This document shows, piece by piece, positions 1-64,000 of a stretch of 64,000 nt of DNA (position 1 is its first letter; every line of letters starts with the position of its first letter). Under the pieces are notes generated by a model. It worked only from the letters and a program-made list of their open reading frames with translations, did no database searches and had not been told where the DNA came from. This stretch comes from Rhodoferax sp. PAMC 29310 (GTDB lineage Bacteria > Pseudomonadota > Gammaproteobacteria > Burkholderiales > Burkholderiaceae_C), in contig NZ_CP072852.1 of the NCBI RefSeq assembly GCF_017948265.1, forward strand, positions 744,001-808,000, given 5' to 3'. A program made the position numbers and the translations under genes.

Positions 1-522
1 CACGGTGTTGCTGCGGCCGATGACTACGGCGTGCTTGCCACGCAAGTCGATGCCCGTGGTTTCGATCAGTTTCATGCAGCCGTAGGGTGTGCAAGGGCGA
101 AAGCCCGGTTGACCGGTCATTAGCTCGCCAGCGCTCAAGGTGGCGTAGCCATCCACGTCCTTGGCGGTCGAGATCGCCTCGATCACTTTGTGCGGGTTGA
201 TGTGCTTGGGCAGTGGCATCTGCACCAGAATGCCGTGAATCGTTGGGTCGGTGTTGAGCGAGGCAATACGGGTCAACAGATCAGCCTCGGACAGCGCAAC
301 ATCATATTTTTCAAAGACAGAATGCACCCCTGTGTCTGCACAGGCCTTGATTTTGTTGCGAACATAGACCGCGCTGGCAGGATCCTCGCCGACCAGAATC
401 ACAGCCAAACCAGGGGTGACTCCCTTGGATTTCAGCGCAACCACGCGGGTAGCAATGTCGGTTCTCATTTGGGTGGAAAGCGCGTTTCCGTCAATGTTTT
501 GGGCGCTGACTTGATTGGTCAT
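1..522 (-). CDS. folD: FolD, methylenetetrahydrofolate dehydrogenase/cyclohydrolase (5' part, runs off the window)
   Basis: Bifunctional cytosolic enzyme that interconverts 5,10-methylene-THF, methenyl-THF and 10-formyl-THF with NADP. The first 174 codons are visible, starting at ATG 522; the gene continues past base 1. Family signatures seen: the YVRNKIKAC segment with the catalytic Tyr/Lys, the QMPLPKHI segment (family QLPLP), KDVDGY, and GRSNTV of the NADP-binding domain at the very edge. The frame is open throughout. It lies downstream of the FixJ-like gene in the same direction but is separated from it by a terminator-like hairpin, so it is probably a separate transcription unit. Confidence 0.95.
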
Positions 523-540
523 TACTTCAGTTCCATAAGT

Positions 541-577
541 AAAAAAGCCCGCCAGCCCTTGTTAAAGGAGCGCGGGC
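541..577 (-). terminator. Rho-independent terminator of the FixL/FixJ-like pair
   Basis: On the minus strand a GCCCGC...GCGGGC stem (547-552 with 572-577) is followed by a run of six T. It lies just after the stop of the FixJ-like gene at 597 and before the folD start at 522. The loop is long (about 19 nt), so folding is plausible rather than certain. Confidence 0.6.
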
Positions 578-596
578 AGCTATAAATTAGATAGCG

Positions 597-1223
597 CTAT
601 GCCTTGGCAGGTGTTTGGCCCAAAGCGATTTTCAGCAGGTCGGCCACGGTGTTGGCGTTGAGCTTTTCCATGATGTTGGCGCGGTGGGCTTCCACCGTCT
701 TGATGCTGATACCAAGGTCATCGGCGATCTGCTTGTTCAGGCGTCCCGCAACAATGCGCTCCAGCACTTGAGATTCCCTCAGCGTGAGGCGGGCAATCAA
801 GGCGTCTCGGTTTTGGGCTATTTGGTAGTCTGCAAAGGCTTCGGTGGCGTGATCGAGCATTCGTTCGACCAAACTGAGCAATTGCTCTTCTTTGAAAGGC
901 TTCTGGATAAAGTCCATCGCGCCTTTTTTCATGGTGTCGACCGCCATTGGCACATCGCCATGGCCGGTGATAAACACAATGGGCAAGGGGGAGCGGTTTT
1001 CGATCAGGCGGTTTTGCAACTCCAGCCCGGTCATGCCACCCATCCGAATGTCCACAATCAGACAGGCGACTTCACGGGCGTCATAGCGACTCAGAAAGGA
1101 TTCGGCTGATTCAAAACAGCGAACCCTGTAATCTTTGCCTTCCAATAGCCACTGTAGCGAATCTCGAACGGCTTCGTCATCGTCAACAACGTAAACCGTT
1201 CCTTTTTTAGGTATCAAACTCAT
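597..1223 (-). CDS. FixJ/NarL-type response regulator
   Basis: DNA-binding response regulator of 208 aa. The N-terminal receiver domain (about residues 8-125) has the acidic pair in VVDDDEA, phospho-acceptor Asp58 in LIVDIRMGG, the switch Thr in FITGHGDVP and the conserved Lys in FIQKPF. The C-terminal LuxR-type helix-turn-helix (about 145-205) contains LTLRESQVL and NKQIADDLGISIKTVEAHR. It is 2 bp downstream of the PAS histidine kinase gene, its obvious partner, and the order matches fixLJ/tctRS-type pairs. Its position next to a divergent pyruvate dehydrogenase operon suggests, but does not prove, control of aceE-aceF-lpdA. Confidence 0.92.
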   Translation of the reverse strand: MSLIPKKGTVYVVDDDEAVRDSLQWLLEGKDYRVRCFESAESFLSRYDAREVACLIVDIRMGGMTGLELQNRLIENRSPLPIVFITGHGDVPMAVDTMKKGAMDFIQKPFKEEQLLSLVERMLDHATEAFADYQIAQNRDALIARLTLRESQVLERIVAGRLNKQIADDLGISIKTVEAHRANIMEKLNANTVADLLKIALGQTPAKA

Positions 1224-1225
1224 AT

Positions 1226-3754
1226 TCAGCTCTGACGTCCTTGTTTTTCAGTGGGCAGGGGCTCTGGGATGGGGATCCAGAACGTGAAGCTACACCCTGT
1301 TACTTCTGCACCATTGTAGAGGTTCTCCGCTTTCATCCTTCCCTGATGCGACTCAACGATGGAGCGGCACAGGCTCAAACCAATTCCCATGCCGTCGGAT
1401 TTGGTGGAGTAGAAGGCTTCATAAAGGCGGGGCATGGCCTCTGCCGAAATGCCGTTACCTGAGTCGGTCACCATGAACTCAATCACCGGTTTTCCCTCGA
1501 CTTGAGCGGATGCAACCCGGAGCTTGACAAGGCGGTGTGCGGTGGGGCGTTGCGCGGCGTCTACCGACTCTGCAGCGTTCTTCAGCAGGTTTAACAATAC
1601 CTGCTCAATCAAGATGGGATCGACCATCGTTTGAGGCAAGCGGGGTGCGACATAGTGCATCAAACGCACATTGCGGCGTCGCATTTCCATCTCGGCGAGT
1701 TCCAAGGCTTCGCTGACCATGCCTGCCACGCTGGACATGGAACGATTGGGCTCACTTCGTTTCACAAAGGAGCGAATGCGCTGAATGATTTGCCCCGCTC
1801 GCTGGGCCTGTTTGGCAGTTTTTTCCAACGCACCCAGCAAGTCCTCCTCGCTGATTTGCTGAGCTTTAATGCGTGAGACCATGCCGTTGCAATAGTTGTT
1901 GATGGCTGTCAATGGCTGATTCAACTCATGGGCCACGCTGGATGCCATTTCTCCCATCGTGATCAGCCGGCTGGAGGTTTGTGCGCGCTCGGCTTGCACC
2001 GCAGCTTGTTCCTCGGCGATGCGCCGTGCAGTAATGTCGGTTGCAATCACCATCTGCGCCAGGCGCCCGTCCACCCAACTCAAATAACGGGAGCGGACTT
2101 CAAGCCATTTCCCCAAGTCCACCAGAAAAATCTCCGCACTTTCGGCCTCGTTGTCAGGAAGCAGGCTGGTGGGTAGTCCGGCAAATGCATCCACGCTGTC
2201 TAGCGCGTCATCGTTGAGCGGGGGTACCGGCACGCCAGCTTCGGCGACCAATTGAAGGTGCCCCATGGTTTGGGTGCCAAACCACTGTCGGTAGAGTTTG
2301 TTGGCGAATAACAATTCATTGCTGCCCAAAGGGGCCACGGAAATGGACGCATCCAGTGCTTCAAGGACGGTGGTAAAGCGCTCGTGCGAGGCAGACAGTT
2401 GCTCCCGAATGCGGTTCGGTTCGGTGATGTCCGTCATTGACGTCATCCAGCCGGTTTGAGCGCCACGCGCGTCAATGAGCGGGGAGACGTAGAGCCGGGC
2501 ATCAAACAAGGTGCCGTCGCGTCGTTTGATTCGTACTTGAATGCCACCCGGTTGGACGCGACCCGCGAGCTCGTCTTCAAGCCGAGTGCTCAATGCATCG
2601 TGGTCGTCTTCGGGCCAGTAAGGGAAGGGTGCCGTCCGCCCGACAAGGTCGGATTCATTCCAGCCCGTCATCTGACAAAAGGCAGTATTGACATAAGTGA
2701 TGCGACCTTGCATGTCCAGGGCCCTCATGCCGGTCAGAATAGAGTTTTCCATGGCGCGGCGAAAGCTGGTTTCCAGCACCAGCGCCTCCTGGGTCCGCAG
2801 CCGGCGCCGGGTGTGGCGCCAGTTGGCAATCAGCATCCAGGCGGTCATCAGACTCAAGACGATGACCAGCCAAAACAAACCACTACCGACAACACCTAAG
2901 GAGGTACGGTACACCTGCCCACGGATGATGAGTCCATTTCCGACTGGGGAGACCGGAACCTCATACGCATTCACCGAACCGGTCCAAGGGAGCAGGCGAG
3001 AGGCCGGGCCTCGTGGCGTGATCACCGTGCCGGCCAGCATGTTGCCTTCGCTGTCATGAAACGAGATGGCATATCGCGCAGAAACCTCGGCCGGCACGCC
3101 ATACCTGAAGAGGGCATCGACGGAATACTCCGCCATTACAACGCCGGCAAATTTGGCCCGATCATTCAATGGAATATGCAGCTGCAGCATGGCGGGCTGG
3201 TGGGCTACCGCAATGCCTTGGGCATAAATGATTTGGCGAAGATCCCGAGCCAGTTTAAAGATATTTTCGGTATCCCCTCGAATCAAGGTGTTGTTCGTAC
3301 CTTTGAGTTGAGCGCTAGAGAGGTTGGCGGTCCCGGCACTGGCCTTGATTCGTTGTCGCTCATCAATCCAGGTCAATGAACGAAGTTCCGGGTATTGATT
3401 GACCATGGTCATGGCCCGGTTTTGGAATTCATCAACGTCGAGTTCCCGGTTGGAAACCTCTTTGGCAAGGCGCATGATTTGTTCTTGGCGTTCCAGCAAG
3501 CGCAGACGCAATCGTTGCTGTGTGTACTCGACGTCGCGATTCACCGCTTCTTGCTCGCGGTCTATCTCTTCAATACGTAGGTAACCGAACGCGGTCACGA
3601 TGGCTGCCAAAAACAGCATGACGGCGGCCAATGGGGCCAATACAGCGAAGCGGTCTTGGCGTTGGGGGGGGAGCTTTTGCCACCACTCGCGTAGTCTGTC
3701 CCACACGGTGTAGTCAGTTGGTTCAAGGGTGGAGTTGTGCGAGGGAATCGGCAT
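1226..3754 (-). CDS. Membrane PAS-domain sensor histidine kinase, FixL-like
   Basis: Inner-membrane sensor kinase of about 842 aa from ATG 3754; an in-frame TTG at 3793 would add 13 residues, and neither start has a clear ribosome site. Order of parts: TM helix near residues 36-59, a periplasmic region of about 230 aa, a second TM at 288-312, two PAS-like segments (about 330-447 and 457-577), a HisKA dimerisation domain with phospho-His609 in SSVAHELNQPLTAI, and a HATPase domain with the N box NLLKNAAESV and the G boxes DSGNGIS and GMGIGLS. No obvious haem-binding motif distinguishes it as an oxygen sensor, so the signal is unknown. It is paired with the FixJ-type regulator 2 bp downstream. 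Confidence 0.9.
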   Translation of the reverse strand: MPIPSHNSTLEPTDYTVWDRLREWWQKLPPQRQDRFAVLAPLAAVMLFLAAIVTAFGYLRIEEIDREQEAVNRDVEYTQQRLRLRLLERQEQIMRLAKEVSNRELDVDEFQNRAMTMVNQYPELRSLTWIDERQRIKASAGTANLSSAQLKGTNNTLIRGDTENIFKLARDLRQIIYAQGIAVAHQPAMLQLHIPLNDRAKFAGVVMAEYSVDALFRYGVPAEVSARYAISFHDSEGNMLAGTVITPRGPASRLLPWTGSVNAYEVPVSPVGNGLIIRGQVYRTSLGVVGSGLFWLVIVLSLMTAWMLIANWRHTRRRLRTQEALVLETSFRRAMENSILTGMRALDMQGRITYVNTAFCQMTGWNESDLVGRTAPFPYWPEDDHDALSTRLEDELAGRVQPGGIQVRIKRRDGTLFDARLYVSPLIDARGAQTGWMTSMTDITEPNRIREQLSASHERFTTVLEALDASISVAPLGSNELLFANKLYRQWFGTQTMGHLQLVAEAGVPVPPLNDDALDSVDAFAGLPTSLLPDNEAESAEIFLVDLGKWLEVRSRYLSWVDGRLAQMVIATDITARRIAEEQAAVQAERAQTSSRLITMGEMASSVAHELNQPLTAINNYCNGMVSRIKAQQISEEDLLGALEKTAKQAQRAGQIIQRIRSFVKRSEPNRSMSSVAGMVSEALELAEMEMRRRNVRLMHYVAPRLPQTMVDPILIEQVLLNLLKNAAESVDAAQRPTAHRLVKLRVASAQVEGKPVIEFMVTDSGNGISAEAMPRLYEAFYSTKSDGMGIGLSLCRSIVESHQGRMKAENLYNGAEVTGCSFTFWIPIPEPLPTEKQGRQS

Positions 3755-3845
3755 CTGTTGAGTGTAGGGGACGGCGAGTTTTGTGGCCGTCAAGCTTCGG
3801 TTCTTTAAGTTAAATATTTCATAATGTGAATGTTAAAAGCATTAT

Positions 3846-3874
3846 TTGAAATTTAAAAGAAGGTGTGACAAAAT
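3846..3874 (+). promoter_or_regulatory. Candidate sigma-70 promoter of aceE-aceF-lpdA
   Basis: TTGAAA (3846-3851) and CAAAAT (3869-3874) are spaced 17 bp apart, in an AT-rich stretch about 40 bp before aceE and between the two divergent units. The match is 5/6 and 4/6 to consensus. No clear dyad for the FixJ-like regulator or a PdhR-type box was seen. Confidence 0.35.
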
Positions 3875-3915
3875 AGATACGCTGTACTAAATTACCCAAA
3901 ACAAAGGAGCGCCGC

Positions 3916-6627
3916 ATGTCAGTAGTACCAGAGAACGGTTTCGGATCCACCCCGGCCGATGTAGATAGTCAAGAAACGCGAGAGTGGATGGACGCTTTGT
4001 CCGCCGTGATTGAAAAAGAAGGGCCTGAACGGGCGCACTATCTACTGGAGCAACTGCTGGAGCATGCGCGTCAAAGCAGCATCGACATGCCGTTCTCGGC
4101 CAACACGGGCTACGTGAACACCATTGAGCCCGATCAGGAAGAGGCCTGCCCCGGTAATTTGGAGTTGGAAGGCCGCTTGCGCGCCTACATGCGCTGGAAC
4201 GCCATGGCCATGGTGGTCAAAGCCAACCGCCATTACCCTGCCGATGGTGGTGACCTGGGTGGTCACATTGGATCGTTTGCCTCGCTCGCCCATATGTTTG
4301 GTGCGGGCTTCAACCACTTTTGGCATGCCGAAAGTGAAAACCACGGCGGCGACTGCCTCTACATTCAGGGACACGTGTCACCCGGCGTTTACGCCCGCGC
4401 TTACCTTGAGGGGCGCCTGACTGAAGAGCAGTTGCTCAACTTCCGCCAGGAAGTGGATGGCAATGGCCTGTCCAGCTATCCGCACCCAAAGTTGATGCCC
4501 GAGTTTTGGCAATTCCCCACCGTGTCCATGGGCCTGGGCCCATTGATGGCGATTTACCAAGCCCGTTTCCTGAAGTACCTGCATGCCCGTGGCATTGCCA
4601 ACACTGAAAACCGCAAGGTTTGGGTGTTCTGCGGTGACGGCGAGATGGACGAGGTGGAGTCCCTGGGCGCCATCGGTTTGGCCGCGCGTGAGAAGCTGGA
4701 CAACCTCGTGTTTGTCGTCAACTGCAACTTGCAGCGTCTGGACGGTCCGGTACGTGGCAACGGCAAGATCGTGCAAGAGCTGGAAGGCGAATTCCGCGGC
4801 TCCGGCTGGAACGTTATCAAACTCTTGTGGGGCAGCCAATGGGATCCGCTGTTGGCCCGCGACAAAGACGGCGCGCTGCGCAAGCTGATGATGGACACGC
4901 TGGATGGCGACTACCAAGCCTTCAAAGCCAATGACGGCGCTTATGTGCGCAAGCATTTCTTCGGCCGTGACCCGCGCACGCTGGAGATGGTGTCCAAGAT
5001 GAGCGACGACGACATCTGGGCGCTGCGCCGCGGCGGTCATGACGCCAAGAAGGTCTACGCCGCTTACCACTCGGCCGTCAATCACAAGGGCCAGCCCACC
5101 GTGTTGCTGATCAAAACCGTCAAAGGTTTTGGCATGGGCAAGAGCGGCGAAGGCAAGAACAACGTTCATCAGACCAAGAAGTTGACCGACGAAGACATCA
5201 AAACCTTCCGCGACCGCTTCAATATCCCGATTCCTGACAGCCAGATTGCAGACATTCCGTTCTACAAACCGGCCGACGACACACCCGAGATGCGTTACCT
5301 GCACGAGCGCCGCAAGGCACTGGGCGGTTACCTGCCGCACCGTCGTGTCAAGTCCGATGAGCAGTTCACTGTGCCGTCCTTGGAGACCTTCAAGACGGTC
5401 ATGGAACCCACGGCTGAAGGGCGTGAAATCTCCACGACCCAGGCCTATGTGCGTTTCCTGACAACGTTGCTGCGCGACAAAGCACTGGGTCCCCGCGTGG
5501 TGCCTATTCTGGTGGACGAGGCCCGTACCTTTGGTATGGAAGGCCTGTTCCGTCAGATCGGTATTTACAACCCAGAAGGTCAGAAGTACACCCCGGTCGA
5601 CAAAGACCAGGTCATGTACTACAAGGAAGACAAAGCGGGCCAGATTCTGCAAGAGGGCATCAACGAGGCCGGCGGCATGAGCAGCTGGATCGCAGCGGCC
5701 ACCAGCTACAGCACCAACAACCGCATCATGGTGCCGTTCTACGTGTACTACTCGATGTTCGGCTTTCAGCGTGTGGGTGACTTGGCGTGGGCGGCTGGCG
5801 ACATGCAGGCCCGCGGCTTCTTGCTGGGGGGCACGTCCGGCCGTACCACGCTGAACGGCGAAGGTTTGCAGCATGAAGATGGTCACAGCCATTTGTTGGC
5901 CAACACCATTCCCAACTGCGTCAGCTACGACCCAACTTTTGCGCACGAAGTGGGTGTGATCCTGCACCATGGCCTCAAGCGCATGGTGGAAAAGCAGGAC
6001 AACGTGTATTACTACATCACCCTGCTGAATGAGAACTACGCCATGCCAGGCCTCACCGCTGGCACTGAAGAGCAGATCATCAAAGGCATGTACATGTGCA
6101 AGCCCGGTGCCACTGACGGCAAGGGACCACGGGTTCAGCTGCTGGGTTCCGGCACGATTCTGCGTGAAAGCATGGCTGCTCAAGAGCTGTTGGCTGCGGA
6201 CTGGGGCGTCACTGCTGACGTCTGGAGCTGCCCAAGCTTCAACGAATTGACCCGTGACGGCCAGGACTGCGAGCGTTACAACCTCTTGCACCCAGCGGAT
6301 GCACCGCGTGTGCCGTTCGTCGCGCAGCAGTTGGAAAAGCACGAAGGCCCCGTTGTGGCGTCGACCGACTACATGAAGGCTTATGCTGACCAAATTCGGC
6401 AGTTCATTCCGAAAGACCGGACCTACAAGGTCTTGGGCACCGACGGTTTTGGCCGCAGTGACTTCCGCAGCAAGCTGCGGGAACACTTTGAGGTCAACCG
6501 CCACTACATCGTGGTTGCTGCCCTGAAGGCATTGAGCGAAGATGGTACTGTGCCTGTGTCCAAAGTGGTTGAGGCCATTGCCAAGTACGGCATCCAGACC
6601 GACAAGGTCAATCCGCTGTACGCATAA
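3916..6627 (+). CDS. aceE: Pyruvate dehydrogenase E1 component, homodimeric type
   Basis: Thiamine-diphosphate enzyme that decarboxylates pyruvate and reductively acetylates the lipoyl group of E2. It is 903 aa, close to the usual 880-900 of AceE. The TPP-binding motif is visible as GDGEMDEVES followed by NCNLQRLDGPV, and the C-terminal transketolase-like part carries GLQHEDGHSH. An AAAGGAG ribosome site sits 6 bp before ATG 3916. It is the first gene of the E1-E2-E3 operon. A stable hairpin separates it from aceF, which may tune relative output. The frame is intact along its whole length. Confidence 0.98.
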   Translation: MSVVPENGFGSTPADVDSQETREWMDALSAVIEKEGPERAHYLLEQLLEHARQSSIDMPFSANTGYVNTIEPDQEEACPGNLELEGRLRAYMRWNAMAMVVKANRHYPADGGDLGGHIGSFASLAHMFGAGFNHFWHAESENHGGDCLYIQGHVSPGVYARAYLEGRLTEEQLLNFRQEVDGNGLSSYPHPKLMPEFWQFPTVSMGLGPLMAIYQARFLKYLHARGIANTENRKVWVFCGDGEMDEVESLGAIGLAAREKLDNLVFVVNCNLQRLDGPVRGNGKIVQELEGEFRGSGWNVIKLLWGSQWDPLLARDKDGALRKLMMDTLDGDYQAFKANDGAYVRKHFFGRDPRTLEMVSKMSDDDIWALRRGGHDAKKVYAAYHSAVNHKGQPTVLLIKTVKGFGMGKSGEGKNNVHQTKKLTDEDIKTFRDRFNIPIPDSQIADIPFYKPADDTPEMRYLHERRKALGGYLPHRRVKSDEQFTVPSLETFKTVMEPTAEGREISTTQAYVRFLTTLLRDKALGPRVVPILVDEARTFGMEGLFRQIGIYNPEGQKYTPVDKDQVMYYKEDKAGQILQEGINEAGGMSSWIAAATSYSTNNRIMVPFYVYYSMFGFQRVGDLAWAAGDMQARGFLLGGTSGRTTLNGEGLQHEDGHSHLLANTIPNCVSYDPTFAHEVGVILHHGLKRMVEKQDNVYYYITLLNENYAMPGLTAGTEEQIIKGMYMCKPGATDGKGPRVQLLGSGTILRESMAAQELLAADWGVTADVWSCPSFNELTRDGQDCERYNLLHPADAPRVPFVAQQLEKHEGPVVASTDYMKAYADQIRQFIPKDRTYKVLGTDGFGRSDFRSKLREHFEVNRHYIVVAALKALSEDGTVPVSKVVEAIAKYGIQTDKVNPLYA

Positions 6628-6633
6628 AAACTG

Positions 6634-6668
6634 CAGGGTAAACCGAGCTTTTGGGCCGGTTTTCCCTG
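6634..6668 (+). other. Intercistronic hairpin between aceE and aceF
   Basis: Arms CAGGGTAAACCG (6634-6645) and CGGTTTTCCCTG (6657-6668) pair over 12 bp with one mismatch and an 11-nt loop. The sequence after the stem is A-rich rather than T-rich, so it is not a classic terminator for + strand transcription. It may be an mRNA-processing or stabilising element, or a partial attenuator, within the operon. Confidence 0.6.
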
Positions 6669-6693
6669 AATCAAAAAAAGTTAGGAGAGACGC

Positions 6694-8388
6694 ATGTCTG
6701 CAATCGAAATCAAAGTGCCGGATATCGGCGACTTCGCTGAAGTCACAGTGATTGAATTGATGGTCAAGCCCGGCGACACCGTGGCGGTGGACCAGTCGCT
6801 GATCACCGTCGAGTCCGACAAGGCCTCCATGGAAATCCCCTCCAGCCACGCGGGTGTGGTCAAAGAAATCAAAGTCATCCTGGGTGACAAAGTCAAAGAA
6901 GGCTCCGTCGTCCTGATGCTGGAAGCAGCAGGCGCCGCCGCTGCACCGGCTGCTGCACCCGTTTCAGCGCCAAAAGAGGCTGAAGCCCCCGCTGCACCTA
7001 CGCAAGCTGCTTCTGCTTCTGCTTCTGCTTCTGTTTCTGTAGCGAATCAGGCGCCCGCCGCCACCGGCCGAATTGAAGTTTTTGTGCCTGATATTGGTGA
7101 CTTCAAAGACGTGTCCGTCATTGAAGTCATGGTCAATGTGGGTGACACCATCCGCTTGGAGCAATCCCTGATCACCGTCGAGTCCGATAAGGCCGCCATG
7201 GAAATCCCCTCCAGCAGCGCCGGTGTGTTGAAAGAGCTCAAAGTCAAGATGGGTGACAAGGTCAATATTGGCGACCTGCTGGCTATTTTGGAAGGCAGCG
7301 CACCTGCTGCTGCTGCTGCTGCACCTGTTGCCGCGGCTGCGCCAGCAGCGGTGGAGGCTCCGGCTGCTGCAACGGCCGCACCGGCCGCTGCTTCTGCGCC
7401 TACAGCGGTGGCCGCTGTTCCGGCCCACAACCCAACCACCGCGCCCGTGGGCCTGCCCCATGCGTCGCCGTCGGTGCGCAAGTTCGCTCGCGAACTGGGC
7501 GTTCCTTTGAACGAAGTCAAAGGCAGCGGTCTCAAAGGCCGAATCACTGACACGGACATTCAGTCCTTCACTCGCTCCGTGATGAGTGGTGCGGTGCAAA
7601 CGCTGGCTGCCGCTTCCCAGAACAAAGGCGCCGGCGCTGGGAATGACGGTGCCGGTCTGGGTCTGATTCCTTGGCCGAAAGTCGACTTCACCAAGTTCGG
7701 CCCGACCGAGCGTAAGGAGATGTCGCGCATCAAGAAGATCAGCGGTGCCAACCTGTTGCGCAACGCCATCATGATTCCGGCCGTCACCAACCACGACGAC
7801 TGCGACATCACCGATCTGGAAGCCTTCCGCGTGTCCACCAACAAGGAAAACGAGAAGTCTGGTGTCAAAGTCACCATGCTGGCGTTCCTGATCAAGGCCT
7901 GCGTGGCCGCGCTCAAGAAGTTCCCTGAGTTCAACAGCTCGCTTGACGGCGATGCGTTGATCTACAAGCAGTACTTCCACATTGGTTTTGCAGCCGATAC
8001 GCCCAACGGCCTGATGGTCCCGGTGATCAAAGACGCCGACAAAAAAGGCGTCATGCAAATCTCGCAAGAGATGAGCGAACTGGCCAAGAAAGCCCGTGAC
8101 GGCAAACTGAGTCCGGCTGAAATGTCTGGCGCGTCGTTCACCATCTCGTCATTGGGTGGCATTGGCGGGCGTTATTTCACGCCCATCATCAACGCCCCTG
8201 AAGTGGCTATTTTGGGCGTGTGCCGCTCCACCATTGAACCGGTGTGGGACGGCAAGGCCTTCCAGCCCCGTTTGATGCTGCCTTTGAGCTTGACGTGGGA
8301 CCACCGCGTGATTGACGGCGCCGCTGCGGCCCGCTTTAACGTTTATCTCGGTCAAATACTGGGCGACTTCCGCCGGGTATTGCTGTAA
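6694..8388 (+). CDS. aceF: Dihydrolipoamide acetyltransferase E2 with two lipoyl domains
   Basis: Core of the pyruvate dehydrogenase complex, transferring acetyl from lipoyl to CoA. It is 564 aa. Lipoyl domain 1 (residues 1-78) carries modified Lys43 and lipoyl domain 2 (about 126-205) carries Lys166, both in a VESDKA[SA]MEIPS context. Ala/Pro-rich linkers follow each. The peripheral-subunit-binding domain (about 250-290) contains SVRKFARELGV and GSGLKGRI. The catalytic domain ends with the TWDHRVIDGAAAARF active-site segment. A small tandem repeat of gcttct at 7009-7038 encodes a Ser/Ala stretch in linker 1. A TTAGGAGAG ribosome site precedes ATG 6694. Confidence 0.98.
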   Translation: MSAIEIKVPDIGDFAEVTVIELMVKPGDTVAVDQSLITVESDKASMEIPSSHAGVVKEIKVILGDKVKEGSVVLMLEAAGAAAAPAAAPVSAPKEAEAPAAPTQAASASASASVSVANQAPAATGRIEVFVPDIGDFKDVSVIEVMVNVGDTIRLEQSLITVESDKAAMEIPSSSAGVLKELKVKMGDKVNIGDLLAILEGSAPAAAAAAPVAAAAPAAVEAPAAATAAPAAASAPTAVAAVPAHNPTTAPVGLPHASPSVRKFARELGVPLNEVKGSGLKGRITDTDIQSFTRSVMSGAVQTLAAASQNKGAGAGNDGAGLGLIPWPKVDFTKFGPTERKEMSRIKKISGANLLRNAIMIPAVTNHDDCDITDLEAFRVSTNKENEKSGVKVTMLAFLIKACVAALKKFPEFNSSLDGDALIYKQYFHIGFAADTPNGLMVPVIKDADKKGVMQISQEMSELAKKARDGKLSPAEMSGASFTISSLGGIGGRYFTPIINAPEVAILGVCRSTIEPVWDGKAFQPRLMLPLSLTWDHRVIDGAAAARFNVYLGQILGDFRRVLL

Positions 8389-8403
8389 AAAAAGAGGTAC
8401 GAC

Positions 8404-10254
8404 ATGGCAATCCTAGATATCAAAGTACCCGACATTGGTGACTTCGCTGAGGTCAGCGTCATTGAGTTGATGGTCAAACCCGGCGACACCGTTGCGGTGG
8501 ACCAGAGCCTGATCACCGTGGAAAGCGACAAAGCCTCCATGGAGATTCCTTCCAGTCACGCGGGCGTGGTGAAGGAGCTCAAAGTCGCCATTGGCGACAA
8601 AGTCAAAGAAGGCTCATTGGTCCTCACCCTGGAAGCCGCTGGCGATGCCTCGGCCCCTGCTTCAGCGTCAAAAAAGGCTGCAGCGCCCGTTGAACCTGCG
8701 CAGGCAGCTACACAAAGCGTAGCGCCAGCGGCTGCCGCACCGGCCCCCGTTGCGGCTAGCTTTGGCGGCAGTGCTGATCTTGAATGTGACCTGCTGGTGC
8801 TGGGCGCCGGCCCTGGCGGCTACTCCGCGGCGTTCCGCGCGGCTGACTTGGGCCTCAAAGTGGTTCTTGTTGAGCGCTACGCCCAATTGGGTGGCGTGTG
8901 CCTGAACGTGGGTTGCATCCCATCCAAAGCCTTGCTGCACGTGGCAGCGGTCATGGACGAGGTCAAACACATGTCCGCTTTGGGTATCGACTTTGGCGCA
9001 CCCAGCGTCAATGTGGACACCTTGCGTGGCCACAAAGACAAAGTCATCAACAAGCTCACTGGTGGACTGGCCGCCATGGCCAAGATGCGCAAAGTGACGG
9101 TGGTGCGCGGCTACGGTTCCTTCGTCGGCGCCAATCATGTGTCGGTTGAAGAAACCAGCGGTACCTCGCAAGAGAAAACTGGCAAGACGCAAACCATTGC
9201 GTTCAAAAAAGCCATCATTGCGGCTGGCTCGCAAGCGGTTCGCTTGCCGTTCATGCCCGAAGACCCGCGCGTGGTCGACTCCACCGGTGCGTTGGCGCTG
9301 AAAGAAGTCCCCAAGCGCATGCTGATTCTGGGCGGCGGCATCATCGGCCTGGAAATGGGCACGGTTTACAGCACGCTGGGCGCCCGCCTGGACGTGGTGG
9401 AAATGATGGACGGCCTGATGCAGGGCGCCGACCGCGACCTTGTCAAGATCTGGCAAAAGATGAATGCGCCTCGCTTTGACAACATCATGCTCAAGACCAA
9501 AACGGTGGGCGCCCGCGCCTTGCCCGAAGGCATTGAGGTGACGTTTGCTGCAGCAGAGGAGGGCGGCACCGCCCCCGCACCTCAGGTCTACGACCTGGTT
9601 CTGCAAGCCGTGGGTCGCACGCCCAATGGCAAGAAGATTGCTGCCGAGAAAGCCGGTGTGGCCGTCACAGACCGCGGCTTCATCAACGTCGACATTCAGA
9701 TGCGCACCAACGTGTCCCACATCTTTGCCATTGGTGACATCGTGGGCCAGCCCATGTTGGCGCACAAGGCGGTGCATGAAGCCCATGTGGCGGCGGAAGT
9801 GATCGCCGGTGAACTGCAAGGCAACAAAGAGCTGGCAGCCGCCGCTTTCAATGCCCGTGTCATCCCCAGCGTGGCCTACACCGACCCCGAAGTCGCCTGG
9901 GTGGGTCTCACCGAAGACCAAGCCAAAGCCCAAGGCATCAAGGTCAAGAAGGGCCTGTTCCCGTGGAACGCGTCAGGCCGTGCCATTGCCAATGGCCGCG
10001 ACGAAGGCGTTACCAAACTGCTGTTCGATGACTCACCAGAAGCGCACGGCCACGGCAAGATTCTGGGCGGCGGCATGGTCGGCACCCACGCGGGCGACAT
10101 GATTGGCGAGGTGGCCTTGGCCATTGAGATGGGCGCAGATGCCATCGACATCGGCAAAACCATCCACCCCCACCCCACGCTTGGGGAGTCCATCGGCATG
10201 GCGGCGGAAGTGGCTCACGGTAGCTGCACCGATTTGCCACCGGCGCGCAAGTAA
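8404..10254 (+). CDS. lpdA: Dihydrolipoamide dehydrogenase E3 with N-terminal lipoyl domain
   Basis: FAD enzyme that reoxidises dihydrolipoamide with NAD. It is 616 aa, longer than the usual ~475 because of an N-terminal lipoyl domain (Lys43 in VESDKASMEIPS) nearly identical to the first lipoyl domain of aceF, plus an Ala/Pro linker to about residue 120. Then come the FAD site VLGAGPGGYSAA, the redox disulfide motif GGVCLNVGCIPSKAL, the NAD site ILGGGIIGLEMG and the C-terminal His-Glu motif HPHPTLGE. It starts 15 bp after aceF. Its 3' half is repeated at 24541-25395 and 28123-28930, and an 80-bp piece at 25682-25761. Confidence 0.98.
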   Translation: MAILDIKVPDIGDFAEVSVIELMVKPGDTVAVDQSLITVESDKASMEIPSSHAGVVKELKVAIGDKVKEGSLVLTLEAAGDASAPASASKKAAAPVEPAQAATQSVAPAAAAPAPVAASFGGSADLECDLLVLGAGPGGYSAAFRAADLGLKVVLVERYAQLGGVCLNVGCIPSKALLHVAAVMDEVKHMSALGIDFGAPSVNVDTLRGHKDKVINKLTGGLAAMAKMRKVTVVRGYGSFVGANHVSVEETSGTSQEKTGKTQTIAFKKAIIAAGSQAVRLPFMPEDPRVVDSTGALALKEVPKRMLILGGGIIGLEMGTVYSTLGARLDVVEMMDGLMQGADRDLVKIWQKMNAPRFDNIMLKTKTVGARALPEGIEVTFAAAEEGGTAPAPQVYDLVLQAVGRTPNGKKIAAEKAGVAVTDRGFINVDIQMRTNVSHIFAIGDIVGQPMLAHKAVHEAHVAAEVIAGELQGNKELAAAAFNARVIPSVAYTDPEVAWVGLTEDQAKAQGIKVKKGLFPWNASGRAIANGRDEGVTKLLFDDSPEAHGHGKILGGGMVGTHAGDMIGEVALAIEMGADAIDIGKTIHPHPTLGESIGMAAEVAHGSCTDLPPARK

Positions 10255-10275
10255 GCGTCCCTGCGACTTCACATC

Positions 10276-10309
10276 AAAAAGCCCGAACTAGCAACAGTTC
10301 GGGCTTTTT
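10276..10309 (+). terminator. Terminator of the aceE-aceF-lpdA operon
   Basis: GCCCGAACT...AGTTCGGGC stem followed by TTTTT and preceded by AAAAA, so it could work in both directions. It begins about 20 bp after the lpdA stop. A close copy follows the lpdA duplicate at 25419-25448, showing the terminator was duplicated along with the gene end. Confidence 0.9.
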
Positions 10310-10343
10310 GCTGTCTGGCTGCTTGGTGTGGCAGGGCGTCTAA

Positions 10344-11575
10344 ATGCTGTATGGGTGTACAGTTGTGTGCCGCAAGCCCCGCCCAAAAAGGCGTTGCACC
10401 ATGCACACTGGCACAGCCCAGCCACACGGCAGACCCCATTCGCACCCCCCCTGCAGGCCACCGAGCGCCCGTCGCGGCCAAGTACCCGCAGCCGCCAAAT
10501 CCAAGCTCTACAACCCGCGCCACCCCGAGCGCACGCTGCTGTACCAAACGGTAGCCGAACACTTTGAGACCTGGTATTAACTCGCCAGTGCGGGGCAGTT
10601 CGACGGGCAGGGGGACCACCACACGCCAAAGCCCTATGTCCGCCAGGCGTTCCGCAAATATCTGGAGTGCGGCATCTTTGCCCACGGCTTTGCCCGCGCC
10701 CGCTGTGATGACTGCGGGCACGACTACTTCATAGCCTTCTCTTGCAAGGGCCGGGGCGTCTGCCCCTCGTGCAACACACGACGCATGGTGGAGACGGCGG
10801 CGTACTTGACAGATGACGTCTTACCCGCCTGCCGGTGCGGCAAATGTGGACAAGGCGACCCTGCACATCAGCGCAGTCGCCTTCATTCACCGGTTCGGCT
10901 CCAGCCTCAATGAGCATGTGCACTTCGACGTTTGTGTGGTCGATGGGGTGTTTGGGAAGTTGTCGGCGGTGTGATTTTCCACCAGGCCATCGGAATTGAT
11001 GCCGATATCGTCGCCCAAGCGCAGGCCACCTTGCGCCACTGGGCAACGCGCCGCCCACCACGCTAGAACCAGTGCAGCCCAAGCGGGCAGTGCACTACCT
11101 ATGGGTCGTTTTGATAGCCCGCATCTACGAGGTGTTCCCGCTGCTATGCCCAATGTGTGGCGGCCAGATGCGCATCAATCGCGTTCATCACGCAAAGTGC
11201 CGACATCCGGCAAATACTCGAACCCATTGGGACAGATTCTGAACCACCACAAATCGCGCCAGCACGTGGTCCTGCTTTGTGGGATGACTGTGACGCGCAG
11301 GTGGGCGAAGGTGATGGCGGCGAGCCAGATTGGGCCCTGGCGGCGCAACCCGTTCCAGACTACGAGGTGGACCAGCTCGTCAATTGGTGACTCAGTGATG
11401 CAGTGGTTTCGACAACTGCGGGGAGCAGTTGCGTGCGCGCCAGACCTAAATCCATCTTGCATCCTAAGGTCTCGTCATAAAGCGGCTGCGAGCGCTCAAA
11501 CTGCCTAGGTCAAACATGTTTCGAAGCCCCAAACCGGTGCCATACTGAGCCTCATTCGCTTAAATTTTTCTATCC
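10344..11575 (+). pseudogene. IS91-family transposase remnant A
   Basis: Decayed Y2-type (rolling-circle) transposase gene with its right-hand flank. Pieces in shifting frames match the family: HPERTLLYQTVAEHFETWY then a TAA stop, a continuation with PYVRQAFRKYLECGIFAHGF, the zinc-binding CDDCGHDYF and GRGVCPSCNTRRM, then [20 protein letters not shown], then ARIYEVFPLLCPMCGGQM and, near the end, the PDYEVDQ region before 11390. The middle of the protein, including the expected catalytic tyrosines, is deleted. The region after 11390 matches the flank of remnant B for about 170 bp, so it is probably the element's right end. Non-functional. Confidence 0.8.
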
Positions 11576-11591
11576 GTAGATCTGCCGGAGT

Positions 11592-11611
11592 CCTAGCAGC
11601 CTGTCGGACTT
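11592..11611 (+). repeat. Left terminal inverted repeat of the IS1182-family element
   Basis: Twenty bases that match the reverse complement of 13151-13170 at every position. Confidence 0.9.
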
Positions 11612-11685
11612 TCGAACCCTGAATTCTCATCAAAGAGCATCGCAAAATATTAAAAACACGCCTGTATCGATAAGTGGTTTTGAGC

Positions 11686-13050
11686 ATGTCCAACTTCATC
11701 CTCACCGACCGTAAGACCGACTACCTGCTGTCCCCATCGGTGCACGACTGGCTCACCCAAGACCACTTGGCCCGTTTCGTTGTTGAAGTCATAGATGGCC
11801 TGGACCTCTCCAATCTCACACGCCAATACGCGGGGCGGGGCTCCAAGGCGCACCACCCAGCAACCTTGCTGGCGATTCTGCTTTACGGCTACGCAACGGG
11901 CATCTTCTCCAGCCGCAAGCTGGAAATGGCCACTTACGACTCCGTGGCCTTTCGCTACATCGCTGCTGGCAGCCACCCCGACCACGACACCCTGGCCACC
12001 TTTCGCAGGCGCTTCATCGATGAACTCTCGGGCCTCTTTGTGCAAGTGTTGGAGATGGCCACTGAGATGAAGCTGCTCAAGCTTGGCACCGTGTGCTTGG
12101 ACGGCACCAAGATCCACGCCAACGCCTCGCGCCACAGCGCCCTCTCGCATGGGCACATCGTCAAACTCGAAGCCCAGCTCAAGCAAGAAGTCCAGGAGCT
12201 TTTTGCACTGGCAGAAGACGCTGACACGGCCAACACCCCGGACGGCATGAGCCTGCCCAAAGAACTCAAGCTGCGCGAAGACCGCCTCGCCGCCATGGCC
12301 ACTGCCAAAGCCAAGATCGCAGCCCGTGCGGCAGAGCGCTTTGAGCGGGAGAGGGCTGAGTTCAACGAGAAGATAAACAAACGCGAAGCGAAGCAAAAGA
12401 AGACAGGCAAAAAGCCCGGCGGCAAGCCACCCGCAGAGCCCCAGCCTGGCGTCAAAGACCGCGACCAGATCAATCTGACGGATGAAGAGTCCCGAATCAT
12501 GAAAGTCAGTGGTGGCGGCTTTGAGCAGTGCTACAACGCACAAGCCGCAGTGGATGCTCAGACGATGCTGGTCGTCGCCACTGGGCTGACCCAGGCTCCT
12601 AACGACAAGCAACAAGTCACCCCGATGATCAAAACCCTGCAGGATCAGGCACAGTGACTGGGTGGCGTCACGACCCTGATCGCAGACACTGGTTTTTGCA
12701 GCGAGAGCAACCTCAAAGCTTGCGTTGATGCCAAGATGGAGCCCCTGATTGCACTGGAGCGACAGGATCACCATCCGCAGTGGCGTGCGCGTTTTACGGA
12801 GCCGGCGCCCTTAGAGGCAGATGCCACGCCGATGCAAGCCATGGCACATCGACTGGCGACAAAAACAGGAAGAGCCGTCTACGCGCTTCGCAAGCAAACC
12901 GTGGAGCCGGTCTTTGGCATCATCAAGTCGGTGATGGGCTTCAGGCAGTTCTCGCTGCGTGGATTGCGCAAAGTCAGTGGTGAATGGAATCTGGTTTGCC
13001 TGGCCTGGAACGTCAAGCGCATGGCGGTACTGCGTCCAGAACTTGGATGA
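11686..13050 (+). pseudogene. IS1182-family transposase with in-frame stop
   Basis: Transposase gene of about 454 codons from ATG 11686. The N-terminal part has the DUF772-type region (DHLARFVVEVIDGLDL, GYATGIFSSRKLE, FRYIAAGSHPDHDTLATFRR) and the first DDE Asp context CLDGTKIHANAS. A highly charged Lys/Glu region follows, then a TGA at 12655-12657. After it the same frame resumes with TTLIADTGFCSE and ends with VEPVFGIIKSVMGFRQFSLRG, the DDE Glu region. One nonsense codon is thus the only visible lesion. Function would need readthrough or help in trans. Confidence 0.85.
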
Positions 13051-13150
13051 AGCAGGAAATTGCCGTGAAAACCGCTCAAAAAGCAAACCACCCGCTGGGA
13101 GGTGTCTATTTTTTGGGCAAATTCGGAATCAGACTGCTTTGCAAAACCTC

Positions 13151-13170
13151 AAGTCCGACAGGCTGCTAGG
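13151..13170 (-). repeat. Right terminal inverted repeat of the IS1182-family element
   Basis: Reverse complement of 11592-11611 at every position; it marks the right edge of the element. Confidence 0.9.
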
Positions 13171-14133
13171 TCGAGGCCACCCACCCTGCTGCTGCGCCCT
13201 CGCCCGGCCCCAGTATTGGTGATTCAGGCCGAGGTAGAGCCGGGCCGTTGGCTCCACCTGGCGGCCCCCATGCCCGACCCCTACTTTCTGGACAACGCCA
13301 ACCCCCGGACCACCGATCGCCTGGCCTTGCAATTGGTGACATTGCTCACTGTGATTGCCCTGTCGGCCCTGCTGGTGCGCGGCCTGATTCACCCACTCAA
13401 TCGGCTAGCCTCTGCCGCCAATGCCTTTGGCAGCGCGGGCGCGCCGCAGTCGGTTCCCGAGATCGGCACCGCCGAGTTGCGCCGCATCGCCCGCGCCTTC
13501 AACCAGAGGCAAGCGCGCATTCACGGATAACTGGTGGACTGTGAGCGCCTGTTTGCCGGCATCTCCCATGGTTTGAAAACACCTATCATGCGGCTTAAGT
13601 TGCGCACCGAACTGTTGGACGATGAGGCCCTAAAGGTCGATTTCCATGAAGACCCGGACGACCTGTATGTGATGGTCAAAGCCGCCCTGCAAAGCGTGCG
13701 CGACACCGACATCCATGAAAACCTCATGTCTGTGCGGCTGGACACCTTGCTGGGGCGCTTGGCCAAGCGCCCCATTCACCCCGACGCGTCGATTGAATGC
13801 ACCACTGAGCCCCTCAGTGTGCAGGGAAACCCCCTGGCGCTGGAGCGGGCGCTGAGCAATTTGATGGACAACGCAGTGCTCTTCGGCGAGCGCGTTCAGG
13901 TGCGCCTCACTCGCCAAGGTGCGCGGGCTTTAGTGGAAGTGCGCGATTTCGGCCCCGGCATTACCCAGGCCTCCATGACCGCCGCCTTTGAGCCCCATGT
14001 GCGCCTGAGCATTGCCCGCAGCATCCTTCAGGCCCACGGTGGCGAAATACGCCTGCACAACCACGTCGAGGACGGTTTAGTGGTCACGGTGCTGCTGCCA
14101 GCCATTTCGCCGGCGGATGCCTTGCCAACGTAG
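13171..14133 (+). pseudogene. Headless sensor histidine kinase remnant (EnvZ/OmpB-like)
   Basis: Begins at the IS1182 right edge with no N-terminal part. Seen in order: a short sensor-domain tail, a TM helix (VTLLTVIALSALLVRGLI), a HAMP-like segment, TAA at 13528-13530, then in the same frame the HisKA motif FAGISHGLKTPIMRL (usual ASVSHDLRTPLTRL), the N box SNLMDNAVLFGE and the G1 box RDFGPGI. The stretch that should hold the F and G2 boxes is deleted: FEPHVRL runs straight into SIARSILQAHGGEI. With a lost head, a stop and a missing ATP lid it cannot be an active kinase. No cognate regulator is nearby. Confidence 0.85.
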
Positions 14134-14193
14134 CGTTGGGGTAAACATTTGGCTGCCGGACATGCGCAGTGAACCAATGTACGCTAGGCTCAT

Positions 14194-15314
14194 CCTATAG
14201 ATAAGGCCCGATAAAGTATGAACTTTATTTGAATTTTCTGATCAGAAGTTCATGGAAAAAGAGAACGCAAGAAAGCAAACACTGGAGCAACTTCACGAGC
14301 GACGCAAGCAAGTCGTGCGGCTGCACAAGAAGGGCATCAAGATCATGCAAATCGTGGCAATGACAGGGCTGAGCTACCCACCCGTTCGCGCTGCAATTGA
14401 CATCTTTGAAGATGGCGGCTGGAGCGCCATTCGACCCGCCTCACGGGGACGCAGCCGTGGCGATGGTCGTGTGCTCAGCCAAGTGCAAGAAGAGGCTGTT
14501 CAAAGGATGATCATTGACAAGCGTCCCGAGCAACTCAAGATGGACTTTCACCTGTGGAGTCGGGCTGCTGTTGGTCAATTGATCGAACAAGAATTTGGCA
14601 TCAAGCTACAGGTTCGCAGTATCGGCAAGTACCTCACCCGCTGGGGCTTCACATCGCAAAAACCAATCAAGCGCGCGTACGAGCAAAGCCCTGCTGCGGT
14701 GCAGGCTTGGTTGGAGGGCGAGTACCCCGGTATTGAGCAGCGTGCCAGAGCTGAAGGGGCCGAAATTCACTGGGGCGATGAGACCGCGCTGGTCAACACG
14801 GACGTGCGCGGCAGAAGCTATGCGCCGACAGGCAAAACGCCGGTGGCCATGGCCATTGGGGGCACCCGTCAGAAGCTCTCCATGATTGCCACGGTGACCA
14901 ACCAGGGCAAGACACGCTGGATGATCATCGACGAAGCATTTGACGCCGACAAGCTCATTGAATTCCTGCAAGCCTTGATCAAGGACGCCGGTAAAAAAGT
15001 CTTTCTGATTCTGGACAATTTTCGCGTGCACCATAGAAAACTGGTGAAGGCTTGGGTGGCTGAGCACAAAGACGAAATTGAGTTGTTTTACCTGCCCAGC
15101 TACAGCCCTCAACTCAACCCAGAGGAGCGGCTCAATGCGGATTTGAAGCAAGAGATGGGCAAGCGCGTACCGGTTAGAACCAAGGCCAAGTTACGCGAGG
15201 CCGCCAACGATCATATGGCGATGCTGGAGCAAAACCCTGAGCGCGTTATGGGCTACTTCCAGGACCGCCGTGTTCGCTATGCGGCTTGATACTTCACAGG
15301 GCCGCATCAATAGG
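14194..15314 (+). mobile_element. IS630-family insertion sequence, apparently intact
   Basis: A transposase gene flanked by imperfect inverted repeats of about 29 bp (14194-14222 and 15286-15314; outer part CCTAT[AT]GAT, inner part GTAT[GC]AA). IS630 elements insert at TA, and TA occurs at both tips. The exact end base is therefore uncertain by a few bases. The element lies between the kinase remnant and the LysR gene. Confidence 0.8.
14252..15289 (+). CDS. IS630-family transposase
   Basis: DDE transposase of 345 aa, full length for the family, with no internal lesion. The N-terminal helix-turn-helix region (VRLHKKGIKIMQIVAMTGLS) and winged-helix segment (LTRWGFTSQKPIKRAYEQ) are followed by the DDE core: Asp in IHWGDETALVNTD, Asp in FLILDNFRVHH, and Glu in YSPQLNPEERLNADLK. 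It starts at ATG 14252, about 50 bp inside the left inverted repeat. It is the only transposase in this mosaic that looks capable of activity. Confidence 0.93.
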   Translation: MEKENARKQTLEQLHERRKQVVRLHKKGIKIMQIVAMTGLSYPPVRAAIDIFEDGGWSAIRPASRGRSRGDGRVLSQVQEEAVQRMIIDKRPEQLKMDFHLWSRAAVGQLIEQEFGIKLQVRSIGKYLTRWGFTSQKPIKRAYEQSPAAVQAWLEGEYPGIEQRARAEGAEIHWGDETALVNTDVRGRSYAPTGKTPVAMAIGGTRQKLSMIATVTNQGKTRWMIIDEAFDADKLIEFLQALIKDAGKKVFLILDNFRVHHRKLVKAWVAEHKDEIELFYLPSYSPQLNPEERLNADLKQEMGKRVPVRTKAKLREAANDHMAMLEQNPERVMGYFQDRRVRYAA

Positions 15315-15362
15315 CTACATTTCAATCCTTCGTTTGAACAAATTGGCCGACCGCAGCCCCTG

Positions 15363-16241
15363 TTAGTTCAGATTGAGGATCGGTATCGCGCCAATTTCTT
15401 TGACAATGAATTCGATCAACGGTTGGGTCGAGGGGTTGGTTCTTCCTTGCTTGGTGAACACCGCGACACAAAACTTGGGCAATTGAGGGAACCTCTTGTC
15501 GGGACCCAGCACTTTCATTTGCGGCAGCACGGACGTTTGGCTCAGCACCCCGACAGCCAATCCGGCACTGACGGCGGCCTGCACGCCGCTGATGTTCATT
15601 GTGGTTACCGCACTTGACCATGGCCTGCCGATACCGTCCAGCGCCTTGATGGCGGCTTCTCGGTAAAAGCAGGGCGTAGGTAAAAAAACCAGGGGCAAAG
15701 GAATGGGGGGGGGCGGAATGTCCATCGGTCCGACGGCCCAGCACAATTGCTCGTAAAACAAGGGTGTGCCTTCGGTGTCGGGTTCGTGACGCGCGGCGAT
15801 GACGACATCAAGTTTGTCTTCGGCCAGATCGCTGCGTAGACGGCGGCTGAGATCAATTTTGAGGCGAAGGTCAAGGCGTGGGTAAGTCGAGCGCAGCTTG
15901 GAGATGATTTCGGGCAATCGGTGGGGTGCGAGGTATTCCACAACCCCGAGTCGAAGTTCCCCCTGCATCTCGGAGCCAGACATGCGCAGAATGGTTTCGT
16001 CATTAAGTTGAAGAATGCGCCGAGCGTAACTCAGCAGCAGTTCACCCTGATCGGTCGGAATGGTTTTGCCTTTGCCCCGCTCAAGCAGGGCTTGCCCAAC
16101 AGCGTCCTCCAGGCGTTTGATCTGAACGCTGACCGAGGATTGCGTTCGGTAAAGACGCTCGGACGCCGCAGTGAAACCGCCGGTGTCCACCACAGTGACA
16201 AAACTGCGCAGTAAGTCCAGATCAAGATTCGACTGTCTCAT
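15363..16241 (-). CDS. LysR-family transcriptional regulator
   Basis: Regulator of 292 aa from ATG 16241; upstream in-frame codons exist but the family normally starts at this MRQSNLDLDLLRSF block. The N-terminal winged HTH (about residues 5-62) contains GGFTAASERLYRTQSSVSVQIKRLE; the rest is the effector-binding domain. It is transcribed divergently from the ABC transporter operon that starts 222 bp away, the usual arrangement for a LysR protein controlling its neighbour. The inducer is presumably the transported compound or a metabolite of it, which the sequence does not identify. It lies close to the right end of the IS630 element but is intact. Confidence 0.92.
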   Translation of the reverse strand: MRQSNLDLDLLRSFVTVVDTGGFTAASERLYRTQSSVSVQIKRLEDAVGQALLERGKGKTIPTDQGELLLSYARRILQLNDETILRMSGSEMQGELRLGVVEYLAPHRLPEIISKLRSTYPRLDLRLKIDLSRRLRSDLAEDKLDVVIAARHEPDTEGTPLFYEQLCWAVGPMDIPPPPIPLPLVFLPTPCFYREAAIKALDGIGRPWSSAVTTMNISGVQAAVSAGLAVGVLSQTSVLPQMKVLGPDKRFPQLPKFCVAVFTKQGRTNPSTQPLIEFIVKEIGAIPILNLN

Positions 16242-16462
16242 AGTTTGTTCATCTTTAAAAGCGATGTAATCGGCACCCGGATCACAGCGGGATGGGCTGG
16301 AAATCATACACTGATGTATTTCGTTTCGTCATAGTTTTTATTTCAATTATTCGTTTCCCAACATCCGGACGGAGTGCCATGATCTGCACTGACCAGACGC
16401 TTTTCCAAGCCACGAAGAGGGCTGGGTCTTGCAAATACCGCTACTTAACAGGAGACAAAACC

Positions 16463-18049
16463 ATGTCAAGAGAAATAGAGTTTTTGAGTCATCAAGTCGT
16501 AGCCGGGCGCCACTCGCGCCGGGATTTTCTGGGTCGTGCGACGGCCCTTGGTGTGTCGGGCACGTTTGCCAATACCTTGCTGTCCGGCGCAGCCATGGCG
16601 GCAGGACCCATGCGCGGCGGCATTTTGAAGATCGGATTGGCGGGAGGCACCTCTACCGACAGTCTGGATCCCGCGCTGAGCGGCAACTCGGTGGCCAACA
16701 ACATTGGCCGCACCTGGGGTGAGGAATTGGTGGAGCTGACCGTCACTGGCGAACTCAAGCCCAAATTGGCGACGGAATGGAGCTCTTCGGCCGATGCCAA
16801 GGTTTGGACTTTCAAGATTCGCAAAGGCGTGCAGTTTCACAACGGCAAGGTGATGACGCCCGACGATGTCGTGGCAACCATGGAGCGCCACTCCGGAAAA
16901 GACACAAAATCTGGCGCGTTGGGGATCATGCGCGGCATCAACTCGATCAAGCGCGACGGTGACAACGTGGTGTTCACGCTCACCGACGCGAACGCGGATC
17001 TACCGTACTTGCTCAACGACTTCCATTTGTTGATTCAGCCCAACGGAGGCAAAGACGCGCCAGCGGCAGCGATTGGCACCGGGCCTTACAAGATGGTCTC
17101 CAACGAACCCGGCCTGCGGTATGTTGGGGCTCGATTTGCCAACTACTGGGCGTCCGGTGTGCGGGGGCATGCCGAGCAGATCGAAATTTTGGTGCTAAAC
17201 GACACCACGGCGCGCATGGCCGCTTTGCAAAGCGGGCGCGTTCACATGATCAACCGCATTGACCCGAAAGTGGTTGACCTGATCAAGAATGTGCCTGGAG
17301 TGAAGATTCAGACAGCTTCAGGTCGGGCGCACTATGTTTTTATTGCGCACTGCAACACCGCGCCATTCAACAACCCAGATTTGCGACTGGCTCTCAAGTA
17401 CGCCATCGACCGTCAGGAGATGGTGGACAAGATTTTACGGGGCTACGGCTCGGTCGGTAATGACACGCCAATCAATGCGGCCTATCCTCTTTATTCGGAA
17501 ATTCCGCAGCGCAGTTTTGATCCAGAAAAGGCCAAGTTTCACTACAAGAAGTCCGGCCACAACGACACTATCGTGTTGCGCTCTGCGGATGTGGCTTTTC
17601 CTGGCGCGGTTGATGCAGCCCAACTGTTTCAGGCCAGTTGTGCCAAGGCGGGTATCAAGCTGGAGGTCAAGCGCGAACCGGGAGACGGCTACTGGACCGA
17701 GGTCTGGAACAAGCAACCGTTCAGCATGTCTTATTGGGAAGGCCGTCCGGTTCAGGATCAGATGTACTCCACGGCGTACATCTCGGGCGCCGACTGGAAT
17801 GAAACCAAGTTCTCAAATCCCAAATTTGACCAATTGGTCATTGCAGCACGGGGCGAGCTCGATACGACCAAGCGCAAAGCCATGTACCGCGACATTGCTG
17901 TCCTTGTCAGCAATGAAGGGGGCACGATCGTGCCGATGTTCAACGACACCATTGCGGCGACCGGACCAAAAGTCGGTGGTTGGGTGAAAAACCCCAACAT
18001 GGAAATGATGGGCTACATGGCCGCGTCTGAGTGCTGGCTGGCGGCTTAA
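16463..18049 (+). CDS. ABC transporter periplasmic solute-binding protein, family 5 (dipeptide/oligopeptide type)
   Basis: Extracytoplasmic binding protein of 528 aa. ATG 16463 is chosen because AGGAG lies 7 bp upstream and the protein then begins with a Tat-type leader: SRRDFLGRA, a hydrophobic stretch, and AAMAAGP for cleavage. Family 5 features include KLATEWSSSADAKVWTFKIRKGVQFHNG, ALKYAIDRQEMVDKIL near the hinge, and the usual length of about 500-530 aa. It is the first gene of an operon with two permeases, a double ATPase and three enzymes. The ligand is unknown; family 5 proteins bind peptides but also glycosides, opines and nickel complexes. Confidence 0.93.
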   Translation: MSREIEFLSHQVVAGRHSRRDFLGRATALGVSGTFANTLLSGAAMAAGPMRGGILKIGLAGGTSTDSLDPALSGNSVANNIGRTWGEELVELTVTGELKPKLATEWSSSADAKVWTFKIRKGVQFHNGKVMTPDDVVATMERHSGKDTKSGALGIMRGINSIKRDGDNVVFTLTDANADLPYLLNDFHLLIQPNGGKDAPAAAIGTGPYKMVSNEPGLRYVGARFANYWASGVRGHAEQIEILVLNDTTARMAALQSGRVHMINRIDPKVVDLIKNVPGVKIQTASGRAHYVFIAHCNTAPFNNPDLRLALKYAIDRQEMVDKILRGYGSVGNDTPINAAYPLYSEIPQRSFDPEKAKFHYKKSGHNDTIVLRSADVAFPGAVDAAQLFQASCAKAGIKLEVKREPGDGYWTEVWNKQPFSMSYWEGRPVQDQMYSTAYISGADWNETKFSNPKFDQLVIAARGELDTTKRKAMYRDIAVLVSNEGGTIVPMFNDTIAATGPKVGGWVKNPNMEMMGYMAASECWLAA

Positions 18050-18062
18050 GGCGGTGTCCACG

Positions 18063-19019
18063 ATGTCTCCCATGCTGAAACAAGTGGCGCAGCGCGTTGC
18101 CATGGGCCTGTTGCTGTTGCTGGGTGTGTCAGGTCTGATTTTCGTGGGCACACAACTTCTGCCGGGTGACCCTGCACATGCCATTCTGGGGCAATCGGCC
18201 ACGCCCGAGGCGTTGGCCAATCTGCGTCAGCAAATGGGGCTCAATGACCCGCCGCTCACGCGGTATTGGTATTGGCTGAGCGGCTTTGTGGTGGGTGATT
18301 TTGGCCAGGCCCTGTCCAACGGGCAGGACATTGCCAGCGCCATGGGCGGGCGCCTGCTAAACACGCTGTTTCTCGCCGCCTGCGCCGCACTGGTGTCCGT
18401 GCCGCTGGCGGTGGGCCTGGGCTTGCTGGCGGTGAAGCACCGTGGCGGTGTGGTAGATCGTGTGATCTCTGGTTTCGGCCTAGCGTCAACGGCCTTGCCG
18501 GAGTTCTTTGTCGGCTATGGGCTGATGTATTTTTTCGCGGTCAAGTTGCAATGGTTCACCAGCGTGGCGATGGTGTATGCGGGCATGTCACTGGGGGAGC
18601 GCTTGTCGGCCATCGTGCTGCCGGTGATGGTGCTGACCCTAGGGGTGTTGGCGCACATGATGCGCATGACGCGAGCCGCCATTCTCAATGTCATGCAGTC
18701 CGCCTACATCGAGACCGCCGAGCTTAAAGGGTTGTCCGCCTTGCAAATCATTTATCGACACGCCTTGCCCAATGCCCTGGCGCCCATCATCAGCGTCGTC
18801 ATGCTGAACCTGGCGTTTTTGATTGTTGGTGTGGTGGTCGTGGAGGTGATCTTTGTCTACCCGGGCATCGGCCAGTACCTGGTCGACCACGTCGCCAAAC
18901 GCGATGTCCCGGTGGTTCAGGCCTGCAGTCTGGTGTTTGCCAGCGTATACATCGGAATGAACATCTTTGCCGATGTGGCCGGTATCTTGTCGAACCCGCG
19001 CCTGCGCCATCCCAAATAA
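18063..19019 (+). CDS. ABC transporter permease, DppB type
   Basis: Inner-membrane permease of 318 aa with about six TM helices. The EAA-type loop that contacts the ATPase is visible around YIETAELKGLSALQIIYRHALPNALAPI. ATG 18063 is preferred because AAGGCGG lies 8 bp before it; GTG 18054 is an in-frame alternative. It forms the translocation path with the next gene. The N-terminal TM followed by GTQLLPGDPAHAILG is typical of DppB/OppB. Confidence 0.93.
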   Translation: MSPMLKQVAQRVAMGLLLLLGVSGLIFVGTQLLPGDPAHAILGQSATPEALANLRQQMGLNDPPLTRYWYWLSGFVVGDFGQALSNGQDIASAMGGRLLNTLFLAACAALVSVPLAVGLGLLAVKHRGGVVDRVISGFGLASTALPEFFVGYGLMYFFAVKLQWFTSVAMVYAGMSLGERLSAIVLPVMVLTLGVLAHMMRMTRAAILNVMQSAYIETAELKGLSALQIIYRHALPNALAPIISVVMLNLAFLIVGVVVVEVIFVYPGIGQYLVDHVAKRDVPVVQACSLVFASVYIGMNIFADVAGILSNPRLRHPK

Positions 19020-19028
19020 GGTTTCACG

Positions 19029-19859
19029 ATGTTTGACTGGAAACGAATTCCCTTGGCGGCCTTGCTGGGCCTGTCGATCAGCGCCGCCTTTGCATTGACT
19101 GCCGTCTTCGCACCCTGGTTGGCGCCGTTTGGGCCGGGTGAGGTGGTGGGCGACGTGTGGGCCCCCATGTCGGCGACGCATTGGATGGGGACCGATAACC
19201 TGGGGCGTGACTTGCTCTCTCGCATGATCCACGGCACTCGGGTGACCTTGACCATTGCCGGACTGGCCACCGCCTTGTCCTTCGTCTTGGGCTCGGTGTT
19301 GGGCTTCATGGCGGCTGAGGCGGGGGGCTGGTTAGACCAGGTGCTGTCACGCTCGGTGGATCTGTTGATGGCCGTGCCAACCCTGATCTTTGCGCTGGTG
19401 GTGTTGTCGGTGTTTCCCTCCACCATGACAGTTCTTATTTTGGTTATGGGAATTTTGGACGCCACCCGGGTCTTTAGGCTCTCCCGTGCGGTGGCCGCCG
19501 ACATCAATGTGATGGACTATGTGGAGGCGGCCAAGCTGCGCGGCGAGGGTTCACGTTGGATCATTTTTTCGGAAATACTGCCCAACGCCTTGACGCCACT
19601 GATCTCCGAGCTGGGCTTGCGGTTCATCTTTGCGGTGTTGTTTTTGTCTTCGCTTTCTTTTCTGGGGCTGGGTGTGCAGCCGCCGGACGCCGATTGGGGG
19701 AGCTTGGTCAAGGAAAACAAGGACGGCATAGTGTTCGGTGTGCCCGCTGCGCTGATTCCCGCGGCCGCCATTGCGGTGCTGACGATTTCGGTCAATCTGG
19801 TCGCAGACTGGGTCTTGCACCGAACGGCTGACCTCAAGGGAGGGCGTGGTCATGCGTGA
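19029..19859 (+). CDS. ABC transporter permease, DppC type
   Basis: Second inner-membrane permease, 276 aa, with about six TM helices. The family hallmark HWMGTDNLGRDLLSRMIHG follows the first TM, and the EAA loop is YVEAAKLRGEGSRWIIFSEILPN. It starts 9 bp after the DppB-like gene and its last 8 bp overlap the ATPase start, indicating translational coupling. Confidence 0.93.
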   Translation: MFDWKRIPLAALLGLSISAAFALTAVFAPWLAPFGPGEVVGDVWAPMSATHWMGTDNLGRDLLSRMIHGTRVTLTIAGLATALSFVLGSVLGFMAAEAGGWLDQVLSRSVDLLMAVPTLIFALVVLSVFPSTMTVLILVMGILDATRVFRLSRAVAADINVMDYVEAAKLRGEGSRWIIFSEILPNALTPLISELGLRFIFAVLFLSSLSFLGLGVQPPDADWGSLVKENKDGIVFGVPAALIPAAAIAVLTISVNLVADWVLHRTADLKGGRGHA

Positions 19860-21507
19860 AGTCCTGCTGATGGACCCACCGGTTCTGGAGATTCGCCACT
19901 TGCGACTGGAAACCACCTTGAGGACGCCGGGCGAGGCCCCGCGCGAGTTGGTCATTGTGGATGACGTGTCCCTGACCCTGTACAAAGGGCGGGTGCTGGG
20001 TCTGATTGGCGAGTCTGGGGCTGGCAAGTCGAGCATAGGCTTGTCATCATTGGCCTATGGTCGCGGCGGCGTCAGAATCACGGCGGGCGAAGTGCTACTC
20101 AAGGGCCAGGACATGTTGAAGTCCAGTTCCAGCGGACTGCGCGCCCTTCGAGGCCTAGCGGTGTCGTATGTGGCCCAGTCCGCCGCGATCGCATTCAACC
20201 CATCGCACTGTTTGATGGACCAAGTGGTGGAGGCCGCTCTTCATCACCGTGTGGCTCCCCTCGCCGCGCTGGAGCAGCGTGCGGTGGGCCTTTTTAGAAC
20301 CTTGGGTCTGCCAGACCCGGAGAATTTCGGAAAGCGGTTTCCGCACCAAGTGTCTGGCGGACAGCTGCAGCGTGCGATGACGGCCATGGCCTTGTGCCCG
20401 CAGCCCGATCTGATTGTGTTTGACGAACCCACCACGGCGCTGGATGTCACGACCCAGATTGATGTCTTGGCCGCTATCAAAGACGCGATTCGTGAAACCG
20501 GTGTAGCGGCCTTGTACATCACGCATGACTTGGCCGTGGTGGCGCAAGTGTCAGACGACATCATGGTGCTGCGACACGGCAAGCTGGTGGAGCAGGGTGA
20601 GACCGGCCAGATCATTCATGCACCGAAAGAAGCGTACACCCAAGCCTTGGTGGGGATGCACACCATCCGCCATGAAGAGAAGGCGCCAGCGCCACAGCCC
20701 TTGCTGACGATCAAGGGGGTGAGCGCCCAATATAGCCGGGCCAAGGCCAAAGTGCTGGACCAGGTGTCCATGGACCTCAGCCCGGGGCAAACCCTGGCCG
20801 TGGTGGGGGAGTCCGGCTCGGGCAAGTCCACCTTGGCGCGGGTCATCACTGGACTGCTGGCCCCCACAAACGGCGAGATCATCTTTAACGGGGTCGCTTT
20901 GGCGCCCCGACTGGGTCAGCGCAGCAAGACCGACCTGCGTGAACTGCAGATGATTTTCCAGATGGCCGACGCCGCGATGAACCCACGTCAGACCGTGGGG
21001 CAAATCATTGGACGACCGCTGGAGTTCTACTTTGGCATGAAGGGCCAAGAGAAAACCCGTCGGGTTCAGCAGCTACTTGACGATATTGAAATGGGTGCCG
21101 GCTTCATGGACCGCTACCCGGCCGAGTTGTCTGGCGGACAAAAGCAGCGGGTGTGCATCGCGCGGGCCATGGCCGCCAAGCCCAAGCTCATCATCTGCGA
21201 CGAAGTGACCAGCGCGCTGGATCCTCTGGTGGCCGATGGCATTCTGAACCTGATGCTGAACCTGCAAAAAGTCGAGGATGTGGCCTATCTCTACATCACC
21301 CACGACCTGACCACCGTCAAAGCAATCGCGGACTCCATCGCCGTCATGCACCAAGGGCGCGTTGTGCGCTACGGCACCAAGTCCGAAGTGTTGACCCCCC
21401 CATTTGATGACTACACCGATTTGTTGCTCTCGTCGGTGCCGAAAATGGAACTGGGCTGGCTGGAACAGGCGATTGCCCATAGGCGCATGGCAAGTTCTGG
21501 GAATTAG
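19852..21507 (+). CDS. ABC transporter ATPase with two fused nucleotide-binding domains (DppD-DppF type)
   Basis: Cytoplasmic ATPase of about 551 aa with two complete ABC modules. Module 1: Walker A GESGAGKSS, signature VSGGQLQRA, Walker B DLIVFDEPTTALD. Module 2: Walker A GESGSGKST, signature LSGGQKQRV, Walker B KLIICDEVTSALD. ATG 19852 is chosen for the GGGAGGG 7 bp upstream; GTG 19846 is an alternative. In the second Walker B the usual EPTSALD is EVTSALD, still with the catalytic Glu. The fused form powers both half-sites of the transporter from a single gene. Confidence 0.93.
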   Translation: MREVLLMDPPVLEIRHLRLETTLRTPGEAPRELVIVDDVSLTLYKGRVLGLIGESGAGKSSIGLSSLAYGRGGVRITAGEVLLKGQDMLKSSSSGLRALRGLAVSYVAQSAAIAFNPSHCLMDQVVEAALHHRVAPLAALEQRAVGLFRTLGLPDPENFGKRFPHQVSGGQLQRAMTAMALCPQPDLIVFDEPTTALDVTTQIDVLAAIKDAIRETGVAALYITHDLAVVAQVSDDIMVLRHGKLVEQGETGQIIHAPKEAYTQALVGMHTIRHEEKAPAPQPLLTIKGVSAQYSRAKAKVLDQVSMDLSPGQTLAVVGESGSGKSTLARVITGLLAPTNGEIIFNGVALAPRLGQRSKTDLRELQMIFQMADAAMNPRQTVGQIIGRPLEFYFGMKGQEKTRRVQQLLDDIEMGAGFMDRYPAELSGGQKQRVCIARAMAAKPKLIICDEVTSALDPLVADGILNLMLNLQKVEDVAYLYITHDLTTVKAIADSIAVMHQGRVVRYGTKSEVLTPPFDDYTDLLLSSVPKMELGWLEQAIAHRRMASSGN

Positions 21508-21585
21508 CAACGCCGCGATTGCTGCGAATGATTGAACACTCGGGTGCTGCGACAAGTGCTTGCATCCATCAATAGGAGACATGGA

Positions 21586-22353
21586 ATGACGATATCGGCC
21601 AATCTCAAGGGCAAAAAAGCATTGGTTACCGGCGGTGCTTCTGGCATCGGCCTGGCAACCGTCGAGATATTTGCACGTGCGGGTGCCGCAGTGGCCATCA
21701 ACGACTTGCCGGGCAGCACCCTGCTGGCCAGCGAGGTCGCCCGTTTGAGCGCGCTTGGACTGCAGGTGTATTCAGCCGAGGGTGATGTTGGTGACCCTGA
21801 CAGCGCTGCACGCATGGTGTGCGCGGCAGCGCAAGCCCTGGGCGGGCTGGACTACCTGGTGAACAACGCCGCGACGCCTGGAACGCGTATCGCCATTCCG
21901 CCAAGTGATCTTGATCGCCAGGACGAGGCCTTCTGGAGCAAGCTGCTGTCGGTCAATTTAGTCGGTCCGTTTCGTTGCATTCGGGCCGCGCAGCCCTACC
22001 TCAGTCAAAACGGTGGTGCGGTGGTTAACGTGGCGTCCACCGCGGCATTTGGTGGAGGGGGGAGCAGTACAGCCTACGCCAGTGCCAAAGCGGCTTTGGT
22101 ATTGATGACCCGTGAACTGGCTAAAGGCTTAGGTCCCGCCATACGGGTCAACGGTGTGGCGCCGGGCTGGGTGGGTGGCTCCGGGTGGGACTGCGGCTGG
22201 GACGAGGCCGAGGCCAATGCCGCCGCGGCCAAGTTGCCTTTGGGCCGCATCGGTCTGCCCGCTGATTTTGCCGAAGTGATTTTTTTCTTGTGTGCCGGGG
22301 CGGGCTACATGACGGGGCAGACCCTGATTGTGGATGGCGGCCTGCTGGCCTAA
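21586..22353 (+). CDS. Short-chain dehydrogenase/reductase (SDR)
   Basis: NAD(P)-dependent oxidoreductase of 255 aa, classical SDR length. Cofactor site TGGASGIG near residue 15, NNAAT motif, catalytic Ser in VNVASTAAFGG, and YASAKAAL with the Tyr and Lys. The C-terminus FLCAGAGYMTGQTLIVDGG is typical. ATG 21586 follows AGGAG by 7 bp; an upstream in-frame ATG at 21532 lacks such a site. It lies 78 bp after the ATPase in the same direction. The substrate is unknown; context suggests it oxidises or reduces whatever the ABC system imports. Confidence 0.92.
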   Translation: MTISANLKGKKALVTGGASGIGLATVEIFARAGAAVAINDLPGSTLLASEVARLSALGLQVYSAEGDVGDPDSAARMVCAAAQALGGLDYLVNNAATPGTRIAIPPSDLDRQDEAFWSKLLSVNLVGPFRCIRAAQPYLSQNGGAVVNVASTAAFGGGGSSTAYASAKAALVLMTRELAKGLGPAIRVNGVAPGWVGGSGWDCGWDEAEANAAAAKLPLGRIGLPADFAEVIFFLCAGAGYMTGQTLIVDGGLLA

Positions 22354-22368
22354 ACGCAATCCATTTCC

Positions 22369-23118
22369 ATGCGTGCTCGCGTGCCTACCCAAGCGTCAAA
22401 TAAACTGGGCATCATTGCCGCGCCGGGTTGGTTTGACCCGACGATGCGGGAGTTTCTGCTACGTCACGCCCATGAGCTGGACGTGACCCAAACCATTCTG
22501 CCGCCAGTTGGTTTTGACTACAGCTTTGAACAAATCAGAGCATCTCTGCCCTGGTTGGAGCGTTCCGCCCGGCTATTGGTCGAGGCCGGCGCGCAAGTGA
22601 TCGCCCAGGTTGGTCCAGCCTTCGCCTACCAGTTGGGACAGAACCCGGCCGGTGCCAAGGCGGTGGGGCAGCAACTCAGCAGTGCCTGCGGGGTGCCGGT
22701 GGTGCTCAATGGCGTGGCCGTGCTGGAGGCGCTGGAGCAGCTCGATCGCCGGCGTATCGCCGTAGCCTGCCCGTATTACAACCCGGCCTGGCAACAAGAA
22801 TTCAGTGGTTTTTTGCAAGACGCCAACTATGTCATCGACCACTTTGGGACCTTTGTCGCCCAGGGGATCATTGCCACAGATGACTTGGTGGCCGCCAGAA
22901 ACTACCGATTCACCGACAACGAAGTGATGCGCAGCGTGCGCCAAACCCGGGCCGATGCGCCTTTGGCCGAGGTGCTTGTCATTGGTGGCTCGGGGGTTCG
23001 CACCCTGCACTGGATCGAGTCGCTTGAACAGGAGTTGGGCATCCCTCTGGTCAGCGCCGACCGGGCGTTGTACCGGGCCGTTTTAGGTCGACTGGCACTT
23101 GAGCCCCAAGCCCATTGA
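22369..23118 (+). CDS. Asp/Glu racemase-fold protein (maleate isomerase/arylmalonate decarboxylase-like) without the usual cysteines
   Basis: Protein of 249 aa resembling the maleate isomerase/arylmalonate decarboxylase/hydantoin racemase superfamily. The two half-domains can be followed: LLVEAGAQVIAQVGPAFAY near residue 80, and LVIGGSGVRTL followed by ESLEQELGIPLVSADRALYRAVL near 204-238, which is the family pattern around the two catalytic cysteines. Here those positions read Gly82 and Gly/Ser at 207-208, so neither cysteine is present; the only cysteines are C107 and C134. It may be a non-catalytic relative or use other chemistry. It lies 15 bp after the SDR gene. The start ATG lacks a strong ribosome site. 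Confidence 0.75.
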   Translation: MRARVPTQASNKLGIIAAPGWFDPTMREFLLRHAHELDVTQTILPPVGFDYSFEQIRASLPWLERSARLLVEAGAQVIAQVGPAFAYQLGQNPAGAKAVGQQLSSACGVPVVLNGVAVLEALEQLDRRRIAVACPYYNPAWQQEFSGFLQDANYVIDHFGTFVAQGIIATDDLVAARNYRFTDNEVMRSVRQTRADAPLAEVLVIGGSGVRTLHWIESLEQELGIPLVSADRALYRAVLGRLALEPQAH

Positions 23119-23173
23119 TTGACGTCAGATGGCATTGGCCAGCTGTCCCCCCCCTATTTCTAAGGAGTGTATT

Positions 23174-24160
23174 TTGAAAGCTGCATGGTACGAAAAATTT
23201 GGTGTTGCCTCTGAGGTAATTCAAGTCGGTGAGTTTGACAAGCCAACCGCAGGGCATGGTGAGGTGCTTGTGCGCATGAAAACCTCTGGCGTGAACCCGT
23301 CCGACACCAAGAAACGGGATGGCGCGTTCCCCAACCTCTTGGACAACGGACCCGTGATTCCGAACAGCGACGGGGCCGGCGTGATCGAAGCGGTTGGCAC
23401 TGGGGTTCCACACTCCCGCGTTGGCCAGCGGGTTTGGATCTATCAGGCCCAGTTCGGGCGCCTGCATGGCACAGCCGCCCAGTACCTGGCTATTGACAGC
23501 TGCCGTGCCGTGCCTTTGCCTGACAACGTCGACTTTGACATTGGCGCCTGCCTGGGTATCCCTGCCATGGTGGCACACCGATGTGTGTTTGCTGACGGTT
23601 CAGTAAAAGGACAAGTCCTGCTGATCACTGGCGGCGCAGGCCGAGTGGGTTACTACGCGATTCAGTTTGCCAAACAGGGCGGCGCCACGGTCATTGCTAC
23701 GGCGCACAGCGCGGAGGCCCAAAAAGACAGCCTGGAAGCAGGCGCTGACTTCTTGGTGAGCCACCACGAGGCAGACTGGCACGAGCAAGTTCTAAAGATC
23801 ACGAAGGGCCGCAAGGTCGATCGGGTGATCGACGTTGAGTTCGGCCAAAACCTGCCCAAAATCCTGGACGTGATCCGAGTCGGCGGAGTCATCGCGAGCT
23901 ATTCATCAACGGTTGTGGCGGAGCCGGCATTGCCTTTCAAACGGATGATGTTCATGGACCTGACAGTTCGCATGGTCATTGTGTATGCGATGCCCGAGGA
24001 CGCCAAAGAGGCAGCCATCCGGGACATCACGTTGGCATTGGAGAAGGGCACCCTGCAACATCGTATTGCTGCCCGCTATCCCTTGGAGCAGTTTGCTGAG
24101 TCGAATCGAAAAATCGAGCAAGGCGGCTTTTTGGGCTGTGTGGTGGTCGACATTGATTGA
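23174..24160 (+). CDS. Zinc-independent alcohol dehydrogenase / NADPH:quinone oxidoreductase (MDR family)
   Basis: Medium-chain dehydrogenase/reductase of 328 aa. Translation should begin at TTG 23174: the AAGGAG site lies 6 bp upstream and the protein then starts MKAAWYEKFG as in the family. N-terminal GroES-like domain (about 1-125) and Rossmann domain with the nucleotide motif TGGAGRVGYYAIQ near residue 157. No structural zinc cysteine cluster and no GHE catalytic-zinc motif are seen, which fits the quinone-oxidoreductase branch. It is probably the last gene of the transporter operon. Role in the pathway is inferred only from position. Confidence 0.88.
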   Translation: MKAAWYEKFGVASEVIQVGEFDKPTAGHGEVLVRMKTSGVNPSDTKKRDGAFPNLLDNGPVIPNSDGAGVIEAVGTGVPHSRVGQRVWIYQAQFGRLHGTAAQYLAIDSCRAVPLPDNVDFDIGACLGIPAMVAHRCVFADGSVKGQVLLITGGAGRVGYYAIQFAKQGGATVIATAHSAEAQKDSLEAGADFLVSHHEADWHEQVLKITKGRKVDRVIDVEFGQNLPKILDVIRVGGVIASYSSTVVAEPALPFKRMMFMDLTVRMVIVYAMPEDAKEAAIRDITLALEKGTLQHRIAARYPLEQFAESNRKIEQGGFLGCVVVDID

Positions 24161-24195
24161 GTCCGTTTGCGTCAGCGCGGACACATTGCTTTCGT

Positions 24196-24540
24196 TCAAT
24201 TCTCATCCATGGCAGCACAGCGGTCCGCCAGAAAGTCGATCAGGGCGCGAACCGAGGGCAACAGCCCGCGCCGCGACGGGTAAACGGCGTCAATGATCTC
24301 TCTGCGCGGTGCCCAGTCTGGCAGCAGGCGGACCAACGAGCCGTCTTTCACTTGCTCACACACCATCATGGTGGGCAATTGCACCCCCCCCCCGACGCCA
24401 GCCAGCGCAGCGCCACCATGTCGTCCGTCACCATGCGCGGCGTGTGAGGCAGTTGGGCGTGGGCTCCATCAATGTGGTGTAGCCGCCAGATCGCTTCGGT
24501 TTGCGGGGAGCCCAGCGCCAGGGAGGGCCATGCGGAAAGG
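24196..24540 (-). pseudogene. LysR-family regulator, C-terminal fragment truncated by the lpdA duplicate
   Basis: Only the last ~115 codons of a LysR effector domain remain. In one frame the minus strand reads LALGSPQTEAIWRLHHIDG and PHTPRMVTDDMVALRWLA; after a run of ten G (plus-strand C at 24384-24393) the sense continues in another frame with VQLPTMMVCEQVKDGSLVRLLPDW and ends RALIDFLADRCAAMDEN. Both pieces are typical of aminotransferase/quinone-reductase-type LysR proteins. At 24540 it stops abruptly where lpdA-derived DNA begins, so the DNA-binding half was replaced. The homopolymer shift is a second lesion or a sequencing error. Confidence 0.85.
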
Positions 24541-25395
24541 TAAATGATGGACGGCCTGATGCAGGGCGCTGACCGCGACCTCGTCAAGATCTGGCAAAAG
24601 ATGAACGCGCCTCGCTTTGACAACATCATGCTCAAGACCAAAACGGTGGGCGCCCGCGCCTTGCCCGAAGGCATTGAGGTGACGTTTGCTGCAGCAGAGG
24701 AGGGCGGCACCGCCCCCGCACCTCAGGTCTACGACCTGGTTCTGCAAGCCGTGGGTCGCACGCCCAATGGCAAGAAGATTGCTGCCGAGAAAGCCGGTGT
24801 GGCCGTCACAGACCGCGGCTTCATCAACGTCGACATTCAGATGCGCACCAACGTGTCCCACATCTTTGCCATTGGTGACATCGTGGGCCAGCCCATGTTG
24901 GCGCACAAGGCGGTGCATGAAGCCCATGTGGCGGCGGAAGTGATCGCCGGTGAACTGCAAGGCAACAAAGAGCTGGCAGCCGCCGCTTTCAATGCCCGTG
25001 TCATCCCCAGCGTGGCCTACACCGACCCCGAAGTCGCCTGGGTGGGTCTCACCGAAGACCAAGCCAAAGCCCAAGGCATCAAGGTCAAGAAGGGCCTGTT
25101 CCCGTGGAACGCGTCAGGCCGTGCCATTGCCAATGGCCGCGACGAAGGCGTTACCAAACTGCTGTTCGATGACTCACCAGAAGCGCACGGCCACGGCAAG
25201 ATTCTGGGCGGCGGCATGGTCGGCACCCACGCGGGCGACATGATTGGCGAGGTGGCCTTGGCCATTGAGATGGGCGCAGATGCCATCGACATCGGCAAAA
25301 CCATCCACCCCCACCCCACGCTTGGGGAGTCCATCGGCATGGCGGCGGAAGTGGCTCACGGTAGCTGCACTGATTTGCCACCCGCACGCAAGTAA
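24541..25395 (+). pseudogene. lpdA 3' duplicate, copy 2 (residues 334-616)
   Basis: Corresponds to lpdA 9403-10254 at a constant offset of 15141 bp. By eye, 24607-25370 is identical to 9466-10229 over 764 bp. Three third-position differences lie just left of this block (24569, 24582, 24606) and several lie right of it from 25371. The copy lacks the lipoyl domain, the FAD site, the redox disulfide and the NAD fingerprint, so it cannot be a dehydrogenase. The frame is open from ATG 24544 with GGAAAGG just before it, so a 283-aa fragment with the interface domain might still be made. Its left edge replaces the head of a LysR gene. Confidence 0.93.
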
Positions 25396-25418
25396 GCCAG
25401 GCTGACACTTGCACACCG

Positions 25419-25448
25419 AGCCCGAACTGGCCACAGTTCGGGCTTTTT
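25419..25448 (+). terminator. Duplicated lpdA terminator after copy 2
   Basis: AGCCCGAACT (25419-25428) pairs with AGTTCGGGCT (25435-25444), followed by T residues to 25448. It is the counterpart of 10276-10309, with a changed loop and without the upstream A run. Confidence 0.85.
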
Positions 25449-25681
25449 GCTGTCTGGCGGCTCGGAAATAATTGTCCTGAAGGTAAAGGTTGTTGGGCGC
25501 TTCGTTTTTGATAGCTCCTCGTACATAATTTACCAAGGCTAGAGCGCTATTTGGCATGTAAACGTGCAGACCGGGGTCCTTCTCAGCACCGGCAACGGCG
25601 TGCTCGGCATCCGCACACACCGGGTTGTCGCGCTGCTGGGCAATCTTCCAACTCCCGGTGCCCATACTTGGTGCAGGTTTG

Positions 25682-25761
25682 CCCCAAGCGCGTACTGATT
25701 TTGGGTGGCGGCATCATCAGTCTGGAGATGGGCAGGGTTTACAGCACGCTGGGCGCTCGCC
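25682..25761 (+). pseudogene. 80-bp lpdA fragment (NAD-site region)
   Basis: Reads CCCCAAGCG, then KRVLILGGGIISLEMG-like coding, then STLGAR, matching lpdA about 9309-9389 with scattered substitutions. It stops near GGCGCTCGC and is followed within about 15 bp by IS91 remnant B. The left breakpoint falls within about 3 bp of that of copy 3. Confidence 0.8.
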
Positions 25762-25775
25762 CGAACCAGCGCATC

Positions 25776-26275
25776 TCAAGCGCGCAGCGCATAACCTTTG
25801 GGCCGTTTTGATAGCCCGCCTCTACGAGGTTTTTCCGCTGCTGTGCCCGCTGTGAGACAGCCATATGCGCATCATCGCATTCGTCACGCACCGTGCCGAC
25901 ATCCGGCAAACACTCGAACACATTGGGGCAGATTCTGAACCACCACAAATCGCGCCAGCACGTGGCCCGCCTTTGTGGGATGACTGTGACGCGCAGGTGG
26001 GCGAGGGTGCTGGCGGCGAGCCAGATTGGGACATGGCGGCACAACCCGTTCCAGACTACGAGGTGGATCAGCGCGTCAATTGGTGACTCAGTGAAGCGGC
26101 GATTTCGACAGCTGCAGGGAGCAGCTGCGTGCGCGCCAGACCTAAATCCATCTTGCATCCCAAGGTCTCGCCTTTGAGCGGCTGCGGGCACTCAAACTAC
26201 CTGAGCCAAACGTGTTTCGAAGCCCCCAAACCCGCGCCACATTGGGCCTCATGGGCTTGAATCTCCGATCCGATC
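25776..26275 (+). pseudogene. IS91-family transposase remnant B with element right end
   Basis: Last ~103 codons of the same transposase as remnant A: KRAAHNLWAVLIARLYEVF, a TGA after LLCPL, then MRIIAFVTHRADIRQTLEHIG, SEPPQIAPARGPPLWDDC and PDYEVDQRVNW ending at 26086. The zinc-ribbon CPLCGGQ of the family is broken by the stop. Beyond 26086 about 190 bp remain alignable to 11393-11575, which probably marks the element's right end. Non-functional. Confidence 0.8.
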
Positions 26276-26666
26276 GAGATTCAAATGAAGTTTCGGCGGT
26301 GCATAGTGATCTTCCTCGTCATGTGATGCAGCCATTGTGCAAACAGCATCTACTTCACGCAATTGCATAAATGTGAGGATCAGCCTTCATGTATGGATAT
26401 CTTCGGGTTGATGGAGCTCCTTGTTATGGGCGCACAGGTGCCCGCTGGAACTGGCCAGCTACACCATGTCCAACGCTTGTTTCACTGGCGCCCTCAAAGA
26501 ACGCGCCAGGCCAGCCCAATGGCTGGCAAACCCGGTTTAGCCAATAAGTTCAAAAAAATACTTGCTTGTTCTTTTGTAGACTATTGAGTAATATCGTTGT
26601 TGATCGCCACAACGGCGGTTGGCCTGACGACTTTGCTCGGTCCAGCGATGTTTCAAGGAATTTCAA
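26276..26666. other. Gene-free stretch between IS91 remnant B and the BLUF gene
   Basis: About 390 bp with no convincing coding sequence. An open frame of 74 codons at 26363-26587 has no recognisable domain and no good ribosome site. The last part is AT-richer and may hold the promoter of the BLUF gene. Confidence 0.4.
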
Positions 26667-27085
26667 ATGTTGATACAGCTAACGTATGCAAGCCGCACCT
26701 CACGCATTCTTGGCCCTGGAGATGTCAAGGCATCTTGGGTGCGTCGCAGCGCAATAACTTGCGTGCCGGGATCACGGGTGCCCTGTGCCTCAGCAACGGA
26801 ATATTTTTGCAGCAGCTCGAAGGCGATCGCGCAGCTGTCAATGAGCTTTATCACCGACTGCTAGGCGACAAGCGCCACCATGGCACCGCAGTGTTGGACT
26901 TCGGCGAAATTCCATACCGCCGCTTTGCAAGCTGATCGATGGGGTTGCTGGGTTCGCTTGAGGCGAACCGTCAGCTGTTTCTCAAATACTCCACTAAATC
27001 CGACTTCGATCCCTACAGCATGAGCACACTGACCTTGCGAAGTTTCTTTGACGAAATTTTGCAAAACGTGCGCTGGTTGGAATAG
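26667..27085 (+). pseudogene. BLUF-domain blue-light photoreceptor, broken by a frameshift and a nonsense codon
   Basis: Short stand-alone BLUF protein (about 139 codons). The start MLIQLTYASRT carries the flavin-contacting Tyr7. After GPGDVK near 26730 the frame shifts and continues ILGASQRNNLRAGITGALC with the conserved Asn, then GIFLQQLEGDRAAVN with the conserved Gln. At 26933-26935 a TGA replaces the Trp of the FASW segment; the same frame then continues MGLLGSLEANRQLFLKYST to a TAG at 27083. All flavin-binding residues are still recognisable, so decay is recent or the lesions are errors. Such proteins sense blue light with FAD and act through partners. Confidence 0.85.
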
Positions 27086-27260
27086 GTCGTATTCTTGAGG
27101 GCCATGAACGCGATTTAATTGCCTGATGACTCGCGCAAAAAAAGGGAGGTCACGATATTGATGTGATTCACCAAGAAACCCTGTGGTTCAACACGCCGCA
27201 AGCAAACTCGACAGAGAACAAGTCTTTTTACACTTTCCCCACAACACCCTAGGATCTTTT

Positions 27261-27713
27261 ATGAAAACCATGTCCCTCACACTGAAATCCGCCATTGCCG
27301 CTGCAGGCATTGCTGCACTTGCTGGCTGCTCCATGATGGCCCCGTCAGGTGACACCGTCACCTATTCGGCACAGCTATCCGGTGCCAGCGAAGTACCTGC
27401 CAACACCAGCGCTGCCACAGGCAAGGTTGACGCCAAACTTGACAAAAAGACCAGTATGCTGCAGTGGACAGTCACCTACGCGGGTTTGACAGGCCCCGCC
27501 AAGGCGGGTCACTTCCACGGCCCCGCCATGGCAGGTTCTAACGCGGGCGTTGCATTGCCTTTCACAGGATCTGTGGAGAGCCCTATCAAAGGCGAAGCCA
27601 AGTTGACTGATGCGCAGGTACAGGATTTGATGGCTGGTAAGTGGTACGCCAATATCCACACTGCGGCCAACCCCGGCGGCGAGATTCGCGGACAACTTAA
27701 ATCCGGCATGTAA
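27261..27713 (+). CDS. CHRD-domain lipoprotein
   Basis: Exported protein of 150 aa. N-terminal lipoprotein signal with lipobox LAGC (Cys about residue 20), then one CHRD domain to the end: TYSAQLSGASEVPANTSA, AGHFHGPAMAG, GKWYANIHTAANPGGEIRGQL. CHRD domains were first seen in chordin; in bacteria their role is unknown. ATG 27261 is chosen because the signal peptide starts there; longer in-frame starts do not give one. It has its own terminator. It sits alone between the BLUF pseudogene and the third lpdA copy. Confidence 0.88.
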   Translation: MKTMSLTLKSAIAAAGIAALAGCSMMAPSGDTVTYSAQLSGASEVPANTSAATGKVDAKLDKKTSMLQWTVTYAGLTGPAKAGHFHGPAMAGSNAGVALPFTGSVESPIKGEAKLTDAQVQDLMAGKWYANIHTAANPGGEIRGQLKSGM

Positions 27714-27750
27714 TTGTTCCGGGTGGCTCTGCCATCGTTTGCAAATATGA

Positions 27751-27781
27751 AAAACCACCACTTTTAAACGTGGCGGTTTTC
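27751..27781 (+). terminator. Terminator after the CHRD lipoprotein gene
   Basis: AAAACCACCAC pairs with GTGGCGGTTTT (one mismatch), followed by TT, 38 bp after the stop codon. The A/T symmetry means it could act in both directions. Confidence 0.7.
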
Positions 27782-27784
27782 CTA

Positions 27785-28122
27785 TGGGCGGCCCGCCTGC
27801 CACCCCGTGGGCGGGCCAACTCAGTTGCTTGTGTTCTGGCCCTACGAGGACGAAGCAGCGTCCCGTATCGATTCGTTGGCAGCGTGTTCTGTGACGTGTT
27901 TCGGGGAGAACCGCCGATATCCGCCCAGCGCCCTCAAAGACGGTGCCCGTCCGCTAACGGCCGCGCCTTGGATTTGCCCGGTGGACGGTGCCAAAAGGCA
28001 AAGCGGTGCCATTGAGAAAGACCAGATCTTGCAGGCCGAGGGGCACCACTGCAGCACCACTGCGGCACCACGGCGCTGGTAGGCGGCGTTGGCACGCTGG
28101 CCGCGCAATTTGAGATCGGCAC
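27785..28122. other. Gene-free stretch before lpdA copy 3
   Basis: About 340 bp in which all frames are short or lack family resemblance. It ends where similarity to lpdA begins abruptly at 28123. It is likely debris from the same rearrangements. Confidence 0.4.
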
Positions 28123-28930
28123 GTCCCCACGCTCATGCTGATTTTGGGCGGTGGCATCATTGGCCTGGAAATGGGCACGGTTGACAGCACGCTGGGCGCC
28201 CGCCTGGACGTGGTGGAAATGATGGACGGCCTGATGCAAGGCGCCGACCGCGACCTCGTCAAGATCTGGCACAAGATGAATGCGCCGCGCTTTGACAACA
28301 TCATGCTCAAGACCAAAACGGTGGGCGCTCGCGCTTTGCCCGAAGGCATTGAGGTGACATTTGCTGCAGCAGAAGAGGGCGGCACCGTCCCAGCACCTCA
28401 GGTCTACGACCTGGTTCTGCAAGCCGTGGGTCGCACGCCCAACGGCAAGAAGATTGCCGCTGAGAAAGCCGGCGTGGCTGTCACAGACCGTGGCTTCATC
28501 AACGTCGACATTCAGATGCGTACCAACGTGCCGCACATCTTCGCGATTGGCGACATCGTGGGCCAGCCCTTGCTGGCGCACAAAGCGGTGCATGAAGCGC
28601 ACGTGGCGGCAGAAGTCATAGCGGGTGAATTGTAGGGCAACAAAGAGCTGGCAGCCGCCGCCTTCAACGCCCGCGACGAAGGCGTTGCCAAACTGTTGTT
28701 TGCTGACTCGCCGGAAGCGCACGGTCATAGCAAGATCCTGGGCGGCGGCATGGTCGGCACCCACGCATGGTGACATGATTGGCGAAGTGGCGCTGGCGAT
28801 TGAAATGGGCGCAGATGCCATCTACATTGGTAAAACCATCCACCCACACCCCACACTTGGGGAATCCATCGGAATGGCCGCGGAAGTGGCGCATGGTAGC
28901 TGAACCGACTTGCCGCCGGCACGCAAATAG
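28123..28930 (+). pseudogene. lpdA 3' duplicate, copy 3, decayed
   Basis: Matches lpdA from about 9307 (GTCCCC) to the stop codon region, residues ~302-616, with many third-position changes. Lesions: a TAG at 28633-28635 in place of CAA; an in-frame deletion of 141 bp relative to lpdA 9858-9998, flanked by CCG at both ends, that removes 47 codons; a one-base insertion in CACGCATGGTGAC near 28769; and TGC to TGA near 28901. The ending AAATAG replaces AAGTAA. It lacks a terminator copy. It is clearly older than copy 2 and cannot encode a working enzyme. Confidence 0.92.
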
Positions 28931-29160
28931 CGGGTAGAACGGCATCTCACGAACACTGTTTGATGGCCAAGAAGGTCCCCAACCTCCCCACGCATCACGA
29001 GCGGGTGTGTTGGGGTTGTGATCGGCACTGCGCGGCCAGCGATATGCGGTGCGGCAATGGGGCTGACCGAGCACCCCACCCCGTGGAGTTGTTCGGCGAC
29101 GATTGCTGGGAATGGGGAGACAACCAGTCCAGTGAAGAGCCTGATGCCGCAGCTGATTCG

Positions 29161-29482
29161 TTGGAGAAAAGTTCTTCCTCTGCGTAGTCTTGGGCAAGTC
29201 GGGCTACCTGCCAGCCCTGACTCTCACCGATCAGGTTGATGTATTGACAGCCCAGCGACGACAGGTATTGCAGCAGCGCCTCAGCGATGGCATGGCGATT
29301 GCTTGGTAACGCATGCGCTGCGCGCTCCAGATAAACCGTGTTTCACAACATAAAACCATCGTCAGCAGGTTGAGCCCACTGGCCCGGTAGTTCTTCCGCC
29401 CGAAACATCGGTCACGAATTTCGCTCAGCGGGTTGAAGAACACCGCCATGGCAAGCGCATTGTGCGGTTCGCCTGTGCTCAA
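29161..29482 (-). pseudogene. Tn3-family transposase C-terminal fragment
   Basis: Minus-strand segment reading [49 protein letters not shown] and ending near [12 protein letters not shown] and, in the next frame, [12 protein letters not shown]. These align in order with the C-terminus of Tn3 TnpA ([46 protein letters not shown]). The family residues are partly replaced and the frame breaks, so it is a relic. No Tn3 inverted repeat or resolvase was found nearby. Confidence 0.7.
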
Positions 29483-29596
29483 CTCGGCTTACACGCGGCG
29501 CGAAGCGCATCACTTTGTAGCCAGTTCAGAATGAACACCGGCGCTTCAGGTCTTTTTGATCTTTACGGCGTAAAGCCAGCCATTCAACAGCCCATG

Positions 29597-30062
29597 CGCG
29601 GCGAATGTGGACAAGGCGGCTCTGCAAATTGGTGGAATCGTTTTCATTCACCGTTATGGCTCCAACCTGAGCGGCCATGTGCATTTCGGTGTTTGCGTGG
29701 TCGATGGTGTATTCGATGAGGTGGGAGGCGACGCTGATGCCGACGTTTAAGGCTCATCGCCAAGAAGCACCTGTCACCTAGCACTGGAGCGGCTGCTTCG
29801 ATGCCGCGCCCGCTTATCAATTGCCATGCAGCGCTTAGGCGATCGCTTTACTGCGCAAGCCAAGCCGGTCACCACGAGTGAGGGCGCACCTGCAGTGGTG
29901 CCGCTGGGCAATGAAATCCACGCCCAGTCAGAGTCCTTGGAACCCAAGCGCTCACCGGTGCCCTGCCTGTGGGTGGTGTTGTTTGCCCACATCTATTAGT
30001 TGTTCCCGTTGCTGTGACCGAAACGCAGCGGGCAGATGGGAATCAAACGCGGCGCCTGAATG
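29597..30062 (+). pseudogene. IS91-family transposase remnant C
   Basis: Two separated pieces of the same transposase as remnants A and B. At 29597-29750 the sense is ANVDKAALQIGGIVFIHRYG then [18 protein letters not shown], aligning with 10845-10972. At about 29850-30062 it continues TTSEGAPAVVPLGNEI, LEPKRSPVPCLWVVLFAHIY, a stop, LFPLL, a stop, PKRSGQM. Stops and deletions exclude function. Confidence 0.75.
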
Positions 30063-30342
30063 GAGCCCACCGTAGATCTGTGGATCAGCTTGTGCATGTG
30101 CAGCCCGCAATCACCGCTTTGGGCGCCAGTCCATCGCCCTCAAGTCGTTCCGCAAGGACCTCTCTATCAGTGTGTTGGCTTTCAGCACCACCATCGCGGG
30201 CCATCGCCCTGGGGTTTTTTCGCACCAAACTTCCGCGCATCGGCCACCCGCTCAGTCTGGAGTCCAAAACTCCCGCCAATTCACGCGTCCAAGCCAAAGG
30301 GCAAGACAAGGGGGACGGCTGCTTACCCCATGCCGCACTCGT

Positions 30343-30774
30343 TCAGTGCAGCGTGTTCGCCATGATCTGGTGTATTTCCTTCTCCAGGCCCTTCGATGGA
30401 AGGATCACCATCTGTTTGCCGCCGAATTCAGCCGAGTAGCGCGGCGCGTCGCTGGCATTCTGATAGGCTTCGCCAAGCCGAACAATCAATTTTCCAACGT
30501 CAATCTGCGACAGTTTTTTTTCTTCAGCGAACTCCTTGAGCCCAGTAACCTTCCCATCGTGAATCCAGGCAATGCCAAAGCTCTTGGGTGGCTTGCCCAG
30601 GAAGACAAAGGCTTCATGCTCTGCCGGAACCACTTCCAGGTGGTCAGACACCTTCTGCGCCAGCTCCTCCAACGGGGCTTTGATTTCATCGAGTTGAGCC
30701 AGCGCATCGTTGCCGACCGGCAGCGGCGGATATTCAACCTCCTTGTTGCCAAATAGCTTGTCCAGTAGTCCCAT
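30343..30774 (-). CDS. Conserved hypothetical protein, 143 aa
   Basis: Soluble, slightly acidic protein with no signal peptide or TM helix. The start MGLLDKLFGNKEVEYPPLP resembles small cytosolic proteins that begin with an amphipathic GLLDKLFG helix. The AAAGGAGA site 7 bp before ATG 30774 is strong. No known domain is recognised and the function is unknown. It is bracketed by IS91 remnants C and D, so it may have been carried in or may be a surviving resident. The frame is clean, unlike all its neighbours, which suggests selection. Confidence 0.8.
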   Translation of the reverse strand: MGLLDKLFGNKEVEYPPLPVGNDALAQLDEIKAPLEELAQKVSDHLEVVPAEHEAFVFLGKPPKSFGIAWIHDGKVTGLKEFAEEKKLSQIDVGKLIVRLGEAYQNASDAPRYSAEFGGKQMVILPSKGLEKEIHQIMANTLH

Positions 30775-30967
30775 GTTGTTCTCCTTTTAGATGAATAGAT
30801 GAGAGCCTGACAGCTGCTCACATGTGTGCTGAGCGCAAGGAAAAATGTGCTGCCAAACGCTTTAACCTTATCCGATCAGGCCGTTTTTTTCAAATCGGCC
30901 AGAAGAATGGGTGGCAAACCCCCATTTCTCTTATAGCGAAACACGGTGTTTGGCTTCACCCGAGGGC

Positions 30968-31092
30968 CAACCGGCGCACTACTTGGGGGTCGCGTTTATT
31001 GCCTCCATCTACTCGGTGTTCCCGTTGCTGTGCCCGAAGCGCGGTGGGCAGATGTGCATCATTGCGTTCATCATGCATGGCGCCACGCCCAT
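30968..31092 (+). pseudogene. IS91-family transposase remnant D
   Basis: About 125 bp encoding PAHYLGVAFIASIYSVFPLL, CPKRGGQMCIIAFIMHGATPI, the zinc-ribbon region near the transposase C-terminus seen also in A-C. It ends at the stop codon of the fadE-like gene on the opposite strand, whose final residues are read from the junction. Confidence 0.75.
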
Positions 31093-33251
31093 CACATACC
31101 TGCCCGGCCCTGGATTCCCGGGAAGTCATCCACTTGAATGACCTTGTCCGCCGCCCGCAAATAGGCCAGTGCCAATGCCGGATCAGGCATGTCTGCGGCG
31201 GCGTCTTCGAAAGATCGCGTTCGGCGCACCAGCTTGTTGAGCTCAGCGGTGGTGTCGCTGCCCAGTTGTTCGGTGAGCGCCAGCGCCCGCATCAGGTCCA
31301 ATAGTCCACCTGATTTGGGCACACTCACGTCTGGGCACAGGCGGACGATCACCTCGGGCTGGTCGCGCAACTGGGCTGCCAGTGCCAACATCTGCACATC
31401 CCGCAATGGCACCAAATGGGCGGTCCGGCTCAGCACCAGTTGGCCGATCAGTCGGCGTCCTGGCGTAGGCAGGTTGGCGTAGAGGTCTTTCAGCACCTCC
31501 TCGGCTGCATCAAGTTGCGTGCGCAAGGCCGCGCGCGCCAGGGGCTGCATGTGCTCATCCCCCTCTGCGACGTAGCGCCAAATGCAGGCACTGGCCATGT
31601 AAAGGTGCGAGAGGCAGTCGCCCAGGCGGGCCGACAGCAGTTCCATGCGCTTGAGCTTGCCGCCCAGCAGGCCCATGGCCAGGTCGCAAGTTAGCGCGTA
31701 TTTGGCGCTGAGGCGGGCCAGCATGCGCGCTTCATTGAGCAGCGCTTGCGGTGGGGTACCCACCACTGGCGCGCCAAACAGGCTGCGCCAGAAATTGCGC
31801 GCCACATGGGCGCCGTGGCCCAGCAGGGCTTGGCCCAGCGCCTGCGCATCCTGTTTTTCAACAGCCTGCATTTCCGCCATCACAAACGGGTGACAGCGTA
31901 CAGCGCCCTGACCAAAAATGATCAGTGAGCGGGTCAGGATGTTGGCGCCTTCAACGGTGATCGCCACCGGCATGTGGCGGTAGGCCACCGACAACAGGTT
32001 GGACGGACCATTGCTAATGCCTTTGCCGCCCAGGATGTCCATGGCATGGTTGACCGAACGGCGCCCGGCCTCCGTGAGGTGCACTTTCAGGATGGCGCTG
32101 GCAACGCTGGGTTGCTCCCCGTGGTCCAGTGCACCAGCAGTGAAGCGCCGCGCCGCGTCGGTGGCGTAAAGCTCAACAGCCATGCCGGCAATGATGCCGG
32201 CAATGGCGTCAAACTTGCCGATGGGCAGCCCGAACTGATCGCGCACCTTGCCATAGCCGTTGGCCACGAACACCGAAGTTTGCTGGGTAGCCGCGCCCAG
32301 GGCCGGTAGCGAAATGGCGCGGCCCGCCGCCAAGCTTTCCATCAACATGCGCCAGCCCTGACCGACCTGCTTTTCTCCACCGATGATCCAGTCCATGGGT
32401 ACAAAAACGTCCTCGCCCTCAATAGGGCCGTTCATGAAGGCGCTGTCCATGGGGCGGTGACGGCGGCCGATTTGCATGCCGGGGGTGGGCACGGGAATCA
32501 GGGCGCAGGTGATCCCCAGATCGCGCTCGCCTTCGGGCCGACTCTCGTCCCGCGCATTGAAGGCCAAACCCACCACGGTGGCCACCGGGGCCAGCGTGAT
32601 GTAGCGTTTGGAGAAGGTCACACTGAATCCGCGCACCATCTGGCCATCGATCTCGCGCGTGGTCAGGTGGCCGCGATCGGGAATGGAGGCCGCGTCGGAC
32701 CCTGCATAGGGTGAGGTCAATCCAAAGCAGGGCAGGTCGCGGCCGTCGGCCAATCGCGGCAGGTAGTGCTTCTTTTGGGCTTCGGTGCCGTAGTGCAATA
32801 ACAACTCGGCAGGTCCGAGCGAGTTAGGAACCATGACGGTCACTGCGGCTGTGACGCTGACCGTGGCCAGTCGTGTTACCACGGCAGCATGGGCGAAGTG
32901 CCCAAAGCCCAACCCCCCCCATTCAGTGGGGATGATCATTCCGAAGAAGCGCTGGTCTCGCATGTACTGCCAAACCTCGGGCGGCATGTCGCCGGCAGAG
33001 TCGATGGCAAAGTCGTCCAGCATGCCGCACAGGGTGCGAACCTCGGTGTCAAGAAACTGCTGTTCTGTACCGGTCAGGACATTGGGGCCGCTGGCAATCA
33101 GCGCATCAAAGTCCGGGCGGCCGCTCAGCAGTTGCCCCTCAAAGCCCACTGTTCCCGCTTCAAGAGCGGCCCGCTCAGTGTCGCCCATGCGGGGCAACGC
33201 TTTTGAAAACGGTCCCATAGCCATTTGTCCAACCCATCGTGCGACGCCCAT
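31092..33251 (-). CDS. fadE: FadE-type acyl-CoA dehydrogenase with altered C-terminus
   Basis: Flavoenzyme for the first step of fatty acid beta-oxidation, 719 aa; E. coli FadE is 814. It begins in the family block GPFSKALPRMGDTERAALEAG, without the N-terminal hydrophobic region of E. coli FadE. The acyl-CoA dehydrogenase core (about 75-480) includes GLTSPYAGSDAAS, MNGPIEGEDVFVP and AMDILGGKGISNGPSN. The C-terminal DUF1974-type domain follows. The protein runs normally to RAADKVIQVDDF and then ends PGIQGRAGM at the edge of IS91 remnant D, so the last ~15-20 family residues appear replaced. AGGAG before ATG 33251 supports the start. Confidence 0.9.
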   Translation of the reverse strand: MGVARWVGQMAMGPFSKALPRMGDTERAALEAGTVGFEGQLLSGRPDFDALIASGPNVLTGTEQQFLDTEVRTLCGMLDDFAIDSAGDMPPEVWQYMRDQRFFGMIIPTEWGGLGFGHFAHAAVVTRLATVSVTAAVTVMVPNSLGPAELLLHYGTEAQKKHYLPRLADGRDLPCFGLTSPYAGSDAASIPDRGHLTTREIDGQMVRGFSVTFSKRYITLAPVATVVGLAFNARDESRPEGERDLGITCALIPVPTPGMQIGRRHRPMDSAFMNGPIEGEDVFVPMDWIIGGEKQVGQGWRMLMESLAAGRAISLPALGAATQQTSVFVANGYGKVRDQFGLPIGKFDAIAGIIAGMAVELYATDAARRFTAGALDHGEQPSVASAILKVHLTEAGRRSVNHAMDILGGKGISNGPSNLLSVAYRHMPVAITVEGANILTRSLIIFGQGAVRCHPFVMAEMQAVEKQDAQALGQALLGHGAHVARNFWRSLFGAPVVGTPPQALLNEARMLARLSAKYALTCDLAMGLLGGKLKRMELLSARLGDCLSHLYMASACIWRYVAEGDEHMQPLARAALRTQLDAAEEVLKDLYANLPTPGRRLIGQLVLSRTAHLVPLRDVQMLALAAQLRDQPEVIVRLCPDVSVPKSGGLLDLMRALALTEQLGSDTTAELNKLVRRTRSFEDAAADMPDPALALAYLRAADKVIQVDDFPGIQGRAGM

Positions 33252-33659
33252 CGTGGTCTCCTGCCGTTGATAGGCTCAGTCTAACGACTGCACGAAATTC
33301 CGCCACAGCTTTTTTTGATCTTACGGATACAGCCCAGCAGCATCGTGGGCTAGCCCTTGCACAAGGTGGGGCAGGAAGCATATTGCAAGACAGAAGTTGT
33401 TGCCAGTGACCGGCAACAAGGGTTGGAAGCCACTGGGTTATAGATTCACGTGACGCTGTCCGCGGCTTACGTCGACTCTGAAGGGGGCGGGCCGCCTTCA
33501 CTTAACCTTCAGGTCAGGGCGCGGGTGATCAATGGCAGCAAGAGCCAGCCTCCGTGGAAGGCCGCCAGCCAGTTGATTGGCAAGGGTCGTGGCGCTGAAG
33601 ACGCAGATGCAACCAATAGCGCATAGGTTTGGCCCAGCGCCAGGGGAATCGCGATGATT
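33252..33659. other. Intergenic region between fadE and the FabR-like gene
   Basis: About 408 bp without a convincing gene. A minus-strand frame at 33509-33757 encodes two hydrophobic segments (IIAIPLALGQTYALLVAS and INWLAAFHGGWLLLPLI) but its start would lie inside the FabR-like gene. It could be a small membrane protein or a relic. No clear terminator is seen. Confidence 0.35.
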
Positions 33660-34358
33660 CTACGGACGGGGTTGTCCCATGTTGAGCGTGCTTGTGCGTG
33701 TGAATTTATCTTTCCAGCACGTTGCACCGAGCAACACCACTTGCAGTTGTTGCACAAAATTTTCTGTCATTTCGGCCTCAAGCAAGGGCTGGTCTGCAGG
33801 CAAGTCGAGGATTTCGGGCGCGGCAGCGAGCATGGTGGTGACGATCAGGCCGCAGACCATCTGCAGGCTACTGGTCGGCATTTCAGGGTAGACGCCCAAA
33901 CGCCGAAAGTCTTGCGCCATTTCATTGGTGAAATGGGTCACATCGTTGCGGATGGCCAGGCGGAGGATGCGGCTGCCGCCTGAACGTTCACTGGAGATGA
34001 ACAAGAACTGCAGCCGGTTTTGCTTGACGTACTCGTAGTACACATCAACCGAGCGGCGCACCATGGAGTTGGGCGCAACCCCCACTTGGCGAGCCTCGCG
34101 CAATAGGCGGCGCAGTGTAATGCCGACCTCTTCCACCAAGGCCAGGCCCAACTCATCAGTGTTGCGGAAATGTCGGTAGAACGCGTTGGGCACCATGCCA
34201 GCTTCGCGCGCGATCTCGCGAATCCCCAGGCTGGTGAAGCTGCGCCCCTCGCCAATCAGGTCCAACGCGGCTTGCAACAGGATAGCGCGGGTCAAGTCTT
34301 TGCGCTCACTGCGGGTTAACGCATCTGTGCGCTTGCTGGCGGTCGGAAAATTGGTCAT
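33660..34358 (-). CDS. FabR-like TetR-family repressor
   Basis: DNA-binding repressor of 232 aa from ATG 34358; the longer frame upstream reads through the operator and is not used. The N-terminal HTH region, ALDLIGEGRSFTSLGIREIAREAGMVPNAFYRHFRNTDELGLALVEE, follows E. coli FabR closely (REVAREAGIAP.SFYRHF..VDELGL). FabR senses the unsaturated/saturated acyl pool and represses unsaturated fatty acid synthesis. It is divergent from a desaturase operon, with an operator copy in front of each gene, so autoregulation and desaturase control are likely. Confidence 0.88.
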   Translation of the reverse strand: MTNFPTASKRTDALTRSERKDLTRAILLQAALDLIGEGRSFTSLGIREIAREAGMVPNAFYRHFRNTDELGLALVEEVGITLRRLLREARQVGVAPNSMVRRSVDVYYEYVKQNRLQFLFISSERSGGSRILRLAIRNDVTHFTNEMAQDFRRLGVYPEMPTSSLQMVCGLIVTTMLAAAPEILDLPADQPLLEAEMTENFVQQLQVVLLGATCWKDKFTRTSTLNMGQPRP

Positions 34359-34370
34359 TTTGTCTATATT

Positions 34371-34388
34371 TGTGTACGTTTGTATTTT
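34371..34388 (-). promoter_or_regulatory. Candidate FabR-like operator, weaker copy
   Basis: TGTGTACGTTTGTATTTT shares 13 of 18 positions with the perfect palindrome at 34479-34496, including the first ten. It lies 12 bp upstream of the repressor start, where binding would block its own transcription. Confidence 0.6.
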
Positions 34389-34478
34389 ATAGAGGCCTGA
34401 GTTGATCCTATATAAATAGAGGTGAATTTGCTGATTATTGGCTTTCATCTCTAAATTATGAAATTTTTATGGAAAGTA

Positions 34479-34496
34479 TGTGTACGTTCGTACACA
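34479..34496 (+). promoter_or_regulatory. Candidate FabR-like operator, perfect palindrome
   Basis: TGTGTACGTTCGTACACA: 8-bp arms TGTGTACG/CGTACACA around TT. It lies 34 bp before the reductase start, in the divergent promoter region. TetR-family repressors bind such dyads, and the GTAC-containing core resembles known FabR sites. Confidence 0.75.
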
Positions 34497-34530
34497 ATTA
34501 GGCATTCAGCCAGACTAGCCAAAGGAAACC

Positions 34531-35673
34531 ATGATGATCGCAGCAAGCAACTCCGCCGCCCCCAGCACCTGGGTCGAAAAACTGGCCGCGCCGCTCAAGG
34601 CCGCCCTCCAGCATCCGTGGGTTGAATCCATTGTTCGTTTAAGTGCTGTTGAGGACACGTTGCGGTCGCTGCACCCCATGCTGTCTCTCACTGAGGTGCG
34701 GGCGCAAGTGGTGCGCATCGTGGATGAAACGGCTGACACTAAAACCTTTGTCCTTCAACCCAATGCCTTGTGGCATGGACGGCACGGTGAGCACGGGCCA
34801 CGGGCCGGGCAGTTTGTGCAGTTGCGCCTGGAAATCAATGGCCGCCGGGTCGAGCGCATCTACAGCCTGTCGAGCCGCCCAGGTGCCCGGTTGCTTGCCG
34901 TGACAGTCAAGCGCCAGGCGGGTGGATTGGTCTCACCGCATTTGCACGAGCACCTGAAAGTGGGTGACGTGATCACCATCGGCCAAGCCGACGGTGACTT
35001 CACGCTGCCCACGCTGTTGCCCGCCAAGATGCTACTGCTCAGTGCCGGCAGTGGCATCACCCCGGTGATGTCCATGCTGCGAGATCTGAAAGCACGGAAC
35101 TATCAGGGCGACGTTGTGTTCATGCATGTGTGTCGCAACCCTGCTGAGTTTATTTTTGCCAAAGAGTTGCTGAGCACTGCGAATCGATTCCCTGCGCTAT
35201 CGTTGCTCCTTCATTTCGATGACAGCGTGGGCCGCTTTACGCCTGACAGCTTGCAGTCGGCCGTGCCAGATTTGGGCGAGCGCGCAACCTGGATGTGCGG
35301 CCCCAGTGGCTTCATGGACGCTGTGGAGGGCCATTGGGCTACCAATAACTTGACCGCTCCACTGAAAAGCGAGCGTTTTGTGGCCATCCCGATGCTGCCT
35401 ACGACGTCACCCGGAACCCCAGTGACAGTCATGCTGGCGCTCAGCGGTGAGCAATTTGTCACCAGCGGCAATGCGCCTTTGCTGGAGCAGGCCGAAAAAG
35501 CGGGCTTGTCCCCCAAACACGGCTGTCGCATCGGCATCTGTCGTTCCTGCCAATGCACCAAGAAGAGCGGCACCGTTGAGAACCTGCAAACCGGCGAACT
35601 CTCCAGCATGCCAAATGAGCAGATTCGCCTGTGCATTTCGGTGGCCAGAACGGATCTTTCACTAGACCTCTAA
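34531..35673 (+). CDS. Ferredoxin-type flavin reductase, electron donor to the fatty acid desaturase
   Basis: Soluble FAD/NAD(P)H reductase of 380 aa. Order: FAD-binding domain with RIYSLSSRPG, NAD(P)-binding domain with LLSAGSGITPVMSML and MCGPSGFMD, then a C-terminal plant-type [2Fe-2S] domain with CRIGICRSCQC and a later Cys in IRLCIS. This layout matches Pseudomonas DesB/DesC-type partners that feed electrons from NAD(P)H to an acyl-CoA desaturase. An AAAGGAAACC site precedes ATG 34531. It is the first gene of the operon with the desaturase 52 bp downstream. Confidence 0.92.
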   Translation: MMIAASNSAAPSTWVEKLAAPLKAALQHPWVESIVRLSAVEDTLRSLHPMLSLTEVRAQVVRIVDETADTKTFVLQPNALWHGRHGEHGPRAGQFVQLRLEINGRRVERIYSLSSRPGARLLAVTVKRQAGGLVSPHLHEHLKVGDVITIGQADGDFTLPTLLPAKMLLLSAGSGITPVMSMLRDLKARNYQGDVVFMHVCRNPAEFIFAKELLSTANRFPALSLLLHFDDSVGRFTPDSLQSAVPDLGERATWMCGPSGFMDAVEGHWATNNLTAPLKSERFVAIPMLPTTSPGTPVTVMLALSGEQFVTSGNAPLLEQAEKAGLSPKHGCRIGICRSCQCTKKSGTVENLQTGELSSMPNEQIRLCISVARTDLSLDL

Positions 35674-35725
35674 GGCACGTCTCTCCGCTGTTTTTCCTTC
35701 CATTCCCCACCACTCGAAACACACC

Positions 35726-36811
35726 ATGAGCTTTGCCAAACCGACCCACCTGACCCGCCAACAAGTTGACGATTTTGAGAGAGAGGTCGACGCGATTCGC
35801 GCCAGCGTGATGAATGATCTCGGTCAATCGGACGTCGACCACATACGACGCATGATTCGCATTTGCCGCGCCAGCGAAGTGGGGGGGCGTGCGCTTCTGC
35901 ATTTCGGCGTTGGGCCACTGAGCTGGGTCGCAGGCGTCTTGGCCTTGGCCAACGCCAAGATCCTGGACAACATGGAGATTGGGCACAACGTGATGCACGG
36001 CCAATACGATTGGACCGGCGACCCCGCGCTCAACTCGCAAAAGTTTGAGTGGGACATTGCCTGCGACGGTGAGCAGTGGCGCCATTCGCACAATGTGACC
36101 CACCACACCTACACCAATATTTTGGGCAAAGACCGCGATTTGGGTTATTCCCTGCTGCGCATGACAGACGCGCAAAAATGGAAACCTCGACACTGGCTTC
36201 AGCCGATGGCCAACCTGATGCTGGCCGCAGGTTTTCAGTATGGTGTGGGTTCACACGATCTGGAAATTGGAAAGTACACCCATGGTGCCATTTCCAAGCC
36301 CGAGTTCAAAGCCCGACTGAATCGTTTCCTGACGAAAACTGCGAAACAATGGTTCAAGGACTATCTGCTGTTTCCCGCCCTGGCGCTGTGGAGCGCTCCG
36401 CGCGTGTTGGCTGGCAACTTCTGCGCCAACCTGATTCGCAACCTCTGGACCTATGTGGTCATCTTTTGCGGTCACTTCACCGATGGAGTGGCGATTTACC
36501 GGGAAGAAGACACCCGCAACGAGACACGCGGGGACTGGTATCTGCGCCAGTTGTCGGGATCCAGCAATCTGGAAGGTGGGCGCGTGTTTCACATCCTGAC
36601 CGGACATTTGAGTCATCAGATTGAGCACCACCTTTTTCCAGACATGCCCGCCCACCGCTATTTAGAAGTGGCGCCGAAAATTCGTCTTCTCTGTGTCAAA
36701 TACGGATTGCTCTACAACACAGGTAGCCTGTACAGCCAGTACAAGACGGTGATGAAACGTATTCTGACCCACACGCTTCCACCCAAAAACGCGACCACAT
36801 CGCCCGCTTAA
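35726..36811 (+). CDS. Membrane fatty acid/acyl-CoA desaturase
   Basis: Oxygen-dependent di-iron desaturase of 361 aa in the inner membrane. The three histidine boxes are complete: HNVMH at 87-91, HSHNVTHH at 120-127 and HQIEHH at 297-302. Hydrophobic pairs lie around 57-80 and 213-255. The third box with Gln-Ile-Glu resembles front-end/acyl-lipid type desaturases as well as bacterial DesA-like enzymes, so the position of the double bond is not predicted. It is co-transcribed with its reductase and probably repressed by the FabR-like protein, giving aerobic control of membrane fluidity. Confidence 0.93.
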   Translation: MSFAKPTHLTRQQVDDFEREVDAIRASVMNDLGQSDVDHIRRMIRICRASEVGGRALLHFGVGPLSWVAGVLALANAKILDNMEIGHNVMHGQYDWTGDPALNSQKFEWDIACDGEQWRHSHNVTHHTYTNILGKDRDLGYSLLRMTDAQKWKPRHWLQPMANLMLAAGFQYGVGSHDLEIGKYTHGAISKPEFKARLNRFLTKTAKQWFKDYLLFPALALWSAPRVLAGNFCANLIRNLWTYVVIFCGHFTDGVAIYREEDTRNETRGDWYLRQLSGSSNLEGGRVFHILTGHLSHQIEHHLFPDMPAHRYLEVAPKIRLLCVKYGLLYNTGSLYSQYKTVMKRILTHTLPPKNATTSPA

Positions 36812-36832
36812 TCATGTTTCCAATAGGAGTCC

Positions 36833-37297
36833 ATGGCTATGACAACTTCCGCAAATAAAACCACCAATGGCAAGGCGAAACCGACCGCCAAACCGGTTGC
36901 TAAAAAATCAATCACGCCGAGCCCCGTGGCGACAACGATGGTGGCGAAAAAGGGGGAGGCCATAGTGTCATCTGAACCCTCGTTGCGCTTTTACCACTCC
37001 AAGGAACTGCGTGCCAAAACCAATGCCGTGCTGGACGCGATCGAGGCGGCGCCCGACCTCGCCACGCATGGGGAGTCCATGGCCGATCTGGTTAATGAGC
37101 TCATCGACGCCGGCATGGATTACTATTTTTTGCGGGCACTCAAAAAAGCCCAGATGGGCTTTGTGAGCGAACAATCTGCCCGACTCGGTATGAGTGGTGC
37201 GGTCAAACTGCTCAGCTCAGTGAGCCGAAAATTCATTGTTCGCATGGACAAAGACCAATTGCTGGTGGTCGCCAGCCACATCCGAGAACTCAGCTGA
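36833..37297 (+). CDS. Conserved hypothetical protein with Lys/Pro/Ala-rich head, downstream of desaturase
   Basis: Protein of 154 aa. Residues 1-45 are a basic, low-complexity tail rich in Lys, Thr, Pro and Ala (KAKPTAKPVAKKS), reminiscent of histone-H1-like or phasin-associated tails. Residues 48-154 look globular and mainly helical: RFYHSKELRAKTNAVLDAIE, ADLVNELIDAGMDYYFLRAL, FIVRMDKDQLLVVASHIREL. No family is recognised. AGGAG lies 6 bp before ATG 36833, 22 bp after the desaturase, so it belongs to the same operon. A role with membrane lipid or nucleoid binding is conjecture. Confidence 0.82.
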   Translation: MAMTTSANKTTNGKAKPTAKPVAKKSITPSPVATTMVAKKGEAIVSSEPSLRFYHSKELRAKTNAVLDAIEAAPDLATHGESMADLVNELIDAGMDYYFLRALKKAQMGFVSEQSARLGMSGAVKLLSSVSRKFIVRMDKDQLLVVASHIRELS

Positions 37298-37646
37298 TTC
37301 AGTTGAACAGTGGCATTCACAACCACTCGGTTGCACTCGGGCGATTGAGCTGGTCAAGCACACCGCCGTAAATCCAGCCTATCCCTTGTCCTATAGGGGA
37401 TTGATAGCTTCAAGTTATACAACGACACGATGGTCACGCGTGAGGTGACCGGTGTCTTGCCACTGTGCCTCTTGCTATCTTCAATCTGCGATTGAGTTGA
37501 TGGAGCTATCGAACGACAGTACTTGTCGACGAACTGCTATTTAATAAATAGCACTATGAGCCTATTGCATCAGGACCAAGCGGTTTTTTTCCATGTTCAA
37601 TAGATGGACTGTATCTGTGGCGGTGAGCCCGCGTGGCTAGGTGATG
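37298..37646. other. Intergenic region after the desaturase operon
   Basis: About 350 bp with no gene. It contains several short GATAGC/GCTATC words (for example near 37401, 37503 and 37548) like those at other gene ends in this window. No clear terminator hairpin with a T run. Confidence 0.4.
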
Positions 37647-37994
37647 TCAGTTCGCGGGGGCCTGCTTGAGTTCCATCAAAATGCCTTGATCCACCTGAAT
37701 CAAGCCACGTTTGGGGCGGTCTAGATCAATGATGATGAACACTGTCAGCGATATCAGCAGGGACACCAAAATAGCCCGTGCGACCACGAGTCGACCGCTC
37801 AAGCCGCTGGAATAGCCAAGCATGCTGCTCCAGGCAAGGAATGCCGTAAACAGCAAGAGCAACACGACTTCCCGGACAAGCAGGCGATGCAGCGCATTTC
37901 GGCGTCCCTGGTTGTCAATCATCTGATCAAGTGAGTTGACAAATTCTCCGATCGTGACCGGGCGTGAGTCGTCGTTGGTGGCAAGCACTGCCAA
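37647..37994 (-). pseudogene. Membrane protein fragment, probably bestrophin-like/DUF4239 C-terminus
   Basis: The last ~115 codons encode two TM helices (REVVLLLLFTAFLAWSSMLG and RAILVSLLISLTVFIIIDL) and end DRPKRGLIQVDQGILMEL, a C-terminal pattern of DUF4239-type proteins. The N-terminal half of that family is missing. Further upstream on the same strand (about 38100-38260) a different frame reads FEFFAGSIQASVLGLSVLL, which may be the remains of the first helices. I read the whole as a deleted and frameshifted gene. The family assignment is moderate. Confidence 0.5.
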
Positions 37995-38408
37995 CCGCCA
38001 CAGTTTGTTCTGTGTCTACGTGGTCGTTGGGTTTAGTTGTTTGCGTTTCTGGCGTCGGCCTCGTCGATGAGTGTCTGACTTCGGTTGCACCTACGCTGCA
38101 TGCACATGCGCAAGTGACATCTCGCAACAACACCGACAGGCCCAAGACGCTGGCTTGAATGGAGCCGGCAAAAAATTCAAAGTCGTGGTCCGTGTGACAC
38201 TGCACAAATCGACCAATTTGAAACCTAAGTTCGTCAAAAAAAATAGTGATCAGGACAAAAGGACACTTCGTGATCGACACACTGGTGTAGTCGTACAAAA
38301 ACTCTTGTGTCTACATGGATGGGTAGGTCGCGGAAAAATTAGTTAAAAAAAGGAGTCGCGGTCATGCACTGTAGCTGGCGCTGAACCCACCAACTTGGAG
38401 CAATGGGC

Positions 38409-39158
38409 CTAACACCAGAGCGCGCTGATGGGCGCGTCGGGTGTGAACCGATGCGCTACCTGGGCCTGTAGCAGTTCGGCTGATGCCAAGGCATCTGTCA
38501 GTGCGTGGTGGGGCCGATAGCGCGGCAGTCCGTAGCGGCGCCGGCTGTCAGCCAGTCGAATCGAGACTTGGGGCGGCTGGCGCCCGAGCACCCAGTCCAT
38601 CAAGCCGCGGCGCTGGCTGCGGTACAGCCTGGCTTCCAGTTCCATGGTGTCAATCACGGGGAATTCGATGCGCTCACCTAGGCGCCTTTGCAAGGCCGCG
38701 CTCAAGAATTGACGCTCGATGTCTCGGCAGTGCACAACCAGCACGTGGCCCGCCATGGCTTGCAATACATCGCCCAAGACCTCATTCAAGTCCGGCGCCG
38801 TTTGAACCTGTGTATGCGTGATGCCGTGGATGGTGATCGACTCCGCACCCAGCGGTTCCCGGGGTTTCAACAGCCAGTGACGCGAGGCACTGGCCCGGAT
38901 GCAGGTGAGGCTCATGGGCACCAGGCCAATGCTGACCATGCCGTCGCGTGCAGGGGCCAGGCCGGTGGTTTCCACATCCAGTGCCATTAAAGGCGTGTCT
39001 TCGACAAGGGTGTCGCCCGGGACTGCTCCAGCGGCATAAAACGCCTTCAGTCTCGGGTCGCGAGCGATCTCAGCCAGGGTTTTAAAACGCTGCGCCCAAT
39101 CGGTGTTGGGCAGCCCGACCTTCTGGCCGGACTGGCTCAAGAGGCCGCGGTGCAGCAT
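38409..39158 (-). CDS. DnaQ-like 3'-5' exonuclease (DEDDh)
   Basis: Exonuclease-domain protein of 249 aa. Exo I motif LDVETTG with the Asp-Glu pair near residue 60, Exo II near LVVHCRDIERQFL, and Exo III in YRPHHALTDALASAELLQAQ with the catalytic His and Asp. About 50 residues precede the domain. It starts 2 bp after the CBS/nucleotidyltransferase gene, a conserved pairing in proteobacteria often annotated as a polymerase III epsilon-like subunit. The substrate is unknown; it could trim nucleic acid or small oligonucleotides, perhaps under control of its partner. Confidence 0.9.
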   Translation of the reverse strand: MLHRGLLSQSGQKVGLPNTDWAQRFKTLAEIARDPRLKAFYAAGAVPGDTLVEDTPLMALDVETTGLAPARDGMVSIGLVPMSLTCIRASASRHWLLKPREPLGAESITIHGITHTQVQTAPDLNEVLGDVLQAMAGHVLVVHCRDIERQFLSAALQRRLGERIEFPVIDTMELEARLYRSQRRGLMDWVLGRQPPQVSIRLADSRRRYGLPRYRPHHALTDALASAELLQAQVAHRFTPDAPISALWC

Positions 39159-39160
39159 CG

Positions 39161-41035
39161 TCAGGCACCTCGGGCTGATTGGTAGCGAAACTTCAAAAAA
39201 CTCTGCGCGTCGCCCAGAATTAGAAAGGCGTCGCGCAGGCTCTTGCGCTCAAAGGCGGAGAGTTGTTGGGGGTCAATACTGTTGTCGGGCTCCAGCCCGG
39301 CGCTCAGGTCGTTGGCTTGATTGCGAATCCGCACGGTCGAGATGAACTCCAGCGTGTCGTGCAGGTCTTGCCCGCGACCGGGCGGCAAAATGCCGGCCGC
39401 AATGACATCTTGCAAACGCTCAAATGAGTTTTGCGCCATGGAGCCCACTGCCAGCGCATGCACGCGAATCAGGTCGGCCATGGGGGCTGTGCCGCGTCGC
39501 TTGAGGTTGATGGCTTTGCTGTGGCGGCCATCGGCCTCGACCACAAAATCCTTGAAAAAACCCAGTGGTGGTGTGCGCAGCAAGGCGTTGCGTGCCATGC
39601 TGGCTAAAAACCGCGGGTGATTTTTGGCTTTGCGCGCCACCAAGGTGCGTAATTTGTCTGCCCACTCTGTCTGCCCCCAAACGCCGTCCAAATCAAAAAA
39701 AATGTTGGCGCTGAGCAAGGTTTCTGCCGTGGGCTGCTCCATCCACTGGTTGAAATAACCTTCCCACACTTTCAGCGGTTGGCGCCATTTGGTATTGGTG
39801 GCCATGATGCCGCCACTGCAGTAGCTGTAGCCGCAGCGTGCCAGGCCATCGCTCACGAAAGCGGCCAGTGCGCTGAAGTAGCCGTCATGCGGGGCAGAGT
39901 CAAACCGGTTGTCCAGCACGAGGGCGTTGTCCTGGTCGGTGACCACCAGTTGTTCATTGCGGGCCATAGAACCCAATGCCAGAAAACAATAGGGAACCGG
40001 CGGGGGGCCGAGGTTTTCTTCAGCCAGTTCTAGCAGGCGCTGCTTGAAGCTGCGCCCAATCAGCGCCATCGCGCTGCCAACCATGAGAGAGCTGGCATCT
40101 TCATTGACCATTCGCACAAAGCTGGCATGCACATCGGCCGTCAGTGTGGCCAACTCGTCAACGCTGGCCTGGCGAAAAACACTGCTCACCACAAACAGGC
40201 TGTTGCGGGACTCGTATTGCACGACATCAGACAGGGCAATGACGCCGATCGGAATTTTTCGGCGCATCACGGGCAAATGGTGCACGTTGTGGCGCAACAT
40301 TTGCAACATGGCTTCAAACACCAGTTGGCTGTGTTCCACCGTGACCAGCTTCGCGGTCATGATCTGGCTCACCGGGGTGTCATAACTCAGCCCGCCCGCC
40401 ACCAAACGGGTGCGAATGTCACGGTCGGTGATGATGCCCGCCATGACAGGATGGTCGTTTGAATCGGTTTCATCCACGATCAAAAGCGATGAAACCCCGG
40501 CCTGCGTCATACAGCGGGCGGCCTCCAGGGCCGTGGCAGTTTGAGGCAAGGTCACGGGCTCACGGCCAATCAGGCTCTCCACTGTGGCCGACATGAGCTG
40601 ATTGGACTCCGTCTGGCGCGACACGACTTGACGAAGGCGTGTGCGGTCTTCTGTTTCCACCAGGTCGGTAAAAGACTCTTGCGTGTCAAACAGTTCGGTA
40701 AACAAGGGCTCAGGAATCAGGTAGAGCAGGGTGTCTTCCAGCGCAGCCACGGGAAAACGGACCTTTTTCTTTTGCAGCAGGCCGGCCTCGCCAAAGTGGC
40801 CGCCTTCGGTCAGGCGGTTGTACAGCGTGCCGTCGCGGCGAAAGACCTCGACGGCACCGCTGCGAACCACAAACCACGATTGGGCCACCTGGCCGAACTC
40901 AAGGATCTGACTGCCCGCCTTGAAGTAGCGCACATCCACCGCTTTCGCCACACGGTGGAGTACGTCTTCAGGCAGCGGCGCAAACGGGGTTTGCCGCTGC
41001 AGGAACTGCAGAATTTCGAGCTGTTCGTCCTGCAT
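39161..41035 (-). CDS. Cyclic-nucleotide-binding/CBS/DUF294 putative nucleotidyltransferase
   Basis: Cytosolic signalling protein of about 624 aa from ATG 41035 (TTG 41059 is an in-frame alternative that overlaps the previous gene). Order: cNMP-binding-like domain (about 10-130; SQILEFGQVAQSWFVVRSGAVEVF, GGHFGEAGLL), two CBS domains (about 150-280), then the DUF294 nucleotidyltransferase domain with the GSMAR motif and Asp pair in VVTDQDNALV, and a C-terminal helical DUF294 domain. Such proteins resemble GlnD-type nucleotidyltransferases. With the exonuclease 2 bp downstream and the osmolyte transporter upstream it may link nucleotide state to another response. Confidence 0.9.
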   Translation of the reverse strand: MQDEQLEILQFLQRQTPFAPLPEDVLHRVAKAVDVRYFKAGSQILEFGQVAQSWFVVRSGAVEVFRRDGTLYNRLTEGGHFGEAGLLQKKKVRFPVAALEDTLLYLIPEPLFTELFDTQESFTDLVETEDRTRLRQVVSRQTESNQLMSATVESLIGREPVTLPQTATALEAARCMTQAGVSSLLIVDETDSNDHPVMAGIITDRDIRTRLVAGGLSYDTPVSQIMTAKLVTVEHSQLVFEAMLQMLRHNVHHLPVMRRKIPIGVIALSDVVQYESRNSLFVVSSVFRQASVDELATLTADVHASFVRMVNEDASSLMVGSAMALIGRSFKQRLLELAEENLGPPPVPYCFLALGSMARNEQLVVTDQDNALVLDNRFDSAPHDGYFSALAAFVSDGLARCGYSYCSGGIMATNTKWRQPLKVWEGYFNQWMEQPTAETLLSANIFFDLDGVWGQTEWADKLRTLVARKAKNHPRFLASMARNALLRTPPLGFFKDFVVEADGRHSKAINLKRRGTAPMADLIRVHALAVGSMAQNSFERLQDVIAAGILPPGRGQDLHDTLEFISTVRIRNQANDLSAGLEPDNSIDPQQLSAFERKSLRDAFLILGDAQSFLKFRYQSARGA

Positions 41036-41055
41036 TAGTGGTTCGCCCAACGGGC

Positions 41056-42684
41056 TCAAGCCCGTGGTTCAGAGGCCAGTCCTTTGACCACTGAGATGGT
41101 GGCCACCAGAAGCACTACGGTGAACGGAAACCCGGTAGATACCGCCATCGCCTGCAACGCCACCAGTCCACCGCCCAAAATCAGGGCGATGGCGACCAAG
41201 CCTTCAAAGACGCACCAGAACACACGCTGTGGCGTGGGTGAGTCCACTTTTCCGCCAGCGGCAATCACGTCAATCACCAGCGAACCGGAGTCAGACGAGG
41301 TCACAAAGAACACCACTACTAACACAATGGCGAGGAAAGAGGAAATTTGCGCGAAGGGCAAAACATCCAGCATCTGGAAAATCTGCAGCGGCAAGGCGGC
41401 TTCAGCCACGGCCTTGTAGCCGTCATTCACCAGCTGCGAGATTGCCGTGCCACCAAACACGGTCATCCACAAAACGCAGGCCAGTGACGGCACCACAAGC
41501 ACCGACACAAGGAATTCACGTACTGTGCGTCCGCGCGAGACACGGGCGATGAACATACCAACGAAGGGCGACCAGGAGATCCACCAGGCCCAGTAAAAAG
41601 CGGTCCAACCCTGCGAAAAGTTCACGTCTTGGCGACCAATCGGGTTGGCCAGCGCTGGCAAGTACTCGATGTAGGCGCCCAGGTTGCTAATGAATCCTGT
41701 GGCAATGGCTAAAGTGGGGCCGACCAAAATGACGAAGCCCAGCAACAAGGCGGCCAGCACCATATTGATCTCCGACAGTCGTTTGACGCCAGCGTCCAAG
41801 CCGGCCAGAACGGAGGTGAGCGCCATGGCGGTGATACCGATCACCAGGAAAATTTGGGTGTTGTTGCCCAAGGGGATGTTAAACAGGTAATTCAAGCCCG
41901 CAGCGGCTTGTGATGCGCCAAGACCCAGCGAGGTTGCCAGTCCAAACATGGTGGCCAGTACCGCCAAAATGTCGATGACGTGACCGGGCCAGCCCCAGAT
42001 CCGCTCACCCAGCAAGGGGTAAAAAACGGAGCGAATCGTCAAAGGCAAGCCTTTGTTGAACGAAAACAGCGCCAAGCCCAAGGCCAAAATGGCGTAAATC
42101 GCCCACGGGTGCAGGCCCCAATGGAAGATGGTCGCGGCCATCGCAAGCCGCTGGGCCGCGCTGGCGTCTCCGGCGGCAGCGCCCAACGGCGCCCAGTCGG
42201 TGCGTACTCCGTTTTCCACATTGATGCCGCCCATCGCACTGCCGAAGTGTGAAAGCGGCTCAGACACGCCGAAGAACATCAAACCAATGCCCATGCCTGC
42301 GGCAAACAGCATGGAGAACCAACTGAGGTAGGTGTAATCAGGCGTGGCTTTGGTGCCGCCCAATCGCACTTTGCCCAAGGGCGAAATGGCCAGACCCACG
42401 CATACCAGTACAAATATGTTGCCCGCCCCAATAAAGAACCAGTCCAGATTGCTGGTTAGCCAGCCTCGTAGGCTGCTAAATAGAGGCTCCGCCTGCGCTT
42501 GGAATATAAGGGTCAGCAAAACAAACGCCACCACGGCCAGGCCAGAGATGGCAAAAACGCGGTTGTGAATGTCCAGGCCCAGCGGTCCGAACTGAACTAC
42601 GATGTTGTCTTGGCCAATTTTGTAGTCGGTGTTGATCGGGTTGACGTCTCCGTCAGGGGCCATCGGATTGTATTTTTCTGTCAT
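41056..42684 (-). CDS. BCCT-family osmolyte transporter
   Basis: Inner-membrane betaine/choline/carnitine-type transporter of 542 aa, with about 12 TM helices. The family Trp-rich segment is present: AFYWAWWISWSPFVGMFIARVSRGRTVREF, and MGIGLMFFGVSEPLSHF lies in the glycine-rich TM3 region. The N-terminus is short, and there is no long C-terminal osmosensing tail after SVVKGLASEPRA. The substrate cannot be read from sequence. It is transcribed toward the CBS/DUF294 gene, with its stop close to that gene's start, suggesting co-transcription. Confidence 0.93.
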   Translation of the reverse strand: MTEKYNPMAPDGDVNPINTDYKIGQDNIVVQFGPLGLDIHNRVFAISGLAVVAFVLLTLIFQAQAEPLFSSLRGWLTSNLDWFFIGAGNIFVLVCVGLAISPLGKVRLGGTKATPDYTYLSWFSMLFAAGMGIGLMFFGVSEPLSHFGSAMGGINVENGVRTDWAPLGAAAGDASAAQRLAMAATIFHWGLHPWAIYAILALGLALFSFNKGLPLTIRSVFYPLLGERIWGWPGHVIDILAVLATMFGLATSLGLGASQAAAGLNYLFNIPLGNNTQIFLVIGITAMALTSVLAGLDAGVKRLSEINMVLAALLLGFVILVGPTLAIATGFISNLGAYIEYLPALANPIGRQDVNFSQGWTAFYWAWWISWSPFVGMFIARVSRGRTVREFLVSVLVVPSLACVLWMTVFGGTAISQLVNDGYKAVAEAALPLQIFQMLDVLPFAQISSFLAIVLVVVFFVTSSDSGSLVIDVIAAGGKVDSPTPQRVFWCVFEGLVAIALILGGGLVALQAMAVSTGFPFTVVLLVATISVVKGLASEPRA

Positions 42685-42986
42685 TTTTTTCTTTCTTTTA
42701 GTTCGTCAAAATCAGCCATCACGGCGAACAGTCAGGTAAATGCCCCGCAGCTATGCATGGCTTTCCGTGCGCTTCGATTCTCTCCGGTCGCCGCGTCAAT
42801 CTTCAACACTGGTCTCAGACGATGGAGTGTCCTGCCTGCCCTGGGTTTTATAGTCTTGTTAGTTAATAAAACACGAAAAACCTTAAGATGTCAAGGAATT
42901 TTTCTCTGCCGGCGACGGCCACACGGTGTGGAAAAGGTGTCTGCGGGATGGAGCATTTGGCGGGTCTGGCGAATTCCTAAAACAGT
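42685..42986. other. Intergenic region upstream of the BCCT gene
   Basis: About 300 bp with no gene. The middle is AT-rich (TTAGTTAATAAAACACG near 42858) and probably holds the transporter promoter on the minus strand. No clear operator dyad was found. Confidence 0.4.
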
Positions 42987-44003
42987 TTAGAACTGCAGAA
43001 TGAGGGTTTTCAACGGAGGTTGCCCGTCTGAGGAGGGAAAGTCTGCGCCCGGCGCAAGGACTTGGCAGTCGCGCACTGGCCGCCCCAGCTTGGCGGCGCA
43101 GCGCAGCACCTGCTCGCGCCACTCGCTCATCGCCACCTTGGCGAGGTTGTTGCAGCAGATCAAAACACCGTCATCAGAGGTAGCAAGAATCGCAGGTTTC
43201 AGCAAGCTCTGGTAGTCACGCAACAGGTCAACCGTCCCAAACGCGCTTTTGGCCCAGGCAGGCGGGTCCAACAGGACCACGTCAAACTGGCGTTGCTCCA
43301 GTTTGGGGTAGTTCGGAAATTGCTGGCCCCGCCGGCCGGCAACGGGCAAACCAGCCAGTTGGCGAATGGCCGGAAAATAGTCAGATTGAATGAACTGCAT
43401 GGGAGTAAACCCCGGATTGAGCGCACCGTTTTCACGTCCAACTGCCAGATTGCCTTCCGCAAAATCAAGGTTCACGACTTCACTAGCGCCGCCAGCAGCT
43501 GCACACAAGCCGATGCCGCAGGTGTAAGCAAACAGGTTCAACACTGATTTCCCGGCGCTGTTGTTTTTGACCCAGCCGCGGGCATTGCGCAAATCCAGGA
43601 AAAGCAGTGGGTCCTGGCCCGCGTGGCGGCCGCGGATGCGGTAGTTGTGGCCCCATTCGTGGGCCACCATGTCAGCCAATGCAGCAGGTGCAGCCTGGTG
43701 AATGGCGTTGCTGCGATCAACCCGCGAGTTGCCCCGCGATCGGTCGTTGTAAACCAGCAGCAAATCTTCGCCCAAGGTACTGCAGCATTGCGCGGCCAGA
43801 GTCTGCAAGTCATCCGCGTTCAAACTCTGGTGAAAACTTTGAACCAGCAGTTGTGGGCCATAGCGGTCAATGGTCAAACCGCCCGCGCCCTCCTGGCTGC
43901 CGTGGAACAAGCGGTAGCAGTCAGTGTCTTGTTGATGCAGCTCACTCAGCAATGATTGACGGTTGACAAGGGCAGCGCTCAGCGCCTGGGTGACAGTGAT
44001 CAT
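42987..44003 (-). CDS. RlmI-like SAM-dependent methyltransferase
   Basis: Class I methyltransferase of 338 aa resembling the C-terminal two thirds of RlmI-type 23S rRNA (cytosine-C5) methyltransferases. The SAM site is VLNLFAYTCGIGLCAAAGG, and the catalytic motif is VVLLDPPAWAKS. The substrate-side motif near the C-terminus reads ICCNNLAK. The N-terminus lacks a PUA domain and has GGLTIDRYGPQLLVQSF. ATG 44003 is preferred, with AGGGG 8 bp upstream, over TTG 44009. The RNA target is an inference from the family. Confidence 0.85.
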   Translation of the reverse strand: MITVTQALSAALVNRQSLLSELHQQDTDCYRLFHGSQEGAGGLTIDRYGPQLLVQSFHQSLNADDLQTLAAQCCSTLGEDLLLVYNDRSRGNSRVDRSNAIHQAAPAALADMVAHEWGHNYRIRGRHAGQDPLLFLDLRNARGWVKNNSAGKSVLNLFAYTCGIGLCAAAGGASEVVNLDFAEGNLAVGRENGALNPGFTPMQFIQSDYFPAIRQLAGLPVAGRRGQQFPNYPKLEQRQFDVVLLDPPAWAKSAFGTVDLLRDYQSLLKPAILATSDDGVLICCNNLAKVAMSEWREQVLRCAAKLGRPVRDCQVLAPGADFPSSDGQPPLKTLILQF

Positions 44004-44190
44004 GCGCAAAGGCCCCTAAGTTGAAAAGTCGCGAAGTCTACCAAGTAACCCGGGCCGAGACTTCATTTCAATGCGCTTGGGCTCAGTTTTTGGTGTCGGA
44101 GTTGCTGGGGCGCCTACGCATTTTGATGCGCTGCCTTATTGCTGGCCTGAATCCCGGCGGGGGTCTGAGTGGCCGTGGACTATTTTGTAG

Positions 44191-44229
44191 CCTAAGTCTC
44201 TCTTAAGCCAACCTTAAGCTCAACCTAAG
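44191..44229 (+). promoter_or_regulatory. Four-fold 11-bp-phased CTTAAG box (OmpR-family binding array)
   Basis: CCTAAG at 44191, CTTAAG at 44202, CTTAAG at 44213 and CCTAAG at 44224 are spaced exactly 11 bp apart, one helical turn. PmrA/QseB-type regulators bind CTTAAG-N5-CTTAAG direct repeats. The array lies 85 bp upstream of the alanine-rich exported protein gene, and an OmpR-family response regulator is encoded at 44798. A further CTTAAG occurs at 44714-44719 in front of that regulator. Confidence 0.75.
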
Positions 44230-44313
44230 TTTGGACGCTTAAAGTCACTCCCAGTTGGTTCCAAACCAACGTAACCGCAACCGACCAAATGGTCATTACT
44301 TTTAGGATCCATC

Positions 44314-44613
44314 ATGAAATCAAGTCTCACCGCTCTGTTTGTCGCCGCCGGCCTGTTGGGTTCAGCCGTGACATTTGCAACGACTCCAGCACCTGCCGCC
44401 GCACCAGCTGCCGCGGTCGCGCCAGCTGCCAAGCTGGCCGTTGCTGCACCTGCACCTGCCGCCGTGGTCGCGCCAGCGCCTACACCAGCAGCTGCCGCGC
44501 CTGCAGCGGCTCCGGTTGCCGCAGCTGTGACAACGCCTGCGAAAAAAATCGTCAAGAAACACGCAGCGGCTAAAGCCAAAAAAGAAGCTGCCAAGGCACC
44601 TGCGGCCATGTAA
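44314..44613 (+). CDS. Small Ala/Pro-rich exported protein
   Basis: Protein of 99 aa. Cleavable signal peptide (MKSSLTALFVAAGLLGSAVTFA) followed by a low-complexity Ala/Pro/Val region and a basic C-terminus (KKIVKKHAAAKAKKEAAKAP). No enzyme motif. Similar Ala/Lys-rich exported proteins are seen in betaproteobacteria; a periplasmic or surface-binding role for the polycationic tail is a guess. Its upstream region carries a phased array of CTTAAG boxes, suggesting control by the adjacent two-component system. GGATCC serves weakly as ribosome site 7 bp before ATG. Confidence 0.8.
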   Translation: MKSSLTALFVAAGLLGSAVTFATTPAPAAAPAAAVAPAAKLAVAAPAPAAVVAPAPTPAAAAPAAAPVAAAVTTPAKKIVKKHAAAKAKKEAAKAPAAM

Positions 44614-44651
44614 GGGCCCTACCAGGGCGGGCCTCGGCTCGCCTTGATCCC

Positions 44652-44683
44652 AAAAGGCTGCGTCACCTGTCGTGGCCTTTTTT
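44652..44683 (+). terminator. Terminator after the Ala/Pro-rich protein gene
   Basis: AAAAGGC (44652-44658) pairs with GCCTTTT (44675-44681), followed by TT. The loop is long (16 nt), so strength is moderate. Confidence 0.6.
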
Positions 44684-44797
44684 ACGTCTGGTGTGCCTAA
44701 CGGGCGTGTACAAACTTAAGATGCAGGTGCCATCAACGATGCCGTTGAATACATGGCGGCTCTGATCCTGACAATTTCAATTGAATTTATATTTCCC

Positions 44798-45475
44798 ATG
44801 CGCGTACTCCTCATAGAAGATGATTCGTTGGTTGGTGAAGCCGTTCGAGTGGGCTTGGCCCGGCTGGGCATGACCGTCGACTGGGTGCGTGACGGTGAGT
44901 TGGGGCTGCAATGTGCCCGAAGTGAGCCTTTTGACGCCGTAGTGCTCGACCTGGGACTACCCAAGCGCGATGGCATGCAAGTGTTGCGTGACCTGCGCAA
45001 GGCTGGAAATCTGCTTCCAATTTTGGTGGTGACAGCCCGCGATGCCCTTGCGGACCGAGTCGCCGGGCTGGACGCGGGCGCTGATGACTACATTCTCAAA
45101 CCGTTCGAAATGGATGAATTGGCTGCACGCCTGAGGTCAGCCATCCGACGCCGGTCGGGCAGGGCGGACCCGGTGATGCGCAGTGGCGAGCTGGCTTTGC
45201 ACCCGGACACCAAAATCGTGACCAGGAATGGAATTGCTGTGAGCCTTTCAGCGCGCGAATTTGCCTTGCTGGCGCTTCTGATGCGCCACCCCGGCATGCC
45301 CCTGACACGGGCCCAACTTGAAGAGCGACTGCTGGGTTGGGGCGAAGAGGTGGCCAGCAATGCGCTAGAGGTGAATATTCACAACCTCCGACGCAAATTG
45401 GGCGTGTCCAGTATTTTGAACATTCGCGGCGTGGGCTACTTTGTGCCCCGGGAAGAGGCGCCATGTTCTCCCTAG
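44798..45475 (+). CDS. OmpR-family response regulator, QseB/PmrA-like
   Basis: Response regulator of 225 aa from ATG 44798, the only start that gives the family beginning MRVLLIEDDSLVG. Receiver domain (1-115) with phospho-acceptor Asp51 in VVLDLGLPKRDG, Thr in VVTARD and Lys in YILKPFEMDEL. The winged-helix DNA-binding domain (about 130-222) ends LEVNIHNLRRKLG, NIRGVGYF. Its coding end overlaps the kinase start by 13 bp. The nearby CTTAAG boxes fit the known recognition sequence of PmrA/QseB relatives. Confidence 0.94.
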   Translation: MRVLLIEDDSLVGEAVRVGLARLGMTVDWVRDGELGLQCARSEPFDAVVLDLGLPKRDGMQVLRDLRKAGNLLPILVVTARDALADRVAGLDAGADDYILKPFEMDELAARLRSAIRRRSGRADPVMRSGELALHPDTKIVTRNGIAVSLSAREFALLALLMRHPGMPLTRAQLEERLLGWGEEVASNALEVNIHNLRRKLGVSSILNIRGVGYFVPREEAPCSP

Positions 45476-46776
45476 AGACGCGGCTCCGGAACCGCCTTCT
45501 GTGGGGCGTACTGCTGGTCAGCATCGTTCTGGGAGTGACGGTTCGTATGAAGGTTCATCAAGAGCAGTCAAAACTGTTGAATTATCAGCTTGAGCAAGTT
45601 GCAAGAGCGCTCATCCTCAGCGACTTGCAAGGCACGGTGCAGACTTGGGATTCCGATCCCGCACTGCACCTGGATGTCCAGATTTGGGATGCTGATGGCA
45701 TGCTGCTCTACCGATCCAGCGATCTGATAGACGTTGACCTCGATACGTCCCCCGGGTTATCGGCGGTACGAAGCGGCCACCAAAGTGATGCCGTGAAACT
45801 CAAGGTGTTTACGCTCAGCAATGGACAACGCACCGTGCAGGTAATGCACGCGCAGGGTCTGCGAGATGCTTTGCACATGGATGCGGAATTGGAGGTGTTG
45901 ATTCCCGCGATGCTGGTCATGCTGGTAGGGGCGATTCTGGTGACAATGACAATTCGCAAGGAGCTCGAGCCTATCCGTGAGCTTGACGATGAATTGGGTC
46001 GGCGCGATGCGGGCTCATTGCAGCCTGTTTCACTGGCGAACGCACCCATGGAGCTGGCCAGTGTGGTGACCACGCTCAATACCCTGTTGCAGCAACTGGA
46101 CACCAGCTTGCAGGCCCACAAGCGATTTATTGCGAACGCCGCCCATGAATTGCGCACACCGATCACGGCGTTAAGTCTGGAGGCGGATAACCTGCTGCGT
46201 GACCAAGATCCCGCGCACATGCTGGCAACCGCCGCTCGTTTGAAGCTGGGAACGCAGCGTGCGCAACATCTTTTACAGCAAATGCTGACGCTGGCGCGCC
46301 TGGAGGCCCGTACACAGCCCCGTCCTCGAGTCACGGTCGACTTGCAGCAATTGGCCCAGCAATCCATGATGGATTTATCAGCACTAGCCAGCCACCGTGG
46401 AGTTGAGTTCGAACTGGACATCGATGGCCAGGCAATGGTGCAGGGGGATCCGGATGATTTGCGACTTCTGCTGGACAACCTGCTGGGCAACGCCTTGAAG
46501 TTTTCGCCACCAAATATGGTGGTAACCATGACCTTGACCCGACAAGGCTCGGAGGTGACTTTGCTGCTGCGAGATCATGGCCCAGGCATTGGGCCGGAGC
46601 TGCGCGAGCGCATGCTGCTTCCCTTTGTGCGTGTTGATGCCGCCATTGAGGGGGCTGGACTTGGGTTGTCTATTGTTCAGGAGGTGGTGCTTAATCATGG
46701 TGCCACTTTGTCGCTAGAGACGCCGTCAGAGGGCCAAGGGCTGTTGGTGCGTCTCAGCTTTCCAATGTCGACATAA
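45463..46776 (+). CDS. Sensor histidine kinase, QseC/PmrB-like
   Basis: Inner-membrane kinase of 437 aa from ATG 45463. TM1 near residues 12-28, periplasmic loop about 29-145 with no acidic ExxE iron motif obvious, TM2 near 146-164, then HisKA with phospho-His228 in NAAHELRTPITALSLE, the N box NLLGNALKFS, and G boxes RDHGPGI and GAGLGLSIV. The HAMP-like linker is ELEPIRELDDELGRRDAGSLQP. The signal is unknown; relatives sense metals, polymyxin or quinone state. Overlap with the regulator gene indicates translational coupling. Confidence 0.93.
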   Translation: MFSLETRLRNRLLWGVLLVSIVLGVTVRMKVHQEQSKLLNYQLEQVARALILSDLQGTVQTWDSDPALHLDVQIWDADGMLLYRSSDLIDVDLDTSPGLSAVRSGHQSDAVKLKVFTLSNGQRTVQVMHAQGLRDALHMDAELEVLIPAMLVMLVGAILVTMTIRKELEPIRELDDELGRRDAGSLQPVSLANAPMELASVVTTLNTLLQQLDTSLQAHKRFIANAAHELRTPITALSLEADNLLRDQDPAHMLATAARLKLGTQRAQHLLQQMLTLARLEARTQPRPRVTVDLQQLAQQSMMDLSALASHRGVEFELDIDGQAMVQGDPDDLRLLLDNLLGNALKFSPPNMVVTMTLTRQGSEVTLLLRDHGPGIGPELRERMLLPFVRVDAAIEGAGLGLSIVQEVVLNHGATLSLETPSEGQGLLVRLSFPMST

Positions 46777-46858
46777 CTCGGTCCAGGCCATGACGGCGAG
46801 GGAAGTTCCCTTGTCCACGTTGTGGTTCGCGTCACAAGCACCTCGCTTGGGTATGAGG

Positions 46859-47068
46859 TTAATTTTTGGTGAGTCGCCCCCACGAAATGCGCGCCCAGAG
46901 TTTCTCATGCCAGTAGTAGCTGACGAGTCCCATCAGGGTGAGAAGGGTGGACAGTCCCACGCCCTCACGCAAGCTACCCAAGTAGAAGTAGTTGATCGCG
47001 GTCATCAAGACAAAGCCAATGGCTTGCCACGTCAGTGCTTTGGTCAGGGTTCTTTTTTTATCTTCCAT
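46859..47068 (-). CDS. DUF2061 small membrane protein
   Basis: Protein of 69 aa from ATG 47068, MEDKKRTLTKALTWQAIGFVLM. It has two hydrophobic helices separated by YFYLGSLREGVGLSTL, followed by YYWHEKLWARISWG, the DUF2061 signature. The function of the family is unknown. Longer in-frame starts run into the operator region of the divergent XRE gene and are unlikely. It is convergent with the kinase gene. Confidence 0.85.
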   Translation of the reverse strand: MEDKKRTLTKALTWQAIGFVLMTAINYFYLGSLREGVGLSTLLTLMGLVSYYWHEKLWARISWGRLTKN

Positions 47069-47187
47069 GCTGCTTTTGTGAAGTTGATGTGGTCGACGTA
47101 TGAATGACGCTCCACGTGTTGGAGTGGCCACTGTGTTTTTCATCAATACGTGAATCAACGTTTGTTTTGTATTGTTTTCAAGCATTT

Positions 47188-47203
47188 GGTGATTTTTATC
47201 ACC
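47188..47203 (+). promoter_or_regulatory. Perfect dyad upstream of the XRE regulator
   Basis: GGTGATTTTTATCACC: 6-bp arms GGTGAT/ATCACC around TTTT, 24 bp before the regulator start. A possible -10 element TAAAAT lies at 47213-47218. It is a likely autoregulatory operator shared with the divergent DUF2061 gene. Confidence 0.6.
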
Positions 47204-47227
47204 AGCGGTTGTTAAAATGATCGAATC

Positions 47228-48106
47228 ATGGAAAACTTGGCCAAATCCCAACGCGCGACACTTTTTCGGGAGCGACTGTCAGAGGCCATGCTGGCGCAGG
47301 CACTGAATCGGACCACTTTGGCGCAGCGCACCGGGGTCGACAGGTCCACGGTGTCTCAATTGCTCTCGGAGTATCAGGTGCGCCTGCCTTCCGGTCATGT
47401 GGTCGCCGAGTTGGCGGCTGCGCTCAATGTCAGCGCCGACTGGCTGTTGGGGTTAAGCAGCCATACGCTGGCGCCTGGAGAAATCCTCCGGGAATCGTTG
47501 GAGGTGGCACCAGCCCGACCGGCCTTGGCGGACGAAAATATTGACCGCTGGTTACAGGAGTCGGTGGGAACAAAAATCAGAAATGTGCCGACTACCCTGC
47601 CAGAGTTCATGAAAATGGACACCGTGATTGAACTGGAATACGCCACTTACCCGGGCAAGTCGCCAGAACAGGTCATGGCCAGCAACGAAATTCGATTGCG
47701 TTTAAATCGCATCACCGGCATGGACCACGAGTTGGCACTTTCCCAGCAAAGTCTGGTTGACTTTGCGAATCGTTCGGGTCTTTGGGCGGCGCTGAGCCCA
47801 GAGCAAGTGCAAGCCCAGTTGCTTCGCATGGCAGACCTGTGTGAGGAGTTGTACCCCAGCACCCGCCTTCATTTGTTTGATTTGCGTCGCCACTACAGCG
47901 CGCCGGTGACTGTTTTTGGGCAACGCCGCGCGGTGATTTATGTTGGCAGCGCTTACTTTGTGTTCAACACCCGAGAGCATGTGGAAACCTTGACACGTCA
48001 CTTTGACCAGCTGGTGAGGGATGCGAGTGTGCTGAGCCATGAGACGGCCACCTGGCTTCGCCGGCTTGCCAAGACAGTGGACGGCGCACCGCATAACAGG
48101 GTGTGA
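47228..48106 (+). CDS. XRE-family (Cro/CI-type HTH) transcriptional regulator
   Basis: Regulator of 292 aa. N-terminal HTH (about residues 10-62): LNRTTLAQRTGVDRSTVSQLLSE, then ALNVSADWLLGLS. The remaining ~220 residues have no recognised domain but include helical stretches (PEQVQAQLLRMADLCEELYPS) and a possible sandwich near TVFGQRRAVIYVGSAYFVF, suggesting a ligand or signal domain. A perfect palindrome just upstream suggests autoregulation. The target genes are unknown. Confidence 0.87.
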   Translation: MENLAKSQRATLFRERLSEAMLAQALNRTTLAQRTGVDRSTVSQLLSEYQVRLPSGHVVAELAAALNVSADWLLGLSSHTLAPGEILRESLEVAPARPALADENIDRWLQESVGTKIRNVPTTLPEFMKMDTVIELEYATYPGKSPEQVMASNEIRLRLNRITGMDHELALSQQSLVDFANRSGLWAALSPEQVQAQLLRMADLCEELYPSTRLHLFDLRRHYSAPVTVFGQRRAVIYVGSAYFVFNTREHVETLTRHFDQLVRDASVLSHETATWLRRLAKTVDGAPHNRV

Positions 48107-48202
48107 CCCCCTCAGTTCGAAAATTTTTAACGGACCTGTTTGGAAAAGAGTGCTTGTGACAGGCAACATCCTGAAAATTGCTCGTCGCAACCCACTTGTT
48201 GG

Positions 48203-49807
48203 TCAGTGGTTTTGACGCGGGCCGCTTAAGGGCTCCCAATCGTCGTTGTCGCTTGCAGCGGGTGTCGGCTTGACGGCGCCGCTTGTCTTTGGCTTAGTTG
48301 ACAGTCTTGGGGCGGGCTGGGCGCGAGTCTGTGCAGGGAGTTTGGGCCGAGGAGGCTGGCGCACAGCTGGTTGGTTCAACCGAGGCGACGCTACATTTTG
48401 TAGGCGCGGCGAGGTCCGATCTCCATCGGCTTTGAACACGGCAACGATTTGAACCAGTTCTTGAGCCTGGGTTTTGAGACTACCGGCCGCCGCCATTTCC
48501 TCAACCAGGGCCGCGTTTTGCTGTGTCGCTTGGTCCATTTGAGTCACCGCTTCACCCACCTCAGCAACGCCACTGGCCTGCTCGCTGCTTGCCGCGCTGA
48601 TTTCGCCCATGATGTCGGTGACGTGACGAATGCTGTTAACGACGTCAGTCATCGTCGCGCCTGCACGGTCCACCAGCGTTGTGCCGTGCTCAACCCGCTC
48701 AACACTGGCATTGATCAAGGACTTGATTTCCTTGGCTGCGTCGGCGGAACGACCGGCCAAGCTTCGAACCTCGGAGGCCACCACAGCAAACCCTCGGCCT
48801 TGCTCGCCGGCCCGGGCTGCTTCCACGGCTGCGTTAAGCGCCAAAATATTGGTTTGAAGTGCAATCCCGTCAATCACGCCGACGATGTCTGATATTTTGC
48901 GGGAAGACTCGTTAATCCCTTTCATGGTTTCGACCACTTGACCCACGACCTCACCGCCATGAATGGCCACGGTACTTGCGTTCATCGCCAATTGGTTCGC
49001 CTTGCGTGCGTTGTCTGCCGATTGGCGGACCGTGCTGGTCAACTGCTCCATATTGCTAGAGGTGCGCTGGAGGTTGCTGGCGGTCTGCTCCGTGCGTGCA
49101 CTCAAATCTTGGTTACCACTGGCAATTTCCGAGCACGCGATCTCGATGCTTGAGGAGCTTGTCCGAACGGCCGACACAGCCTCTTCCATTCGCGCCAACG
49201 TGGCCTTCAGTGCCGTGCCTGCGGACGTTTCGACGCCCAGCTTAGATACATTGAGTGCAATACCATCCGCCTGATTGACCGCCTGAACAAGAAGACCCAA
49301 CTCTTCCCCTTCTCGTGCCAAACGGGCCATGCCGATAACCAAAACGGTTTCTACGGCTGTCTGAACTACCACATACACAGCATGAAGTACAACGCGTGAA
49401 AAGTCTGGCTCGGTCAGACAATAGAGGCCAAAGCCTGCTGCCTGCAATCGGTCAAACCCGACATGATGGACGGCGAAGAGTGCGGCCCCAAAAAAAATAA
49501 CCCGCCAATCCCGATAAACCAGCAACAGGGCCAATGAGACGAAGACCCGAAAATGAAACTCCAACATGCCACGGGCCAGTTGAATGTGCAGAGCGACCAA
49601 GCTCACCAATACAAAGGTCAGCAGGTATCGACTGGTGGCCGTGCCTTTGCCACCGGCATACACCAGTCCAGCGATGACGCTCAAGACCAGAGTCGCACCC
49701 ATGGCCAAACTTGAGTCGATAAACTGAAAGCCAAGAATGATGCTCGTGATTGCGCTCAGTGCAATAGCGAGCATTATGATTTGATAGCCGAAAACCCCTG
49801 CGGACAT
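48203..49807 (-). CDS. Methyl-accepting chemotaxis protein with multi-TM N-terminal region
   Basis: Chemoreceptor of 534 aa. The first ~175 residues form about five to six TM helices ([49 protein letters not shown] and so on) with no large periplasmic sensor, so the signal is perhaps sensed in the membrane. The cytoplasmic signalling domain has the hairpin tip [24 protein letters not shown]. After about residue 465 there is a Pro/Ala/Gln-rich tail ending DDWEPLSG. No HAMP domain is evident. It is a single-gene unit. Confidence 0.93.
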
Positions 49808-50423
49808 CGATTTTTGGCTTGGATCAGAGGTTTCCGATGGATGACTTCCTACTTGGTGATTGATCCACCGTTTGCGAGTGGTTGTATGACGTTGGCCCTT
49901 TTCAATATACGACAGATAAGTTCAGAACTTTAATTGTGGACACGCGATTTCAGGTGAGTCGCCCCGCGTCGGTGCCCGACTCCGCATGTGGGGTCGTGGA
50001 CGATCGGGATCAGCTGTTCAAACATCAGATTCTCTCGCTTGTCGCCGATGACCGTTTCGGAGTTTTGAGCCACCCCTGTCGCGTCGCATGGTGAGGTGGG
50101 GTGTAGCGTTCAACCAGCGCTGAGGTCTGCACTTATTCAAAAATTTCTGGCTATGTATGCAAGCGCACAGAACAAGTCGCTCCAACTCAATAGTATTCAA
50201 CCGCCAGTCTTCACTGGGCTTGGTGGCAACGAAATCTATCGAGGTTTTTGGAAGTGCACGCACGAACAAAAATTGATCCGAGGCGCTGTCAAATTTTGCT
50301 AGCACATAGTCAATACTTGGGGGTCCTATTTTTATACTTCACAGCGGTCCAGGCCACATCACAAGTCAGCATACGAGGTTTAGTTCCTTAGTCATCAAAC
50401 GTGACCTTTTGGCGGGAGCGCCA
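49808..50423. other. Gene-poor region between the chemoreceptor and a small exported protein
   Basis: About 600 bp without a recognisable gene. It carries the chemoreceptor promoter on the minus strand (AT-rich near 49905-49935). Frames at 49882-50305 have no family resemblance and poor codon pattern. Confidence 0.4.
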
Positions 50424-50642
50424 ATGATGCCAGTGGTGCTTGCTTTGCTCTGCGCCTTGGGGTTGCTATTCGCCTTTCACCATGTTGTAGCCGAGGGCAA
50501 GCACCAGGCTGAACTTCGGCACCGTGAAACGGCCATACGTGCTGTGTCGGTGTGGAACTGCAATGGTGTGCCTGGAGTCGCTGAGCGCGACAGGTGTTTG
50601 TCACGGATCACTTCGCCAAACTCTGCCCCCACTGGGATGTAG
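50424..50642 (+). CDS. Small exported protein with a Cys pair
   Basis: Protein of 72 aa. The hydrophobic start MMPVVLALLCALGLLFAFHHV acts as signal peptide or anchor, followed by VAEGKHQAELRHRETAIRA and a short segment with two cysteines (VWNCNG and RDRCLSRI) about 18 residues apart. Similar short exported proteins with W[RN]CN...R..CL occur in Comamonadaceae, from memory; none has an assigned role. GGGAG at 50414 precedes the tandem ATGs. It lies upstream of, and in the same direction as, the GGDEF gene. Confidence 0.45.
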   Translation: MMPVVLALLCALGLLFAFHHVVAEGKHQAELRHRETAIRAVSVWNCNGVPGVAERDRCLSRITSPNSAPTGM

Positions 50643-50890
50643 CTCGGCGTAACCACATTTTTTTCTGCCTCTACGATCCGGGCCGCCCTATCTACGCAGG
50701 ATGTTCAACGGAAAAATGGCTGTGTGAAGGTGTGGCGATTCCGACCCGACGAACACTGAGTCAAACTGAACTCCTCGGGATAGCATCCGGGAAAGGTGTG
50801 AATCGCGGTGAGTGCGCCAACGCACAGAGGAATCATTCGAGAGAGCGCAAAGTTCGTGTTTCTACTTCAAGGCAATGCCCCGAAACTCAG

Positions 50891-52612
50891 ATGACGAACC
50901 AAAATAACAGAGTAAGAAGCCTGACGACAACACTGTGGGTCCTGCTGATTGTGAGCATTTTCACCAGCGCAGTTCTAACCCAGCGCAGTCTGGCTCGTCT
51001 GGCTGACTCTCGCGAAGTCGTTGCACACTCTCTGATTGTGAACAAGGCCCTGACAGACCTGAGGACTCAAGTTCTGGACGCTGAAACCAGTCAGCGCGGT
51101 TTTCTTCTCAGCGGTCGTGCGCCGTATTTACAGCCTTACTACACGGCGTTGTCGCAAATGCGGCAATCACGTGGGGATCTCGGTATTGCGTTGAGTCAGG
51201 ATCCGGCCACAGTTTCACAACTCGAGGGGCTGGACAAGGCGATTGCGGCCAAATTGCAGGACTTGGATCGTGCCTTGAGCCTCAAAAGTGAGGGGCGATC
51301 CACTCAATCGGCGGAGTCCGTCCTCGCGGATTCTGCCAACCAGACGATGAACGCTGTGCGAGTGGCTTTGCGTGGCCTGGAAACTGATCAAGTCGTGCGC
51401 ACGAATTTATCGCAGGCTGGCATCAAGCGGGAAATCGAGAACTACTACCTGGTGCTGGGGGCGTCCATTGCCGCCAATTTGATTTTGCTGGTCGGCTTGG
51501 TCCTGCGCTTTCGAAACGCTGCCATCCAGTCAGATGCGTCCCAACGAGAGCTTGATGATCGCAACAACGAGTTGTCGCGGCTTCTTGCCACTGCGGCAAG
51601 GCGAAACGCCCATGTGCAGGGCTTGTCAGAGTTGAATCGCTTTCTGCAATCTTGCGCAGATCAGGCGGAAGCCGCAGGATTGCTCAAACAGCACCTGCCG
51701 CCCTTGATGGGAGCGACCAGCGGAGCACTCTACCTGGCAGATGCCGTGTCAGAACCCCTGCGCCAGGCGTTTATCTGGGGTGAGAAGTTATTTATCGACT
51801 CTTTTGGACCTGAAGAATGCTGGGCCGCTCGGCTACGGCAACCGTTCCTTCAACCATTCAAAACAGGCTCTGCTTCATGCGCGCATCTACAGTCGGCCTG
51901 CGCGAGTGTCACCCATGACCACCATATTCAATGCCTGCCCTTAATGGCTTACGGTGAGCTGCTGGGTATTGTTGTTTTGGAGGCAGACAAGGTGAGCGAC
52001 TCGCAGGAGAGCCTGGAAATTGAGGGCAACCGGCGTTTTGCGCTCGAACAGGTTGGACTGTCGATTGGCAATCTGAAATTACGTGAATCACTTCGCCAGG
52101 CTTCCATACGGGATGTCCTGACTGGCCTGTTCAACCGTCGTTACTTTGACGAGTCGTCCCAGCGCGAGTTGCTGCGGGCCGTTCGACAACAGGCCAAGGG
52201 CGATTACGCCGGGTTGGCATTGATGATGATAGATATTGATCATTTCAAGCGCTTCAATGACGAACATGGCCATGAGGTAGGTGACCAAGTCCTGCGCGAA
52301 GTGGCGCAGGTACTACAGGCCCAGACACGTGGCAGCGACGTTGCGGCGCGCTACGGGGGGGAAGAGTTCATCATCTTGCTGGCAGACATCACGGACAAGC
52401 TGGCGATGGAGCGCGCCGAGCGGGTGCGAATGGCCGTTGAACAATTGGTACTTCATGTCGATGGCAAGAGTGTTGGCAGCATCACGGTATCAATTGGGTT
52501 GGCGCAGTTTCCAGCGTACGGCACGAAGATTGAGTCGCTCCTGCTTGCGTCAGACAAGGCACTGTATGAAGCGAAAAGCGCGGGGCGCAACCGGGTATTG
52601 CAGGGCACCTGA
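50891..52612 (+). CDS. Diguanylate cyclase with CHASE3 and GAF-like sensor regions
   Basis: Membrane enzyme of 573 aa making cyclic di-GMP. ATG 50891 is used because an extracytoplasmic anchor then starts the protein; the 99 in-frame codons upstream look non-coding. Order: TM about 11-30, CHASE3-type helical sensor (ADSREVVAHSL, LDAETSQRGFLLSG), second TM about 190-210, a GAF-like region, and a GGDEF domain. The active site is YGGEEF (GGEEF), and an RGSD product-inhibition site lies five residues before it. LTGLFNRRYFDES marks the start of the domain. It should be active and feedback regulated. Confidence 0.93.
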   Translation: MTNQNNRVRSLTTTLWVLLIVSIFTSAVLTQRSLARLADSREVVAHSLIVNKALTDLRTQVLDAETSQRGFLLSGRAPYLQPYYTALSQMRQSRGDLGIALSQDPATVSQLEGLDKAIAAKLQDLDRALSLKSEGRSTQSAESVLADSANQTMNAVRVALRGLETDQVVRTNLSQAGIKREIENYYLVLGASIAANLILLVGLVLRFRNAAIQSDASQRELDDRNNELSRLLATAARRNAHVQGLSELNRFLQSCADQAEAAGLLKQHLPPLMGATSGALYLADAVSEPLRQAFIWGEKLFIDSFGPEECWAARLRQPFLQPFKTGSASCAHLQSACASVTHDHHIQCLPLMAYGELLGIVVLEADKVSDSQESLEIEGNRRFALEQVGLSIGNLKLRESLRQASIRDVLTGLFNRRYFDESSQRELLRAVRQQAKGDYAGLALMMIDIDHFKRFNDEHGHEVGDQVLREVAQVLQAQTRGSDVAARYGGEEFIILLADITDKLAMERAERVRMAVEQLVLHVDGKSVGSITVSIGLAQFPAYGTKIESLLLASDKALYEAKSAGRNRVLQGT

Positions 52613-52708
52613 CCCTTGACCCCTGGCTGATGAGTCCAATCAATTTCAACTCTGAGAGTGCTCCACAGTCGCTCGCGCAGCGGCCCGGCTAAATACAGGT
52701 GCGGCGAA

Positions 52709-53479
52709 CTAAGACAGCTGAATATCCACCACGACAGGTGTGTGGTCGCTGGGGCGTTCGTTTTTGCGTGGCGTTTTGTCAATGATGCAACTGGTCGCCA
52801 GCGGTTTAAGCGCGTCGCTGATCAGGATGTGGTCAATGCGCATGCCCCGGTTGCGGCGAAAACCGAAGTCGCGGTAATCCCACCAGGAGAAGCTCTTGTC
52901 CTCTTGGGGGAACAATCGGTAGGCGTCGTGCAAACCCAGTGCGATCAGGGCGCGCAGGTGGTAACGCTCTTCTTCGGTGCAATGAATGGTGTCTTGCAAG
53001 CCGACCGGGTCCCAGACGTCGGCGTCATCAAAGGTGATGTTGTAGTCGCCCATCAACACGAGGTTCGGGTGGGTGACCAATTCAGTGCGCACCCAGTCGC
53101 GCAGGCCTTTGAGCCAGTTCATCTTGTACTCGAACTTGTCGCTGCCGGGCTCCTGGCCGTTCGGGAAGTAACCGCCAATGACCCGCACGCCATTCACGTC
53201 GCCAGTGATGACCCGGGCCATGTCGTCATCAAAACCAGGAATGTTCTTGACGACGTTTTCGGCAGGTGTGCGCGACAGCAGCGCGACGCCGTTGTAGGTT
53301 TTCTGGCCAAACCATTGAGCGTGGTAACCGGCTTGCATGAACGCTTCTACCGGAAACTTGTCGTCCGTCATTTTGAGTTCTTGCAGTACCAGTACATCGA
53401 CCGGGTTCGCGGCCAGCCAGTCAAGAACTTGGGGCAGGCGAACCGTCAGAGAGTTGACATTCCAGGTGGAAAATTTCAT
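52709..53479 (-). CDS. xthA: Exodeoxyribonuclease III
   Basis: AP endonuclease/3' exonuclease of base-excision repair, 256 aa, full length. Active-site motifs: WNVNSL at the start, LQELKM with the metal Glu, PNGQEP and LMGDYNI with the catalytic Asp and Asn, RIDHILIS, and the terminal SDHTPV with Asp-His. ATG 53479 gives the family start MKFSTWNVNS. It is separated by 57 bp from folA, transcribed in the same direction. Confidence 0.96.
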   Translation of the reverse strand: MKFSTWNVNSLTVRLPQVLDWLAANPVDVLVLQELKMTDDKFPVEAFMQAGYHAQWFGQKTYNGVALLSRTPAENVVKNIPGFDDDMARVITGDVNGVRVIGGYFPNGQEPGSDKFEYKMNWLKGLRDWVRTELVTHPNLVLMGDYNITFDDADVWDPVGLQDTIHCTEEERYHLRALIALGLHDAYRLFPQEDKSFSWWDYRDFGFRRNRGMRIDHILISDALKPLATSCIIDKTPRKNERPSDHTPVVVDIQLS

Positions 53480-53535
53480 AGAAAAACGTCCTCTAGCCCT
53501 CGCAAAATATGCGCAAGGTGCTATTAAAATAATAG

Positions 53536-54030
53536 TTAAACGGGTGTCGTTCGCTCGTAGGTCACAAAGCTGAAGCCCAAACCTGCAGCCGACACCTGTC
53601 GGTCACGGCTTGTTTCCACCCACTCTGCGCCCAACTCGGGGGCGAAGGCGTCGCCCTCAAAAGTGGCGTCAATCTCGGTAACGACTACTTTGGTGGCCAT
53701 TGGCAAGGCTTGCACATAAACCTCAGCGCCGCCAATGACCCAGACATCGCTGTCGGCGGGGCATTGCGAACAAGCTTCGGTCAATGTGCTGGCGCGCAGG
53801 GCGCCGTCTGCCTGCCAGGCAGGCTGGCGGCTGAGCACAATGTTCAAGCGACCCGGCAGGGGTCGAAAACGGGGGGGCAATGAGTCCCATGTTTTTCGGC
53901 CCATGATGACGGGGCAACCCAGAGTCTGGCGTTTGAAGTGCGCCAGGTCTTCGGGCAAATGCCAGGGCATGGCGTTGTTCAGGCCGATGACACCGTTGGC
54001 GGTTCGGGCGAAAATCAGGTTCAGTTTCAT
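53536..54030 (-). CDS. folA: Dihydrofolate reductase
   Basis: NADPH-dependent reduction of dihydrofolate to tetrahydrofolate; 164 aa, normal length. Motifs: NGVIGLNNAMPWHLPEDLAHFK with the catalytic acidic residue, GRKTWDSLP, VIGGAEVY with the NADPH-binding glycines. Its ATG at 54030 overlaps the end of the transporter gene by 4 bp. ThyA makes dihydrofolate and FolA recycles it, so thyA-transporter-folA form a logical folate operon. Confidence 0.97.
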   Translation of the reverse strand: MKLNLIFARTANGVIGLNNAMPWHLPEDLAHFKRQTLGCPVIMGRKTWDSLPPRFRPLPGRLNIVLSRQPAWQADGALRASTLTEACSQCPADSDVWVIGGAEVYVQALPMATKVVVTEIDATFEGDAFAPELGAEWVETSRDRQVSAAGLGFSFVTYERTTPV

Positions 54031-54914
54031 GGCGTTGGGGCCCGGGTTCGGCTGGGTAAAAGCACGGCTGCAATGGCACTCATCACAAAGATCATGGCGA
54101 CGTAATCCTGCCACAGCGGCCACTCACCCATAATCAGCGTGGCCGACAAGGTGCCCACCATGGGCACAGCCATGATACTCATGGCGCTAGTGGCCGGCGG
54201 CAGGTTGCGGGCCAGGCCGGCCCAGATGATCTGGGCAAAACCGTAGTTAAAGATAACGCCATAGGCCAGACTCAGCCACATGGGCTGCGAAAACTGCCAT
54301 TGGGGAAAAGGCTCACTCACCCAGGCCACGACCCACAACAGCGCGCTGGTCAACAGCATCATCCAGACAATCAGAGTCTCGACGGGCAGGGTAAGCCGGG
54401 CCCGGCGCATCATCAAGGTGCCAATCGCCCACAGCACGGCAGCGATTTCCATCCAGGCAATGCCCAAGGGGCGCCCCGCCAGCGCAGTAAACTCTTGAGA
54501 AATCAAAAGGGCAATCGCCAGACCCACAGCGGCGGCGGCAAAGGCCACCCGGCGTGTGAGTCGCTCGCCTAAAAACAAAACGCCGATCAGCACGGTCCAA
54601 ATGGGCATGGTAAAGCCCAGGATGGCGGCCCGCCCCGATGCGAGCTCCTTGACGCCCAAAATCGACACCGCGTGCCAGCCGAGCATATTGGGCAATGCCA
54701 GCGTCACGATGGATTTCCACTCGCTGCCTTGGGGCAGCATGCGCAAACCTCTCAGGCGGTAATAGATGAACAACCACAACGCACCGCCCGACATGGTGAC
54801 CGCGCGGAAATACATCGGGGTCAGTTCGCTCAGTGAGAGCTTCATCATGGGCCAGTTCACCCCCCACATCAGCGTGAGGGCCAGCAGGGAAATCAGCTGG
54901 GGGCGGGTGATCAC
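54027..54914 (-). CDS. EamA-family (drug/metabolite transporter) permease
   Basis: Inner-membrane transporter of 295 aa, with about ten TM helices in two EamA repeats (about 8-135 and 150-285). It starts at GTG 54914, which overlaps the thyA stop by 4 bp (GTGA), and its end overlaps the folA start by 4 bp. It is therefore translationally coupled to both. Substrate unknown; the position inside a thymidylate/folate operon hints at nucleoside, folate or antifolate export but nothing in the sequence proves it. Confidence 0.9.
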
Positions 54915-55735
54915 ACGGCCACCGGGGCCTTAATGGCAGGGTGGCACTCATAGCCCATCACTTCAAAATCTTCGTACTCGTAGTCAAAGATAGAGGCAGG
55001 GCGGCGTTTGATGTTCAGTGTTGGGTAGGCCATGGGCGCCCGGCTGAGTTGTAGCGCGACCTGCTCCTCATGGTTGCTGTAAATGTGACAGTCGCCGCCC
55101 GTCCAAATGAAGTCGCCCACGGCCAGATCACACTGCTGCGCCATCATGTGGGTGAGCAAGGCGTAGCTGGCAATGTTGAAGGGTACACCCAGAAAAATGT
55201 CGGCACTGCGCTGGTAAAGCTGGCAACTCAGCTTGCCATCTGCCACGTAGAACTGGAAGAACGCGTGGCACGGCATGAGCGCCATTTTGTCCAGCTCGGC
55301 CACGTTCCAGGCACTGACGATGATGCGGCGCGAGTCGGGGTTGCTTTTCAGGGTTTTGATGACCTCGGCGATCTGATCAATTTGGCCGCCGTCTGGCGTG
55401 GGCCAGCTGCGCCATTGAACGCCATAAACCGGTCCCAAATCGCCATCGGGGCGGGCCCATTCGTCCCAAATGCTCACGCCGCGCTCTTTTAACCAGTTGT
55501 TGTTGCTGGACCCTGTGAGAAACCACAGCAACTCTTGAATGATGGAGCGCAGGTGCACCTTTTTGGTGGTCACCAGTGGAAAGCCTTCATTCAAGTCAAA
55601 ACGCATCTGGTGGCCAAACACGCTCTTGGTGCCTGTGCCAGTGCGGTCGGCTTTGAGGACGCCATGCGTGTCCACATGGCGCATGAAATCTTCGTACTGG
55701 CTGCGAATGGGGTGGGCTGCTGGGGTGTTTGACAT
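54911..55735 (-). CDS. thyA: Thymidylate synthase
   Basis: Methylates dUMP to dTMP with methylene-THF, producing dihydrofolate. It is 274 aa. Motifs: [18 protein letters not shown] near the start, and nucleophile Cys156 in [11 protein letters not shown]; the folate-side segment is [15 protein letters not shown] and the dUMP-binding GDCHIYSNH is present. First gene of the coupled thyA-EamA-folA set. No strong ribosome site before ATG 55735. Confidence 0.97.
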
Positions 55736-55785
55736 CTTGAGTTAGCGCGGAAAACAGCCGACCATTCTAGTAGCCGATAGGGGAA

Positions 55786-56949
55786 TTAAGTCTGTTGGTC
55801 CAGGGGGCGGGTGACTGCCAACAGAAGTAGCAACAAGACCACCACGACCGGCATCACCCAAACCAGTCCCGCATAGGTGGCCAGCACGCCAAAGGCGGCC
55901 GGCATGAAGGAACCTCCCACGTAAGAAAACATCAGTTGGCGGCCAATCACCCGGCGCGCCGTGAGCGGCGGGAAGCGTCGGGCGGTCTCGTGCATTAGCG
56001 AGGGGTAAACCGGCGCGCATCCCAGGCCCATCAGCATCAGACCAAACAACGAAACAGGCGGCGGCAACACCGGAATGGCAAAAAGCGTGGCGCCCGCCAC
56101 AGCGGTGCAAAGACCGACTCGAACCAAGTGTCGGTTGCCCAGCCGGTTTGCCACCACGCCGATGCCAAAACGACCAGCGGTGATGGATGCAAAAAACAGC
56201 GACACCCACACGCCAGCCGTCAGCGCATCCAGTTGGCGCGACGTGATCAGAATACTGGCGGCCCACAGGGCCGTGCCCACTTCGGCAGCGACATACAGGA
56301 GGAAGGTGAGGGGCGCCAGCCATAACGCCCACGGATTGATGGGTTTGAAGCCGGCCAGCGCACTACTCTGTTCTGTGTCGTCGCTGGATTCTCCAGGGCT
56401 TTCGCGCTTCCAAAGTGGCAGCGCCACACATAAAAGCGCGGCCAACGACAGTTGAACGAGACCTATGGTGCGGTAACCGCCAGTCCAGCCTACGTTGCTT
56501 GCCAAGGCCGAGCCCATGACGAATGGCCCCATGGTCGCGCCAAGGCCCCAAAAACCATGCAACCAGTTCATGTGTCGCGAGGAGTAGTGTTTGGCCACAA
56601 AGTGGTTCAACCCGGTATCAACGGCCCCTGCACCCAGCCCGAGCAGGGTGGCCAGCGCCAACAACCACCAAAACGAGGGCGCCCATGAAAACCCCAGCAG
56701 CGCCAACCCGGTTAGCAGGCCACTGAGCATGACGACCACGCCCGTGCCCCAGCGCGCGATGACGCGCCCGCTGAAGATCGCGGAAAAGGCGCCGCAGACT
56801 GTCATCACAATGGTGATCAGGCCTACCGCCGCGAGGGGCTGGCCAAAATCCGCCCGCATGGCCGGCCAGGCCACGCCCAGCACACCATCGGGCAAGCCCA
56901 GGCTCACAAAGGCGATATAGATGACGACGAGCAGCAGGAAATGCGCCAC
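55786..56949 (-). CDS. MFS transporter
   Basis: Twelve-TM major facilitator protein of 387 aa, starting at GTG 56949. Motif-A-like loop GRVIARWGTGVVVMLSGLL between TM2 and TM3; ARRFPPLTARRVIGRQLMFS in the second half. Family resemblance is to fucose-permease or FucP-like MFS sugar transporters, judged loosely from GLGAGAVDTGLNHFVAKHY. Substrate unknown. It ends 50 bp before thyA in the same direction. Confidence 0.9.
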   Translation of the reverse strand: MAHFLLLVVIYIAFVSLGLPDGVLGVAWPAMRADFGQPLAAVGLITIVMTVCGAFSAIFSGRVIARWGTGVVVMLSGLLTGLALLGFSWAPSFWWLLALATLLGLGAGAVDTGLNHFVAKHYSSRHMNWLHGFWGLGATMGPFVMGSALASNVGWTGGYRTIGLVQLSLAALLCVALPLWKRESPGESSDDTEQSSALAGFKPINPWALWLAPLTFLLYVAAEVGTALWAASILITSRQLDALTAGVWVSLFFASITAGRFGIGVVANRLGNRHLVRVGLCTAVAGATLFAIPVLPPPVSLFGLMLMGLGCAPVYPSLMHETARRFPPLTARRVIGRQLMFSYVGGSFMPAAFGVLATYAGLVWVMPVVVVLLLLLLAVTRPLDQQT

Positions 56950-57013
56950 AGAGGTTTTCGGTGAGTTGGGCGGGACGCCGCCAGTGGTTGGGTGGCCACT
57001 GGCTGAACCCGGG

Positions 57014-58447
57014 TCAGGGGCGGATCACTCGCCCGGGGTTAAGCAGATTGTGCGGGTCCAGCCCCGCCTTGATGGCTCGCATGAGCTGCAATGCCACGGG
57101 TGACTTGTAATGCGTGAGGTGGTCCACCTTGAGACTGCCCACGCCGTGCTCGGCAGAGATGGAGCCATTGAAGCGAGTCACCGAATCAAACACCAGCGTG
57201 TTGACCTGCTCCTCCTGTGTTCTGAGGAAGGCCGCGGCGTCCACCCCAACCGGTGCTTGCACGTTGTAATGCAGGTTGCCGTCGCCCAAATGTCCAAAAT
57301 TGACCAGCCGCACGCCGGGAAAAGCGGCTTCGAGCAAAGCGTCGGTCGCCGTCACGAACTCCGGGATGGCGGACACGGGTAATGAAATGTCGTGTTTGAT
57401 GTTCAGGCCCTCTTTGGATTGGGCCAGGGGAATGCTCTCGCGAATGTGCCAAAGCTGCTTGGCCTGCGTCAGGTTCTCGGCCACCACGGCGTCTGTGACG
57501 CACCCCGACTCCAGAGCCGTTTCCAGCAGTTGCTCAAACAAGGCCCGGGCATGCGCCTCGGATTCGTGGTCGGAGTTTTCCAGCAGGACGCAAAACGCAG
57601 ATGTTTGTTGAAATGGCACCCGCATGTCGGGAAAGTGCTTGCTCACCAAGCTCAGTGCGAACTGCCCCATCACCTCAAAACCAGTGAGTCCGGCACTCAA
57701 GTGTCGGTGCGCCAGGCCCAGCAACTGCACCGCCGCTGCCAAAGAGGGCACAGCAGCCCATGCGGTGAGGCGGGCGCAGGGCAGGGGGTAAACCTTGAGC
57801 GTGGCCGCTGTGATGATGCCCAATGTGCCTTCCGAGCCAATGAACAAGTCACGCAGGTCATAGCCGGTATTGTCTTTGCGCAGTCCCGAGAGGCCGTGCC
57901 ACACCTCGCCTTGCGCTGTTACCACTTCAAGCCCTAGGCACAACTCGCGGGTGTTCCCGTAGCGCAGCACCTGCGTGCCGCCGGCGTTGGTGCTCAGGTT
58001 GCCACCGATGGTGCAGGTGCCTTCGGCCGCCAGACTGAGCGGAAACAACAGCTTAGCAGCTTGGGCCTGCTCTTGCAGCTTTTGCAGGATGCAGCCGGCC
58101 TCGACCGTGACGGTCAGGTTGTCAGCGTCCAGGCGGCGTACCGCATTCATGCGCTGCAGGCTGAGTACGATTTGTTGCCCTGTGGTGTCGGGCGTGGAAC
58201 CGACCACCAAGCCAGTGTTTCCGCCTTGCGGCACCAGGCTCAAACCGCAGCCGCGGTGTTGACTCAGGTGCGCGGCGCATGCTTTCACCACCTGGGCGAC
58301 TTCGTCGGTTGAACCGGGGCGAACCACGGCCAGCGCCTTGCCACGACTGCGTTGGCGCCAATCTTGCTCCCACGCGCTCAGATCGCCCTCAGTCAGGACA
58401 TGGGCAGCACCCACAATGCGGGTGAGTTCAGTCAGCAGGGTTTGCAT
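57014..58447 (-). CDS. FAD-binding oxidase, GlcD/D-2-hydroxy acid dehydrogenase type
   Basis: Flavoprotein of 477 aa. FAD-binding type 4 domain (about 35-220) with VPQGGNTGLVVGSTPD and GGNLSTNAGG. C-terminal FAD-oxidase domain with FGHLGDGNLHYNV and SAEHGVGSLK. Matches D-lactate, D-2-hydroxyglutarate and glycolate dehydrogenases, which cannot be told apart here. No iron-sulfur partner gene follows, so it is not a glcDEF set. Its start overlaps the end of the DUF2069 gene by 20 bp. Confidence 0.92.
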   Translation of the reverse strand: MQTLLTELTRIVGAAHVLTEGDLSAWEQDWRQRSRGKALAVVRPGSTDEVAQVVKACAAHLSQHRGCGLSLVPQGGNTGLVVGSTPDTTGQQIVLSLQRMNAVRRLDADNLTVTVEAGCILQKLQEQAQAAKLLFPLSLAAEGTCTIGGNLSTNAGGTQVLRYGNTRELCLGLEVVTAQGEVWHGLSGLRKDNTGYDLRDLFIGSEGTLGIITAATLKVYPLPCARLTAWAAVPSLAAAVQLLGLAHRHLSAGLTGFEVMGQFALSLVSKHFPDMRVPFQQTSAFCVLLENSDHESEAHARALFEQLLETALESGCVTDAVVAENLTQAKQLWHIRESIPLAQSKEGLNIKHDISLPVSAIPEFVTATDALLEAAFPGVRLVNFGHLGDGNLHYNVQAPVGVDAAAFLRTQEEQVNTLVFDSVTRFNGSISAEHGVGSLKVDHLTHYKSPVALQLMRAIKAGLDPHNLLNPGRVIRP

Positions 58448-58847
58448 GGTCAGTTTGGGCAGATTTGGCGTTTCTCAGGCGAAGGCGAACGTGCAGGGCG
58501 CAGGCGGTAAACAGTATCAGACACAACACCACTTCAATCATGGCCAGGTAATTGCCGGGCGCCCGGTCGCTATAGGCGCGAACCGCTCCTTCTGTGAAGT
58601 AGAGCCACACCAGCAAGCTGACCCAACGGTAGGTGTACATGCGGTTTTTGAGCAGCCCCACCAGTGGAAAGCAAAGCGGCAGCACCTTGAATGCAAGCAA
58701 AAAGCCACCGGGCCGTATCGGTGCGATCACCAGTTCCCAGGCAAGGCCCAGCACAATGAGACCCAGCAGGCTGCCCACGGCCAGTATTCGGGTGAGGGCC
58801 ACTTGGGGAGAAGGAATGTTTTGTTCGGGAGTGAGAGACGAGGTCAT
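58428..58847 (-). CDS. DUF2069 membrane protein
   Basis: Protein of 139 aa from ATG 58847 with four TM helices (ILAVGSLLGLIVLGLAWELV, GGFLLAFKVLPLCFPLVGLL, YRWVSLLVWLYFTEGAVRAY, YLAMIEVVLCLILFTACALHV). FTEG in the third helix is typical of DUF2069, a family of unknown function. It is divergent from the YihY gene with only about 20 bp between starts. The long in-frame extension upstream is antisense to yihY and not used. Confidence 0.88.
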   Translation of the reverse strand: MTSSLTPEQNIPSPQVALTRILAVGSLLGLIVLGLAWELVIAPIRPGGFLLAFKVLPLCFPLVGLLKNRMYTYRWVSLLVWLYFTEGAVRAYSDRAPGNYLAMIEVVLCLILFTACALHVRLRLRNAKSAQTDHANPAD

Positions 58848-58868
58848 TGGGGTGGCATCATAGCGGCC

Positions 58869-60107
58869 ATGAATTTCCCCACTCCGCCGACACTGACTTG
58901 GCCCCAGCGCCTGGAAGTCTTGTTGAGTGATTTGACCCATTTTCCGTGGCAAAGCACCGCGCAAACGCTTCGCGCCCGCTTTCGGGAGGACCGACTCGGG
59001 CTGACCGCGAGTAGCTTGACCTTCACGACCACCATTGCGCTGGTTCCATTTTTCACGGTCGCGCTGGCCGTGTTCACTGCCTTTCCCATGTTTGGCAAGT
59101 TTCAGCAGGTGTTGCACCAGTGGTTGCTGACCAGCCTGATCCCCGACAATATCGCGCGCCAAGTCCTGGGATACCTGACCCAGTTTGCCGGCCAGGCCAG
59201 CAAACTGGGGGCCGCAGGCGCTGTGATTTTGTTCACCTCGGCGCTGGCATTGATTTTGACGATTGACCGCACGCTCAACAGCATTTGGCGGGTGCGCAAA
59301 CCCCGTCATTTGGGACAACGGGTGCTGGTGTATTGGTCCGCCATGACGTTGGGACCCTTGTTGTTGGGGTTTAGTTTGAGCCTGACCTCCTTTGCCCTGA
59401 CCGCGTCCAAAGGGGTGGTGGGCTTCATGCCCGGGGCTTATCAAGTGTTGCTTGACGGTTTGCAATTCGCCCTGGTGGCGGGCGGCATGGCCGCGCTTTA
59501 CCACTATGTTCCCAACACCCAGGTGAAGTGGGGCCACGCACTGTCAGGTGGCCTGTTTGTCTCCGCCGGATTTTTGCTGGCCAAGAAGGCGCTGTCTTTG
59601 TACTTGAGCAATGTGCCCACCTACTCGGTGGTCTACGGCACCTTTGCCACGGTGCCCATTTTGCTGATCTGGATCTATGTGGCCTGGGTGATTGTGTTGC
59701 TGGGCGCGGTGATTGCGGCCTATTTGCCCAGCCTGCTGTCCGGCGTGCCACCACGCGCCCGTTCTCATGGGTTTCAGTTTCAACTGGCGCTGGAGTCCTT
59801 GCAACAACTGGAGTCAGTCCGAGGAACTGCGGCCAAAGGGTTGCTCCTCCAAGACCTTGCCACGTTGCTGCGAGTGGACACCTTGCAGCTTGAACCCGTG
59901 CTGGAAACCTTGTGCGACCTGGACTGGACCGGCCGTCTGGACGAAGAGGATGCGGACCACACCTCTCGCTACATCTTGCTGGCGAATCCGGACACCACTT
60001 TGCTGGCGCCCTTGCTCAACATCTTGTTGTTGCACCAGGATGAAGTCACCCACAATTTATGGGAAAAAAGCCTGTGGCCCTCGTTGGTGCTGAGGGATGC
60101 ACTATAA
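58869..60107 (+). CDS. YihY/BrkB-family inner-membrane protein
   Basis: Protein of 412 aa from ATG 58869. Six TM helices in the first ~300 residues with the family words REDRLGLTASSLTFTTTIALVPFFTVAL, GTFATVPILLIWIYVAWVIVLLGAVIAAYLP. The C-terminal ~110 residues are a soluble domain. The BrkB family was once called ribonuclease BN, but that assignment is withdrawn; the role is unknown. A long upstream in-frame extension belongs to the antisense of the neighbouring gene. Confidence 0.92.
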   Translation: MNFPTPPTLTWPQRLEVLLSDLTHFPWQSTAQTLRARFREDRLGLTASSLTFTTTIALVPFFTVALAVFTAFPMFGKFQQVLHQWLLTSLIPDNIARQVLGYLTQFAGQASKLGAAGAVILFTSALALILTIDRTLNSIWRVRKPRHLGQRVLVYWSAMTLGPLLLGFSLSLTSFALTASKGVVGFMPGAYQVLLDGLQFALVAGGMAALYHYVPNTQVKWGHALSGGLFVSAGFLLAKKALSLYLSNVPTYSVVYGTFATVPILLIWIYVAWVIVLLGAVIAAYLPSLLSGVPPRARSHGFQFQLALESLQQLESVRGTAAKGLLLQDLATLLRVDTLQLEPVLETLCDLDWTGRLDEEDADHTSRYILLANPDTTLLAPLLNILLLHQDEVTHNLWEKSLWPSLVLRDAL

Positions 60108-60135
60108 ATTGAATAGCGTCTAAGGCATATTGGCC

Positions 60136-60155
60136 TGGGCGGGTTCACCCGCCCA
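60136..60155. terminator. Hairpin between convergent genes
   Basis: TGGGCGGG (60136-60143) pairs with CCCGCCCA (60148-60155) around a TTCA tetraloop, between the convergent stops of the YihY and hydrolase genes. There is no T tract, so termination would be weak or factor-assisted. Confidence 0.5.
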
Positions 60156-60163
60156 AGCGATGG

Positions 60164-60970
60164 TTACGGCTTCAAAAACTTCACCAAGGCCGCCAACATC
60201 GGTTCTGGCGTCTCATTCATCTGGTGATGGCCCCCCGGCAGTTGCACCACCTGCGCATTCTTGGCCAGCCTGATCAGGCCCTGAGCTGCCTTGGGATGCG
60301 CCATCTGGTCCATGCTGCCCAGCAAAAACAGCACCGGGCAGCTCACTTGAGCCATAGCTTCTTCGCCATGGGTGTAGCTGTCGCAAGCCAAAAACCCGGT
60401 GTGAAACAAGTTCACGCGGGTGTTGCTGGCCAGTACCCTGCGCCCCAGCGCCATGGACGCGCCGTATACCCAAGTGCCTGGCCCCAGCGCGGACGGCGGC
60501 GGTGCCAGCGTGGCGCGCGAAAACACATTCACCATCGTCAAGGCTTTCATGGGCTCGTTGAGCGAGTTGGCCAGCAAGGCCGGTGCCACCTTCATGGGGA
60601 AAGCGACGCCCACCAGCACCAGCTGAGTCACCCGTTCAGGCCCTCGTGCAGCGGTCTCCAGTGCGATCAATGACCCAAAGCTGTGGCCCACCAAGGCGGC
60701 TTGCTTGAGCCCGGCCGCGTCCATCAGCGCCAACACGAAGTCTGCAGCGGCTTCTACCGTGGCGGGTGGATCGCCCGCGCTGCGGCAGTGGCCCGGCAGA
60801 TCCAACGCCAGCACGTTCCAGCCGTGGTTGGCCAGGTAGCGGGTTTGCAGCGCCCAGACGCTGTGGTCATTCAAAACGCCGTGAATGAAGATTGCCGTGG
60901 GTTTGGCGGCGTCAAAGGCCTTGCCGCCGGTGTAGCAATAGGTGTCGTGTCCGTTAACGGTGATCTTCAT
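60164..60970 (-). CDS. Alpha/beta hydrolase
   Basis: Hydrolase of 268 aa. Nucleophile Ser97 in LVGHSFGS; catalytic Asp in LLGSMDQMAHP; His in LPGGHHQMNE near the end; oxyanion loop IFIHGVLNDHS. Such enzymes cleave esters, lactones or thioesters; no substrate is implied by the sequence. Its ATG overlaps the metY stop by 4 bp (60967-60970), so the two are coupled and a role in handling an O-acyl or sulfur compound related to homoserine is possible. Confidence 0.92.
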   Translation of the reverse strand: MKITVNGHDTYCYTGGKAFDAAKPTAIFIHGVLNDHSVWALQTRYLANHGWNVLALDLPGHCRSAGDPPATVEAAADFVLALMDAAGLKQAALVGHSFGSLIALETAARGPERVTQLVLVGVAFPMKVAPALLANSLNEPMKALTMVNVFSRATLAPPPSALGPGTWVYGASMALGRRVLASNTRVNLFHTGFLACDSYTHGEEAMAQVSCPVLFLLGSMDQMAHPKAAQGLIRLAKNAQVVQLPGGHHQMNETPEPMLAALVKFLKP

Positions 60971-62277
60971 GCGGCGCTCCCTGCGGCTTTTTCAGCGGCT
61001 TTGAGGGCGCGCTTCAAGTCGTCGATCAAATCGTCCGCGTCCTCCAGGCCGATGCTCAAGCGAATCGTGCCCTGCGTGATGCCACCCTGCACAAGCGCCT
61101 CGTCGCTCATGCGAAAGTGCGTGGTGCTCGCCGGGTGAATCACCAAGCTTCGGCAGTCGCCCACATTGGCCAAGTGGCTGAAGACCTTCAGCGCCTCAAC
61201 AAAGGCCTTGCCTTGCGCCCGGCTGCCTGCCAGGTCAAAGCTGAAGACTGAGCCCGCGCCGCGTGGCAGCAGCTTTTGCGCCAGTGCATGGCTGGGGTGG
61301 CTTTCCAACAGCGGGTGGCCGACGCGGGAAACAAAGGGCTGGCTGGCCAGAAACTCCACCACTTTCTGTGTGTTGCTCATGTGGCGCGCCATGCGAAGCG
61401 ACAGTGTCTCAATGCCTTGCAAAATCAGCCAGGCTGAGTGCGGGCTCAAACAGGCGCCAAAGTCACGCAAACCCTCGCGACGGGCACGCAGCAAAAAGGC
61501 GCCCACCGTGGATTCCTCGCTGAACACCATGTTGTGAAAGCCGTCATAGGGCTCGGTCAGCTCGGGAAATTTGCCTGACTTGTCCCAGTCAAAGCTACCC
61601 CCGTCCACCACCAGACCGCCGATGACTGTGCCATGCCCGCTCAAAAATTTGGTCGCTGAGTGATAGACCAAATCGGCGCCATGTTCGAACGGCTTGATCA
61701 GCCAGGGGGAGGTGAGGGTGGAGTCCACCAGCAGTGGCACGCCCGCTTCATGGGCAACGGCCGACACCGTGGCAATGTCCAGCACGTCCAGGCCAGGGTT
61801 GCCCACGGTTTCGCCAAAAAATAATTTGGTGTTGGGGCGAACCGCCGCGCGCCAGCCATCAATGTCACCGGGCTGCACAAACGTGGTTTCAATGCCAAAG
61901 CGGCGCAGCGTGTAGTGCAGCAGGTTTTGCGAGCCACCATACAGGGCGGTGGAGGCCACGATATGGCTGCCTGCGCCCATCAAGGTGGCAATGCTCAGGT
62001 GCAACGCGGCTTGCCCGCTGGCGGTGCTTATGGCGCCAATGCCGCCCTCCAGTGCCGAGATGCGCTGCTCCAGCACCGCATTGGTGGGGTTGCTGATGCG
62101 GGAGTACACATGGCCGGCCCGCTCCAGGTTGAAAAGGGCGGCGGCGTGGTCGCTGGACTCGAATACGAACGAGGTGGTGAGATGAATTGGCACCGCGCGG
62201 GCGCCCGTGGCGGGGTCGGGGGCTGCACCGGCATGCAGTGCCAGTGTGTCGAATCCGGGGTCTGAATAACCTGACAT
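60967..62277 (-). CDS. metY: O-acetylhomoserine sulfhydrylase/aminocarboxypropyltransferase
   Basis: PLP enzyme of 436 aa making homocysteine from O-acetylhomoserine and sulfide. The length and the N-terminal GFDTLALHAGAAPDPATGARAVPIHLTTSF are typical of MetY rather than MetB/MetC. The PLP lysine is Lys210 in YHSATKFLSGHGTVIGG; VYSRISNPTNAVLE and VDSTLTSPWL are also conserved. AGGAG precedes ATG 62277. No SAM or other riboswitch was recognised in the 130 bp upstream. Confidence 0.95.
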   Translation of the reverse strand: MSGYSDPGFDTLALHAGAAPDPATGARAVPIHLTTSFVFESSDHAAALFNLERAGHVYSRISNPTNAVLEQRISALEGGIGAISTASGQAALHLSIATLMGAGSHIVASTALYGGSQNLLHYTLRRFGIETTFVQPGDIDGWRAAVRPNTKLFFGETVGNPGLDVLDIATVSAVAHEAGVPLLVDSTLTSPWLIKPFEHGADLVYHSATKFLSGHGTVIGGLVVDGGSFDWDKSGKFPELTEPYDGFHNMVFSEESTVGAFLLRARREGLRDFGACLSPHSAWLILQGIETLSLRMARHMSNTQKVVEFLASQPFVSRVGHPLLESHPSHALAQKLLPRGAGSVFSFDLAGSRAQGKAFVEALKVFSHLANVGDCRSLVIHPASTTHFRMSDEALVQGGITQGTIRLSIGLEDADDLIDDLKRALKAAEKAAGSAA

Positions 62278-62410
62278 GACGCTCCTATTTGAGTTTTTGA
62301 ATCCGTCTTTAGGCCTGCTCCTCAGGATGCGGGCGCGAATAGCGACTTATTGTGGGCTATATTTGGCCAAAGACAGGTGAGTGGCCGGTCATAAACGATA
62401 CATGAGGTGA

Positions 62411-62872
62411 ATGATGAAAGTCAGCGATATTCTGCGTGTCAAGGGTGGCACGCTTTTCACGGCCAAGCCGGAAGACACGCTGGCCGACGCGGCCCAGTTG
62501 ATGGCAGAGAAAGACATCGGCTCCCTAGTTGTTATCTCCAACGGACTGGTCGTGGGCATGCTCACTTTTCGGGAGGTCATTCAGGCGATCGTGAAAAACG
62601 GTGGCTCGTTTGGTACCACCACCGTTTATCGCGCCATGGACTCGGGTCCCCTGATTTGCACCATGGAAACCGAAATGGACGAAGTGCGCCGCATGATGCT
62701 GGATCGCCACGCCCGTTACATGCCAGTCATCAATAAAAGCATGCTCATGGGCGTGATCAGTTTCTACGACGTGGCCCGCACTGTGGTTGAGAGCCAAAAT
62801 TTTGAGAACCAGATGCTCAAAGCTTATATCCGCGATTGGCCCGAAGGCGACGGACCCGTCAAGCAGGCGTAA
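62411..62872 (+). CDS. CBS-domain pair protein
   Basis: Protein of 153 aa consisting of two CBS domains (about 4-65 and 72-135): DTLADAAQLMAEKDIGSLVVI and MDEVRRMMLDRHARYMPVINKS. CBS pairs bind adenine nucleotides and regulate partners. No attached catalytic domain. Tandem ATG at 62411 and 62414 make either possible as start, with GAGGTGA as ribosome site. It is divergent from metY, and a link to methionine metabolism is only positional. Confidence 0.92.
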   Translation: MMKVSDILRVKGGTLFTAKPEDTLADAAQLMAEKDIGSLVVISNGLVVGMLTFREVIQAIVKNGGSFGTTTVYRAMDSGPLICTMETEMDEVRRMMLDRHARYMPVINKSMLMGVISFYDVARTVVESQNFENQMLKAYIRDWPEGDGPVKQA

Positions 62873-62931
62873 GCGCCACTGCGTTTATTTGACGCTAGCG
62901 CGTCAATGCACCGACGCCGGAATTTTGGAGT

Positions 62932-63354
62932 TCAGACCCAGGGCGTGGGGGCGGGAACAGCACACACAGGCTCCACATCCACTGACTTGAAGTCAGCCGG
63001 CGAGACGATTTCCAGGTACTCCATGTCGGGCGAATAGTCAAAAAGGAAGTGGCGTATGCCCGGGCGCTGGTGCACGACGTCGCCGGCTTGTACCAAGGTT
63101 TCCTTGTCTTCATACATGAACTTTGCCCATCCCTTGGTCATGATCACGATTTGAAAATCTGCCTCGTGACGGTGCCAACCCGTGCCCACTTCTGGTGCCA
63201 TGTTGGCTTTGACTAGGTGGGCAATGACCTTGCCGTTGGTCGCCTCGGCAATGCCAAGATCGCGGTATAAAAAGAAATCCCGAAGTCCGTCCGGCGCGAA
63301 CGAGGTGTCACCGGGTTTCACGTGGGAAAACTGGGTTGAGGTGTTGTCTGGCAT
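62932..63354 (-). CDS. Cupin-domain protein
   Basis: Protein of 140 aa from ATG 63354, with AAGGAA 8 bp upstream. The cupin core holds the metal motif GTGWHRHEADFQIVIMTKGWAKF and the second part VVHQRPGIRHFLFDYS. Cupins of this size bind a metal and small ligand; it may be an isomerase, dioxygenase or a storage/sensor protein. Function unknown. It is convergent with the CBS gene and divergent from aroC. Confidence 0.85.
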   Translation of the reverse strand: MPDNTSTQFSHVKPGDTSFAPDGLRDFFLYRDLGIAEATNGKVIAHLVKANMAPEVGTGWHRHEADFQIVIMTKGWAKFMYEDKETLVQAGDVVHQRPGIRHFLFDYSPDMEYLEIVSPADFKSVDVEPVCAVPAPTPWV

Positions 63355-63475
63355 AAAGTATTCCTTTTCGGTCAAAAAATGGGGGATGCTGCCCGCCATC
63401 AAGCATGATTCGTTCCACTCAGAGGTCGATAGTCAAGTCGCGTGGCAGTCATTCTGTCTGGGATAATCCTAGACT

Positions 63476-64000
63476 ATGAGCGGCAACACCTTTGGAAATC
63501 TCTTCGCTGTCACCAATTTTGGTGAATCCCACGGCCCGGCCATTGGCTGCGTGATTGACGGCTGCCCGCCGGGCATGACGCTGAGCGAGGCTGACATTCA
63601 GCCTGACTTGGATCGACGCCGGCCCGGCACCTCCAAGTTCGTTACCCAGCGCAATGAGCCGGACTCGGTTGAAATCTTGTCTGGCGTGTACGAGGGCAAG
63701 ACCACCGGCACGCCGATATGTCTGTTGATCAAAAACACCGACCAACGCAGCAAAGACTACGGCAACATTCTGGCGTCGTTTCGCCCAGGACACGCTGACT
63801 ACACCTATTTTCAGAAATACGGCATTCGCGACCCGCGTGGCGGGGGGCGGTCGTCTGCCCGCTTGACTGCGCCCATGGTGGCGGCTGGTGCGGTGGCGAA
63901 GAAGTGGTTGTTTGAGCAATACGGTACGGTGTTTCGGGGCTGTATGACCCAGATTGGTGAGATGCCCATTGGTTTTGAGTCATGGGACCTGGTTTCCAAC
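63476..64000 (+). CDS. aroC: Chorismate synthase (5' part, runs off the window)
   Basis: Last common step of aromatic amino acid synthesis, EPSP to chorismate with reduced FMN. The first 175 codons are present. Motifs: [27 protein letters not shown] with the family signature, [17 protein letters not shown], and [18 protein letters not shown] 63476 gives the usual MSGNTFGN start. The reading frame is open to the last base of the window. Confidence 0.97.

Follow-up and report, generated by a model that had tools for sequence, protein, structure and literature searches.

The DNA analysed here, a window of 64 kb corresponding to positions 744001-808000 of a host genome assembled as one contig of 4.59 Mb, contains a full-length lpdA gene (copy A, 8404..10254, + strand) as the last gene of an aceE-aceF-lpdA operon. 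Among named lpdA loci, those of Rhodoferax and other Comamonadaceae matched this gene best, and the host is presumably a bacterium of this group. Behind it follow a terminator hairpin (10280..10309, +), a LexA-type box CTGT-N8-ACAG (10347..10362, +) and the degraded remnant of an IS91-family transposase gene (10495..11577, +). The hairpin was located on an alignment read by eye, in which many of the aligned relatives, but not all, had a similar hairpin 3' of lpdA. The DNA between this unit and the truncated second copy of lpdA (11578..24541), assessed from its list of frames and in part with Pfam, holds two transposase genes, a LysR gene, SBP_bac_5-type transporter genes, dehydrogenases and an Amdase-like gene, and is presumably cargo. 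Comparison of 17 window proteins with the loci of relatives found no native downstream gene that would mark the flank of lpdA. At 24200-24541, immediately left of the second copy, reverse-strand frames resembled by eye the worn end of a LysR-type regulator, and this putative remnant appeared to be cut at the junction.

The second copy (copy B, 24542..25462, +) is a 5'-truncated lpdA with its terminator and matches 9401-10323 at 97.7 % (17 mismatches in 924 columns); its open frame spans 24544-25395 on the + strand. The preliminary description had claimed that 24607-25370 equals 9466-10229 at every base and that the differences cluster on either side, and alignment of the two copies bore this out. 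The core (24607..25370 in copy B, 9466..10229 in copy A, both +) is identical over all 764 bases, and the six coding differences sit in the edges: at 24570, 24582 and 24606 within the left 65 bp, and at 25371, 25383 and 25386 in the last 25 bp of the frame. All six are synonymous and in third position. Were six differences scattered by chance over 854 coding sites, a run of 764 or more sites without any would arise with an analytic probability of 9.6e-6, and none occurred in 200,000 random draws. The core has the form of a conversion tract, free of differences and bounded by them, at a chance of about 1e-5. At these six sites the relatives in the alignment gave no consistent polarising pattern. 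Directly behind copy B there is no IS91 transposase sequence, whereas the full lpdA has one.

The local ancestry of copy A was followed in 14 third-position windows of the gene. One relative locus, L036, was nearest, with rank 1 in 11 of them, and ranked 11th, 13th and 5th in three windows within 9244-9963, a dip that is only suggestive of a local ancestry signal.

Further lpdA pieces and IS91 remains in the window

Downstream of copy B, past a short repeat (25589-25678) that is 79 % identical to host genome positions 539956-540046, lies a scrap of lpdA (B2, 25682..25761, +; 89 % to 9309-9388). It is directly followed by the 3' part of an IS91-family transposase remnant (25763..26272, +). The alignment with ISPps1 reaches the right end of that element at 26272 and, behind lpdA, at 11577. 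Copy C (28123..28932, +) corresponds to the 3' part of lpdA in decayed form; it has lost an internal stretch and contains an in-frame stop. It matches lpdA at 92 % over 551 bp and at 87 % over another 269 columns, and 32 of the 42 differences in the long part are in third position. Pieces of an IS91-family transposase follow at 29544..30038 (+), and an additional piece was found downstream at 30974-31081. Degraded sequence of this family stands, in sum, behind lpdA, behind scrap B2 and behind copy C. Copy C and scrap B2 begin at nearly equal lpdA positions, 9307 and 9309, a hint of a preferred end point or of a shared origin.

In its intact form the ISPps1 transposase has a Zn_Tnp_IS91 and a Y2_Tnp domain. 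The window keeps remnants only, two of which (10873-11019 and 29631-29732) passed the Y2_Tnp cut-off. PMC13393415 reports a LexA-type box at the transposase promoter of ISCR8 and control by LexA. As the ISCR8 described there comes from a Pseudomonas sp. ADP strain, and the plasmid elements of Pseudomonas sp. ADP are annotated as ISPps1, we infer that the two names denote one element. Elements of this group are recognised by the sequence CGGTTGAATTTCCTATCCGT at the right end (oriIS), beyond which the DNA varies, by an lpdA 3' end and terminator directly ahead of the transposase, and by the LexA-type box in the transposase promoter. The unit of copy A has the lpdA 3' end and terminator in this position, and the box lies at 10347-10362. 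The right end CGGTTGAATTTCCTATCCGT had no match in the window at up to 4 substitutions; the exact end motif is here too worn for detection.

Remains of IS91 elements were also seen elsewhere in the host genome. The stretch 30275-30995 has a 93.5 % copy near 4,014,800 (L145, 4772-5505), and IS91 transposase pieces flank both the stretch and its copy; a frame of 143 aa within the repeated stretch (30343-30774) had no Pfam match. Near 4281 of L145 (host genome 4,014,279) lies an IS91 remnant that lacks lpdA; its homology with the window starts at GTTC inside an lpdA-type terminator (window 10297), a candidate terIS end. At 2.92 and 2.94 Mb, two identical IS91-type copies of 2003 bp are found 20 kb apart (L142, 2711-4713, and L143, 2791-4793), with the transposase split over two frames.

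lpdA fragments in relatives and lpdA arms on plasmids

Fragments of lpdA are not confined to the window. At E 1e-4, matches to the own lpdA were found downstream in 20 of 86 lpdA loci, some of them weak and probably paralogues; at E 1e-8 and with at least 2 kb of downstream DNA, 17 of 74 loci had such fragments. On the upstream side of lpdA, 2 of 81 loci had matches, none of which reached 50 bp. IS91 traces were present at 8 of the 17 fragment-bearing loci versus 3 of the 57 loci without fragments (p = 1.8e-4), and at 7 versus 2 loci after terminator-only matches had been removed by eye (p = 2.9e-4). A constant association of lpdA fragments with IS91 was rejected, since 9 of the 17 loci had no IS91 trace, or 10 after the cut by eye.

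In 30 fragments from other genomes, 435 of the 577 differences from the host's own lpdA were in third position, and the changes assigned to the fragment were distributed over codon positions 1, 2 and 3 as 65:46:176. A fragment that had drifted as a pseudogene since its birth should approach equal thirds; the bias therefore points to divergence of these fragments as working genes, probably in separate lineages. Among the 11 fragments of at least 200 bp from other genomes, 6 were nearer to the lpdA of another species (some by under one point), 4 were nearest to their own lpdA and one was tied. Copies B and C were both nearest to the window's own lpdA among 86 genes.

A plasmid search with the 3' part of lpdA returned 89 records, among them pADP-1, on which lpdA sequence lies ahead of the ISPps1 transposase in four copies. 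Two of the four keep both lpdA halves, split by IS1071, and plasmid arms reach lpdA position 9071 (window numbering) and further. We extracted 20 copies of ISPps1-type elements. Their sources were 16 plasmid records plus the chromosome of Acidovorax soli, picked by hand from the hit lists and not a random sample; 19 copies carried an lpdA arm, which was absent in the JS42 copy. In the sampled genomes of the family, a junction query matched 21 of 299 at E 1e-60, and 11 of the 21, counted from the table, align across the lpdA-transposase junction; at least one of the matches lies on a plasmid-sized contig. On a 28-kb plasmid of Diaphorobacter sp. MNS-0 (L165), an IS91 transposase stands behind aceE, aceF and lpdA, separated from lpdA by an IS1595-type insertion.

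The arms have a history of their own. Between copy 3 of pADP-1 and the copy located near 100 kb on pSR8, the lpdA arm has 34 differences in 592 bases (4, 2 and 28 by codon position), versus 0 in the 111 bases of the 3' region and 1 in the 1540 of the transposase (1 in 1651 together). The pSR8 arm, in turn, is identical to the lpdA of A. soli over all 592 bases, while the transposases of these two show 73 differences in the part present on the A. soli contig. Since arm and transposase of one and the same pair of copies have diverged unequally, arms have been swapped, and the lpdA arm of ISPps1-type elements is an exchange zone.

A phage or integrase origin was considered and rejected: viral contigs gave one pattern match and none that was confirmed as a relative of lpdA, two phage records matched at 66-68 %, and the frames inspected between lpdA and the fragments, mostly by eye, showed no recognisable integrase.

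A layout comparable to that of the window was found in G232, a genome of the same family assembled as one contig. Here aceE-aceF-lpdA is followed by a transposase and, 9.5 kb on, a truncated aceF'-lpdA has no transposase behind it. Mismatches between the two copies per 100 bp are mostly 13-30, and once 51, on the left side, drop to 4, 2, 1 and 1 over about 400 bp within lpdA, and climb again to 4-18 on the right. In the tree of the left part, the partner of the operon copy is an lpdA of G336 that is not followed by ISPps1 (0.836); the second copy clusters with L083 and L082 (0.987 and 0.994). In the core tree both copies group with L082 and an ISPps1 plasmid arm. The tree of the right part puts the operon copy within the clade of the elements (0.888); the second copy lies beyond that clade (0.833) but did not group with a native gene. 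The operon copy and A. soli, which has ISPps1, share a 3' region without a single difference in 109 bases. The sequence downstream of the second copy is similar to that downstream of lpdA in G324, a genome of the same genus (80 % over 921 columns), and in G336 (76 % over 893 columns). Left and right edges of the two copies point to opposite ancestry, clearly on the left and less so on the right. As far as the trees allow, the two copies appear to be a pair of reciprocal recombinants, such as a single crossover accompanied by a conversion tract should produce; the evidence is weaker for the right side. A further genome, G175 (the L098 locus), has the same layout, but an identical core was not seen there.

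Origin of the truncated copy and relation to known systems

The window and G232 have in common a full gene with transposase, other DNA, and a truncated copy without transposase. Their patterns of differences agree as well. On this ground, and given the observed anatomy of the locus, the plasmid layout, the swapping of arms and the matching product in G232, we consider it probable that copy B was left as the distal, downstream part of an integration that took place by homologous recombination within lpdA and involved the arm of an ISPps1/ISCR8-type IS91 element. The core is best read as the crossover tract or as a later gene conversion tract. We infer that the window arose as G232 did, and any timing or direction given to the homogenisation is of the same kind.

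The steps would be the following. In the ISPps1/ISCR8 group the transposase gene directly follows the lpdA terminator; rolling-circle transposition that runs past the terminus would therefore carry lpdA sequence along, in keeping with published IS91 behaviour. Element DNA with such an arm could then recombine with the chromosomal lpdA. A single crossover (Campbell-type integration) would yield two products. Upstream, a full lpdA would join its native 5' part to the incoming 3' end and have the transposase gene behind it; downstream, a 5'-truncated lpdA would have the incoming left edge and the native 3' end. Repair of the heteroduplex or later gene conversion would homogenise the core while both edges stay different, and repeated rounds would stack older pieces downstream; scrap B2 and copy C are read as such earlier rounds.

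Several observations count against an integration of this kind: the fragment-bearing loci that lack an IS91 trace, the missing identical core in G175, the weaker placement on the right side in G232, the edge sites of the window that relatives do not polarise, the want of a native downstream gene, and the affinity of copies B and C to the window's own lpdA. The transposase behind lpdA, moreover, is dead and diverged, and yet copy B has an open frame and an identical core, so that the homogenisation looks younger than the decay of the element. Either a recent integration brought in DNA of a related strain that had already decayed, or gene conversion evened out the core at a later time. Exchange between the fragment and the active gene is supported in both versions. 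The part of the preliminary description that proposed such exchange has thus held, on the clustering of differences beyond chance and on the exchange of arms and alleles seen elsewhere; its view that the fragment began as an ordinary old local duplicate is less supported, given the third-position bias and the IS91/ISCR8-type remains around the pieces.

That older view, a partial in-genome duplication of lpdA whose middle was overwritten by gene conversion and beside which the IS91 remnants are incidental, we regard as unlikely. It agrees with an identity bounded by differences and with the affinity of copies B and C to the own lpdA, and the dead transposase suggests an old arrangement. Free drift, however, would not be expected to leave only synonymous differences in the edges (six of six) or the third-position excess in copy C. 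Transposase sequence also stands behind copies A, B2 and C in the same way as in ISPps1, and the edges in G232 are of opposite ancestry. Less probable still is the uptake of DNA from a related strain, for example by transformation, which would have recombined in lpdA, joined elsewhere by chance and displaced the old 3' end with no part played by IS91. The enrichment of IS91 traces beside fragments and the recurrence of the lpdA-transposase order on plasmids argue against it, although IS91 traces are missing at about half of the loci with fragments and 6 of the 11 longer fragments are nearer the lpdA of another species, some by small margins. An assembly artefact, in which a collapsed near-identical repeat had its consensus written into both copies, is very improbable: 764 bp do exceed the length of short reads, but the host genome is one contig, the edges and flanks of copies A and B differ, and a near-identical core recurs in G232, likewise one contig.

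For a wider proposal we see the case as evenly balanced. In it, part of a core metabolic gene would travel with the ISPps1/ISCR8 lineage as a homology arm, and the chromosomes of one bacterial family would offer the landing site; integration would repeatedly turn lpdA into a chimera of host and element, refresh the arm with the host allele and stack displaced gene ends that record past integrations. ISCR elements are known for carrying neighbouring genes. If the proposal is true, lpdA arms are a readable record, each integration leaving a displaced gene end and a chimeric essential gene, and this could account for the variability 3' of lpdA in this group of bacteria and for the exchange of DNA between plasmids and chromosomes.

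The homology-driven rescue of ISCR DNA is a known idea. IS91 transposition running into adjacent DNA is described in PMC9676059, and an lpdA piece beside an IS801/IS1294-type transposase appears in a gene table of PMC4914505. According to PMC13393415, experimental proof of the ISCR transposition mechanism is still absent. In the literature searched, which is thin on subscription journals, we found no paper linking lpdA to ISPps1/ISCR8 mobility and no description of lpdA as an element arm or landing site.

Of the known systems, ISPps1/ISCR8 itself (IS91 family, Y2_Tnp; for example on pADP-1) shares with the window the order of lpdA 3' sequence, terminator, LexA-type box and transposase. The transposase remnants are homologous and the right ends align. 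It differs in that the window transposase is dead and the full gene beside it is the working chromosomal lpdA. According to the model for ISCR1 and complex class 1 integrons, DNA borne by the element recombines homologously with a resident copy of the same sequence, which is the likeness to the present case; the sequence shared there is the integron 3' conserved segment, whereas in the window a core metabolic gene would take that role. A further parallel is found in islands, such as e14 in the E. coli gene icd, that on integration provide a housekeeping gene with a new 3' end and displace the old one. Those islands use a site-specific integrase; between lpdA and its fragments, none was recognised in the inspected frames (frame lists read mostly by eye, with Pfam on nine window frames and one ISPps1 frame). 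They also use a short segment, whereas the arms described here are hundreds of bases long or longer.
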